From positions 23,039,501 to 23,103,500 of the forward strand of contig NC_088916.1 of NCBI RefSeq assembly GCF_963576675.1: 64,000 nt of DNA, in the 5' to 3' direction. This DNA is from Euphorbia lathyris. Taxonomy: Eukaryota > Streptophyta > Magnoliopsida > Malpighiales > Euphorbiaceae. The position numbers and the translations under genes were made by a program. Of the stretch, positions 1 through 64,000 are shown one piece after another (the first letter of the stretch is position 1; each line of letters opens with the position of its first letter). The notes beneath the pieces were generated by a model that saw only the letters and a program-made list of their open reading frames with translations, was not told the DNA's origin and did not search any database.

Positions 1-189
1 GTGCTATCTCCTGACTCAAGGAAAGAAGCAGACTTAGTCACCAGTTGACTAAGCTTGTGTCTTAAAACTACTTAGCGCCGCTGTGTAAACCTTTTCTTAA
101 AGAAAAGAAGCCAGTCTTAACGGACAAAATTTTAAATAGTTCCTATCCCCCCCTTGGAACTAACCTTGTCACGTTATATGGGACCAACA
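1..189 (+). repeat. C1 5' LTR, 3' portion only
   Basis: Positions 1-189 match the last 189 bases of the C1 3' LTR (29276-29464) with about seven differences noticed by eye. It ends in CCAACA, the usual ...CA terminus. The rest of this LTR lies outside the window. The roughly 4% divergence suggests C1 is older than E1, whose LTRs differ far less. Confidence 0.93.
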
Positions 190-191
190 AG

Positions 192-203
192 TGGTATCAG
201 AGC
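192..203 (+). other. C1 primer-binding site (initiator Met tRNA type)
   Basis: TGGTATCAGAGC, two bases after the LTR terminus, is the classic plant copia primer site complementary to the 3' end of initiator methionine tRNA. The same 12-mer is present in C2 on the other strand. Confidence 0.95.
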
Positions 204-251
204 TTAAAAGCTCACCGAGCAAGATATAACTATCTTGAGCTGATCCCCACA

Positions 252-1951
252 ATGGCTGAGAACAGCACTCGTTTCCTCCTAGGAAATCAGACAACTCAGA
301 TTCTTCCTGAGGGACTGTCCATTACTCGGCCTCCTTTGTTCTTCGGGTCTAACTACACCTTTTGGAAGAACGAATGAAAAATTTCATTCAGGCAACAAAT
401 ATGAGTGCATGGCTTTCTATAGTCCAAGGCCCATTTGTTCCTGTTGAAACTATTGACGGCCAAACGGTTGTTAAAGCTGAGACTAAGTGGACATATGATG
501 ACCTCAAGAAGCTACAAAATCATGCTTCGGCTATAAACATGCTTCACTGTGCGTTAGATGCTGCATAGTACAACAAGATTTCAGGTTGTGAGTTAGTGCA
601 GGAAATCTAAAAGAAACTGGAGGTCACCTACGAAGGAACCAACAAAGTTAAGGAGTCCAAGGTGAACCGGCACATGAGGTTGTACGAGCTGTTTGAAATG
701 AATGATGATGAAAGAATCTCTGAAATGAACTCAAGATTCACAAACATTATCAACGAGCTCAAAAGACTTGGCAAGATCTTTACTAAGGAAGAGCAAGTCA
801 AGAAGATACTGAGGAGCCTTCCCAAAAGCTGGCAAGCCAAGAAAACTGATGTTGAGGAAGCTCAAGACTTGACCACCTACAAGTATGATGAACTCATTAG
901 ATCTCTGCTGACCCATGAGATCTCAATGAAGAATTTTGAGGTGAAGGAGAAGTCTGAGGACAAGAAGCAAAAGTCTCTTGTCATGAAAGCTGACTTCACT
1001 AGAAAAATGAAAAGGCTGTTCAGAAAGAATGATAAGTATTCAAAGAAGCCTTACAAGAAGTTTGACAAGTACAAAGCTGAGTCCAGCCACAGCAAGTACA
1101 AGAAGGACAGCTCAAAGCCAATCACATGCTTTAAATGTCATCAAACTGGCCATATCAAATCAAGCTGTCCTACCTTGAGGAAGGAAAAGAAGAACAGTAA
1201 GAAGGCAATGGTGGCAACCTGGAGTGATAGTGATGAGTCATCATCATCAGGAGCTGATGCCACTGAGTCAGCAAAGATCTGCTTTATGGCAGATGAGCTT
1301 GCTAAGCCTTGTGTTTCTGAGCATGCTGACCCCTCCATTGGATCTGACGATGAGGTACACTCAACTGAGGTAATATCACTACCCCTGCTCAGAAATGAAA
1401 TGATAAATGCCCTGAGTGACCTCTACACACTTATCAAAAAGTGTAACAAGAAGGTTAGAGCACTCAGCAGGCGATGTGACGAGATTGAAGAGGTCAAAAT
1501 GAGTGACCTTCGATATCTTCTCCAAGACAACTCAACTTTGCATAGCAACGTAGAAGCTATGCACAAGTCTGTCTCTGAGGTCCAATCAGATTCTAAGAAA
1601 CTGAGAAAGGATGTCACATCTATTCAGAATCAATTCAAGGTTCTGAATAAAAGAAATATTCCTCTGAACACTCAGTACCGAAGTACTAGTCAGTAGAGAT
1701 GGAATCCTCAGCAGAATGTCCAGTGTGACTTCTGTGGGAAGAAGGGACACACCACAAAGGTGTGCTGGCATGCTCAACACTAGGGTGCTGACCAGTCAGT
1801 GAGATATCCTAAACGGAAGGTCAGCTGTGAGTTCTATGGGAAAAATGGACACATTGTCTAAGTGTGTCGTCATAAAATTAAATATGATGCTTTACCTGCT
1901 GAGCCTAACAAACAAGGACCCAAAAAGACTTGGGTACCTAAAGATAACTAG
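252..1951 (+). pseudogene. gag: C1 gag (broken)
   Basis: Capsid/nucleocapsid gene. The ATG at 252 matches the intact start in C2. The N-terminal part resembles the copia Gag fold (UBN2-like); a CX2CX4HX4C zinc knuckle lies near 1126-1170, and two more knuckle remnants follow around 1720-1870, one having lost a cysteine. Compared with C2 it has a 1-nt deletion near 371, stops at 566-568, 608-610 and 1694-1696 and two more beyond 1780, and lacks about 39 bases near 990. The frame ends at TAG 1949-1951, aligned with the TAG that ends gag in C2. Defective copy. Confidence 0.88.
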
Positions 1952-1959
1952 TTATATTG

Positions 1960-1968
1960 CAGGTAAGC
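1960..1968 (+). promoter_or_regulatory. Splice-donor-like site at the gag-pol junction
   Basis: CAG/GTAAGC lies nine bases after the gag stop. C2 has CAG/GTGAGC at the aligned place (complement of 37849-37857). Some plant copia elements are known to splice here to make a short gag RNA; a role in this family is inference. Confidence 0.4.
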
Positions 1969-1989
1969 CTGAGGTGTGCTGAGAAGTAA

Positions 1990-4900
1990 AAAATGTGGTA
2001 CATTGATAGCGCATGCTCGAGGCATATGACGGGTGATGAAACTCAGTTCATCACACTTGTGCGTAAACGAGGTGGAAGCGTAAGTTTCGGAGACAACAAA
2101 AAGGGTAAGATAGTAGGGTCAGGAACCGTTGGTGGTAATCCTACTATTGAGTCAGTCTTCTTAGTCAGTGGACTTAAATATAACTTACTCAGCGTAGCTC
2201 AGCTATGTGATAACGGGAGAAAAGTTATATTTGATAACACTGGATGTAAAATACTCGAGGAAAAAACAAATGAATTAATTTTAACTTCCCCTCGTATTGA
2301 CAATGTCTTTATGCTGAATTTGGAAAAGAAATTTTCAAAAAATGTATGCTTAGTGTCAAAGGAAGAAAATTCCTGGCTATGGCACAGGAGACTTGGTCAT
2401 GTAAGCATGGACCTCCTGGCCAAATTAGCAAGAAAGCAATTAGTTGAGGGACTGCCAGAACTTAAGTTTGAAAAGGATCAATTATGCTATGCTTGTCAGG
2501 CTGGAAAACAAACCAAAACATCTTTTCATAGTAAAAAAATTCTCTCAACCAAGCGTCCACTTGAGTTGCTACACTTGGATCTCTTCGGACCAGTCCAGCC
2601 GCTGAGCTTGGGTGGTAGGAGATTTTCCTTGGTCATTGTAGATGACTTTTCTCGGTACACTTGGGTCATCTTGTTGAGTAGCAAGGATGAAACTTTTGAG
2701 ACATTTTCAACATTAGTAAGAAAACTTGAAAATGATAAAGACCTAAAGTTAGATCACATACGAAGTGATAATGGTGGAGAATTCAAAAACCAATAGTTTG
2801 TTGAAATCTGTGAAGCCAGCGGCATTGACCATAATTTCTCTGCTCCTAGAATGCCTCAACAGAATGGGGTTGTTGAAAGGAAAAACAGAACCTTGGTTGA
2901 CATAGCCAGGACAATGCTGAGTGAGCATAGGCTTCCAAAGTACTTTTGGGGAGAAGCTGTCAACACAACTTGCTACATACTTAATAGGGCTCTAGTCAGA
3001 CCCATATTAAAGAAGACTCCCTACGAACTTTGGAAAGGACGAAAGCCCAACATTGGATACTTTCATGCCTTCGGCTGTAAATGTTTTATTCTAAATACTA
3101 AAGACAGTCTTGAAAGTTTGATTCAAAAGCTGATGAAGTTATCTTTTTAGGCTACTCAACAAACAGCAAAGCATACAGAGTTTTCAATAAACAAACTCAG
3201 GTCTTAGAAGAGTCAGTACACGTTGAGTTCGATGAAACTAACCCTGCAGGAAAAAACAAGTAGCTGACTGAGGATGATACATACTCAGCACCCCCTGACC
3301 AAAAAACAGCCGCTGAGTCACTACCTCAAGGGCTGACCAAAGGTAAAAGCGAAACTCAAATTGTTTTCACTGACTAATCTATACCTGGAGAGATTGTTGA
3401 AACACAACCAGCTCAAGACATCACTCTACCAAAAGAGATCAGAATACCAAGAGGACACTCAAAGAGTGCCATTCTTGATGCTGCTGAAAACACCCTGATG
3501 ACAAGAAATCAACTCAGGAGATACCTCGGCAACGTAGCATTTGTCTCAGTTCAGGAACCAAAGAACTTCTCTGAAGCTGAGCACGATGAGTTCTGGATGA
3601 GTGCAATGCAAGAAGAACTTGATCAATTCAGAAGAAATGAAGTATGGGACTTAGTGCCAAATCCAAGAAGCTAGAAGACCATAGGAACAAGATGGGTCTT
3701 CCGCAACAAGCTAGATGAACAAGGGAACGTGGTCAGGAACAAAGCAAGACTTGTGGCTCAGGGCTACAGTCAGTAAGAAGGTATTGACTACGGTGAGACT
3801 TTCGCCCCAGTGGCAAGGCTAGAGGCTATAAGAATCTTATGTGCATATGCAAGTTATATGAACTTTAAATTATTTCAAATGGATGTTAAGAGTGCATTCC
3901 TGAATGGAGTTATAAACGAGGAAGTCTATGTTAATCAGCCTCCAGGTTTTGAGGATCCCAAGTTCCCAAACCACGTTTATAAACTCAAAAAGGCTCTATA
4001 TGGTCTCAAGCAAGCACCACGTGCTTGGTATGAGAGGCTGACCAGTTTCCTGCTGACTAGAAATTATGTCAAAGGTAAATCTGATACAACCTTATTCATT
4101 AAGAGGAAGGGTAAAGATACCCTACTGGCTCAGATATATGTTGATGACATTATTTTTGGTGCCACTAATGAGTCCATGTGCAAGGAATTTAGTAAGCAGA
4201 TGCAGACTGAGTTTGAAATGTCAATGATGGGAGAACTCAACTTTTTCCTTGGACTTCAAATCAAACAAGGGAAAAATGGCATCTTCATCAGTCAAACTAA
4301 GTATGCTAAGGAGATATTGAAGAAGTATGAACTTGAAAACTGCAAGCCAATATCTACCCCTATGGGCACTGACACTGTCCTCTGCGCTGATGAAAATGGT
4401 AAGTCAGTAGACAGCAAACTGTACCGAGGTATGATTGGCTCTCTACTCTACTTAACTGCTAGTAGGCCGGACATTCAGTTCTCAGTATGTTATTGTGCTA
4501 GATATCAATCTAACCCTAAGGAATCTCATTACATAGCTGTAAAAAGAATCCTTAGATATTTGCAAGGCTCAGTGAATACAGGTTTATGGTATCCCAATAC
4601 TTATGATTTCACACTCATTGGATACACTGACGCTGACTACGGACGAGATAAGCTTGAACGAAAGAGCACCTCAGGAGGATGTCACTTCCTTAGAAGCTGT
4701 CTTGTGTCTTGGTTCAGTAAGAAGCAGTCGTCAGTAGCCCTATCAACCACTGAAGCTGAGTACATTGCTGCTGGAAGCCGTGTTGCTCAAGTCCTCTGGA
4801 TTAATGAACAGCTAGAAGATTATGGCGTTCAGACTAAAACAATTGAAGTCAAATGTGACAACAAGAGTGCCATTGACCTATCAAAGAACCCAATCCAGCA

Positions 4901-5084
4901 CAGCAGGATGAAGCACGTCAGCATAAGACATCACTTCATCAGAGATCATGTACTCAAGGGAGAGATCAAGCTGACCTATGTCCCAATGGATGAGCAGCTT
5001 GCTGATATCTTCACAAAGCCACTGGCTCGTAAGCAATTCAACATACTTAGAGAAGGCATTGGTATGTTTAATCCTCTTCAATAA
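1990..5084 (+). pseudogene. pol: C1 pol: protease, integrase, reverse transcriptase, RNase H (broken)
   Basis: Copia-order polyprotein. Aspartic protease motif DSACSRHM lies at about 2005-2030; the GAG-pre-integrase HHCC zinc-finger region is near 2390-2510; the integrase core runs about 2560-2900 with the D..D..E residues (DLFG, DNGG, VVERKN). The reverse transcriptase starts near 3690, with [15 protein letters not shown] and the YVDD catalytic box near 4135-4149; RNase H starts near 4620 and the frame ends at TAA 5084. Breaks: TAA 1987-1989 at the head, TAG 2794-2796, a 1-nt deletion near 3112, then TAG 3261, TAA 3375, TAG 3672 and TAA 3774. Cannot make a full Pol. Confidence 0.93.
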
Positions 5085-5582
5085 ATTCCAAGTATAATAT
5101 GTAATATATGCATGCTGAGTTGATTACCATGCTGAGTGATTTATGCTAAATCAATGTCTATTACATGCTGAGTAGATACTCACACTGAGTGGTTATCTTA
5201 AGCTGAGTTACTGAGCACACGAATAATTCCTTTGCGTAGAACTGATTACTCAGAACATTAAACGTTTAGAATTCTTAGTGCTGAGTAAAAGATCCGTTGT
5301 GGAATTAATACTAGCACGCGCATTAAGTAGCCTCTAGGATGACGTAAGCGTCATCATTAGTAATAGCACGCGCCGTTTCTCAAAATTAATGTCAGTAATA
5401 ACTGACTTTCGACGGTTCAAATACCCACCGTTCCATCCAACCTATCAAGTCATCATTCATCGTCTATAAATAGTGAACGTTTTCTCATTATTCACTCTCT
5501 ACGCTTGAAATTCGCACCCAAACCTTCATTCTCTCTAAACTTCTGAAATTCAAATCTTCTTAAAGAAACTCTCAAGAACACC
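5085..5582 (+). promoter_or_regulatory. C1 spacer with internal promoter-like region
   Basis: About 500 noncoding bases between pol and the extra ORF. The first half is crowded with CTGAGT/ACTCAG words. A palindromic TGACG pair (TGACGTAAGCGTCA) lies at 5340-5353, flanked by two copies of AGCACGCGC. A TATA box, TATAAATAG, sits at 5465-5473, about 118 bases before the ATG at 5583. C2 has the same arrangement, with TATA at complement 34333-34341 and TGACGTAAGCGCAA at complement 34451-34464. This looks like a separate promoter for the downstream ORF; activity is inferred. Confidence 0.6.
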
Positions 5583-8471
5583 ATGTCTGATTCCCAGAAT
5601 CTCTCTGATGACCAATATGAGGACAATCGCTCAGACATCAATCCTGGCTCCCCACCTGAGCAACAATATGTTGATACTCCAGATGATGAGGCTCATACTG
5701 GACATGGTCAGCATGACCAACCCATGGACGAGGTCAGCATTCTCGGTGTTGATCCTCACACTGAGCACTCAACTCCTTCTAAGAAAAAGAAGAAGGACAA
5801 GGGTAAGAGAACTAACAAAACTGAGGAGAGAACCTTTTGATCCGTATACTCCGACGTTGAAGGCTTAGACGTTATAGCTTCACGATGGTTCTCAAAAAGC
5901 TTCGTAGAAACTGTGAAACCTTACAGTGAGTGGATATCCAAGAACGGATGGACCAAACTATTCTCCCTAAACGGGCTGACCTACCCAAGGCTTGTCACGG
6001 AGTTCTACTCCAATCTGTTGGTTTCCATGGACGATGTTGATTTCATGGTCACTTATGTCAACAAGAAGCAAATCATCATCGACCGTTCATATCTAAGCAT
6101 CCTTCCAGACTTGAAGGACGAAGGAGCTGAGCTGAGAAGAACAAATGACTACAAGAAGGTTAAGTACACAGCTACTTTTTGTAAACCTGAAGGGCATGTA
6201 GGGGAAGTCTCTTGCACTTCGCTTACTCAGCATCAGAGGCACGCCCACTACCTACTGACCAACTACATCTATCCAAAGGTCAACTCCACATCCTCTGCCT
6301 CCAACTTCAAGCAATGCTTCTTATGGCATATGCTCAACTACAAACCCCTGAACATGCCTATATTCCTGATCGGGGCTATGCAACGAAGCACTGGAGCACT
6401 TTGAATGGGCTCACTCATTACCGAAATCCTTAGGGATTACAAAATCAGCTTTAAGAATGAGGAAAGCATATTAGGGATGGAAATTACCATTGAGGACCTC
6501 ACTAAACTTGCACACAGTCTTCCGTTTAAATCAAAGAAAGGAAAGGATGCGGTGACTGAAGCTGAAGAGGAACCTGAGCCGACCGGCAAAGGAAAGAAGA
6601 GAAAGGCAGAACCCACACTCCAAACTGTCAAACTCCTAAAAGTTATTATGGATGACCCATCTCCCGCTGAGTCAATAAAAAAGAAGCCTCAACCTACCAA
6701 AGCTTCCCAAAAGCGACCTGCCATTGTTCAAGAAGTTGAGGATGAACATGAGAACACTGAGTCACCCCTAAAGAGGAAGAGGGTTTCTGATGTTACACCG
6801 TTGGATGCAATTCCTCTGGATGTATCAGTACCAAAAGATTCCTTCTTTCTGTGAACTCAGGAATCTGCTGAACAAACTCCACCTTCAAACACTCAACGAA
6901 AGCAATCTGTCTCCGCTGAGCAGATGAAGAATCCAGCTACTGAGCCAAGAGATGAGTCAACTATTGACACCACAACTACAGAACTTGAGCAAACTCAGCT
7001 TGAGTCATCTGATCTACTTCCATCCTCCAACCCTTCTCAAGATGGCAGTGATAAACGATACAAAAAGAAGGCAAACAAACCTCAAGTGTTTGATATACTG
7101 GATGACTCACCTCTCCATGAACCCATCGTAAGCTTGACTGACTTGGACTTCAATTTTTTCTCTAAACCCATTTCCAAGCCCTCACCAGTCAAGGAAAAAC
7201 AAGCCTCTGTTCCTTGTGGTCAGGAACATGCCAAGTCCGCCGACACCGCTGCTACTAGCTCTTCAAAGCAAGTGATCGATGAACCCGCTGTTCAAGAGAA
7301 GGAACATACACAAGAGAAATCTCCTGCTCAGGACAATCTCGAGCTGACTCCTCCTCAAGTCAATATTCAGCTCCCGACTGACACTGAGCAGGTAGACAAT
7401 GCTATGGCATCACTCAACTCTACTACTAGAGTGCACTCAAATGAACAACCACCTGCAGCCAACCAAAGCTCAGTTCCTGAAACTACTCAAAATGACCCTC
7501 TGCAGTTCTTGACTTCTTCCCAGACTGGGAAACGAATCTTCCAAGCTGCCCAAGAACTCATCGCAGAAATACAGAGTACTCATGGAACTAAAACTGAGCG
7601 CAGTTCAGCGGAGCCTACACAACTGAGCACCCTCACTCAACTCCTCACTGAACTCAAATGCCTCAAAGAGCTCTTATGTGTGCTGACTGAAATGGTAGCT
7701 CAACAGCCAAAGCAAGAGTTCGCTACCAAAATGGCAAACCTTCACTTGCACATGGTGCAACATATGGACACAATTGAAGGGAAACTCAACGCCTTAATTG
7801 CCGCCAACTCAGATGTAGCTAAGTCAGCTCAACTTACTCAAGTCCAAACTGAGCTGACCACAACTCGAGAATTAGTTGTCTCTACCTCTCAATGCACAAT
7901 CGAGAAAATTGCTGAATCACTTCGCATGCTGAATTTATCAAGAGAAGAGATGCAAACTGAACAGGCCAAGACATCCGAAATTTTTCAACTTGCCAAGGCC
8001 ATCTATGATCATGTCACACATCAGTCTAATCAATGACACCACTATGACGCCGGCCTGCTCAAAATGTACCATCAATCTTACGCCATGATGACGGACACCA
8101 TGAGCTGGATGGGTAAGTCCCTTCAGTTTATACTCAGCGTCATCAGCTCTCATATGGACATTCCGGCGTCCAACATGAATAGTGGGATCAAGGTCTTTGA
8201 CGGGCTCAAGCACAGTATGGCTCAAATCCAGCAGTATTCCGGCCTCCTGACTCGTGCTGTTGAGCAAGGGAAGTTTTATGCAGCTGTCCCTCAGCCCGTT
8301 GACATTGGCAAAAAGGGGGAGAAAAGCAAAGATAAACATCCAGCTGGAACTCAGCAAAAGAACAAACATCCTGGTTCCACTTCCACTTCGTCAGTTGTCC
8401 CCCCTAGCACTCAACCTCAGCAACAAAACAAGTCCAAGCCCAACCAAGTCTCCTTTAATATTAGGCGATAG
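5583..8471 (+). pseudogene. C1 extra ORF at the envelope-like position (plant transposon protein domain)
   Basis: A reading frame of 963 codons in one phase, interrupted by four stops (5838, 6402, 6852 and 8034) and no frameshift. An acidic, Ser/Pro-rich head is followed by a conserved globular block around 5870-6520. I associate this block with the 'putative plant transposon protein' family (from memory, PF20167). Then comes a Lys/Glu/Pro-rich low-complexity stretch with basic clusters, and a C-terminal helical, probably coiled-coil region (about 7490-8300). No signal peptide or membrane segment is visible, so a true envelope role is unlikely. The related C2 copy is longer and has fewer stops. 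Function unknown. Confidence 0.75.
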
Positions 8472-8558
8472 TTTTTTTTTGTTGTGTGATCTTGCTTACT
8501 TGCTTATGTTGTGTTGTGTGCTAAATATCAATATAAACGTATCTTCAATCAACCTTGT
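8472..8558 (+). other. C1 3' untranslated start and E1 target site
   Basis: Short noncoding stretch after the extra ORF. The last five bases, CTTGT (8554-8558), are repeated at 27695-27699 and form the target-site duplication of E1. Confidence 0.85.
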
Positions 8559-10706
8559 TGTAGACACTGAGTCGGAGGACCTGTGACGAAAACCTGAAAA
8601 CAAGACGGTTGAAGTGATTGATTCCGGAAGTTTTGAAAAACAAAAAAATAGCGTATTTTATTTAATTTATTCTATAGTTTTTATTCATTAGTCATTTATT
8701 TATTTTGTCACATTTTATTTAATTAGCGTATTTATTTAATTTTCGTTTCGTGTTAAATAAAATTCGGTTTTGTTTTAAAATAAAAAACCTCGTTTTGATG
8801 TCCCAATACGAACCGTGATCCGATAAAAGGTAGTTCGGGTATCGAAAACGTTGTAATTACAAGTTTTTAATTTAAAAGGAATTTCCAAATAATGTTTTGA
8901 AATAAAAAACGTCGTTTAGGAATTTTCGTTTTCGACTATGATCCATCTTTGGTAGTTCGGAAACCCAAAACGATTGAATTAGATTTAATTTAAAGCTTTT
9001 GAATAAATCTGGAAACATTTAGGAGTGCTGCTGTAATTTACCTATTCTGTCACTAAATGCTGTTTACCGACGGACTTTCCGTCGGTAAATCTGCCAAAAT
9101 GTAAAAAATGCCATTTCAGTCCCTTTTTCTTAACTTTTAAACTTTTAATCCTTAGTACATACATATAAATATGTAATATATGTTTTTCAAATTATTTTAG
9201 AACTTTAGCATATATAATCATTCTAGAATATTTGTATATTATTATTCCATTTTACAATATAAGTATAAGTATATATATGTATTCCTTTTTATTAATTTGG
9301 ATTATGTTTTAAATGTTAGTTATTTGGTATTTTGAGAAATAATTAATATATATTAGCATATGGTATTTTTGGTATTTAAAACTATAGTAGTTATGTATAT
9401 GTATAGTTTTTGGAACATTTGGGTTGTTTTAGTGATTATTGAATAAAATTATTTTTGGATAAGAATTATTTTCTTAGTTATAGGATTTACTTATTATTTT
9501 CACATTTTCAAAGTATAGATATATTGTACCTATTATTTTTATATATACATATAGCTTCTTTTGTATTAACTCTTATTTTATATTCTATTTTTGATTTAAA
9601 TATATATACGTATGTACAAATTATTTTCTTTACCCTTTGAGCCCATTCTTGGGTCCATATTTCAAATGTGCTTTATTTAAGTGTAAATATTAGTTAAAAT
9701 AAGCGTATTGTTGTAATTATAACAATTAGAGAGTCCATTAAATAAGTGGGGAAAATAAATCACAAAAAGAGAGTTTTCAATTGAATTATTTAAACTAATG
9801 AGTTTTTTTTTCTAATGTAAATAAATAGAGTCATTCTTGTTAATATTCCAAATCGTCTTCAAAACACCACGTTTTAAAACCTTAATCCGTTCCAAAGGCG
9901 GATTAAAGGATCATTGTAATTAAAATCGTTTTCTTTGCAAATAATAGATTTTTGGAATCATTTTCTTAAAGGATTTGTACAAAATGAAATTGACTTGTAT
10001 GTTTAACCACGTTTTCTTATTAAAAGGTTCTTTATCTCGAACGTTTTCAAATACTCGAGTCGTTCCAACGGCGATTCGGGTAAGCTTCATCAAACAAGGT
10101 TTTAAAACGCTCCTAAATCGTTCCAACGGCGATTAAGGTGCGAACCATGTAAATAAAACTCGTTTTGGGGAAATAAGTTAGTGTAGAATAAGCACACAAC
10201 ATAACATTTAAATACGGTTGTAAATAAATTATTTCTTTCTTCCCTCTCTGTGTATGTATAAACATAAATGGGTGATTCTTTACTGAGGTGGCTTTTCAAT
10301 ATCATATGCTCAAAATGGTTTCTAAAAAGAGAAAGAAAAGGGTTTCAAATGAATTTTAAACTTAAAGAAGTATACGATTAGTCCGTTATCGCCTAACATG
10401 CTGAGTAGGAGGCCGGTGGTTCATAACCGGGCGATGTCGGGGTGCCTAGTAGCCTTTCTCCGGAAAGGAGCTAGCCTTCTCGGCTCGTACCTAAGTTTCC
10501 CGAACCCACACCGGTCTCCCGTAAGGGATCGGTGTTCATTTTCCCATTCGTGGGTGGCGACTCTTCCATATCTCCGAGCTCCGGTCCTGCCGAGCAGCTT
10601 GATTCCACGATTGGTTGCTTTCGGCGCCAATCACCGCTTACGTCGCCATGAGGTTGTCCACCCCCCGGTCCACCCGGGAGATTAGGCCGCGGCACCTCAT
10701 CTAACA
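8559..10706 (+). repeat. E1 5' LTR (2148 bp, internally deleted)
   Basis: Starts TGTAGACACTGAG, ends CTAACA. Compared with the 3' LTR it lacks about 0.82 kb; the junction is at about 8650, after the A-run, and corresponds to roughly 24829-25645 in the 3' copy. The lost part contains the GC-rich palindrome array and the TATA box. The remainder is nearly identical to the 3' LTR. Short ORFs inside are not credible genes. Confidence 0.95.
9063..9089 (+). other. Conserved LTR hairpin
   Basis: Perfect 12-bp inverted repeat: arms TTTACCGACGGA and TCCGTCGGTAAA, loop CTT. Present also at 26051-26077 in the 3' LTR and at 51983-52009 in E2, where the loop is ATT but the arms are unchanged. Confidence 0.8.
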
Positions 10707-12650
10707 AGTGGCGACTCTGCTGGGGAAGCGAGAAATTTGATTCCGGAAGGCGTGTACTAAGCCCTTAACGGGGACGGATCGTTTTACTTCTTTTCGTATG
10801 CATTCATATGCATTATTGCAAACCCTTTGGGTAATTTCCGCGAAACCTCTAGCGAGAGTCCATTCGTCGCTCGAAAGAGGCTAGCGTAAGTTCCCCCTTA
10901 CAGTAAGGCACCAGAGGGTCCCCATCCATTCGTTAGGGGCGAATCTGTGCGGTCCTGTGAGGTCCCGCGGTCAGCCGTGTCAGCATATAGTAGCCTTAGA
11001 AGTTTCCATAGGATTACCCGTTACTATTTTTGATGTGATAAATGAATCAGTTCGTGTTTTCAAACCGCCATGATACGTATCTAATCCTAAAGTATGTAAA
11101 GAAAATGGGACGATGTGTTAATATATACTTATGAATCGACATACTAATTACCCTAAAAAATATCGAAACGATTTGAACTAAAGACGACTTAGTCATCTCA
11201 TATGAATGAACATGTGCGACCCGCCTTGTTCCTTTCGGTGTCCCGACGAAGGCACATATTCAGGAAATGCGTTATGACGTAAGCACGTATTAGTATGAAT
11301 CGGTTTGGTATTAAGGATAATTACATCTCGATACAAAAGACTATATTAACAGTAGCCGTCATTCACATTCTTTAAATAAATTGGGATAAAACGAGATCAA
11401 GATGAAACGAAAATGAAGAACATTTCTGTCCTGAACGACCCTGTCATAACGTGAAAAGTTTCGCACAAGTAGCCCGTCCCTTCCGAATGAAAGACGAGCT
11501 TTTACGTTATGCCTCGTGTCGTTCTTAAGAGAAATGGATGTGTCCGTACAGATGACTAAGAAAACAAAGAAGAGAAAAATGAACTAAACGACCAAAATCA
11601 TTCCGAATCTACGATATATATCAATACCGAGGGTAGTTAAAGAAAATAAACCAATGTCATTGAATACGTGCCTCGGACGAGTGTATACCCCGTTTAAAAT
11701 CTCGAAGCCGAATTAAGCCAAACCATATAATTGCGCCATATGGACGAGACTGCGGGTTTTGACTAACGACTCGATCATTTCGACCGTTACCAAAACTGCA
11801 AGAAATATGGCCCGATGTACGTGTTTGCTTAATTCGTGCCTAAAGGAAAGAGAACGGTGATGTCCTCGCTTTGAATAAACATGCGATTCAACGAAACGTT
11901 GATTTTCTATAACCACACTAAGATGATATATCCCGTAGGATTGGGAAGAACAACGAACTGTTGCTAGCCGAAAGGTTACCGTGCGCTCAAAATAAGGCTC
12001 GCCATCTTTTCACGTAGCTAAAATGAGCAAACGGATCCTCGACGCTAAGAACAAACGCGTTACGCGATGAGTCCGTTCCCTAAAATAAAATCCAAAAGTG
12101 ATTCCATCACTAAATGAACACATGGTTATGTCTCTCGATAGATCCAAAAGATCCCGTTGTAATCCAAAAATCGAGACACAAACTCGCGCGAACAAAAGGG
12201 AACGAGTCATTGACGATAACGAACGATTGGACTAGAAGAATAACTCGTACCCCGTCTAAAAACTGAGATGCGCTCAAAGGGAGTCAAAACCCGAACTAAT
12301 GCGTCTCACGAAAGGACGAAAGACGAGTTATTCCGAAAGGACAATCCAACTTGGTCGATTTCTTAGTCACTGAACGTTGATACGTCAAAACGAACTGTAT
12401 TGTCTGATGGATGATTTACTTTCCCGCAATAATCGACGGCATCACGCGTCCCCTGGACCGCAATGTGAGCCCCAAACGAAAATCCTAGGAAAGAGACCTG
12501 GACCAACGAGTGTGTGGAGGAATAAGGGTGGAAGAGAGATGTTGTGATACGTGTAAATAGAACTAACGTTTGTTCTTCTTATCTTATAATCGTAAATAAA
12601 TAAGCGCACACACCACGAATCATGCATATAAAAATCATGCATACATACTA
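10707..12650 (+). other. E1 untranslated leader
   Basis: About 1.9 kb between LTR and gag with no believable ORF. It aligns along its length with the E2 leader (53529-55453). A stem near the primer site (10846-10880; arms CCTCT/AGAGG and AGCG/CGCT) is kept in E2 and could be a packaging or dimerization element, by position only. Confidence 0.7.
10709..10726 (+). other. E1 primer-binding site (tRNA-Arg type)
   Basis: TGGCGACTCTGCTGGGGA, two bases after the LTR end. This resembles the tRNA-Arg primer site I associate with Ogre elements. The identical site occurs in E2 at 53531-53548. Confidence 0.85.
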
Positions 12651-14113
12651 ATGGATACCGTTCGCGCAGACGTCATCATTAAGCGGTTGTGGTTTCGCGA
12701 GAGTGATCGGCTTGTCAGACAGTTTGATCAGCTACGAGTAGACAGTTCAGAATCAGTAGTTGTGGCTTCTGAATCATCTTCGTCTGGGTATACTCAGTCT
12801 TCCGTCAGTATGTCTGCGACCGACGAGAAAGTGGCTGAATTGGAAAACTCTGTGAACAATATCAATGATCAGCTGGCCGCAATCTTGGCCCAGCTAGCTG
12901 AGTTAGCACTGAAGGACAACAAGAGTGGTAGTAAGCGTGCTGAGAATGAGGTGAACGATGGCCCTCGCTTTGGGAATGAGGAGGATTATCAGGATTATAT
13001 CCGAAAACAGCTGGAAAAGGAGAAAGCTAAGGAAGAGGAGTGGAAGCAACACATCACACAGGAAGTGCAGGACTTGCGTGGAGGAAGTTCCGGAAATCAG
13101 GACTTCTATAACTTGAAGAATTGTTTGTCGGCAACAGCTTTGCCTCTGAAATTTCGTCTCCCCGATATGAAAAAGTTCGATGGAACTGGAGATCCCACCG
13201 CTCACATGAATCAGTATGTTGCTGTGATGAAGCACACGATCCTGACTGAGGATCAAGTCCTGGGGCTGTTTAACACCTATCTAGAGGGGGCTGCCCTCAC
13301 ATGGTTTCATGCATTGCCGATGGTAACAAAGAGGGATTGGAAGGAATTAGCAAAGTCGTTCATCGCTCAGTATAGCTTTAACACCATGCTGGAGGTCACT
13401 TTGAAAGAGTTAGAGAGCACTAAGCAACATGCTGGGGAATCCTTTTCCGATTTTGTGAAAAGATGGAGGGCTAAGGCCGCAGTGATGAAACAAAAGCCGC
13501 TCGAGCAGGATCAGATCCGAATGGTGGTTGGCAACACGTTGTCGTATATCAAGAATGAGTTGCGGTATATGCCATTTACTGATTTCAATCAGATGTATAG
13601 TTGTGCCTTGACTGTTGAAGGGGATGGAGAGCCGAAGAAAGCTTATACCAAATGGACGAAGTCTGGATATAGTGCCGGAGGGCCTAGCGCGAGTACGGAA
13701 TCCGCAGCAGTGAAAGTGGTTGATCTTAATGCTATTGAAAAGAGGCGGTTCGCCAAGTTCGATCAGACCTATGCTAAAGTTTTCGAGCGTCTGCAGAAAA
13801 AGGGATTGTTGAAAGCCCTTACCCCGTATAACAAGGCTCAACCTACTCCGCAGATTCAGGCTAGAGGGTACTGTGAGTTCCACAGCAGTTATGGACATAC
13901 GATTGAGAATTGCGAGAGGCTGAAACACGAAATCCAAGATTTGATTGAGGAGAAGAAGATAGCTGATCCTTCGTCAGCAAACCCTTCCGTTAGGCGCAAT
14001 CCATTGCCTAATCATAGGGTGAGCGTGATCGGAGCTGGTTTGACAGAAACTGTAGTGATGGAATCCTTTGAGGAAGATGTAGAGGAGTTGTTGGACTCCG
14101 TCGAAAAAGCAAT
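12651..14113 (+). CDS. gag: E1 Gag, first part (coiled coil + capsid module A + zinc-like motif)
   Basis: Starts with ATG at 12651, the same start as in E2. An N-terminal helical/coiled-coil region (residues about 55-150) is followed by a retrotransposon-gag capsid domain, residues about 170-325. Module A has both the N-terminal half (G..DP..H, then L.G.AL.W, then W..L...F...Y) and the C-terminal half (F..F..RWR...). A Cys/His cluster (YCEFH...GH....C) follows near 13865-13910. The frame runs on to a stop at 14261, but real homology leaves it at about 14108. There E1 is one base shorter than E2 in an A-run, so the rest of Gag is in the next frame (from about 14114). E2 shows the two parts belong to one protein. 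Confidence 0.9.
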
Positions 14114-17100
14114 GTGGGAAAAGGTCTGTATGTGTCCTTCTTGGGTGAGGAACGAGAGGATGAACCGATGGAGGAAGGGTCAGATGGTGGAGCACCGTAT
14201 GATGAGGATAGTGCTGAAGAGACCGGAGAAGGGTCGTCTCAGACTATTGTGCCAGATTTGAGTTTGTTTAGCGGAGGAAGAGATCCCGAGGTGCACTTGC
14301 GTGAATATATGCACAACATGTTTATTGAATCCTTCGGAGTAGATGAGATTGCTCAGTGGTTTCATCATTCGCTGGTAGGCGAGCCTTTGGAATGGTTCCA
14401 CTCATTACCCGACTCTTGCAAGCATGATTGGGATCAATTATCAGATTTATTCTTAGAAAAGTACCAAAGAGCCGAGGACAGGGCCGCAGAGCGCTTCGCA
14501 ATGCAGATTGGACCTATCAAGCGTCCGCTACCGAGAGTTAGCAAGTATAATGGCAATAAGGATCCTATGGAACACCTTCATTTTTACTTGTCGGCTATGG
14601 CACCCTTGGGTTTTAAAGAAGAAGAGATCACTAGCTTGTTTTGTAATTCGTTGATGGGTGAACCGTTAATGTGGTACATGTCGCTGCCGATGTATGTTAA
14701 GACCGATTGGGCCGCAATGACGAAAAGATTTATCAAGGAGTATACAGTATGGATGCTGGCAGAGCAAACCCTTGACTCCCCATCTTACCAAACACCTGAT
14801 GCGGTGTTAGCAATGCCTAGGTATGGTGGGTACCAGGATCCTGTGGAGCATGCGAGGATATTTCGCAATCATATGTATGACGCTGGATTTCCACAGTGTG
14901 AGTTGCATGAACATTTTCCGGAAACCTTGATGGGTGAAGCCTTATTGTGGCATCAGGGTCTATCAGAGGAGGAGATGGGTCATTGGATACCGCTCCGAAG
15001 TGCCTTTGTGGCGAGATATGAAATGTATATTCCATGGACGGGATCCCTGGATGATCTGGATAGGATCAGGCAGTTCCCCGAGGAACCATTTGTGGACTAT
15101 GCTAGGAGATGGAGGCACCGTTATGAGCAGTGTCATGAAACAATGAGCGATAAGGTGCAGCTTATGTGCATACAACGAGATGCTATTCCGTTGGCCGCCG
15201 GAAGGATGAGCAGAGTGTCCCTCCGGGATTATGATGAGTTGATAGGTTGGGCCTTGTATGGATCGGCGGATCCCTTTTACTTAAATCCGAATGTTCCTCA
15301 CGTCATGGATTTAATGGTTGTGGACATTTGGGAGAGTTCCTCGGACGAGGAGGATGCCAATCGAAGGGTTCCTATTAACATTTGGGACGAATCGGATGAT
15401 GAGCCGGAAATTGCGGTAATGACGAGATCAGGTCGTGTGGCCGAGGGAAAGGCACCAATGGTAGAGACTGAGATTGGAGAAGGGTCGGCTCCTAAGCCCG
15501 ATGACCAAGTTCTTGAGCAGTTGAAGAAGATGCAAGCTAAGTCTACGGTCTGGGAAGTTTTATGCCATTCTAAGTACCATCGTGAGAACCTGATGATGGA
15601 GTTGCAGAATTTGGTTATTTCCACCGATACTGAGCCGGCAGCGCTAGTAGGGGCAATTATGGCTCGAAAGAAGACTGAGATCACATTTACCGACGAGGAT
15701 CTCCCAGAAGAGGGGAAGGCTCATAATAAGACATTGTATATCCGAGCGGAAATTAACGGGAAGAAGACTAGCTGTGTGATGGTCGATGATGGATCGGCCA
15801 TTAATGTTTGTCCGTTGAAACTCTTGTCGAAGTTGGGAGTGGAAAGAGGAGACTTGACGGCCTCTGAAACAGTGATTAGAGCATATGACGACAGCCGTAG
15901 GCACATTGAAGGAGTCTTCAAGGCCAAGTTGAAAGTGGGGCCGCACGAGGAAGAAACTGAGTTCACGGTGTTGGATATCCCGGTAACTTTTGCTGTGCTA
16001 TTGGGACGCCCTTGGTTCCATAAGTTAGGAGGTGTGCCCTCCACGCTCCACCAAATGATTAAGTTCCCCTTCGGGGAGGAGATAGTAACAATTAGAGCTG
16101 AGAAATTGAGCTCGGTGGCAGCACTGGGAATTGAGCCTCAACTTTTCTCCGGATTCCAAGTCTCCGGGATTTACGAGTCGAGCATGACCACCGATGTGGT
16201 GAAAATGATGAAGGGAGGTTTCATTCCGGGAATGGGTTTAGGAGCATACCATCAGGGGCTGCCAGAGTTTCCGGACTTTAAGAGTCAGAAAACCCGGAGA
16301 GGTTTGGGATATGATCAGGGGAGTCCGTCCAATGCGAGTGCTGAAGGAAAAGTAGGCTTGAGGAAGTATTTTGTGAGCGAGGGGCATGGGAAGGCATATT
16401 CAGGAACCCCCGAGGCATGGACTAGCACGGAAGGGAAGATTCTGCCAGGGTTCGAAATCTTCAATGATATTACCGACTGGGGCAAAGGAAAGGCGAGCTG
16501 CTTTGTCGAGGAGATCATGATGCTGGATTTAAATGCCGAGGAGCAGGTCATCACCATCGAAGCGACTGCGGGAGCGGGAGATGAGCCTAGTACCTCCAAA
16601 ATTCACGAGAAGTCCGAAGGCCCTAATGATGAAAATTGTATTACTGCTTTATTTGAGTCAGATGATGTAATCACCCATGCTATCAATGAAATGAATTCTG
16701 ATTTTGCTTACTTGCTTGATGTCGATCATGATCATTCCATGCATTCTCATTCATATAACATGCCTGCATTTGAAATCAATACAATAGAAATGTCAACTTT
16801 CAATCTTGGTACGGATGAAAATCCTAAACTTATACAAATTGCTCAAGCATTAACTATTGAAGAGAGAAAAGAATTTGAGAGAATAATTAAAAAATACGAA
16901 ATTGTATTCGCTTGGACATACGAAGACATGCCTGGAATTGATCAATCAATCGTAACCCACCGCATTCCAACTTACCCCGAAGTGAAGCCCGTAAAGCAGA
17001 AGCTCCGACGTATGAGACCAGAATGGGCAGATAAGATCAGAGAGGAGGTGAAGAAACAGTTAGAAGCAGGATTCATCGAAGTAATCGACTATCCCCCTTG

Positions 17101-17809
17101 GGTCGCAAATGTGGTGCCCATCGCAAAGAAGGACGGCAAAGTGAGAATGTGCGTTGATTACAGAGATCTTAACAAGGCATGCCCCAAGGATGAGTTCGCA
17201 TTACCTCATATCGACGTATTGATCGACAGCGCAGCGTCAAGTGTATTACACACGAATGTGGACGGTTTCATGGGCTACATGCAAGTTCAGATGGCCGAAA
17301 AGCACAAAGCGAAAACCTCGTTCACAACTGAGTGGGGGACATACTGTTACAGGGTAATGCCGTTTGGTTTGAAAAACGCCGGAGCAACTTACCAGAGAAT
17401 GGCCACAGCACTGTTCCATGATATGATACACAAGGAGGTAGAAGTCTACGTGGATGATATGATGGTCAAATCAGAGACAAGAGAATGGCATTTTGCCGCG
17501 CTCGAGAAGTTTTTGGCCCGAATCGCAGAATTCAAGCTAAGGCTAAACCCGAAGAAGTGCTTTTTCGACATTTCGTTGGGGAAAATCTTAGGCTATGTAA
17601 TCAGAAATAAGGGAATCGAGGTGGATCCTGATAAAGTGAAGGCCATACAGGAGATGCCGGTGCCGAGAAATGAGAAGGAAGTGAGAGGGTTTCTGGGGCA
17701 GGTTCAGTATATCAGTCGGTTCATAGCAAGACTCACCGTAATCTGCGAGCCAATCTTTAAGTTGCTAAGGAAAGACCAACCCGCTGTCTGGAATGATAAG
17801 TGTCAGTAA
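14114..17809 (+). CDS. gag-pol: E1 Gag modules B-D, protease, G-patch and reverse transcriptase
   Basis: Long frame of 1231 residues. Three further capsid-like modules share the spacing G..DP..H...GE.L.W...W...F...Y: B at about 14257-14475, C at 14533-14750 and D at 14812-15035. Only D is followed by a C-terminal half (15045-15260). An aspartic protease (VDDGSA motif near 15783) lies at about 15690-16090, and a G-patch-like glycine motif (GGFIPGMGLG...GLGY) at 16213-16312. The reverse transcriptase runs from about 16830, with YVDD near 17450. The frame ends at TAA 17807-17809 where E2 has CAA, so this is one nonsense change; the downstream frame is in the same phase. The first ATG is not a true start, because E2 reads through from module A. 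Confidence 0.92.
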   Translation: MGKGLYVSFLGEEREDEPMEEGSDGGAPYDEDSAEETGEGSSQTIVPDLSLFSGGRDPEVHLREYMHNMFIESFGVDEIAQWFHHSLVGEPLEWFHSLPDSCKHDWDQLSDLFLEKYQRAEDRAAERFAMQIGPIKRPLPRVSKYNGNKDPMEHLHFYLSAMAPLGFKEEEITSLFCNSLMGEPLMWYMSLPMYVKTDWAAMTKRFIKEYTVWMLAEQTLDSPSYQTPDAVLAMPRYGGYQDPVEHARIFRNHMYDAGFPQCELHEHFPETLMGEALLWHQGLSEEEMGHWIPLRSAFVARYEMYIPWTGSLDDLDRIRQFPEEPFVDYARRWRHRYEQCHETMSDKVQLMCIQRDAIPLAAGRMSRVSLRDYDELIGWALYGSADPFYLNPNVPHVMDLMVVDIWESSSDEEDANRRVPINIWDESDDEPEIAVMTRSGRVAEGKAPMVETEIGEGSAPKPDDQVLEQLKKMQAKSTVWEVLCHSKYHRENLMMELQNLVISTDTEPAALVGAIMARKKTEITFTDEDLPEEGKAHNKTLYIRAEINGKKTSCVMVDDGSAINVCPLKLLSKLGVERGDLTASETVIRAYDDSRRHIEGVFKAKLKVGPHEEETEFTVLDIPVTFAVLLGRPWFHKLGGVPSTLHQMIKFPFGEEIVTIRAEKLSSVAALGIEPQLFSGFQVSGIYESSMTTDVVKMMKGGFIPGMGLGAYHQGLPEFPDFKSQKTRRGLGYDQGSPSNASAEGKVGLRKYFVSEGHGKAYSGTPEAWTSTEGKILPGFEIFNDITDWGKGKASCFVEEIMMLDLNAEEQVITIEATAGAGDEPSTSKIHEKSEGPNDENCITALFESDDVITHAINEMNSDFAYLLDVDHDHSMHSHSYNMPAFEINTIEMSTFNLGTDENPKLIQIAQALTIEERKEFERIIKKYEIVFAWTYEDMPGIDQSIVTHRIPTYPEVKPVKQKLRRMRPEWADKIREEVKKQLEAGFIEVIDYPPWVANVVPIAKKDGKVRMCVDYRDLNKACPKDEFALPHIDVLIDSAASSVLHTNVDGFMGYMQVQMAEKHKAKTSFTTEWGTYCYRVMPFGLKNAGATYQRMATALFHDMIHKEVEVYVDDMMVKSETREWHFAALEKFLARIAEFKLRLNPKKCFFDISLGKILGYVIRNKGIEVDPDKVKAIQEMPVPRNEKEVRGFLGQVQYISRFIARLTVICEPIFKLLRKDQPAVWNDKCQ

Positions 17810-17812
17810 GCT

Positions 17813-20044
17813 TTGGAGAGCGTCCGGAGCTATTTGTCTAATCCGCCAGTGCTGAGACCGCCTAAACTAGGAAAGCCACTTCTCCTCTATGTAGCGATTG
17901 AGGAGCGATCTATTGGGGCAATGTTGGCTCAAGAGGGAGACACCGGCGTGGAGCACGCGGTGTATTATTTGAGTAAGAAGTTCCTGGAGTACGAGCTCAA
18001 GTACAACATGATCGAAAAGACATGTGTGGCAGTAGTATGGTTGATAAAGAAACTGCGACACTATTTCCAATCGTATAAAGTGATCATTATTTCTCGGATG
18101 GACCCCGTGAAGTATCTATACCGAACTCCATCCTTGACGGGGAAGTTAGCCAGATGGTTGTTACTTTTTTCCGAGTTTGACATTGAATATATGACGAAGA
18201 AGGTTATCAAAGGGAGGGCCGTGGCAGAATTTCTGGCCAACCAACCCCTGAATGCAGAGGAAGAAGTGATAAGTTATGATTTCCCCGATGAGCACTTGAA
18301 CGCAATCGAAGTTATACCGTGGAAAATGTTCTTCGACGGAGCAGTTAATTCGAATGGAGCCGGAGTAGGAGTACTACTTACCTCACCGGAAGGAGAAAGG
18401 ATCCCGATGGCCAAGAAGTTATCCTTCCCTCTCACCAATAATATGGCTGAGTATGAAGCGTGCATTTATGGCTTAGAGTCATTAGCGGCACTGGGAGCGT
18501 CATATGTCGAAATCTGGGGGGACTCAAAGTTGATCATTGAACAGGCACAAGGAAACTGGGAGGTAAGAGAAGAAAGACTACGTCCATATCTAGATCAGCT
18601 AGAAGGGTTGGCACAAAGATTCAAGGAATGTCGTTTCTATCATATTCCTCGAGCACAGAACCAGGCGGCGGATGCCTTGGCTACTTTGGTGTCAGTTTGG
18701 GACAACCCCCGGAACCTTGCTTCGAAGCCGTTGGTATTGAGAAGATCTCACAAACCATGTTACGAGGACGTAATGCTGTTAGGGACAGATGAAAAACCAT
18801 GGTATTTCGATATCGTGAACTTTATGAAAGATGGGACATATCCGGCAGAGTCAGAACCTAGGGATCAAGCTGTGATTAGAAGGCTAGCTCGTCAGTTCGT
18901 CATCCACAACGACTTGCTTTACAAAAGGCACGTTGATGGATTACAACTCAGATGCTTGGATGCGGGAGAAGCCCGCGAGGCAATGGAATCAGTACATTCG
19001 GGAATTTGTGGAGCCCATATGGGAGGAGCAGTACTAGCTAAGAAAATTATCAGACAAGGCTTCTATTGGCTCACCATGGAAAGAGATTGTAACGAGTATG
19101 CAAAGAAATGTCACGATTGTCAAATCCACGGCGATTGCAGTCATCTTCCGGCCATGGAACTACATGTGCTAGCACCTATTTGGCCATTCGCTGCCTGGGG
19201 CATTGACATCATCGGCGAAGTAAGGCCTAATGCTTCAAATGGACATAAGTTTATTGCAGTCGCCATCGATTATTTCACCAAATGGGTAGAAGCAGAGTCG
19301 TTTAGCAAACTGGGATCCAAGCAGATGAGAAAGTTCATTGAAAAACACTTGATCACCAGGTTCGGAGTGCCTCATCACATGATCACGGATAACGGAGTCC
19401 AGTTTCAGGGGGAAGTAAGGAATCTTTTTCAAGAATATGGCATTGAACATCACAGGTCTTCTCCATACCGTCCACAGGCTAATGGAACAGTAGAAGCAGC
19501 TAATAAGAACCTTAAGAGGATTCTCGTAAAAACGGTGGAATCACATCGGAATTGGCATGAGCAGCTCCCACTCGCATTATGGGCTTATCGCACGACAATT
19601 AGAACCTCAACTGGGGCAACGCCATTCTCTTTGGTGTATGGAACAGAAGCAGTCTTGCCGATTGAGATCGAAAAGCAATCGTTGAGAATCGCAGTGGAGG
19701 CAGAAATTCCCGAGGCGGAATGGGCGAAGAAGCGATGTGAGCAGTTGGCTCTAGTTGATGAAAAAAGGATGGAAGTGCTTTACCATGTACAGTTATATCA
19801 AAGAAGGATGGCTCGGGCTTTCAATAAAAAAGTCAAGACCAGTCCTATCAAAGAAGGAGATTTGGTGCTGAAACAGATCCGTGTGACGCACACCGACCCG
19901 AGGGGGAAGTTCAGGCCTAACTGGGAAGGACCATTCGTCGTGAAGAAGATACTAAGCAAAGGAGCGGTGAAGTTAACCACAATGGACGGCATGGAATTCT
20001 CCGAACCTACCAACCTGGATATGCTTAAGAAATACTTTTCGTAA
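17813..20044 (+). CDS. pol: E1 RNase H, archaeal-type RNase H and integrase
   Basis: Same phase as the upstream frame, separated only by TAA 17807. Order: the retroviral-type RNase H of the gypsy core (to about 18250); a second RNase H with FFDGA, NMAEYEA, GDSKLII and NQAADALA, the D-E-D-D set typical of archaeal-type RNase H in Tat elements (about 18310-18700); integrase HHCC zinc finger (about 18990-19130); and catalytic core with DIIG, TDNG and the E in GTVEAANK (about 19190-19510), then a C-terminal tail. No chromodomain is visible. Ends at TAA 20042-20044. Confidence 0.93.
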   Translation: MESVRSYLSNPPVLRPPKLGKPLLLYVAIEERSIGAMLAQEGDTGVEHAVYYLSKKFLEYELKYNMIEKTCVAVVWLIKKLRHYFQSYKVIIISRMDPVKYLYRTPSLTGKLARWLLLFSEFDIEYMTKKVIKGRAVAEFLANQPLNAEEEVISYDFPDEHLNAIEVIPWKMFFDGAVNSNGAGVGVLLTSPEGERIPMAKKLSFPLTNNMAEYEACIYGLESLAALGASYVEIWGDSKLIIEQAQGNWEVREERLRPYLDQLEGLAQRFKECRFYHIPRAQNQAADALATLVSVWDNPRNLASKPLVLRRSHKPCYEDVMLLGTDEKPWYFDIVNFMKDGTYPAESEPRDQAVIRRLARQFVIHNDLLYKRHVDGLQLRCLDAGEAREAMESVHSGICGAHMGGAVLAKKIIRQGFYWLTMERDCNEYAKKCHDCQIHGDCSHLPAMELHVLAPIWPFAAWGIDIIGEVRPNASNGHKFIAVAIDYFTKWVEAESFSKLGSKQMRKFIEKHLITRFGVPHHMITDNGVQFQGEVRNLFQEYGIEHHRSSPYRPQANGTVEAANKNLKRILVKTVESHRNWHEQLPLALWAYRTTIRTSTGATPFSLVYGTEAVLPIEIEKQSLRIAVEAEIPEAEWAKKRCEQLALVDEKRMEVLYHVQLYQRRMARAFNKKVKTSPIKEGDLVLKQIRVTHTDPRGKFRPNWEGPFVVKKILSKGAVKLTTMDGMEFSEPTNLDMLKKYFS

Positions 20045-20555
20045 AAAAAAAAAAAAAAAAAAAAAAAAAAGAAAAATAAAGAAAAATTCCTGATAGGTTG
20101 AAAACCCGTAAAGGGCGACCTATGCAACAATAAGGGAAATCCCAATGGGTGAAAACCCGAAAGGGCACTCATTTAAAAATTCCGGGATAGTAAAAGGAGA
20201 GGAGAAAAATCGTCGGGATCCGAAAACCGAAAGGCGGGTCCTGGTAACAATAGTTATAACTTGAGCAATTACAAAAACAATGTATAAGAGACTAAGTATT
20301 TCTGTTGTTTGTAAATAAATAGAGGCATGAATATATTTGACGAGAATGATTGGAATCATTATAATCTACCGAATGCATGGTAATATGAATCACGGGTTAT
20401 ACATTTCTTGTCCTACTTTTCACAAGAAGCCTACCTACTATCCACCCCACTCCCTATACATCAGCTATACATCGGAGAAACCCTAATAAAAGCTACAAAG
20501 CAACAATGAAAGCTACAAAGCAATAATGAAAGCTACAAAGCAATACATAACGAGC
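20045..20555 (+). other. E1 post-pol region: A-tract and three stem-loops
   Basis: A run of about 28 A directly follows the pol stop. Three stem-loops share an inner motif, AAAACCCG(T)AAAGGG or a shorter form, but have different outer stems that still pair: 20093-20123 (ATAGGTTG/CGACCTAT), 20144-20173 (AATGGGTG/CACTCATT) and 20215-20242 (GGATCCG/CGGGTCC), with G-U pairs allowed. Three copies of an AATGAAAGCTACAAAGCAA-type unit lie at about 20496-20545, just past the end of the antisense gene. Confidence 0.6.
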
Positions 20556-23500
20556 CTAATACGGAGGAAAGTCCCAATAGTTCTCAAAATCTCTCAGGTG
20601 TGATGCCCGCTCCGCAGATAGTGCCTCCTCGGCAGCACGCGCTCTATCATTAGAAACTCTCGCTCTCTCATCAAAGGCGCGTGCTCTCTCATCAGCAGCT
20701 CGTGCTCTCTCCTCTGCAGCAAGGCGCCTGATCAACTCATCACGTGCCCTCTCCTCGACGGCAAGGCGACCCTCAGTCTCCCGTCGCATCATCCCTGACC
20801 AGTGGTCATTTCTCTCTTGATACACATGACCAACTCGGGCATCAGCTTCCTACACTAGCTCGCTCTGTCTCCGCTCGTGGGCATGCAGATCACTCTATAG
20901 AAAAAGAAAAAAAGAACAGATAAAAGGCAGCATAGGCAAAAACATAAATCATACATACATGCATACATTTCACTACACTAAAGTACAGTAATGATACATA
21001 CCAGGTGATCGGTGCAGCGCAAGCTGAGGCGGTCTCGGAGATAACCAGACAGCCCCACGTAATCCGTACAAGTCTCTCTCGTGGTCAGAGAAGCGTCCGA
21101 GGGATCAAACGGGACCCTCGAGGAGAAGATAGGAGGGGCCGCCTCAAATCCCGCGTAAGGTGCCCCGGACTCGTCATAGCAGATCGTAGCATAATCTCTC
21201 CCATAGTCTGGTATAGGCACGCCTAGGGAAGACCTCTCCGGTCGGGCAGCGCTGGAGGACTCGCCAACATAGTGGGGCAGCTCGCACACTGGCGTTTGAG
21301 CCCGAGTGCCATCGAAGAAATCAGATAAGTGGGCACTTCTCCAGGATCCCTCCTGCAAACAAAACACACCATAAAACCTCTGAACATCTCATGAATAAAA
21401 GGGGTAAAATAAAAAGGGAATGGAATCACTTACCGGGACCTCCTTCTGACCAAAGACTGCCGCGACAGCCTCCCTCGAAAATACATCCGCCATCGGATCC
21501 ACCTCCATCGCTGCCGCCGGGGCATCCCTCGCGCTCACCAGAGTAGACAAGTAAGGCTCACGGCCCCCGGCGTGAATCCATACCGCTCTACCAACATACC
21601 GACGGGTCAGGTCCCGACGAATGACCGATAGTGGCAGGGTCCGCACCGCGAACATAGAGACGGGGATCTCGCCCGGCGTCCAGTGAGCGTCCCTAACTCC
21701 GGTGATGCCTCGATCCCCTAAATACCACGCCCGCACGTAGGGGCCGGTGAGCATACACTGCTGCTCCTGGATCATCGATACATATGTATAACCAGGGCCG
21801 AAGTCGAGGTCGTCCCATCGGAACTTAATCTAAAAAATGCACAAAGAGAAAGTCAGAAAGATTCAAACAAAAAAACCAGGCATGATTAGGCAAAATCTAC
21901 CTGTGTGAGGGTCAGCGAGTCGATCTGATCCAGAAGCCGCGACACTGTCCGACTCCTCTCGGCGCTCAAGTCAAAATCCCTCCACTGAGTCATGAAAGGC
22001 GGCCTCAGTACTCTCGGTCGAGATCGAGATCGGCTGGGAAGGATGTGTCTCTCATACGCCCACACCTGCGGTAAAAACGAGGACTAGGAGTGTGAAAAAT
22101 GCGAAGAAGATAAGACGGATAAGTCAAGAAGACGTCACGTACCAGCAGAGCAAAGGTATAACCACCGAAGTCCTTGCGCTTCCGGCAAGTCAGATCCAAA
22201 AACTTGTAAAGAAAGGCTAAGCCTGCCCCCGCCCAATCGTAGGAAGCCGCTGCATCCAAAACACTGAGCGCCTGAATGAGGCCCGCATGTACCTTCCCGC
22301 CCTTCGTGCGGAAAATCGTCTCACTCAGAGCATATACCAAGAAGCTACGAACCGCCAAGTCGGTATCATCAGTCTCGCAAAAATCTCGTCTACTCAAGAG
22401 GCTCGCGGTGGAAACAAACTTCACCGGAGCAGACTTGGCGCATAGGCGAACTCCCGGTCCAATCAAGGCAGCGAGCCTAGCAGGGTCAACCCGCGGTCGT
22501 ATCATACCAAAATGAAAAGGGACGGGAGTGTTGCTCCCTCGCAATCCGATCAATAGCGAAAAATCTCGAGGCGAGATAGTCATCTCCCCAAAGGAAAGGT
22601 GGAAGGTGTGGGTCGAATCAACCCACCGCTCACACAAGGCCCGTAGGCCAAAAGGATCGCATACCCCGTTGGTGCGGGGCAGCGCTGCAATAAAGGGCTC
22701 GAAGCCCAACTCATGCACGCGGGCTCTCGCCGCGGCGTCTAGCCTATCATACCACGAATGAACCTCGGCGGTGGTCCCCGAAATCTCAATGAACTAAAAA
22801 GGAACAAGATAAGAAAATTTAAATACAGCTCCTAAAGCATGCAAGCAATTGATAAGAACGCGTTAAGACTAGGTATTCTTTCATTTTCTAACCTAGAGAC
22901 ATCCGGTCAGTTAGGACCAATTTTCTGTAAAAATCTCTCCGGTAGGGTCATTCACGTAAGGTTTAGTCAATTCTTTGATCCACCCTCGTCTGCGGTGACG
23001 AGGAGCATAGATTAGGCTTTACTATTCACGTGCATTAGTTAAGTTTTTACTATTCACGTTTTCACTATTCACGTGCACTATTCACGTTTTTACTATTCAC
23101 GTGCATTAACTAAGTTTTTACTATTCACGTTTTTACTATTCACGTGCACTATTCACGTTTTTACTATCCACGCGCACTATTCACGTTTTCACTATTCACG
23201 TGCACTATTCACGTTTCTTAATATTCACGTGCATTAGCTAAGTCTTTACTATTCATGTTTTTACTATTCATTTGCACTATTCACGTTTTCACTATTCACG
23301 TCTTCACTATTCACGTCGTTTTTACTGTTAGCATGCATAAATTCGTAGTGTCACTATTCACATGCATATAGCGCGCATTCTTACAAAAATAAACAGGTGT
23401 TACTTGTAAATAAAGGAATTCACGTTTTCTAGCTAAAGTCCTCTAAGGCAGTCTAAGGGTTAGCATGCAAATCATGTTCGTATAGGAATGCTAAAGCCTA

Positions 23501-23619
23501 GAGTTCGAATCGAATAAAAGTGAGAAATTACTTACCTCGTTGCAGCATGTCCTGCTCAAATGCGTAGTAGGGTCGTGAAAGGTATCCACTCTATCCAGGT
23601 TTACGTAAACCTCGTCCAT
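20556..23619 (-). pseudogene. Antisense six-exon plant mobile domain (PMD/MAIN-like) gene inside E1
   Basis: Minus-strand exons: 23619-23536, 22793-22143, 22065-21901, 21829-21434, 21352-21002 and 20894-20556. All five introns are GT-AG, every exon is a multiple of three, and the total is about 661 residues. Exon 2 carries the plant mobile domain signature (WVDSTHTFHLSFGEMTISP, then LLIGL); exon 3 starts VWAYERH, also typical. The C terminus is an Arg/Glu/Ala-rich coiled coil with ERARA repeats. One stop (TAG, complement 20850-20852) interrupts exon 6; a different acceptor could not remove it simply. The start ATG is the first in frame after a stop. PMD proteins are plant nuclear factors of the MAIN/MAIL1 type, often linked to transposons; the role here is unknown. 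Confidence 0.87.
22794..23535 (-). repeat. Intron 1 of the antisense gene with ACTATTCACG repeats
   Basis: A 742-bp intron. Between about 23020 and 23330 it is a degenerate array of the short unit ACTATTCACGT (read on +), with TTTT and GCA spacers and a higher-order pattern of alternating TTTTT and GCATTAGTTAAG linkers. Intron ends are GTAAGT and TTTTTAG on the minus strand. Confidence 0.75.
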
Positions 23620-23730
23620 GCCTCTAGTGCCATCTCATTCATCTAAATCCATCCCGAGAATAATCCAAATTGAAGTCTAGTGAGAGAAAGAGGAGAGAGA
23701 AGGTGTGGGGTTGAAATGAAACCCCACCAC

Positions 23731-23739
23731 CTTATATAG
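23731..23739 (-). promoter_or_regulatory. TATA box of the antisense gene
   Basis: CTATATAAG-type box on the minus strand, about 115 bases upstream of the ATG at 23619. It is followed by a pyrimidine-rich leader with a five-codon upstream ORF. Position and sequence suit a plant RNA polymerase II promoter; activity is inferred. Confidence 0.55.
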
Positions 23740-24093
23740 GAAAAGGGAATGACATTCCCGTAAATAGTGAAAAAAGTACGATTTGACATAAAGGTAAAAA
23801 GTAAATAATTAATTCCTAAGTGCACAGACCTCCGATTTGCAGTCCGTTTCAGTCTGCATTTCTCTCAGATAGCAACCAATACTGTCAAGATATAAACTCC
23901 AGACAACAGCCAATTTTTACAGAACAGGACACCAGTCAAAGTACAGACGACAGTCAACAGAAAAACAATCGTTAGTCGATATCATTCCAGACCAAAACAC
24001 GTTCCCATTAAACCTCCGAGACACTAGCTCCAGACAATGGTGTTTTAAAAGAATCCAAAATCGTTAGAAAGAACTTTTCTGCTCTTTAGCCAT
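23740..24093. other. E1 noncoding spacer
   Basis: No ORF or RNA gene recognised. Presumably the upstream region of the antisense gene. Short CAGAC/CAGTC-rich words recur but no clean repeat is seen. Confidence 0.5.
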
Positions 24094-24474
24094 CTTACCT
24101 ACGGTTCACGACCGAGGTAGCTTTTTAGCCATCTTACCTACGGTTCACGACCGAGGTAGCTTTTTAGCCATCTTACCTACGGTTCACGACCGAGGTAGCT
24201 TTTTAGCCATCTTACCTACGGTTCACGACCGAGGTAGCTTTTTAGCCATCTTACCTACGGTTCACGACCGAGGTAGCTTTTTAGCCATCTTACCTACGGT
24301 TCACGACCGAGGTAGCTTTTTAGCCATCTTACCGACGGTTCACGACCGAGGTAGCTTTTTAGCCATCTTACCTACGGTTCACGACCGAGGTAGCTTTTTA
24401 GCCATCTTACCTACGGTTCACGACCGAGGTAGCTTTTTAGCCATCTTACCTACGGTCCACGACCGAGGTTGCTT
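24094..24474 (+). repeat. Ten-copy 39-bp tandem repeat in the E1 3' region
   Basis: Ten head-to-tail copies of a 39-bp unit containing TTTTTAGCCATCTTACC and CACGACCGAGGTAG. Copies are nearly identical (one GACGG variant, and the last copy diverges). No unique spacers, so not CRISPR-like. Such arrays in 3' regions of Tat/Ogre elements are a recognised source of satellite DNA. Confidence 0.95.
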
Positions 24475-24727
24475 TCGAGCCATTCTTACCCATAGTCAAC
24501 GTACGCTAGATTCCGAGAGAAAAATATCCACCGACGGCCGATTCAGAGGCAAGGATGGAAGGAATCAGAGAACGACACCAGAGCGCGCAGCGCGAAGGTC
24601 AGGTATGCTCCCTCCTACTCTTTACGTGTCTTTTACTTTTATATGTTTTACATTGCATGTGTTACGTTAGCAAAAAAACGTTTTCAAAACACACACATCA
24701 CTGTCAAAATAGAAAAGTAGGGGCAAC
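24475..24727 (+). other. E1 3' end with polypurine tract
   Basis: Noncoding. The purine-rich AGAAAAGTAGGGGCAA at about 24711-24726 abuts the 3' LTR start and is the likely plus-strand primer. Confidence 0.7.
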
Positions 24728-25154
24728 TGTAGACACTGAGTCGGAGGACCTGTGACGAAAACCTGAAAACAAGACGGTTGAAGTGATTGATTCCGGAAGT
24801 TTTGAAAAACAAAAAAATATATAAAGAATAATAAGCGAAGGAAAATTAGCGGCACGACGCGGGTGCATAGCGGCATCCGGCACGCGGACGACAATAGTCG
24901 AACGCCCGCTCGGCGGCGCGGGACGTGCGCTCGGCGTCCGTCGGACGCACCGCAAGTGGCACGCTCTCGACGTCCGAGCAATGCCCGGGTCCGGTGGCAC
25001 GGGGCGCGCTCTCGTGGGCCGCTGAGCGCACGTGCCCGGTAGCGCGAAGCGCGCGTTCGGCGGTCGCGACGTGTGAGCGTCCAGCGGCGCGGGACGCGCG
25101 CTCGACGGCCGCGGGGTGCGCACGCCCGATGGCTCGAGGCACGCCCCGAGGGTC

Positions 25155-25350
25155 GTCGGGCGGGCGCCCAACCACGTCGGGCGAACGCCCGACGGAGGTT
25201 GGGCGCGGGCGCCCAACCTAGCGTTGGGCGCTCGCCCAACGTCGTTGGGCGGCCGCCCAACAAGGTTGGGCGGTAGCCCAACACTAGGTTGGGCGGCCGC
25301 CCAACCCCAATGGGCGACGCCCAATTTCTTTTGGGCGTCGCCCATTGGTC
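25155..25350 (+). promoter_or_regulatory. U3 palindrome array
   Basis: At least seven consecutive 14-22-bp palindromes of the form GTTGGGCG-n-CGCCCAAC with different centres (AA, GG, CT, GGCC, GGTA and others), ending about 20 bases before the TATA box. A similar but not identical array is in the E2 5' LTR (about 51060-51300). Likely protein-binding sites or a structured CpG-rich enhancer; function inferred. Confidence 0.75.
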
Positions 25351-25366
25351 CGGGGACCCGTTTGCC

Positions 25367-25374
25367 TATAAAAG
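25367..25374 (+). promoter_or_regulatory. E1 3' LTR TATA box
   Basis: TATAAAAG within GCC/GGC arms of an imperfect inverted repeat. Conserved in E2 at 51322. The equivalent is deleted from the E1 5' LTR. Confidence 0.8.
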
Positions 25375-27694
25375 GCACAGATCCCCATGCAAAAAAAAAG
25401 AAAGGAGAAAGGTGGGAGGAATCCTTAGAGAGCTTCTCACACTAGATATTTTTCTAGAGAGAGGAAGTTGATTTTTTTAGGAAAAAACATTTTTTTTCCT
25501 AAAAATTGAAAATCTCTAAATTTCCTAAGTTCAATTTTTACTAAATTTTTTATAAAAAACGGGAGCTCGTGGTTCGTGGAATCAGTCGGCTTCAACTGTC
25601 AGATACCGAATTCAAGGTATTATCCGAGGACTAGACTCTTTATTTTATTTAATTTATTCTATAGTTTTTATTCATTTAGTCATTTATTTATTTTGTCACA
25701 TTTTATTTAATTAGCGTATTTATTTAATTTTCGTTTCGTGTTAAATAAAATTCGGTTTTGTTTTAAAATAAAAAATCTCGTTTTGATGTCCCAATACGAA
25801 CCGTGATCCGATAAAAGGTAGTTCGGGTATCGAAAACGTTGTAATTACAAGTTTTTAATTTAAAAGGAATTTCCAAATAATGTTTTGAAATAAAAAACGT
25901 CGTTTAGGAATTTTCGTTTTCGACTATGATCCATCTTTGGTAGTTCGGAAACCCAAAACGATTGAATTAGATTTAATTTAAAGCTTTTGAATAAATCTGG
26001 AAACATTTAGGAGTGCTGCTGTAATTTACCTATTCTGTCACTAAATGCTGTTTACCGACGGACTTTCCGTCGGTAAATCTGCCAAAATGTAAAAAATGCC
26101 ATTTCAGTCCCTTTTTCTTAACTTTTAAACTTTTAATCCTTAGTACATACATATAAATATGTAATATATGTTTTTCAAATTATTTTAGAACTTTAGCATA
26201 TATAATCATTCTAGAATATTTGTATATTATTATTCCATTTTACAATATAAGTATAAGTATATATATGTATTCCTTTTTATTAATTTGGATTATGTTTTAA
26301 ATGTTAGTTATTTGGTATTTTGAGAAATAATTAATATATATTAGCATATGGTATTTTTGGTATTTAAAACTATAGTAGTTATGTATATGTATAGTTTTTG
26401 GAACATTTGGGTTGTTTTAGTGATTATTGAATAAAATTATTTTTGGATAAGAATTATTTTCTTAGTTATAGGATTTACTTATTATTTTCACATTTTCAAA
26501 GTATAGATATATTGTACCTATTATTTTTATATATACATATAGCTTCTTTTGTATTAACTCTTATTTTATATTCTATTTTTGATTTAAATATATATACGTA
26601 TGTACAAATTATTTTCTTTACCCTTTAAGCCCATTCTTGGGTCCATATTTCAAATGGGCTTTATTTAAGTGTAAATATTAGTTAAAATAAGCGTATTGTT
26701 GTAATTATAACAATTAGAGAGTCCATTAAATAAGTGGGGAAAATAAATCACAAAAAGAGAGTTTTCAATTGAATTATTTAAACTAATGAGTTTTTTTTTC
26801 TAATGTAAATAAATAGAGTCATTCTTGTTAATATTCCAAATCGTCTTCAAAACACCACGTTTTAAAACCTTAATCCGTTCCAAAGGCGGATTAAAGGATC
26901 ATTGTAATTAAAATCGTTTTCTTTGCAAATAATAGATTTTTGGAATCATTTTCTTAAAGGATTTGTACAAAATGAAATTGACTTGTATGTTTAACCACGT
27001 TTTCTTATTAAAAGGTTCTTTATCTCGAACGTTTTCAAATACTCGAGTCGTTCCAACGGCGATTCGGGTAAGCTTCATCAAACAAGGTTTTAAAACGCTC
27101 CTAAATCGTTCCAACGGCGATTAAGGTGCGAACCATGTAAATAAAACTCGTTTTGGGGAAATAAGTTAGTGTAGAATAAACACACAACATAACATTTAAA
27201 TACGGTTGTAAATAAATCATTTCTTTCTTCCCTCTCTGTGTATGTATAAACATAAATGGGTGATTCTTTACTGAGGTGGCTTTTCAATATCATATGCTCA
27301 AAATGGTTTCTAAAAAGAGAAAGAAAAGGGTTTCAAATGAATTTTAAACTTAAAGAAGTATACGATTAGTCCGTTATCGCCTAACATGCTGAGTAGGAGG
27401 CCGGTGGTTCATAACCGGGCGATGTCGGGGTGCCTAGTAGCCTTTCTCCGGAAAGGAGCTAGCCTTCTCGGCTCGTACCTAAGTTTTCCGAACCCACACC
27501 GGTCTCCCGCAAGGGATCGGTGTTCATTTTCCCATTCGTGGGTGGCGACTCTTCCATATCTCCGAGCTCCGGTCCTGCCGAGCAGCTTGATTCCACGATT
27601 GGTTGCTTTCGGCGCCAATCACCGCTTACGTCGCCATGAGGTTGTCCACCCCCCGGTCCGCCCGGGAGATTAGGCCGCGGCACCTCGTCTAACA

Positions 27695-29464
27695 CTTGTT
27701 ATTTAATTTTCTTCGCTTTAATGCCTATCTGCTGTGTTGATCTAAATTCACAACTTGTCTCATAATGTCTTAATTGAACAAAGGATCTAAGGATTGACAA
27801 ACATTGAATTAATCATATACTTAGCCACTGAGTAAAATTACTCAGCCTCAATTAACTCACTCAGCCAACTCCAATATTCGAACTTAATCGTCCGTTTAAC
27901 TTTGTATCGAAACTGAGTGAAATAAGCCTGGTCCAAGAACTGACCTAACTCTGAACACTGACTTTAGACTTACTTGATTAAACCTTAAAATGTTTAAAGT
28001 AAAACTAAGTCAGCGGCTCCACCCTTACGGGGGAGAATCTTAAGAAGTTAAGAATAGGTCAATCATCATGGGGGAGCTCAACACGGAGTTCCTTATTGAA
28101 TATTTTTGCCAACATCAAAATGGGGGAGTTTGTTGAAACACCTTTCCACATGATTTTGATTTGACAAAATTATTTATGTGAATGATAAAAATATTCCAAC
28201 ACATTAAATTTAAATGCTTTGATTTATTCATACTAATGTGTTTGTTCAATGTTGAGTTATTTGATTTATAAGACATTAAGATAAATGGCCCAAAGGCCCA
28301 AAAGAGGAAGTCAAGCCCAAGTCAACAGATCAAAGCCTCACAGCCCAAGAAGACTCAAAATGCCGTCGTACTGAGTAAGGCGTTAGCCCAGCAACAAGAA
28401 GGATCGAGAAGCCTTCTACCAATTGCTTCAAAGTGAAGCTGCTGAGTTGAGCGACAAGGTTGTCAGGTCAGCGGCAGAACAGAATGAACTTGGAGACCAA
28501 GTATTTCTACTTTGGGTAAAGCTCAAAAGGCGCAGGAAGCTGTCTGGAAGACTTTGCCATAAATGTAGGAACATTCTGTTTCATCTGACGAAAAGCTGCT
28601 TAGCACTGGCGAAGACAGAAGATACAAGAATATGATTGGCCGAAGACGCTGAGCACGTACTGAGTGAAAGCGACAAGAAGCCGTTTGACTCCAACGGTTA
28701 TTTCGAAATTCAAAATCACCGGTGCTTGAAGTGTCACTATAAATAGGCCTCTCAAATGCTTCATTCGAGGCAGATCTTCAATCAAGTCGAAACGCTGACC
28801 AAATTCATACTTGAAGTTCTATGAGAAAAGCAAAGCAAATCTTACACCAATTCCAATCATTGTGTAAAAGTCTAGAGTGATGTCATTCATCTAAAGTGTC
28901 TTAGCAATTGTTGTTTAGGACAAACACTTATCATTTCTAGAAGAATAAAAAGGAGAAGCTGAGTACTCGGTTATAGTACTCAGCAGTAGTTATAGGAGTG
29001 AGTAGAGGAATAGAGGAAGGTACTCTTGTATACTCAGCTTCTGTTGTAAAAGGTTTCGTGCTCTACCTTTAAAGAGCTCAGTAGAGGATTCAAAAAGCTC
29101 GGAACGAGTTCCGGGGACTGGACGTAGGCGGAGAGGCCGAACCAGGATAAGTCTGCTGAGTAACATATTTCTAACCTTTAAACTCCTTTATATATTGCTT
29201 GCTATAAAACTGACTAAGTAACGAACTCACACTGAGTTGAGTGCACTAAGAAGCTGAGTTCAGGAATAGACTTAAGTGCTATCTCCTGACTCAAGGAAAG
29301 AAGCAGACTTAGTCACCAGTTGACTAAGCTTGTGTCTTAAAACTACTTAGCCCCGATGTGTAAACTTTTTCTTAAAGAAAAGAAGTCAGCCTTAACGGAT
29401 AAAATTTTAAATAGTTCCTATCCCCCCCTTGGAACTAACCTTGTCACGTTATACGGGACCAACA
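27695..29464 (+). mobile_element. C1 right segment: 3' untranslated region and 3' LTR
   Basis: Continuation of C1 after E1, starting with the duplicated CTTGT. 27700-28130 is noncoding and ends in the polypurine tract AAAATGGGGGAG (28117-28128). The LTR is 28131-29464 (TGTTGAAAC...CCAACA, 1334 bp), with a TATA box TATAAATAG at 28738-28746. A small ORF at 28423-28635 in the LTR is not credible. Confidence 0.93.
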
Positions 29465-30581
29465 GAGATTACTCAATAGTCTTATCCTGGTTCGGCCTCA
29501 CCGCCTACGTCCAGTCCCAAGAATCCTTCCGGGCTTTTTCAATCCACTACTGAGCTCTTTAAAGGTAGAGCACAAACTGTTTACAAGCAATTGAGTATGC
29601 AAGAGTACCATCCTCTATTCGTCTACTCAATCCTACTGAGCGCTATAACCAAACACTCAGATTTTCTCTACCGCTGAGTACTAAAACCGAGTACTCAGCT
29701 TCACTCTCTCAACCTTTACAATTGATACAAGATTTGTTCTCTCTAAACAAAGAACACTTTAGATGAATAAAAAATTGACTCTAGACTTTTACACAGAGAT
29801 TGGATTTGGGTGTAAGAACTTGCTTTTTCTATTTAGACAGCTTCTATTTGTGAAGATTTGCTTTTCTGTCTGTGCTTTCTTGTATTTTGACAAAGGATCC
29901 AAGTGATGAACTTGTCCTTTTATAGCAATTTCTGAAGCTCCAATGATTTGAATTCGAATATATCCGTTGAAATCAAACGGTCTTCTTTCGTCATTGATAG
30001 GTCAGCGTTCAGTAATTGCTAACCAATCCTGTCGTCTGAATTTAGCAGGCGCCAGGCTTGCCAGTTTCGTCTTCTTGCTCCAGGTTTCGTCTTCTAGTGC
30101 CAGGTTTGTCTTCTTGCTAAACGCCAGATGATCCATGCGTCTCGAAAAGGTCTCTTGGCGTAATTCCGAGGCTTTTGAATTGGTGCAGACCTTTGTCGGA
30201 CTTTATCTTCTAGTCAACGGATCATTGGTGCTGTCCTGACGAACACTCAGCTTGACTTAATTGACGTTGCCTTTTAAGATCTCCTTTGACGAGGCTGAGT
30301 TACGTTCTACTCAGCTTCTTCGGTCAGCTTCGTCTTCAAGCGTTTGTTCTGAAGAAGACTTTTCTTTTATGATGCTGAGTTGTGTTCTACTCAGCTTCTG
30401 TGGCTTATGCTGACTTCGTGCTGTCTTACTTTTTATTCATGTTCTTATTTAATAATATACTCAACATTAAATAAACACAATAGTACAATTAAATCAAAGC
30501 ACTTAAATTTAATTGTCTTAATCATGGGATTAACTTAAATAATTTTGTCAAATCAAAATTATGTGAAAAAGTGTTTCAACA
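29465..30581 (-). repeat. C2 3' LTR, truncated by C1
   Basis: Aligns with 39991-41098. Begins GAGATTACTC where the 5' LTR reads GGGTTAGAGATTACTC. TATA box CTATAAAAGG at complement 29916-29925. Ends TTTCAACA (complement of TGTTGAAA) at 30581. Confidence 0.92.
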
Positions 30582-31081
30582 AACTCCCCCATTTTGATGT
30601 TGGCAAAAGTATTTAATTATAGAACTCAGCATTGAGGTTCCCCATGATTGTTAACCTTTATTCTTCTGAAGTTACTCCCCCGTAAGGGTTGCACCTATTG
30701 ACTTAAATTAACTCTAAACCTTCTAAGATTTAATCGAGTGAAATTAAGACATGCCTTTACTCACTTAGTTCAATTCTAGACCTTCTAAGATCTAATTCAG
30801 ATGAGCCTAAGGTCAGCTTTCAGAAGTAGGTCAATATTTGGAACATATAATTATTACTCAGTGTCAAATATAGATATTAGAGTTTTTACTTGTATATTCC
30901 TTATGTTCACGAGTTTTAATTAGTTAAGTATGACAGATCAGCATATAAGCACAACAAGTAAGCATCGTATATATAAAGGCAATTTGGATAAAAGATGCTT
31001 ATAAATAATATTACTCAGCTTAACAAGAACATGCCATACAATATAAGTAACAAGCAAAGACTATATAGACTATTGCTAGCA
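30582..31081 (-). other. C2 3' untranslated region with polypurine tract
   Basis: Noncoding. The complement of AACTCCCCCATTTTGATG (30582-30599) is the GGGGGAGT-type polypurine tract next to the LTR. Apart from this, nothing recognisable. Confidence 0.75.
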
Positions 31082-34000
31082 CTATTTCTTGGGTTTGGTT
31101 TGGGCAGTTCGTTGTTGCTGAGTGTGGGTGCTCGGGTCAGCAGAAGTTGAACCAGGCTTCTGCTGAGTTCCGGCAGCTGAATGCTTAGATATTTCCCCCG
31201 TTTTCTGCTAAGTTTGTTCTTTCTCCCCCGTTTTGCCAGCATCATTAGATGGAGGAGAAGGAGCATAGAAGGTCCCCTGTTGAACAGCACGAGTCAGTTT
31301 CGAGGAATACAGTTGGAGTTGACTCGTACTCTCTCATAGACCTTGGAAGACTTGCATGCCATCGGCCATACTTGAAGCGGGGATTTTAATGTTGGCACTG
31401 AGCATACTGAGTAAATACTCTTGAGATTTCCCGATCTAAGTAATCGATTCTATCATCCGGGCATAGGATTGATTATACATCCTGAGCAGTGCAGTATCGT
31501 ATGTCTGGCGCTGAGCATTTGTGTGCCGGACTTGCGCAAGTGTGGATTGCATGCATTGCAGAATCTCATTGGTCTTGACCTGGTCAGTGTCCATTTCCTC
31601 TTTGCTAAGGTTGAGTAGGCGAATGGCTTCACCAATCTGTTCGATGGAGCACTGAGAGGAGGAAGAGATAAGGTCACGAGCTCCAGTCAGCTTAGAGGTC
31701 AGCTGGGAGAAGAGTTGAGTAACCTCAGCAGAGGTTGCATATGTTGAGTTCACAGTTGATAAGGTATTGAGTTGACCTTGGATGGAGTTTATATGATTGA
31801 CCATCATCAGTTGGAGTTCAGCCAGCTTCACTATGGACTCTTGCTTGGGATGTTGAGAGACGAAAGATGTCATGACACTCATCAATTCTTTGAGACCCTT
31901 AAGTTCGGTCAGAAGCTGAGTGACAGAGGATATTTGGGTTGGCTCAGCAGGAACAGACCCAGCAGCATCGGAGTGAGTTTGATGAATATCTTGAAATAGA
32001 GCTTGAGCTGAGTCAATGATTTTTCTTCCAGACTCAGAAGCAGTCAAATAAGCATAGGAATCATCGATCTTTTGCTCAGGGGCCGGAATCTTGTCAGCAC
32101 TAGATGGAGGAGGTGTTTGGTGATAGGAAGTGGAGGTGCCAGCTTGGTCAGCAGCTGCACTGTTATTCAGGTCAGCAGCAGGGGCTGACTGATTTTCTTT
32201 CTGCTTTATAGGAGTAGGAAGAGGTGGATCAGCAGAGTTATTAACCTGCTCAGTGTCAGTCTGAGGTTGAGGCAACTCAGAACTGTCTTGAGCAGGAGTT
32301 TCCTTTGCTAGCTCGTTGGGTTGAGTAGCATGGACTTCGAGCACTTGCTCAGTGGAAGGATGAGCAGAAGTGTCGGCAGAAGTTGGACCTTTAGGGACTA
32401 TTGGGTTGGTTTGTTCCTCAGCTCGAGAAACAGAGGCTTGTTTTTCCTTGATTTGGTCTGGAGTTGGCTCAGTGACATTGGTAAAGAACTGTAACTGAAG
32501 CCCGGTTAAGTCTGTGATTGGATCTCTGAGCGGGGAGTCATCCAACAAATTGATGATGTTGGGTTTTTGGGCTTTGTGTTTGAAACGCTTGTCTGTACCG
32601 ACCTTGTTGGTTTGAGGTGAGAGATCAGCAGCAATAGAATCAAGGGACTCAGAAGAAGAATTGAGTCCAAGGTCAGCATCAAGGCCTTCCACAACCTTGT
32701 CCTTCACTGGTGACTCAGTGGAGTTCTCAGCTTGCTCAGCATCAACTGGTTTACTTTGCTCAGTGTGACCCATCACGTCAGCTTGAGGCTGATCCTCAGT
32801 GTAGCCTTGTTCTTCCTCCTGGCCAGAGGGAATTTTTTCCAGATCAATCTCTTGACTCCGCACGAAGTGTGATTCCTTTCTAATCATGAAGTCAAGTGGG
32901 TTAGCATCTAGCAGCTTCAACCCTGAGGTTTTATTCCTCTTCAGAGGCTGATCAGGTGTTTCCTCACTTTCTTCCTCAGGCTCATCTTGCCTTTTCTGTT
33001 TCTCAGCTGACTTAGGTTCTTCTTGAGTTTGCTCAGCAGCTTTCTTTGCACTAGATATAATCATGAGCTTTCTTGGAGCTGAGTTTATGTCTTTGGTTGA
33101 GGTTTGGTCAGCTTTCCTCTTTTTGTCCTGCCTAGTGCGCTCAGCAGGTTCCCTTTCAACCACAACTTTCTTCCCTTTCTTGGTCAGCGCATCCTGTGTA
33201 GCTTCAACCATATTATCCCCTTCAACCATATTATCCCTTTCCATATCTTCCTCAGCAGCTTCTTCTTCAACCATAGTCCCCTTTCCTTTCTTGGGTTTTA
33301 TCGGTTGGTTGTAGGTTAAGCCGAACAGCACTACGGCGGTGATTTCCGTACCTAAAATCTCAATCTCCTCTACTATACTGACCTTGTGATCCTGGAGTAT
33401 CTTTGTGATGAGAGAACCCATCCTGAGAGTCCCGGTACTGCGTTGGAAAGCACCGATGAGAAAAACGGGCATATTGAGCGGCTTGTAGTTCAGCATGTGC
33501 CAGATAAAGCACTGCTCAAAATTTAAAGCCGAGGAGGACGCGTTGATCTTGGGGAACAGGAAGTTGGTTAGTATATAATGGGCCATTTTCTGGGGCTGAC
33601 CCATGCAGGTACTAGCAATCTCTCCTTTGTGGTTCTTTGGTTTACAGAACTCAACAGGGTAATCAATGCGCGTGTAGTCGTTCGTGCATCTGAGTTCTGA
33701 TCCTTTGGCCGTCAGTTTTAACAGTTTAGCAAGATAGGACGGAGTGATGGTGATGTCCTTGTTTTTTACCTTGGTGACTAAGTGGTCAACATCATCTTCG
33801 GCAACTCTGAGGTTCATGTAGAATTCCCTCACTAACTGTGGATACGTGGTACCGGGGAGAGAGAAGAGTTCGGTCCAGCTGTTTTTGGAGATCCACTCGC
33901 AAAAAGGTTTCTCAGCTTCTACGAATCCTTTGGAGAACCAACGGGATCGGAAGATTTTAAGATTTTTGACGTTTTTGTAAACAGGGAGGAAGACCTTTTC

Positions 34001-34231
34001 CTTAGGTTGCTTGTTCTTTTTCTCCTTCTTCTTTCTTGACGGAGTTGCTTGGTCAGCTTGAGGGTTTTTATGAGCCATGCTGACCTTAGGAATAGATTGG
34101 TCATGCTGACCTTGTTCTTGAGACTCAGTGGAAGTCTCTTCATAGTCCTGCTCAGCAGGAGACGGAGGGTTCAGATCGGAGCGATTGTTGTCGTAATCGC
34201 CGCTGGAGTTGTTCTGAGAATCGCTAGACAT
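31082..34231 (-). pseudogene. C2 extra ORF at the envelope-like position
   Basis: Open for 931 codons from ATG 34231 to TAG 31436. The same phase, aligned with C1, continues to TAG 31082 with two further stops on the way (about 31340 and 31207), so about 1049 residues in the parent. Layout: acidic head with a Lys-rich patch (to residue about 80); conserved globular block, residues about 90-310 (RWFSKGF, EFYMNL, HYILTNFLFPK, FIWHMLNYKPLN), resembling the 'putative plant transposon protein' family; Lys/Glu-rich low-complexity middle with nuclear-localisation-like clusters; helical C terminus from about 760. No membrane helix or signal peptide seen. It is syntenic with the envelope-like ORF of other Sireviruses but does not look like one. 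Function unknown. Confidence 0.8.
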
Positions 34232-34734
34232 TTCTTGAGAATTTGAGAGATGTAGAAGATTTGGGATTTTAGAGAGAGAAATCGAATGCCAAAGATTTCA
34301 AGTGTAAAGAGAAATTAGTGGGAAATCGTCCACTATTTATAGTCGTTTTGAGTTATTCTGATAGGTCGGAATGGCAGTTTCTCCTCGAGTTGATCAATCG
34401 ACCGTTATCTCTGGCGTTAATGACACATTCGGCGCATGGTTTTCTAATTATTGCGCTTACGTCATCCTAGGTGGCTACTTAAATGCGCGTGCTAGCATTA
34501 ATTATGCAAGTGGCTATACTCAGTATCTAGAATACTAAACATTTTGGAGTTTTGAGTGCTCAGTTTTACGTAGAAGGGATTTTAGCATGCTTAGTAACTC
34601 AGCTCATAGTAATCACACAGTATGTATGTCTACTCAGCATAAGGTGATTTTATATCATTCATGTTAGCTCAGCATATCATGCACTAATCACTCAGCATGT
34701 TATAATCACTCAACATTCATTTAGCACAGAAAAC
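34232..34734 (-). promoter_or_regulatory. C2 spacer with internal promoter-like region
   Basis: Between pol end and extra-ORF start on the minus strand. TATAAATAG at complement 34333-34341, about 102 bases from the ATG; TGACGTAAGCGCAA at complement 34451-34464. The pol-proximal part is dense in CTGAGT/ACTCAG words, as in C1. Confidence 0.6.
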
Positions 34735-37700
34735 TTATTGAAGAGGATTAGACATACCGATAGCTTCCCTTAGTATGTTAAATTGCTCATGAGCCAAAGG
34801 ATTCATAAAGATATCCGCAAGCTGTTCATCTGTTGGAACATAGGTCAGCTTGATCTCACCTTTGAGTACATGGTCTCTGATGAAGTGATGCCTAATGCTG
34901 ACGTGCTTCATCCTGCTGTGTTGGATTGGATTTTTGGATAAGTCAATGGCACTTTTGTTGTCGCATTTGACTTCGATTGTTTTTGTTTGCACTCCATAAT
35001 CCTCTAGCGGTTGCTTAATCCATAGGACTTGTGCCACACAGCTTCCAGCAGCAATGTACTCAGCTTCAGTTGTTGACAGGGCCACTGACAATTGCTTCTT
35101 ACTGAACCAAGACACTAGACAGCTTCCGAGGAAGTGACATCCTCCTGAGGTGCTTTTACGCTCCATCTTGTCTCGTCCATAGTCAGCGTCAGTGTATCCA
35201 GTGAGTGTGAAGTCATTTGTATTTGGATACCATAAATCTGCATTAACTGAGCTCTGCAAATATATAAAAATTCTTTTCACAGCTATATAGTGAGATTCCC
35301 TAGGGTCAGCTTGATATCTCGCACAATAACATACTGAGTACTGAATGTCTGGCCTACTAGCGGTTAGATAAAGTAGAGAGCCAATCATACCTCGATATAA
35401 CTTGCTGTCTACTGACTTACCTTTCTCATCAGCACAAAGCACAGTGTCAGTACCCATTGGGGTAGATATGGGCTTACATTCTTCCATATCAAACTTCTTC
35501 AATATTTCTTTGGCATACTTGGTCTGACTAATGAAGATACCGTTCATTCCTTGCTTAATTTGAAGTCCAATGAAGAAGTTGAGTTCGCCCATCATTGACA
35601 TCTCAAACTCAGTTTGCATCTGTTTGCTAAATTCCTTGCACATAGATTCATTAGTAGCACCAAAGATAATATCATCTACGTATATTTGTGCCAGCATGGT
35701 ATCTTTACCCTTTTTCTTAATGAATAAGGTTGTGTCAGCTTTACCTCTGACATAGTTCCTGGTCAGCAGGAAACTAGTCAACCTTTCGTACCAAGCACAT
35801 GGTGCTTGTTTCAGGCCGTACAGGGCCTTTTTGAGTTTATAAACATGGTTTGGAAATTTTGGATCTTCAAACCCTGGAGGCTGACTAACATATACCTCTT
35901 CGTTTATACCTCCATTAAGAAATGCACTCTTGACATCCATTTGGAATAGTTTAAAGTTCATGCAGCTAGCATATGCACACAATATTCTTACCTCTAACCT
36001 AGCTACGGGTGCAAAGGTCTCACCATAGTCAATGCCTTCTTGCTGACTGTAGCCCTGAGCTACGAGTCTGGCTTTGTTCCTGACTACATTACCTTGTTCA
36101 TCTAGCTTATTTCGAAAGACCCATTTAGTTCCTATGGTCTTTTGATTCCTAGGTTTTGGCACTAAATCTCATACCTCATTTCTCTTGAATTGATCAAGCT
36201 CTTCTTGCATCGCATTGATCCAGAATTTGTCGTGCTTAGCTTCGGTGAAATTCTTTGGTTCATGGACTGAGACGAACGCAACATTACTGAGATATCTCCT
36301 GAGTTGATTTCTGGTCATCAGGGTGTTCTCAATAGCATCAAGAATGGACTTTTCTGAATGTCCTCTTGGAATTTTGATCTCTTTGGGCAGTGTTGAGTTT
36401 TCAGGAGCAGGTGTTTCAACAATCTCTGCAGTTTTAGATTGGCCAGCAAAGGTAATTTCAGGTTCGTTTTTACCTTTGGTCAGCCCGTGTGGTAATGACT
36501 CAGCGGCTCCATTTTGGTCAGCAGAAGATGAGCATGGGTCATCTTCGGTAGGCTGGATTATCTTCCCTACAGGGTCAGTTTCATCGAACTCAATATGAAC
36601 AGACTCTTCTACGACCTGAGTTCGTTTATTGAACACCCTATATGTTTTACTGTTAGTTGAGTACCCTAGAAAGATCGCTTCGTCAGCTTTAGAGTCAAAC
36701 TTGGCAAGGTTGTCTTTCGTATTGAGTATAAAACATTTATAACCAAAGGCACGAAAATATCCAATGTTGGGTTTTCGTCCTTTTCAAAGTTCATAGGGGG
36801 TTTTCTTAAGTATAGGTCTAACTAAAGCCCTATTGAGTATATAGCACGCTGTGTTGACAGCTTCACTCCAGAAATACTTTGGAAGCCTATTCTCACTCAG
36901 CATTGTCCTAGCTATTTCGACTAAGGTTCTGTTCTTCCTCTCAACTACCCCATTTTGTTGAGGAGTTCTAGGAGCAGAAAAATTGTGGTCAATGCCGCTG
37001 ACTTCACAGAATTCATCAAACTGTTGGTTTTTGAATTCTCCGCCATTATCACTTCGGATGTGAGCTAATTTTAAGTCTTTATCATTTTCAAGTTTTCTAA
37101 TCAGTGTTGAAAACATCTCAAAGGCTTCATCCTTGCTACTCAACAAGATGACCCAAGTATACCGAGAGAAATCATCTACAATGACCAAGGAAAATCTCTT
37201 ACCGCCCAAGCTGAGTGGCTGGACAGGTCCGAAAAGATCCAAGTGTAGTAATTCCAATGGACGCTTGGTTGAGACAATATTTTTACTTTGAAAAGACTTT
37301 TTGGTTTGTTTACCTTGCTGACAAGCATTGCATAATTGATCTTTCTCAAATCTAAGTTTGGGCAAACCCTCAACTAATTGCTTTCTTGCTAATTTGGCAA
37401 GGAGGTCCATGCTTACATGACCAAGTCTCCTATGCCATAGCCAGGAATTATCTTCCTTTGATACTAAGCATATATTTTTTGAAAACTTCTTTTCTAAACT
37501 CAGCATGAAGACATTGTCAACACGAGGGGCAGTTAAAATCAAATCATTTGTTTTTCCCTCGAGTATCCGACACTCAGTGGCATCAAATACAACCTTTCTA
37601 CCGCTGTCACACAGCTGAGCCATGCTCAATAGGTTATATTTGAGACCCCTGACTAGGGAGACTGACTCAATAGTAGGATTTCCTCCGATAGTACCTGATC

Positions 37701-37866
37701 CTACTATCTTACCCTTTTTATTGTCTCCAAAACTTACATTTCCACCTCGTTTATGCACAAGTGTGATGAACTGAGTTTCATCACCAGTCATATGCCTCGA
37801 GCATGCGCTGTCAATGTACCATAGCTTTGACTTCTCCGCGCACCTCAGGCTCACCTGCAATTTAAA
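34735..37866 (-). pseudogene. pol: C2 pol (two internal stops)
   Basis: All in one phase. Protease DSACSRHM near 37800; zinc finger and integrase core to about 36850; reverse transcriptase with YVDD at complement 35671-35682; RNase H; stop at 34735. Two nonsense codons: TGA at 36784-36786 and TGA at 36166-36168, each where C1 has TGG. Otherwise open. Between integrase and reverse transcriptase there is a variable acidic linker (about 36640-36330). Phase is shared with gag, so gag and pol are separated only by the gag TAG. Confidence 0.92.
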
Positions 37867-39609
37867 CTATTCATCTTTAGGTACCCAATTCTTTTTGGGT
37901 CCTCGTTGGTTAGCATGAAAAGGTGAAGCATCATATTTTATTTTGTGACGACATACATTTATGGTGTGGCCATCTTTACCACAATAGTCACAAAAAATTA
38001 CCCTTTGAGGGTATTTCCTCTTTTGGTCAGCACGATGGTGCTGAGCATACCAACACACATTTATAGTGTATCCTCTTTTTCCACAACAGTCACACTGACT
38101 GTTCTGCTGAGTGTACTGTCTATGCTGACCAGTACCTTGATACTCAGCATTTGGATAGAACCTTTTCTTAGCCAATGTACTCAGCTGGTTCTGTATAGAT
38201 GTGATGTCCTTTCTCAGCTTCTTAGAGTCTGATTGGACTTCCGAGACAAACTGATGCATGATTTTTAGATTTTCATCTTGCCTGGTGTTGTCTTGAAGCA
38301 GATGTCGGAGGTTACTCAGTTTGACCTCTTTAATCTCATCACATCGCCTGTTGAGTGCTCTTATTTTCTTATTACACTTTTTTGTTTGTTTATAGAGATC
38401 ACTCAGGGCATTAACCATTTCATTTCTGAGCAGAAGAAGAGATGTTACCTCATTGGAGTGTTCCTCTTGGTCAGATCCATCTGAGAGGTCAGTTTGCTCA
38501 AAACGGCAGTGGTCAGCAGATTCGTCAGCCATGAAACATATGTTTGCTGACTCAGTGGCATCAGCTTTTGATGAGGTTGACTCATCACTATCGCTCCATG
38601 TTGCCACTATTACTTTTTTGCTACCTTTCTTTTCTTTCTTCAGAGTGGGACAGCTTGATTTAATGTGCCCAGTTTGATGGCATTCAAAGCAAGTGACAGG
38701 CTTTGAGCTGTCCTTCTTGTATCTGCTGTCGCTGGACTCAGCTTTGTATTTATCGCTTATTCTGAATGGCCTTTTGTTGTTCTTGTCATTCTTTCTGAAC
38801 AGCTTCTTCATCTTTCTGGTGAACATGGCCATCTCCTCATCATCTGATGAGTCAGCTTCTGTTGAGTTAGCTTTCATGACAAGAGATTTTTGCTCCTTGT
38901 CCTCTGACTTTTCTTTAGCTTCAAAATTCTTCATGGAGATCTCGTAAGTCAGCAGAGATCCTATTAGCTCATCATATTTGTATGTGGTCAGGTCCTGAGC
39001 TTCTTCCACATCTGTCTTCTTAGCTTGCCAGCTCTTGGGGAGACTTCTTAAGATTTTCTTCACTTGTTCTTCTTCTGTGAAGTTCTTGTCGAGTCTCTTA
39101 AGCTCATTTATGATATTGGTGAACCTTGAGTTCATCTCAGAGATGTCTTCATTCTCGTTCATCTCAAACAGCTCATATAGTATGATGTGTTGATTCACCT
39201 AGGACTCCTTGACCTTGCTGGTTCTTTTATAGGTCACCTCCAGCTTCTTCCAGATTTCCTGTGCTGACTCACAACCTGAAATTTTGTTGTACTCTGCAGC
39301 ATCTAACGCACAGTGAAGCATATTGATAGTCGAAGCATTATTTTGCAATTTTTTAAGGTCATCCTCTGACCACTTAGACTCACTCTTGATAGACTTTACT
39401 CCATCAACAATTTCATAGGGAACAAACGGGCCTTGGACTATAGCCAGCCATGCACTCATGTTTGTTGCCTGAATGAAGTTTTTCATTCTGTTTTTCCAAA
39501 ATGTATAGTTTGACTCGAAAAACAGAGGAGGCCGACTAATTGATAATCCCTCAGGGAGTATCTGTGTTGTCTGATTTCCTGGAAGGAAACGAGTGATGTT
39601 CTCAGCCAT
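37867..39609 (-). pseudogene. gag: C2 gag (one internal stop)
   Basis: ATG at 39609 (MAENITRF...), one stop TAG at 39199-39201, then open to TAG 37867-37869. Copia Gag with UBN2-like N-terminal domain, zinc knuckle CFECHQTGHIKSSC near 38690, and two further Cys/His knuckles near the C terminus (CDCCGKRGY..., CDYCGKDGH...). The terminal TAG is aligned with the one in C1 and is followed by a CAG/GTGAGC donor-like site. Confidence 0.9.
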
Positions 39610-39658
39610 TTACAGGGATCAGCTCAAGATAGTTTTATCTTGAATAGTGAGCTACTGT

Positions 39659-39670
39659 GCTCTGATACCA
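39659..39670 (-). other. C2 primer-binding site (initiator Met tRNA type)
   Basis: GCTCTGATACCA on +, the complement of TGGTATCAGAGC, two bases inside the 5' LTR. Confidence 0.95.
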
Positions 39671-39672
39671 CT

Positions 39673-41098
39673 TGTTGGTCCCGTGTAATGTAATAGGATT
39701 AGTTCCAAGGGGGGGGGGGTAGGAACTAATATAACTTTTTCGCTTAATTATGCTGACTTAATTACATGTTTAAATAACTTCACTCAGTTTTGGTCAGCAA
39801 GGCTGAGCGTGATGTAAGACAGCTTTAGTCAGAGGCTGACTAGAACTGTTTCACTTGTGAGTTGGGAAATAACACTTAAGGTCAGCTTCCAACTTAGCAC
39901 TCTGATTACTCAGCGTCGGCTTATACAAATTATATACTGAGTAATTTAAGCAAGAAACACATACATATATATCAAGAGAAGGGTTAGAGATTACTCAGCA
40001 GTCTTATCCTGGTTCGGCCTCACCGCCTACGTCCAGTCCCCAGAATCCTTCCGGGCTTTTTCAATCCACTACTGAGCTCTTTAAAGGTAGAGCACAAACC
40101 GTTTACAAAGCAATTGAGTATGCAAGAGTGCCGTCCTCTATTCGTCTACTCAATCCTACTGAGCGTTATAACCAAACACTCAGATTTTCTCTACCGCTGA
40201 GTACTAAAACCGAGTACTCAGCTTCACTCTCTCAACCTTTACAATTGATACAAGATTTGTTCTCTCTAAACGAAGAACACTTTAGATGAATACAAATTCA
40301 CTCTAGACTTTTACACAGAGATTGGATTTGGGTGTAAGAACTTGCTTTTTCTATTTAGAGAGCTTCTATTTTGGATTTTCACTCTTGTGAAGATTTGCTT
40401 TTCTGTCTGTGCTTTCTTGTATTTCGGCAAAGGATCCAAGTGATGAACTTGTCCTTTTATAGCAATTTCTGAAGCTCCAATGATTTGAATTCGAACATAT
40501 CCGTTGAATTCAAACGGTCTTCTTTCATCATTGATAGGTCAGCGTTCAGTAATTGTAGGCCAATCCTATCGTCTGAATTTAGTAGGTGCCAGGCTTGCCA
40601 GTTTCATCTTTTTGCGCCAGGTTTGTCTTCTTGCCAAACGCCAGGTGATCCATGCGTCTTGAAAAGGTCTCTTGGTGTAATTCTGAGGCTTCTAAATTGG
40701 TGCAGACCTTTGTCGGACTTTGTCTTCTAGTCAACGGATCATTGGTGCTGTCCTGACGAACACTCAGCTTGACTTAATTGACATTGCCTTTTAAGATCTC
40801 ATTTGACGAGGCTGAGTTACGTTCTACTCAGCTTCTTCAGTCAACTTCGTCTTCAAGCGTTTATTCTGAAGAAGACTTTTCTTTTATGATGCTGAGTTGT
40901 GTTCTACTCAGCTTCTGTGGCTCATGCTGACTTCGTTCTGTCTTACTTTTTATTCCTGTTCTTATTTATTAATATACTCAACATTGAACAAACACATTAG
41001 TACAATTAAATCAAAGCACTTAAATTTAATTGTCTTAATCATGAGATTAACTTAAATAATTTTGTCAAATCAAAATCATGTGGAAATGTGTTTCAACA
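39673..41098 (-). repeat. C2 5' LTR (1426 bp)
   Basis: On the minus strand TGTTGAAAC...GGGACCAACA. TATA box TATAAAAG at complement 40454-40461. A run of ten or more G at about 39709 on + is polymorphic-looking. Confidence 0.94.
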
Positions 41099-41973
41099 AG
41101 TACCACCAACTTGTGATATTTTTAGGATTTGAAAGAGTTTAGGTCTAGAAAAGAAAAGAAAAGTCTAGAATTAAATTAATTGAAGATTTTATAACTATTG
41201 CTATTCTAGAAACCTCATTCCACTGACATAATACTAGCATATATAGGTTTGGGCTATTTTCGATAATGTAGGGTTAAAATTGATCTTGCTTAAAAACATC
41301 AGGGTTAACTTTGCACCATTCATATGTTAAGGTTAAATTTGCGCTTCATTTAAAATGTTTGTAACTAAACTATCATTTTTATTTCCACAAAATATATTTT
41401 CTTCTTTAACATTATTTCTAGTTTTATACATGATTACCAAAAGAACAATGTTTGTTGCGTTCAATAAATTTTTATTTTAATTTTTTTATTTGGATTGTTT
41501 TTATTAATTTATATGATACATTTTTTTATTTTATAATTTTTTATTGATTAATTTAAAACATGTCAATATTAGACATTTTAAATACTAACATCAATAGTTC
41601 AATATAATTTTAACAAACACTAATAATTAAACACCTAATAGCAACAACAAACAACTTACTGCAACCGCAAACATTTAACAACAATAACAACAACTATTAG
41701 TTAACATCTAAACCAAACATGCCCTTAATAACTGCTACCAAAGGTTGGATTGAGTGGTTAAGGGTCGTTTAAGCTATATCTCACGTCTGAGTCCTAGCGT
41801 ACACAAAAAGCTTTAATTGGGTAAGGATCCACCTATAGAGTGCCTAACGAGTCTCGAACTAAAAAATCTGACAAACTACAAAAATAATTAATAGCTGCTA
41901 GAAATAGCTAACGAAAACAACTATAAAAAAAACAATTAATAATTGCTAGAAATAGCCAACAACAACCATTATA
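41099..41973. other. AT-rich intergenic DNA with a possible SINE remnant
   Basis: No ORF. At about 41740-41800 a tRNA-like A box (TGGATTGAGTGG) and a weak B box (GTCTGAGTCCTAG) suggest a decayed SINE or tRNA-derived sequence; low certainty. The rest is simple AT-rich DNA. Confidence 0.35.
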
Positions 41974-42899
41974 AGGGTAAATTTCACACATGGTGTACAA
42001 CCTTTACCCTAAATCACACTTTGGTGTACCAACTTCATTTTATCTCACTAATATGTACCAACTTAGATGTGACCTCCTAATGTGGTGTACGGCCGGTAAA
42101 AATGACCAGTCAACGCCAGTCAACGTGCCACATCACCCTTATTTCGAATCCTGAATTAAAAAACGTGGGACCCATGGATGTGTAAAGACTAATTTGCCCC
42201 TCTTTGGTTTTCCCTCCTAATTAATTGCTGGCTCATTTACCCATACTTGTCTCTTCGTTTCCTAGTTGTACTTTCAACTGAAAAGGTTCTCAAACGACGC
42301 CATTATCGATTTATATTATGAATTCCCTTCATTTCCATTGTTGATTCAAACTGATACGAACCCTAAGAAAAGATAGAAGAGATTTCTGGGGAAACAAAAC
42401 GAAACCCAAAGTTGATCGTTTGAGAAATCAAGTTCAGTGTCTTCGAAGAACGGTGATTATAGAATCGAAGAATCGAACCCTAAGTTGAAGAACAGTGAAG
42501 AATGGAACCCTAAGTTGTTCACAATACATGTAGAAGTAAAGTTGTCTATAGTCGAAGAACTCAGTGGTAAGGTCCTTACTTTATTCACATCCATCGATCG
42601 AAAATTTGTAGCTTTCTCTCTCAGACTACTACACCCATATCATTTGAGTACTAGGCTTTATCTTTCTATCTCAAGCAAGTTCCTTTTTTGTTTTCTAACA
42701 AGTTGAAGATGACATGAGCACTTTTTTGTTGCATGCGATACTGATCTTTTGGGTTACTTTATGCAGTGGATTCCACTTCGTACGGTCCACCGAGATTTAA
42801 GGAATTCGTGATACACTGGACGCAGAATCTGCCATGTCAAAGCCATGTAAGTAGTTGTTATTAAATGTTATAGCTTGCGATGCTCACATATTTTGATAT

Positions 42900-43403
42900 A
42901 TATTATGTATGTATGTATATATTTATTGTTTACTGAGTTTATTGAGTGTTGTGGTGTTAATGGCTTAAAGTTTATGTTATCTATTGTTTACTGAGTTTAT
43001 GTTATCTATCTTTAGGTGGCTTAAAGTATACATTTTTTGTTCACTGAGTTTATTTATTGTTCATGGCTTAAATTTTATGTTATCTATTGGTAATTGCCAT
43101 GTTATATATTGGGTATTGCTTGTTTACTCAGTCTATTGGTTATTGCAAAGTGTTCATGGCTTAAATTCCATGTTATCTATTTGTAATTGCCATGTTATCT
43201 CTATTGGTTATTAACATTATTATCTATTGGTAATTTGCATGTTATCTCTATTGGTTATTAACATTGTTATCTACTGCTTCTTGCTATGTTATCTATTGGT
43301 TATTAACATTGTTATCTACTGCTTATTGCCATGTTATCTCTATTGGTTATTAACATTGTTTGGCCGGAAATCTTACATTATATATTTGTGTATTTAATTG
43401 TAG
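42900..43403 (+). repeat. MULE intron 1 with short degenerate repeats
   Basis: Repeated words such as TGTTATCTATTGG and GGTTATTAACATTG across about 42960-43370. Non-coding intron DNA. Confidence 0.55.
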
Positions 43404-44054
43404 ATCCCGAAGATGGATACTTTGCCATTATGTTGAATTATGATGGCAGTTGGACTAAACATGGATATCTTGATGGTGATATGTACATCTGGGAATATTG
43501 CCACTGGGACACTCTGTCTTTGGTGGGTATTGTTGCTAAGGTAGTTAGTTTGGGATGCACAGGAGTCTATCAGTATTATTGGATGTCGTATGACGAATTA
43601 TGGCCTGATGGGTTAAAGCATATAGCCAGTGATGAGGATTGTTACGAGCTAGCTTTAGCTGGTGTTGAGTGTGGGGAGATTCACATATATGTGAAGCAAG
43701 TGACTGAAGAAGACATGTATGAGATCTCTGAAGAAGACGAAGATGAATTTATTCCAAGTTCAGTTGTATTAGAAGAGATTGATGAGGATGTTGAAGTACC
43801 TGTTTGTAAGAAAACAATTACTGGGAGGAATCTGTATATGCTTGAGTATAACAAGGAATGGAATGAAGAAGTAGAACCTACAGTTGGAGTAAACAAGGAA
43901 CCCAATGATGAAGCAACTGCTCCAAGTGGACATGATGCGTCAATTGCTGAAATACACGATGCAACGGTTGAGGAAGCTACCTATGTGGGTGTAGATGATG
44001 CCCCCAATGATTGGGAAGATGATCATGAAGAGCAAACTACTTATGCAGGGGATG

Positions 44055-44400
44055 ATGTAGCTGGGTATGATGAAGCTGGGCATGATGCAGCTGCTGCTGT
44101 GGAAGGTGACAATGCAAGGGCTTAGGAAGATGGTCATGATGCAAGGGCTCAAGAAGATGAGCATAAAGAGCAAACCACTTATGCAGGGGATGATGAAGCT
44201 GGGTATGATGAAGCTGGGGATACTACTGCTGCTGTGGAAGGTGACAATGCAAGGGCTCAGGAAGATGGTCATGATGCAGCTGCTGCTGTTGAAGGTGAGA
44301 ATGCAAGGGCTCAGGAAGATGGTCATGATGCAGCTGCTGCTGTGGAAGGTGACAATGCAAGGGCGCCAGAAGATGGGCATGATGCATCTGCTACTGTGGA
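44055..44400 (+). repeat. Tandem coding repeats in the MULE transposase
   Basis: About six copies of a 48-66-bp unit encoding HDA(A)nVEGDNARAQEDG-like acidic peptide. The nonsense codon at 44123 lies in one copy where the others have CAG. Confidence 0.85.
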
Positions 44401-45499
44401 AGGGTCAGTATGAGAACATATACATGTATTTTCTTTACATCATAATTCATAGCATGTGCTTTTATTGTATTCCCATTGGTATCTGATATTGTTTTTCACA
44501 ACTGCCTGTAGGTATAGAGCTGAGATACTGAGATCAAATCCAGGTAGTAATGTCATGGGTAGGTGGAAGGAAGGGAAGTTCATGGGCATGTATATGTGCT
44601 TGTATGCTCTGAAATCAGCTTGGAAGGCGGGATGTAGGAAGATAATATCACTGGATGGTTGCTGGCTAAAGGGTATGTTTGGAGGTCAGCTTCTATCAGC
44701 TATTGGGATCGATCCTAATGACTGTATCTTTCCCATTGCATATGCAATGGTTGAGACAGAAAGCAAGGAAACTTGGACCTGTTTTTTTGGAACTATTGGC
44801 AGCTGACTTGGATATTGAAAATAGTAGCCAATATACATTCATGTCTGATAGGCAGAAGGTATAATTGTTTAGTTATACATAAGTTATGTGTAGATACTTA
44901 TAATTGTTTAGTTCATTGTTTCCTTACTTACATGCAGGGATTAATAGGGGCAGTTGAGATGATGTTTCCTGAAGCTGAACATAGGCTTTGTGTACGCCAC
45001 ATGTACACAAATTTTAGGACGAAATTTAAAGGCAAAGTGTTGAAGGACCTGATTTGGGGTGCAGCAAGGGCTCCATATATGGCAAAGCACGAAGAGTGGC
45101 TAAACAAGATTGAACAGATTTCACCAGAAGCCAGGGAATGTCTTAGACAAAGGCCAAGCGAGCACTGGGTAAGAGCATGTTTTTCTGAAAGGTAATCTCA
45201 AATTATGTTTGTCTACACACTATCTTGGGATTGTCTATACAATATGTTGGGTTAAATTACAATTGATTGGGATGCGTATGTTCTGTTACAGGGCACAATG
45301 TGATATGCTGCTCAATAACTTGTGTGAGTGCTTTAACAAATACATACTTGATGCAAGGGACAAGGGCATAATCACCATGTATAAGATGATAAAGGTCAAG
45401 TTAATGAAAAGGATTAGGAATAAAGCAGATTTCATGAGGAGGAATAACAAGAAATTCTGTGGTAAGATCTTGAAGAAGTTGGAGATAAACCACTAGTAC

Positions 45500-45835
45500 A
45501 GAATTGACCTATAGCTACGCCTTATTGGCTACGGTTGTTTATAAAACCGTAGCTAAAGGTTATTAGAGTCGGTTATTTCAAAAAACCGACTCTAATAAGG
45601 ACTTATTAGTCTCGGATAAATTTAATAACCGACTCTAAATGTTTTTCTAAACCGTGCGTGTTTTTCATGGTCATTGGCATCGGTTTTTGGTTAAACCGAT
45701 ACTAATGACCCAAATAATAGAACCGAAGCCAAATAAAGGGTCATTGGCGTTGGTTATGCCTTTAACCGATGCCACTGATAATTTTAGAGTCGGTTATGTG
45801 ATAAACCGACTCTAAAGACCTGATTTCTATCTTAA
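45500..45835. repeat. CACTA left subterminal palindromes
   Basis: Six or so imperfect palindromes of about 30 bp, each of the form (GAGT)CGGTT-n-AACCG(ACTC) with a TAATG/TAAAGG tail. The arms change together, for example GGCTACGGTT with AACCGTAGC and GAGTCGGTT with AACCGACTC. Confidence 0.75.
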
Positions 45836-47006
45836 AAATTAAAGCGATTCCTATACGATTCCCACCCTGCTTCTTTATCCTTCATGTCCTAAACACTGTA
45901 TTCGATTCCCTCGCTCGATCTGTTTAAAGGATATTGACATTACCGTCTGCACTCTTATGAGTTGGTGTTCTGTGGGTTCGAGTTTTGTTTTGGTGTTACT
46001 TGGAGTTCGAGTTCTAGTTCATATTTCACCCTTTGGAGTTCGAGTTCATGAAGCAGGTTAGAGTTTCTATTGCTGAAATTGATTACTCGTTTTGTTTGCG
46101 GAACGAAACTCGACCATGTTTGGGTATGTACTCATAATTTTGGTTGTTTGGGCTTGTTTCAGTCTCGTAACAAGTTTTGTTCTCCCGTGTTCATTGTGTT
46201 AAAAAATTGCTTGTTATAACTGCATTTTGGGGTTTTGGCGGCTTAGTACAAAATTAAGATTGAGCATCTAAATAATTTCTTCAATTTTGTGATTTATGAT
46301 CTTTGGTTAAGGGTTATGTGTAATCTTAAGACAAAAATTGAAGTTCAAGTTGAGTAATTTCATAAGATTACTGCTCATGTTGGATATGTGTAATCTGAAG
46401 ACAAAAGTTGAAGTTCAAATTGAAGTCCACTGGCATCTAATTTGTCCAAGTTTTTGTGAATTCATTTTAGTTTTTTTGTATAGACTGAGCATTGGATTGG
46501 GGTTCATGTTTTTTGTTATAGGAATTTGCTGTATCTGGAATTCTGGGAACGAGTCCTTATTTCCAGAAATATAGTTCTTTGAACTATTGAACACCATATT
46601 AACGATGTTGATGGATGACCTTACTATTTCTTGCTGCTTTGACCGAAGATGTACATGTCCTTCCCGACTTTCATACGGAAACAGGTAATGTGTAACACTG
46701 ATGCAATTTTTCCTGTCATTTCTTCAGCTACATCAATTGATGCCAGCAATTATTACCTGCCTAGTTGCTAAAAGGTTTGGGAATCTATTTTTTTGACAAT
46801 CACTAGGAGCTTAGAAACTTCACAGCGAACCTGGTTGCTTTAATTTGCAAAAGGCAATAATTTTGTTTCTTATGTTTTGTTGTGACATGTGAGCACCTTG
46901 TGAATACCTTGCTCATCTCATGTGTTTTCAATTCTATTATATCTTCCATTTACAAGGATTTCACATTGAATGTATCCTTTCATTGTTTGAGCTCTGGGTT
47001 AACAGT
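45836..47006. other. CACTA interior, left part
   Basis: No ORF recognised. GAGTTCGAGTT words around 46000. Probably captured, noncoding or decayed sequence. Confidence 0.35.
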
Positions 47007-47075
47007 GAATCAGGTGAACCTAGCAAAAGGAAGCCATATTTACCTCCAGAAAAAGAGTTCTTGATCACTCGGAAT
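47007..47075 (+). pseudogene. ATG3-like exon fragment inside the CACTA
   Basis: 23 codons (ESGEPSKRKPYLPP, then EKEFLITRN) closely resemble the N-terminal region of plant ATG3, the autophagy E2-like enzyme that couples ATG8 to lipid. Only this piece is visible; the downstream residues diverge. Captured exon fragment, from recognition, not search. Confidence 0.7.
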
Positions 47076-47170
47076 TACTTTTCTTCCAATCAGAGTTGGG
47101 GTTTTTAATATCTTCATCAATGATGATGTTTTCAGAGTGTTTGATTCATCTCTTCATTTCAATTGTGTAG

Positions 47171-47314
<144 letters not shown>

Positions 47315-47393
47315 TAAGTGAGTTTACACTTGATCATTTTGGGGACAAAAATTTGGAAGTACTGAACCTTTTTCATTCTGATTTCCTCTACAG

Positions 47394-47540
47394 GGCTTGA
47401 ATGATCTCAAGAAATAGCGAACTAAATCATACTCTGACAATAATGACAATCCTCATACAAACAACAAAAATGAAGATGCTGAACCCTCAAGAAAGAGATA
47501 CTCATCAAAGAAGGATTACCAGCTTCCTACGGTTGCCATA
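47394..47540 (+). pseudogene. Exon-like fragment after the kinase-like exon
   Basis: Flanked by CTACAG and GTAAGT. In phase with the preceding exon it has one stop (TAG) after seven codons; the rest is a polar Asn/Ser/Lys-rich stretch. Perhaps the last exons of the same captured gene; not recognised. Confidence 0.35.
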
Positions 47541-48273
47541 GTAAGTATCTAGTCTAAATGACTGTATGTTAATTTGATAGTCCATAGACTCAATATTCAA
47601 TGATATTCATAGCACACTTTCAGATTACCACGAAGAAATAGCTCTAATTTAGAGCACACTTTCAGCATACTTGAAAATATCTAAGCATTAGTATGTACTA
47701 AGGATGACTTTAATTCAAGGTGCATGTTGTCATTTGATAATTTAGTATAAAGATTTCGTCCTTACTGGAAGTTGCATTATTGGGTTGTTGTGTGGTGATT
47801 CATTCTAAGTTATTGAGTGAACAAAGTTGATATCAATTTCTTTGTACATGACAAATCCTATTTATTTATCTCTTCCCATCTGATTGTCAAGATGTTGATA
47901 TTCTATTTGAATTGTTATTGCCAGGCTTATTGAATATCTTGGAAATAAGCTGAGATTTTAGTTAATGTTGAGATTTCACTTCTGTTATATAGAGTTATTA
48001 TAAAGTTGCATCTGCTAATTAGTATTAGGATGAAATTATTGTGAAAATTTAGATAATTCAGTTGATACTTTAATGGGATAAGTGTAGTAAGTGTAATTGC
48101 TCTTATCTTGAAATTTTATCATTTTTAGAAACAAAAGAGAGCGATTTTCATATATGCCAATGTGGTTGAGATTGTGTTTTTTTACTTTCATGTTATAGGA
48201 TTGAGAAATTGGTAATATCAATTCCTAAAACTTATGTTTTTCTTGGATGCGTTATAGCTTATTTGTTTTTTTT
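47541..48273. other. CACTA interior, middle
   Basis: AT-rich noncoding DNA; nothing recognised. Confidence 0.4.
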
Positions 48274-48622
48274 AAGGATAAGGTACTAAAATAGGCCTAT
48301 GGTTTTTTTGGGGAAGTATAAATTTAGGCTCCACATACAAAATAACACCAATATAGACTTAACGTTTAAAAACGTACCAATTTAGGCCTTGATAACGGAA
48401 CGAAACACGTCATTGATATTACTCCATTAAGTTCCGTCAATTGTACGTGGAGGGAGAAATCAAAACTTAACGGAGTAATAGGAATGATGTGTCCAATCCT
48501 TTATTGAGGCTTAAATTGATACCTTTTTTAAACTTTAAGCCTGTATTGGTGCTATTTTGTATGTAGAGCCTAAATTGGTACTTTCTCAAAAATTATAGGC
48601 CTATTTTGGTACCTTGTCCTTT
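48274..48622. mobile_element. MITE with long inverted repeats (349 bp) inside the CACTA
   Basis: Arms of about 110 bp beginning AAGGATAAGGTACTAAAATA pair with the right side, which ends TTGGTACCTTGTCCTT, around a roughly 110-bp centre. The arms differ at scattered sites. Flanked by T-runs, so the duplication length is unclear; family not assigned. Confidence 0.8.
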
Positions 48623-49114
48623 TTTTAATGGTTGAATATGCTAATAATTTGATTATGGTAAGCTAATATTTGTCGTGGTGAAACTACTCTTGGTTAATGC
48701 TAGCATGCTTTTAACTGTAATTAGTCCATTTTCATAGAAATTACAGTAGTGATAATTAATGTCATCTGAGAATATGTCGAAGGTCGAGACAACAGAGAAG
48801 ATGGCTGGATTTCAACACTACAATTATGTTTAACATTCTGTTGTAGAGAGTATGATAGAGTAGTAACGAATATACGTCAGTTTTTTTGTGTGTTCCCAGT
48901 TAATTTCTGTAATATACAGCAGGTTGTTACTTGAAAATACTATGAATATTGAATCAAAGCGTGTATATATATAACAGGTTAATTAATTATCCTATATTTG
49001 TGTACATTTTTTTATTCATTTTGCATTTAATTTCAGTAATACAACAAAATAGAGCAGGTTTAATTTGAATATGCTAATGTAAAATTGTTAAAAATAATAA
49101 TATCAGACTCTAAT
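48623..49114. other. CACTA interior, right part
   Basis: AT-rich noncoding DNA; nothing recognised. Confidence 0.4.
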
Positions 49115-49500
49115 ATAATTGACATTGGCTATAGTTGCAGAACAACCGACTCTAATGATTAGAGCATTGGAGTCGGTCGTTGCAACAACCGACTCTAATG
49201 CTCTTATGATTCGCCACGGTTCTTCTACAACCGACTCTAATGATCAGAGCATTAGGGTCGGTTGTTACGAAAAACCGTGGTTAAAGAACCCTTTAGCCAC
49301 ATTTTTTCGTAACAACCGTAGCCAAAACATAGGGAATTAGAGTCGGTTATACGTAAAACCCGACTCTTATACCCCTTTGGCCACGGTCGAACAACCGTGG
49401 CTAAAGATGTCAAGCATTTGCCACGCCTCCTTTGGCCACGGTCGTACAACCGTGGCTAATGACGGTAAACGATCGTGGCCATAGGCCATTTCTGTACTAG
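49115..49500. repeat. CACTA right subterminal palindromes
   Basis: Eight or so palindromic units of the same type as on the left, such as GGCCACGGTC/AACCGTGGCTAA and GAGTCGGT/ACCGACTC. Probable transposase-binding arrays. Confidence 0.75.
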
Positions 49501-50416
49501 TGAACAAAGATTGGGCAAGACATTACCAACCCACTTACTCCGGGGGGCCTAGAGTACAGATCAATGGTTTGGGAGAGCAATTTGTTGTGAATTTGGATGA
49601 AAACACTTGCACATGTCGAAGATGGCAGTTAACTGGGATCCCTTGCAGTCATGGATGTGCTGCTATTATAGGACAAAACTAGAATCCAGAGAACCATCTA
49701 ACAGATTGCTATTCGGTTGAGATGTATTTGAAGGTTTATAGCTTCATCATTGAACCAACGAATGGCATGGATCAATGGCCTAATGAAGCTCCACCAGTTC
49801 CAATTGAGCCTCCTTCACCAGTGAAGTCCAAGCGTGGCAGAAGACAGAAGGCAAGAAGGAAAGAACCGGAAGAGATCGAGACATCTAGCAAAGGTAGATT
49901 GAGCAGGAAAGGCACCATCTACATGACATGTAGATCGTGTGGAGGCAAAAACAACAATAAAAGGACATGCACATCACAAGCCTCAAATTCAACTGCTCAA
50001 CAGGTATTTATTTGTTCAATATTGGCTGGATATCTTGCTGTTGTGGCTGTAATGGTACATTTTTTTTGTTTAATTGCTCTTACAGCCGAAGAGAGCAAGG
50101 CCAACAACTTCACCACCAAGACCATCTACTGCTCTAGTGACATCAACATCACAGCCACCTCCTTGTAACACAGTTCGTTGGATGATGAATGTAAGTTGTT
50201 AATTTTTTTTGGTGTAATTGCTCTTGGCATACTTTTTGCTTCAGTTTCTAATGTATATTGGTTGTGTAGGGAACTAGCCAGACTGTTGCCTCAACTAGTC
50301 AACCACCCCAGTCATCCACAAGAGGAAGACAAACTAATGCAAGATCAACCGTTCATCCAGGGAGGAGGCCATGCACAAGAAATTCTTCTTCAAATGAACA
50401 AAGACCATGGCGTTAA

Positions 50417-50859
50417 GGGAATTTAGTTTTTTTGCTGTTTTGGGTGGCAATGTTATGGCTTAACATTGCACATATTTTGGTTGTTTTGTGTATTGCCAAT
50501 GTTACGGCTTAACATTGCAAATATTTTGATTGTGTTGGGAATTGGCCATGTTGACTTAACATTGCACATATTTTGGTTGTTTTGTGAATTGGCCATGTTG
50601 CCTTAACATTGCACATATTTTGGTTGTTTTTGAAGTGGCCATGTTGGCTTACCAATATGTAGAAATTGGTATATATTGTGCAGTTGCAATATAAATCTAA
50701 CAGTATTATGAAATTAGTATATATTGTGCAGTGTTCATGTTGGCCTAACAGATTGTTTATGTTGGTTAATTGACAATTTCGTCTTATTGCCATGCTCAAT
50801 TTGGTCATTTTCTGATAAAACGTTCCCATGTTCAATTTGGTCATTTTCTGATAAAACGT
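50417..50859 (+). repeat. MULE 3' untranslated repeats up to the E2 insertion
   Basis: About four copies of a roughly 62-bp unit (AACATTGCACATATTTTGG plus a GGCCATGTTG word) at about 50440-50660. A two-copy repeat of TCAATTTGGTCATTTTCTG follows, at about 50792-50859. E2 begins at 50860 with AACGT (50855-50859) as its left target site. Confidence 0.75.
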
Positions 50860-53528
50860 TGTAGACACCGAGTCGGAAGACCTGTGATGAAAACCCACGA
50901 CAAACAGCTAAAGCGGTTGATTCCATTGGTTAGGAAATTTTAAAAAATAAAAAAAAGAAAAGGGGGCACGACGCGTCGAATGCCCGCCCGATGGGCCGGG
51001 TGTGAAACATCGCCCGTCGAGCGTTGGACGCGGCCCGAGGGGTGTCGGCGTCATCCGACGTTCGATGGGCGGACGCCCCACAACGTCGGACGAAAGCCCA
51101 ACGCTCGTTGGGCGGACGCCCAACATTCGTGGGGCGAGCGCCCGACGAGGTTGGGCGAACGCCCAACGGCCGTTGGGCGCTCGCCCAACGTAAGTTGGGC
51201 GTTGGGCGTGCGCCCAACTTAAGTTGGGCGTCCGTCCAACCATTTTGGGCGTAGCCTAAAATTTTTTGGGCGTATCCCGACGCCCGTCGGGCCACGCCCA
51301 AAATATTTTGGGATCCGTGCCTATAAAAGGCACGGATCTCCATGCATTTGAAGAGAGGGATTTTTGGGGACTCTCTCACTCTAAAACATTTTTTAGAGAG
51401 AGAAAGTAATTTTTTGGGAAAAATATTTTTTTTTCCTAAAAAATCCGAATTTCCTAAAAGTTAAAATTTTACTAAAAACACCGAAAAACACAAAAATCGT
51501 AACTCGTGGAATCAACCAACTTCAGCTGTCAATACCGATCTTGAGGTATTATCCGAGGACTAGACTCGTTTTATTTATTTTAATTATTTTATTTTGTTTA
51601 TTTTTATTTATTCGTGTAATTAGTTAGTTATTTATTTAAACACGTTTATTTATTTTCCCGAATTTATTTAAGTTTCGTCTCGTATTAAATAAACGTTTGG
51701 TTTTGTTTTGAATTAAAAAACATCGTTTTAAGTCCCAACACGAACCGTGACCCGTGTTAAGGGTAGTTCGGGACTAAAACATTGTAATTATAAATTTTAA
51801 ACATTTTGTAAATAACGTTTCGAATAAAACATCGTTTTAGGAGTCTCCGTTATAAACTATGATCCAATTTTGGTAGTTCGGAGATCCAAAACGATAGAAT
51901 AGATTAAGTTTAAAGTGTTTGAATAAATCTGGAATGTTAGGTACTGTTTCTGTAATTTTCCATTTTCTGTCCCAAAAGGCAGTTTACCGACGGAATTTCC
52001 GTCGGTAAAACTGCTGAAATGTAAAAATGCTATTTTGGTCCTTCTTTCTCAACTTTTAGACTTTTGGTCCTTTATATATATATATATGTAAAATTATGTA
52101 ATATATGCATTCAAATTATTTTTAATTATTTTGTATATATTTATTCAACATGTTTAGATATTATTTTTCATTAATTTGATTTGATAAAATTATATGTATA
52201 TATATAGATTTTCCTTTAAATTCATTTAAACTATACATACTTGTCATTTTGGGGTTATTAGGGGTTATCTTCTATATATACTTATCATAATAGTTTTGGG
52301 GTTAAAAGTTAATTTCTTATCATTTGTGAATATTATTGTCATTTTTATCTATTAATCATAGTCTTTATTATTTACCTTTTCTTTAAACGTATATGTTTAA
52401 TTATCATTTCTATCAAAAATATATATATATATATGTACATCTTTCTTCTTTTCCTTTTAAATTTCCTATATGTATATATGATTTGGAAAATGTTTTGGTT
52501 GGGTGAATTTGGATTTAATTTGTTAATTGTTGTCATTATGTTCAAATGAAGGATAATTGAGTAAAAAAGGGAAAATAAAAGATAAAGAGAGATTTCAAGT
52601 TGTTTGTTTAAATTAAAGCTTTTCTAGATGTTCTTCAAGTGTAAATAAAAGATTTTTGTCATTTTAAACCGTTTCCAAAATATCACGTGTTGAAACCTTA
52701 ATTCGTTCCAACGACGGATTAAGCGAACCTTGTAAATAAAACCATTTTCATTATAAATAACCGAGTTTTGAATCGTTTTCCTGATTAAACAGTTTTGTAC
52801 AAAAATAAATGGACTTGTATGTTTAATCACGTTTTTTGTTAAAACTTCTTATCTCACGTTTTCAAACGCTCGAGTCGTTCCAACGGCAATTCGAGTCGAT
52901 GTCATGTAAATCAACGGGGTTTTGAAACGTACCTAAATCGTTCCAACGGCGATTAAGGTACAAACCATGTAAATAAACTCGTTTTCGGGGAATGAGATTA
53001 GCTTAGAGTTAGTGTATAGTCTAAAGTATAAAATCACACTGTGAATAAATCAATTTTTTCTTCTCCCCCTCTCTCTCATGTATACTTTAAAAATTATGCA
53101 AAATGGGTGATTCTTTACTAAAATGGCTTTCAAATAACATGCTCAAAACGGTTTTCAAAGCGATAAAGAAAAGGTTTCAAATGAATTTTAAACTTAAAGA
53201 AATATGCGATTAGTCCGTTATCGCCTAACACGCTAAGTAGGAGGCCGGTGGTTCATAACCGGGCGATGTCGGGGTGCCTAGTAGCCTTTCTCCGGAAAGG
53301 AGCTAGCCTTCTCGGCTCGTACCTAAGTTTTCCGAACCCACACCGGTCTCCCGCAAGGGATCAATGTTCATTTTCCAATTCGTGGGTGGCGACTCTTCCA
53401 TACTCCAGGCTCCGGTCCTGCCGAGCAGCTTGATTCCACGATTGGTTGCTTTCGGCGCCAATCACAGCATCTGTCGTCAACGGTGTCCACCCCCCGGTCC
53501 GCCCGGGCGAGGCTGCGGCACCTATAAG
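50860..53528 (+). repeat. E2 5' LTR (2669 bp)
   Basis: TGTAGACACCGAG...CACCTATA. The terminal CA is not kept, so the exact end is set by the primer site. GC-rich U3 with a palindrome array (about 51060-51300), TATA at 51322, hairpin at 51983-52009 and a GC-rich conserved end. Confidence 0.92.
51312..51338 (+). promoter_or_regulatory. E2 TATA box in the loop of a perfect inverted repeat
   Basis: Arms GATCCGTGCC (51312-51321) and GGCACGGATC (51329-51338) flank TATAAAA (51322-51328). The E1 3' LTR has an imperfect version. Confidence 0.8.
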
Positions 53529-55453
53529 TGGCGACTCTGCTGGGGAAGCGAGAAATTTGATTCCGGAAGGCGTGTATTTAAGCCCTTAACGGGGACGGAT
53601 CGTATTATTACTTTTCGTATGCATTCATACGCATTATTGCAAACCTTTTGGGTAATTTCCGCGAAACCTCTAGCGAGAGTCCATTCGTCGCTCGAAAGAG
53701 GCTAGTGTAAGTTCCCCCTTATAGTAAGGCGCCAAAGGGTCCCCATCCATTCGTTAGGGGCGAATTTGTGCGGTCCTGTGAGGTCCCGCGATCAGCCGTG
53801 TCAGCATATAGTAGCCTTAGAAGTTGCCATAGGATTACCCGTTACTATTTTTGATGTGATAAATGAATCAGTTCGTGTTTTCAAATTGCCATGATACGTG
53901 TCTAAATCCTAAAATATGTAAAGAAAATGAAACGATACGTTAATATATACTCTTAAACCGATATACAAACTACCCCAAAAAATCGAAACGTTTCGAACTA
54001 AAGACGACTTAGTCATCTCATATGAATGAACTTGTGCGACCCGCCTGGTCCCTTTCCGTGTCCCGAAGAAGGCACATGTTCAGGAAATACGTTGTGACGT
54101 AAGCACGTATTAGTACGAATCGGTTTGATATTATTATGTCTCGATTCAAAAGACTATATTAACAGTAGCCGTTATTCACATTCTTTAAATAGGTTGGGAT
54201 AAAACGAGATTATGGCAAAACGAAAACAAAGAACATTTCTGTTTCGAACGACCCCGTTGTAACGTAAAGAGTTTCATAAACGTGGCCCGTCCCTTCTGAA
54301 TGAAAAGCGAACTCTTACGTTACGCCTTGTGTTGTTCTTAAGAGAAATGGATGTATCCGCAAAAGTGACTAAGAAAATAAAAATAAACAAACGACCAAAA
54401 TCATTCCGTATCTACGATATATGTCAATCCCGAGAGTAGTTAAAGAAAATGAAACAATACCGTTAAATACGTGCCTCGAACTGGTATATACGCCATTTAA
54501 AATCACGAAGCCGAATTAAGCCAAGAAACCGCATGATTGCACCGTATGGACGAGACTGTGGGTTGGACTAATGGCTCGATCATTTCGACCGTTACCAAAC
54601 TACAAGAAATATGGCCCAACATGCGTGTCTGCTTAACTCGTGCCTAAATGAAAAAGAACGGTAATATCCCTGCTTCGAATAAGCATGCGATTAAACGAAA
54701 CGTTGATTTTCTATAACCACGCTAGGATGATATATCCCGTAAATTGGAAGAAATAAAATTTGTTGCTAGCCGAAAGATTACCGTGCGCTCAAATAAGACT
54801 CGACGTCTTCTCACGTAGCCAAAACGAGCAAACGGATTCTTGACGCTAAAAACAAACACGTTACGCGATGAGTCCGTTCCCTAAAAAAAATCCAAAAAGT
54901 GATTTCATCACTAAATAAACACGTGGTTATGTCTCTCGATAGATCCAAAAGATCCCGTCGTAATCCAAAAATCGAGATACAAACCCACGTGAATTAAAGG
55001 AGAACGAATCATTGTCAATAACGAATGATTGAACTGAAAAGAATAACTCGTACCACGTCTAAATCCGAGATACGCTCAAAAGGGAATCAAAACCCGGACT
55101 AACGTGTCTCGCGAAATAACAAAAGACGAGTTATTCGAAAGGTCAATCCAATTTGGTCGATGTCTTAGTCACTGAACGTTGATACGTCAAAACGAACTGT
55201 ATTGTCTGATGGATGATTTACTTTTTCCGCAATAATCGACGGCATCACGCGTCCCCTGGACCGCAATGTGAGCCCCAAACCAAAATCCTAGGAAAGAGAC
55301 TTGGACCATCGAGTGTGTGGAGGAATAAGGGTGGAAGAGAGATGTTGTGATACGTGTAATTAGACTGACGTTTGTTCTTCTTATCTTATATATCCGTAAA
55401 TTAATAAACGCACACACCACGAATCATGCATATAAAATCATGCATACATAATA
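53529..55453 (+). other. E2 leader with tRNA-Arg-type primer site
   Basis: Primer site TGGCGACTCTGCTGGGGA at 53531-53548. The rest is noncoding and aligns with the E1 leader, including the stem near 53667-53701. Confidence 0.75.
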
Positions 55454-58323
55454 ATGGATACCGTTCGCGCAGACTTCATCATTAAGCGGTTGTGGTTTCG
55501 CGAGAGTAACCGGCTAGTCAGACAGTTTGATCAGCTACAAATTGATAGTTCCGAATCGGCAGTTGTGGCTTCTGAATCATCTTCATCCGAGTATACTCAG
55601 TCTTCGGCCAGTATGTCTGCGACCGACGAAAAAGTGGCCGAATTGGAAAACTCTGTGAACAACATTAATGATCAGTTGGCCGCAATTTTGGCCCAGCTAG
55701 CTGAGCTGGCGTTGAAGGATAACAAGAGTGGTAGTAAGCGCGCTGAGAATGAGGTGAACACTGGTCCCCGCTTCGGGAATGAGGATGACTATCAGGATTA
55801 CATCCAGAAACAGCTTGAGAAGGAGAAAGCTAAGGAAGAGAATTGGAAGCAGCACATCACTCAGGAGGTGCAGGATCTGCGTGGGGGAAGCTCCGGGAGT
55901 CAGGACTTTTATAACTTGAAGAACTGTTTATCGGCAACTGCTTTGCCTTTGAAATTCCGACTCCCTGACATGAAGAAGTTGGATGGAACTGGGGATCCTA
56001 CCGCTCACATGAATCAGTACGTGGCCGTGATGAAGCACACGATCCTGGCCAAGGATCAAGTTCCAATACTTATCTAGAGGGGGCTGCCCTTGTGTGGTTT
56101 CATGCATTGCCGTTGGTAACAAAGAGGGATTGGAAGGAGTTGGCAAAGTCATTTATCGCCCAATATAGTTTCAACACTATGCTTGAGGTTACTCTGAAAG
56201 AGCTGGAGAGTACTAAGCAGCAGACTGGGGAGTCTTTGTCCGATTTTGTGAGGAGGTGGAGAGCCAAGGCGGCAGTTATGAAGCAGAAGCCGCTTGAGCA
56301 GGATCAGATCCGAATGGTAATTGGCAACACTTTGCCGTATATTAAGAATGAGCTGCGGTATATGCCTTTTACCGATTTCAATCAGATGTATAGTTGCGCC
56401 TTGACAGTAGAGGGGGATGGTGAGCCGAAGAAAGCTTATACCAAATGGACGAAGTCTGGATATAGTGCCAGAGGGCCAAGCGCGAGTACAGAATCTGCTG
56501 CGGTGAAAGTGCTTGAACTTAATGCTATCGAGAAAAGGCAGTTTGCCAAGTTTGATCAGACCTACGCAAAAGTTTTCGAACGATTGCAGAAAAAGGGATT
56601 GTTGAAAGCCCTCACTCCTTACAACAAAGCACCACCTACTCCGCAGATACAAGCTAGGGGGTACTGCGAGTTCCACAGTAATTATGCGCACAATATTGAG
56701 AACTGTGAGAGGTTGAAGCATGAGATCCAAGATTTGATTGAGGAGAAGAAGATAGCTGATCCTTCGTTAGCAAACCCTTCCACTAGGCGTAACCCATTGC
56801 CTAATCATAGGGTTAGCATGATCGGATTTGGGCTGGAAGAGAGTACGGTTGTGGAACCCTTCGGGGAGGATGAGGAGGAGTTGTTGGACTCCGATGAGAA
56901 AAGGAATGTGGGAAATGGTTTGTACGTGTCTGTTTTGGAGGAAGAACCAATGGAAGAAGTGATGGACGATAGAACTAAAACTGAGGAAACCGAGGAAGTA
57001 TCATCTCGGAGGATCATGCCTGTGTTGAAATTGTTCAGTGGGGTAGAAGACCCCGAAGCTCATTTATACGGATACGTGTGTGCTATGTTTGGGGAGCCAT
57101 ACAAAATAGAAGAAGTCGCTCCATGGTTCTATCTTTCGCTGGTGGGCGAGCCTTTGAAGTGGTTTCAAGCATTACCTGACTCGACTAAGCATGATTGGTC
57201 ACTGATGTCGAGCTTGTTTTTAATGGAGTATAGGAGAGCCAAAGCACGGGTGGCGAAACATAGCGCAATGCAAATTGGGCCTATCAGGCGCCCGTTACCT
57301 GCCGTCAGTAAGTATAATGAAGGGAAGGACCCCATGGAGCACCTGCATTTTTATCTATCGGCTATGGGTCCTCTAGGTTTCAAAGAGGAGGAGATTACGA
57401 GCTTGTTTTGCAACTCACTAGCAGGAGAGTCACTGGTGTGGTACATGTCTCTTCCAGTGCACGTTAAAGCAGATTGGGCAGAAATGACTAAGAGATTCAT
57501 CAAGAAATACGCCGCATGGGAATGTCCAGAGGAAGTGCCTGCGTTACCTGAAGAGGAGACACCTGAGGCAGTAGTAGCCATGTCTAAGTACAAGGGAGAT
57601 GAGAACCCGATCGATCACATAAACCGTTTCCGTGCCTACATGTTTGATGTGGGACTCTACCGAAGTGAGTTGGTCCAGCATTTTCCAAAGACACTCATAG
57701 GAGAAGCTTTGATGTGGCACCGAATGCTCTCGGCAAAGACAAAAGGGGACTGGGGATCCCTCATGGAGGCCTTTGTGCAAAGGTATGAGAGGTACATTCC
57801 GTGGACAGGGTCATTGGAGGATTTAGAAAGGATCAAGCAATTTCCCGAGGAAGCATTCGTGGATTATGCTAGAAGATGGAGGTTCAAGTATGCCTCATGT
57901 CAGGTCACCTTGAGCGATCAGGAGCAACTCATGTGCATCCGAAAGGGTGCTATTCCGCTCGTGGCTAGAAGAATGAACGGGGTGTTCCTCAGGGACTACG
58001 ACGAGCTGATAGGCTGGGCTTTGTATGGATCGTCGGACCCCTCCTATGTGAATCCGAACGTCCCTCATGTGATGGACCTAATGGTCGTGGATGTTTGGGG
58101 AAATTCCTCCGACGAGGAAGGCATCAATCAGAAAGCTCCGATCAATATCTGGGATGAGTCTGATGATGAGCTGGAAATGGCTGTAAGCACCGAAGGAAAA
58201 ATTCTGCCAGGCTTCGAAATTTTCAACGATGTCACCAGCTGGGGCAAAGGAGAGGCAAGCTGCTTCGTTGAGGAGATCATGATGTTAGATCTGAATGCCG
58301 AGGAGCAGGTCATCACAATGGAA
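55454..58323 (+). pseudogene. gag: E2 gag with four capsid modules, fused to the post-protease segment
   Basis: ATG 55454. Module A begins at about 55970; a 10-base deletion near 56065 shifts frame, and the reading resumes open from 56092 to the insertion. Modules B (about 57033-57230), C (57301-57510) and D (57580-57790) follow, D with its C-terminal half to about 58035. In E2 the linker between A and B is open, showing that all four modules belong to one protein. At about 58184 the sequence jumps in frame over what in E1 is 15419-16423, so protease and G-patch are missing. The frame is cut at 58323 by a solo LTR. Confidence 0.88.
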
Positions 58324-61300
58324 TGAAGGAAATTAGGCTAAGGTATAGCAGCGGAAATATAAAAAATTTAGCCTACTTCATTTTAACCATAGGATCCGTT
58401 AATCGTTATTTCATATAAAGATGGATAAGAAGAAATACCTTTTGAAGAACAATCTACCGTTGTTAATGAAGCGCCCACAACTCTTCTCCGAGTTCCCAAG
58501 CACGAAGTAAAATACGGTGAGGTTAAGTTAGAATCAACCGTATGAGATGCAACCAAAATAGATTGCCTCTAATTAACCAACACAAGATCAAAGAAGAAGG
58601 AGATAGATGAAATTAATTGATCAATGGAAGCCGTATGAATTCTTGTCCACGAACTAGGGGAGTCGAATTCTCTTTCTCTCTCTAACTTGTAAATTTCGAA
58701 AATCACAAAGGGGGGGATTAGGGAGCTTAGTCGAAATTCATGTAGTAGGGGGGTATATATAATCACTTGTATCTAAACCCTAGTTAGATAGGAATAGGTT
58801 ACTTAATAGGAATTCAATTCGGAATAGAATTCCCAATTATTATCTCATTATATATCTAATATATGTAGGATAATAATAAATAACCTAATTGGATAATAAT
58901 AGGAATATATTAATCTAATTAAAACTCCTAACTTAATTATCTCTTAATTAATTTAATTCATATTCCTAATCAAATTAGGATTAATAGAATTAAAATAATT
59001 CCTTATTTATTATATATAAATTTCGGCCCCCCTCTATTTAAATGGGCCTTACTGGGCTCAATTGGGCTTCTATCAATTAATAACATCCATCTCTCTTTTG
59101 GTTCCAAGTCTTATGTGTGATCCATTAGGTTCTTACTACTTCTGGCCGTATGCAACTATTAAATTAATTTCTTCAAGAATTATATTTAATCTTTGCATAA
59201 CGGAATGATGTACTGAGTATGTTATTGGCAAGTCTGTAATCATTCCCCTAGAGTCCGTTAAGAAGACAGGTTGATTCTGTCGTTAACCCTTCCGTATTAG
59301 TTACAGTATAATTCGATCCTTTATCGACTACATCCTTGAACTGAATCTTATGACTATGGGTGATGTCAAGTCACATATTGCGAGACGTTCGTTTTACTTG
59401 TACAGGCCGAGTCAACTCAAATAGATAGGTTAAGTGAAATCTGTATTTCTTACTCTTAAGCTATCACCTTGCAAGGATTTAGAGTTGAGTCTTCCACAAG
59501 CGATCCTTGGATGTATCTCCCATTAATCGGGAGTGATAAATGCTCAATCCAATGTATAACTACCCTGACATTACCTCCTGTGACACCCAACCTTTGCCGT
59601 TCACACCCCAGAGTCATTGTTAAGCCCAAAATATACCTAAAATATCATTAATAATTACATCAATATTGCTACGAATTTATACTATTTATACCTATTTAGA
59701 ATACTTTTACTCTCGAATATGTTTCTTTCATGCAAGGTACATAAATATTTGGTAAAATCCAAATAGGAGTAAAAAGAGCTCAAAAATAGAAGAAAAGCCC
59801 TACAAAAGGAGTCGAAGACGACGAAAATTAATAACGCCAAGTCGAGGACACGAACGAGAGCAGAAATTCAGAAAAAGCTCCGTGCCGCGACCGCGGCCCC
59901 CCTCTTTCAAGGTCGCGACACGCGCCTTCAGCCACTTCTTCCCTTCGTCCGAAGCTCAACTTGATGCTTCCACATTCACGGTAGTGAATTTGATAAATCT
60001 CGGTACGAGCAGGAGATTTGGAAGCCATTTTGCACACTTTCGTTTTCAACAAAACATGACTGTTCGAGTGGATAAAGATGTCCTTCCGCAGCGGACACGA
60101 TCCTTCACAACGGACACGACATTTCAATCAAGACTCTTCAACATCTATAAATAAAGAGTTGATGGAGAGTTGAAAGATATATGTGATATGTATAGAAGAA
60201 AGAATTAGTGTAGAATTTATGCAGAAATTCCGAATCAAGTGATTCAGAGATTAGAAGTTCATTTCTGTTCAAAGCAATATGTTGTACACACATTGTTTAC
60301 AAATTAATAACAAAATTCAGTAACGTTTAGACATTGTTCCAGTTTAGTTTTCATTTTGGTAGAGGCCAACCGTATCCCTATTACGAAGTTACAGCGAGAA
60401 GATTGAGGAGAGGATTTGCCCCTGAGCCTGACAAACTCTAACGAAACCCAAGGAAAGGATTGATCAACCCATTCACTTGCACGCCGTCGAAGAATTCAAT
60501 GCTCCATGTTCTCTGTAAACTTGTATCAATTTACATTTCATCTAATAAAGTCCGTTCTATTCGATAGATCGTTATGCAGCACTTATGGTAACCAATCCAC
60601 TAAAGTGACTGCTGGTGTTTTCATTAAAACGTATTTAATTCAAATCTTTACAAGGAAACTTTGTTGAACACTTAGGCAAATTATCATCTTGAAAGAGTTT
60701 TAATTTGATTAAGGGCAACTATCCCGAAAGGGTTTTTTCGCGTTCAAAGCCAATTAATTAGAGGTTCCGTCATTTATTTCATCTTTATAATTCGTACAAA
60801 GTTTAAAGTTGTTTCTTTGCTTAATGCAAACGAATACATTAGTTTACTTTTCTAAAAAGTACTAAACGCTCCTGTTTCGCAAATTCATTCTTAAATCAGA
60901 ATATTTTCTAACATTTTCATACTCTAATCTAATTCTCATTCTAGCAATTTCAAAACCAAAACCGATTAAACGATTTTTCCATATTATAAACCTTTAAAAG
61001 TAAAATTCAACCGATTATAAATAAGTTTTGTTAAAAAACGTTCCCTGTGGGATCGATATCTTTTATTACTACAAGCGTATACTATGCACTTGCGGAAATC
61101 GCTCAACAGTCATCTCTGTTAAGGATCGTGGGACAGCAGGATCAAAGTCTCACATTCAGTAATTCAGGATGACCAATTAACATTCCTTTGAGTCTGAGGA
61201 TTAGTTATACCTATTAATACCAATGAGATGAACAGGTGACAAGGATGAATCTACCCATCCTGTTATCTCAAATCGGATCCCCAATCCTAATGAACAACGT

Positions 61301-61683
61301 TTCATCGGATCTATGTAACTGTCCAGATATCTGTATATATGAAGCTTGTGAGATCAGCTTTCTGTCGGACAGAAGACATTGTTACATACAAGTCTCAACA
61401 GTGATATATCAATCCTAAACATATCACTTGACTTGGGGTGGTTTTAAGTTTATTAGTTTATTATAAAGTTTTGTCTCACTTCATGCTTGTATGAACACTT
61501 TATAATCACTTTAAACAAACTTACGGATTTCCTTTTATTAGACTTTATTTAGTGCTTAAAAGGGATTGCCTTTATATAGTTATAAAACATATATCTCATT
61601 AAAACAAATGATATAAAGAACAATTCATTTACATTAAGTTTGTATCCTAGAACAATTGTCTATAGGACACCAAAACCCCAACA
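58324..61683 (-). mobile_element. Solo LTR inserted in E2 pol (reverse orientation), itself interrupted
   Basis: On the minus strand TGTTGGGG...CCTTCA. Target duplication TGGAA at 58319-58323 and 61684-61688. About 1864 bp of its own, excluding the inner insert and its duplication. No coding domain. Family not assigned. Confidence 0.82.
59618..61108 (+). mobile_element. Inner solo LTR (1491 bp)
   Basis: TGTTAAGCCC...CTCAACA with duplication GTCAT (59613-59617 and 61109-61113). A TATAAATA near 60146 suggests + orientation. Its 3' end has CCCTGTGGGATCGAT and CACTTGCGG words familiar from plant LTR ends. No coding domain. Confidence 0.82.
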
Positions 61684-64000
61684 TGGAAGCCACTGTGGGA
61701 GCGGCGGACAAGCCCGGCACCTCCAAGGCCTATGAAAAACCCGAGAACCCCGATGATGACAATTGTATTACCGCTTTGTTTGAATCTGATAATGTACTCG
61801 CCAATACTATCAATGAAATGAATTCTGATTTTGCTTACTTGCTTGATGTTGATTCTGATCATTCCATGCATTCTCATTCATATAACATGCCTACATTTGA
61901 AATCAATACAATAGAAATGTCAACTTTCAATCTTGGCACAGATGAAAATCCTAAACTTATACAAATTGCTCAAGAATTAACTATTGAAGAGAGGAAAGAA
62001 TTTGAGAGAATAATTAAAAAATACGAAATAGTGTTTGCTTGGACATACGAAGACTTGCCGGGAATCGATCAATCAATCGTAACTCACCGTATTCCAACAT
62101 ACCCTGATGCTAAGCCTGTGAAACAGAAACTCCGATGCATGAGGCCGGAATGGGCAGATAAGATCAGAGAAGAAGTGAAGAAACAGTTAGAAGCAGGTTT
62201 CATCGAAGTAATCGACTATCCCCCTTGGGTCGCAAATGTAGTACCAATCGCAAAGAAGGACGGCAAAGTGAGAATGTGCGTCGATTATAGAGATCTCAAC
62301 AAGGCGTGCCCCAAAGATGAGTTTGCATTGCCTCACATCGATGTATTGATCGACAGTGCAGCATCGAGCGTCTTGCACACAAACGTGGATGGTTTCATGG
62401 GCTACATGCAAGTTCAGATGGCCGAGAAGCACAAAGCAAAGACCTCGTTCACGACTGAGTGGGGGACGTACTGCTATAGAGTAATGCCATTTGGTTTGAA
62501 AAATGCTGGGGCAACTTACCAGCGAATGGCTACGGCACTGTTCTACGATATGATACACAAGGAAGTGGAAGTCTATGTGGACGACATGATGGTCAAATCA
62601 GAGACGAGAGAGGGGCATTTCGCTGCACTTGAGAAGTTTTTGGCCGGATTGCAGAATTCAAGCTAAGGTTGAACCCGAAGAAGTGCTTCTTTGGTGTTTC
62701 ATCGGGGAAAATCTTAGGCTACGTGATCAGTAACAAGGGGATCGAGGTAGATCCCGACAAGGTAAAGGCCATACAGGAAATGCCGCCACCAAAAAATGAG
62801 AAAGAAGTGAGAGGATTTCTGGGGCAGGTTCAGTAATCAGTCGGTTCATAGCACGACTCACTGCGATCTGCGAGCCGATCTTTAAGCTGCTACGAAAAGA
62901 TCAACCCACGGTTTGGAATGATAAGTGCCAGCAAGCATTGGAGAGTGTCTAGAACTATTTGTCTAATCCACTGGTTTTGAGACCGCCTAAACTCGGAAAA
63001 CTGCTTCTCCTCTATGTAGCGATCGAGGAGCGATCAATTGGGGCAATGCTGGCCCAGGAAGGAGACACCGGTGTGGAGCATGCAGTGTATTATCTGAGTA
63101 AGAAGTTCCTGGAATACGAACTTAAGTATAACATGATCGAAAAGACGTGCGTGGCAGTAGTATGGCTAACAAAGAAGCTGCGGCACTATTTTCAATCTTA
63201 CAAAGTAATCATTATTTCCCGGATGGATCCCGTGAAGTATCTGTACCGAACTCTGTCTCTAACAGGGAAGCTAGCCCGATGGTTGTTGTTATTATCAGAA
63301 TTCGACATCGAATATATGACGAAAAAGGTTATCAAAGGGAGAGCCGTAGCGGAATTTCTGGCCAATCAGCCTCTAGATGCGGAAGAGGAGGAGATAAACT
63401 ATGATTTCCCCGATGAGCACTTGAACGCAATAGAAGTTATACCGTGGAAAATGTTCTTCGATGGAGCAGTTAACTCGAATGGAGCCGGGGTAGGAGTGCT
63501 ACTTATCTCACCGGAAGGAGAAAGGATCCCTATGGCGAAGAAGTTATCCTTCCCTCTCACCAATAATATGGCCGAGTATGAAGCGTGCATCTACGGGTTA
63601 GAGTCATTAGCAGCGCTGGGAGCATCATATGTTGAAATCTAGGGCAACTCAAAACTGATTATCGAACAGGCACAGGGAAACTGGGAAGTAAGGGAAGAAA
63701 GGTTGCGTCCATATCTAGACTAACTGGAGGGGTTGGCGCAGAGATTCAGTGAGTGCCGCTTTTATCACATTCCTCGAGCACAGAACCAAGCCGCGGACGC
63801 TTTGGCCACTTTGGTGTCGGTATGGGATAATCCTCGGAACCTTGCCTCGAAGCCTTTGGTATTGAGGAGGTCCCACAAACCGTGCTATGAAGATGTAATG
63901 GTGTTGGGGGCAGACGAAAAGCCTTGGTATTTCGATATCGTAAACTTCATGAAAAACGGGACGTATCCGACAGAGTCAGAACTTAGGGATCAGGCCGTGA
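61684..64000 (+). pseudogene. pol: E2 pol: reverse transcriptase and RNase H regions (broken, truncated by window)
   Basis: Reverse transcriptase open to about 62640, YVDD near 62571. Then 1-nt deletions near 62650 and 62836, a TAG at about 62949, RNase H open 62959-63642, and stops at 63640 and 63721 in the archaeal-type RNase H. Integrase would lie beyond 64000. Each lesion is placed by comparison with E1. Confidence 0.9.

What the first reader, a model, noticed from the sequence alone, without database searches (positions are those of the whole stretch)
12651..15260. A Gag with four tandem capsid-like modules in a Tat/Ogre element
Seen directly: the pattern G..DP..H (about 30 residues) L.GE.L.W (about 12) W......F...Y occurs four times with nearly the same internal spacing: A at about 13160-13390, B at 14257-14475, C at 14533-14750 and D at 14812-15035. 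A and D also have the C-terminal half (F.DY.RRWR, then a conserved aliphatic run); B and C do not. E2 repeats the whole order (55970-58035) in one open frame across B-D and the linker from A. Typical plant gypsy Gag has one such domain. Inference: internal duplication of the capsid gave a chain of N-terminal capsid halves, which could change particle assembly or size.
Basis: partly seen in the sequence, partly recalled or inferred. Interest (0 to 1): 0.88.

Follow-up and report, generated by a model that had tools for sequence, protein, structure and literature searches.

The report
Jumping gene with four capsid modules
A large plant jumping gene carries, besides its normal capsid protein, a second block made of three extra copies of the capsid's front half and one back half, and two diverged copies of the element both keep that block as intact protein code.

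Summary
Two Ogre-type Ty3/gypsy elements (E1 8559-27694; E2 from about 51 kb to beyond the window) encode four capsid N-terminal domains (NTD). A is the ordinary Gag capsid (NTD+CTD), followed by its zinc knuckle. B, C (NTD only) and D (NTD+CTD) form a separate block between knuckle and protease. All six profile comparisons are strong (hhalign 96-99%; 24 controls at most 2%). A model of C matches Arc capsid lobes. E1 and E2 keep the block gap-free over 341 codons at pN/pS 0.20-0.33 although silent sites there are highly diverged, more than in gag and pol as a whole but not clearly more than in A alone; an older history through recombination is likely, not proven. The block is no closer to its own A than to Camellia or Rhododendron A, so it is hardly a recent copy. 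None of 28 retrieved relatives shows a second module, but only three span knuckle to protease, so its spread is unknown. My literature searches found no such architecture; the reference survey discarded elements with duplicated domains. Most likely the block is a second capsid subunit; an RTL8-like assembly limiter is the main rival. Function is untested.

The parts
8559..27694 (+). Element E1: LTR to LTR, 19.1 kb, flanked by the 5-bp duplication cttgt (8554-8558 and 27695-27699)
   Evidence: LTR pair 99.5% identical over 2053 columns plus 92 identical bases at the start; ends and duplication read directly
8559..10706 (+). E1 5' LTR (lacks about 820 bp that the 3' LTR holds)
24728..27694 (+). 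E1 3' LTR
12651..14261 (+). E1 Gag ORF carrying module A
   Evidence: PF03732 1.4e-07
13146..13622 (+). Module A: capsid NTD+CTD
   Evidence: PF03732 1.3e-08; hhalign to D over 147 columns 98.9%
13872..13913 (+). Nucleocapsid zinc knuckle CX2HX4HX4C
   Evidence: pattern match; end coordinate
14237..14515 (+). Module B: capsid NTD only
   Evidence: PF03732 4.1e-06, above cut-off; hhalign
14516..14791 (+). Module C: capsid NTD only
   Evidence: hhalign to A 98.8%; model pLDDT 85, best PDB matches Arc capsid and Arc N-lobe; PF03732 below cut-off
14792..15259 (+). Module D: capsid NTD+CTD
   Evidence: PF03732 2.5e-08; hhalign; helices for both lobes in the block model
15743..16015 (+). Protease-like region (PF13650, below cut-off)
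16205..16312 (+). G-patch (PF01585)
   Evidence: also in 4 of 120 listed relatives
17120..17596 (+). Reverse transcriptase (PF00078)
17870..18178 (+). RNase H (PF17917)
18332..18685 (+). Additional RNase H (PF13456) between RH and INT
19184..19474 (+). Integrase core (PF00665)
22005..22718 (-). Antisense extra ORF with plant mobile domain (PF10536)
   Evidence: 8.8e-20
55454..56077 (+). E2 Gag, first part (N-terminus and start of A), then interrupted
56092..58326 (+). E2 ORF: rest of A, knuckle, linker, B, C, D in one frame
   Evidence: PF03732 in 3 stretches
57004..57282 (+). E2 module B
   Evidence: PF03732 below cut-off on its own
57283..57558 (+). E2 module C
   Evidence: PF03732 below cut-off on its own
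57559..58026 (+). E2 module D
   Evidence: PF03732 4e-09

Best explanation
The element is an Ogre-type Tat Ty3/gypsy retrotransposon whose polyprotein carries a second capsid block, NTD-NTD-(NTD-CTD), between nucleocapsid and protease. Shown: module homology, position, an open and gap-free frame in two diverged copies, pN/pS well below 1. Predicted: the capsid fold. Inferred: the block is made as part of Gag-Pro-Pol, may be freed by the protease, and enters the particle as a second, less abundant capsid subunit. The D CTD would dock into the CTD lattice formed by A, and the three linked NTDs would occupy or bridge NTD positions on the outside, tuning capsomer contacts, particle size or host-factor binding. 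The block has probably been exchanged between related elements by recombination. Anatomy about 0.95, protein constraint about 0.9, recombination about 0.65, co-assembly as a second subunit about 0.45.
For: Four homologous modules. C alone is predicted as a helical bundle at pLDDT 85 whose best solved matches are Arc capsid and Arc N-lobe. D keeps both lobes and the E, W, R and Q positions that are invariant in the CTD of A and relatives. E1 against E2: no gap in 341 codons of B-C-D, pN/pS 0.33 (B), 0.20 (C), 0.31 (D); fourfold-site differences 45/73 in the block, 54/153 in the rest of gag, 66/184 in pol. In Ty3 and HIV, CA is a double fold; the CTD packing is conserved and the NTD is the part exposed to host factors (passages of PMC6525542).
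Against: No expression, processing or binding data. Only two copies of the block were seen, and both elements have frame breaks. Against A alone the excess of silent change in the block is weak: fourfold 45/73 against 22/47, p 0.13 (pS 0.785 against 0.550, 3 of 5000 permutations; silent codon changes 108/215 against 46/132, p 0.005); B alone (8/18) does not differ from gag. So a regional rise in divergence is not excluded. pN/pS is about 3 to 5 times higher in the block than in A, so constraint is weaker than on the main capsid. [quoted passage not shown] The domain arrangement in the block model is unreliable (pTM 0.34).
Confidence: 0.5

Rival explanations
1. B-C-D is a built-in limiter of assembly or an interference factor: NTDs without their own CTD bind CA NTDs and poison lattices, limiting the element itself or competing elements, as RTL8 does to PEG10 and truncated Gag does in Ty1.
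For: B and C are NTD-only and the block has no knuckle; they are homologous to the element's own CA. RTL8, with a truncated capsid and no zinc finger, binds the PEG10 capsid NTD and is linked to fewer released particles; an isolated PEG10 NTD likewise raised intracellular PEG10 (passages of PMC11684626).
Against: D is a full two-lobed capsid, unlike these truncated inhibitors. The block is encoded in the element's own polyprotein rather than as a separate product. No sign of positive selection (pN/pS 0.20-0.33).
Confidence: 0.25
2. B-C-D is a multivalent peptide- or host-factor-binding array that uses the groove of the N-lobe (solved Arc N-lobe complexes hold stargazin, CaMKII and GKAP peptides) to tether cofactors, without a role in the shell.
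For: Among the best matches of C are Arc N-lobe complexes with peptides; the NTD is the host-facing part of the capsid.
Against: A shared fold shows no function, and C matches capsid C-terminal lobes nearly as well; the CTD in D is unexplained; no groove residues were compared.
Confidence: 0.15
3. The block is a relic: a second gag acquired by recombination between elements and now tolerated as a spacer, with no function of its own.
For: In three Camellia relatives the same place holds an acidic spacer of 302-347 residues without capsid modules, so the position tolerates varied sequence. E1 and E2 both carry frame breaks.
Against: Gap-free over 341 codons with highly diverged silent sites and pN/pS 0.20-0.33; 10 positions invariant across all modules and relatives aligned. 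Neutral sequence of that divergence would hardly stay open and aligned.
Confidence: 0.1

Closest known systems
Ogre clade of Tat Ty3/gypsy elements (plants)
   Same: RT-RH-aRH-INT order, large size, antisense PMD extra ORF, groups with Mercurialis and Hevea on the side of the pea rows and apart from rice RIRE2
   Different: Extra block of three capsid NTDs and one CTD between knuckle and protease; E1's frame is open from B through RT with no separating gap
Ty3 / Arc / retroviral capsid (double CA fold)
   Same: A and D have NTD+CTD; C's model matches Arc lobes
   Different: The described plan is one NTD and one CTD; here four NTDs and two CTDs lie in one coding region
RTL8 (gag-like antagonist of PEG10)
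   Same: Truncated capsid, homologous to the capsid it meets
   Different: RTL8 is a separate host gene; B-C-D sits in the element's own polyprotein and includes a full capsid (D)
Ty1 truncated Gag restriction factor
   Same: Self-encoded capsid fragment (discussion passage of PMC11684626)
   Different: Ty1's is a CTD fragment from an internal start in gag; this is mostly NTD and a diverged second copy
Extra ORFs of plant LTR elements (PMD, TRP28, Athila ORF-1)
   Same: Added coding capacity kept in lineages
   Different: Those are separate extra ORFs up- or downstream of gag-pol; this block is capsid-derived and within gag-pol

Membership tests
Ogre clade of Tat (Ty3/gypsy) | Additional RNase H between RH and INT | tested here: met
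   PF17917 17870-18178, PF13456 18332-18685, PF00665 19184-19474; rule from PMC6317226 section 13; shared with Retand
Ogre clade of Tat (Ty3/gypsy) | Separate from Retand on an RH-aRH tree | tested here: met
   E1 with Mercurialis (97/93) and Hevea (100/99); 100/100 split from RIRE2 and 5 other rows. 22 relatives chosen from the 120 listed plus E1; a 23rd, P0071, fell under the length limit. No row is labelled Ogre by its source.
Ogre clade of Tat (Ty3/gypsy) | Plant mobile domain in an extra ORF (57% of Ogre) | tested here: met
   PF10536 8.8e-20, antisense, 22005-22718; figure
Ogre clade of Tat (Ty3/gypsy) | tRNA-Arg primer binding site | not tested
   Candidate site just after the 5' LTR at about 10709 was read; no tRNA was compared
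Ogre clade of Tat (Ty3/gypsy) | Intron between PROT and RT (typical, not in all) | tested here: inconclusive
   E1 frame is open 14072-17806 through PR and RT, which neither needs nor excludes splicing
Retroelement capsid (CA-NTD) | PF03732 above its cut-off | tested here: inconclusive
   Met by 4 of 7 single modules (A, B of E1, D of both); not met by C of both and B of E2
Retroelement capsid (CA-NTD) | Homology to an accepted Gag capsid by profile comparison | tested here: met
   A against B, C, D 98.0-98.9%
Retroelement capsid (CA-NTD) | CA fold | tested here: met
Capsid-derived assembly inhibitors (RTL8-like) | Truncated capsid without nucleocapsid | tested here: inconclusive
   B and C are NTD-only and no knuckle was found outside A, but D is a full capsid
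Capsid-derived assembly inhibitors (RTL8-like) | Binds capsid and lowers particle output | not testable with these tools
   needs protein work

The most novel reading that the evidence does not exclude
The element carries its own exchangeable capsid-interference cassette: a diverged NTD array, swapped by recombination between related Ogre elements, that sets which Gag particles may assemble, so that self-limitation or competition between retrotransposons is built into the polyprotein.
Probability: 0.17. Interest if true: 0.88.

Novelty: new variant of a known kind. Interest (0 to 1): 0.67.

Why it matters
One NTD plus one CTD is the described plan of retroelement capsids. A coding region with three additional NTDs and a second CTD, kept under purifying selection, would be a natural experiment in how capsid lattices tolerate or use extra domains, and a possible self-encoded counterpart of RTL8- or Fv1-like restriction. 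[quoted passage not shown]

Tried and rejected
Rejected: that the repeats are chance or low complexity; that B-C-D is an assembly error (two diverged copies); that the E1 frame change is a programmed frameshift (E2 reads through in one frame, as do P0121 and P0122 as annotated); that spacers of relatives hide diverged modules (10 post-knuckle stretches from the 28 relatives: hhalign at most 0.4%, best hmmsearch E 0.7).

Weakened on re-check: the claim that the block has a deeper history than its flanks.

Led nowhere: protein search with the B-to-RT ORF found 0 of 2490 candidates at E 0.001, but no copy of the host's own block was found there either, so this absence is weak; viral contigs with B-D and with RT gave no relative; single-sequence PDB search gave only weak hits, best E 0.11. 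Dating failed: the tree is unrooted with long branches. All 50 entries listed by VIA for C are retroelement or retroviral capsids or proteins derived from them, N- and C-lobes alike, so the fold alone does not tell NTD from CTD; the alignment to A does. The host genome search did not complete, so the number of copies is unknown. Fold search of the whole block gave TM by query of 0.15-0.23 in the 50 listed rows.

Literature: seven answered searches of open-access full texts; among the papers listed I saw none that by title or abstract start describes repeated capsid domains in a plant element. One search listed PMC7755394 ('two gag domains', Drosophila) and PMC13172572 ('tandem gag', insects); neither was opened. 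Subscription papers, among them the original Ogre papers, are not held. PMC6317226: section 13 in full, other passages; PMC11963269, PMC6525542, PMC11684626, PMC7264820, PMC9289625: passages only.

Full report
What was checked. BLASTP E-values between different modules run from 7e-21 to 1e-6, except A-D within E1, where BLASTP reported only a short match at E 7.1; that pair's Smith-Waterman score (115) still exceeded 300 of 300 shuffles, as did all 21 pairs. Profile comparison gives 96.2-98.9% for all six module pairs; 24 comparisons with three control segments and three column-shuffled profiles reach at most 2.0%. PF03732 passes its cut-off for 4 of 7 single modules; C in both copies and B in E2 stay below, so a routine Pfam scan of single modules would miss part of the block.

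Anatomy. E1 is a 19.1-kb element with LTRs 99.5% identical over 2053 columns (9 mismatches), a 5-bp duplication, and in order Gag with A, knuckle, B, C, D, protease-like region, G-patch, RT, RH, additional RH, INT, and an antisense plant mobile domain ORF. Additional RH between RH and INT marks Ogre and Retand, the PMD ORF occurs in 57% of Ogre (PMC6317226), and an RH-aRH tree sets E1 apart from RIRE2, a Retand element by the table of the same paper. So A is the normal Gag capsid and no tandem neighbour of B; B-C-D is a second block in the stretch between knuckle and the TRSGR before the protease (about 503 residues in E1). E1 has a frame change between A and B and an in-frame stop between the RT and RNase H parts. 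E2 is interrupted in A, lacks the stretch that matches E1 15419-16424, which holds protease and G-patch, and runs off the window.

Host and relatives. The closest Gag proteins are from Euphorbia lathyris: P0121 shares 149/156 capsid residues with E1 and P0122 125/155, so the window is probably from that species or a near relative (inference). The search gave 28 proteins: 19 Camellia, 3 Euphorbia lathyris, 2 Rhododendron, 4 unnamed. Of these 28, 23 show one NTD at E 1e-5 or better and none shows two; the other 5 show none. Only 3 of 28 (P0126, P0128, P0142, all Camellia) run from the knuckle to TRSGR; their spacers are 347, 319 and 302 residues, acidic, without a module. The Euphorbia proteins stop before B, so they neither confirm nor deny the block. 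Absence elsewhere is thus only lightly sampled.

History. Between E1 and E2, DNA identity is 86-87% over long stretches outside the block and 72-76% in the parts of the block that align. Fourfold sites differ at 54/153 in the rest of gag, 45/73 in B-C-D (B 8/18, C 15/20, D 22/35) and 66/184 in pol (p 0.0003 for both contrasts; random expectation 0.74); pS is 0.456, 0.785 and 0.427, with 0 of 5000 permutations reaching the gag-against-block difference. Against A alone the contrast is weaker: fourfold 22/47, p 0.13; pS 0.550, 3 of 5000 permutations; silent codon changes 46/132 against 108/215, p 0.005; B alone does not differ from gag. As silent change is raised as well, faster protein change alone does not explain it; recombination, giving the block an older common ancestor than its flanks, is the likelier reading, but a regional rise in divergence that already begins in A is not excluded. 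The 341 codons align without a gap and pN/pS is 0.33 (B), 0.20 (C) and 0.31 (D), against 0.06-0.15 in the rest of gag: relaxed but clear constraint. B, C and D are 26-34% identical to the element's own A and 26-32% to Camellia P0124 and Rhododendron P0129, which are about 40% identical to E1's A. So the block split from A about as early as those gag lineages split, or earlier, unless its faster rate misleads. The unrooted tree puts all A on one side of B, C and D (94/93) but warns of long branches.

Mechanism. From papers (passages only): Ty3 and HIV capsids are built from NTD and CTD with the same core fold, the CTD packing is conserved, the NTD faces the host (PMC6525542); a gag-like protein with a truncated capsid can bind a capsid NTD and restrict particles (PMC11684626). 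From the anatomy I infer that a product with three NTDs and one complete capsid can meet CA-A in the particle through both kinds of contact. I favour a second capsid subunit (about 0.45) over an assembly limiter (0.25), a binding array (0.15) and a relic (0.1).

Known or new. Seven answered literature searches showed me no report of such an architecture. [quoted passage not shown] The G-patch and PMD here are thus ordinary; the capsid block is what appears new. I rate it a new variant of a known kind.

Noticed in passing
16205-16312: G-patch domain between protease-like region and RT; also listed for quinoa, tomato, Nicotiana and one unnamed relative (4 of 120) and reported for plant Gypsy elements including Hevea (PMC9289625 passages), so ordinary for this group.
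   Followed up: partly
8651-8653 against 24820-25640: The 5' LTR of E1 lacks about 820 bp that its 3' LTR holds; parts of that stretch match near E2's 5' LTR (51105-51201, 51374 onwards), which suggests a deletion from E1's 5' LTR.
   Followed up: no
58186 against 15419-16424: E2 lacks the stretch encoding protease and G-patch, and has about 3.4 kb of other sequence (58323-61753) before its RT region resumes.
   Followed up: no
23018-23316 and 24081-24490: Tandem repeat arrays between the PMD ORF and the 3' LTR, with steps of about 28 and 39 bp judged from self-match offsets.
   Followed up: no
147-5375 and 34430-39715: Two copia-type elements about 82% identical in opposite orientation; RVT_2 in one, gag_pre-integrs and rve in the other.
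   Followed up: partly
31439-34297 (-): A 953-residue open frame with Transposase_32 (PF20167, 9.9e-18), downstream of the minus-strand copia element on the same strand; possibly its extra ORF.
   Followed up: partly
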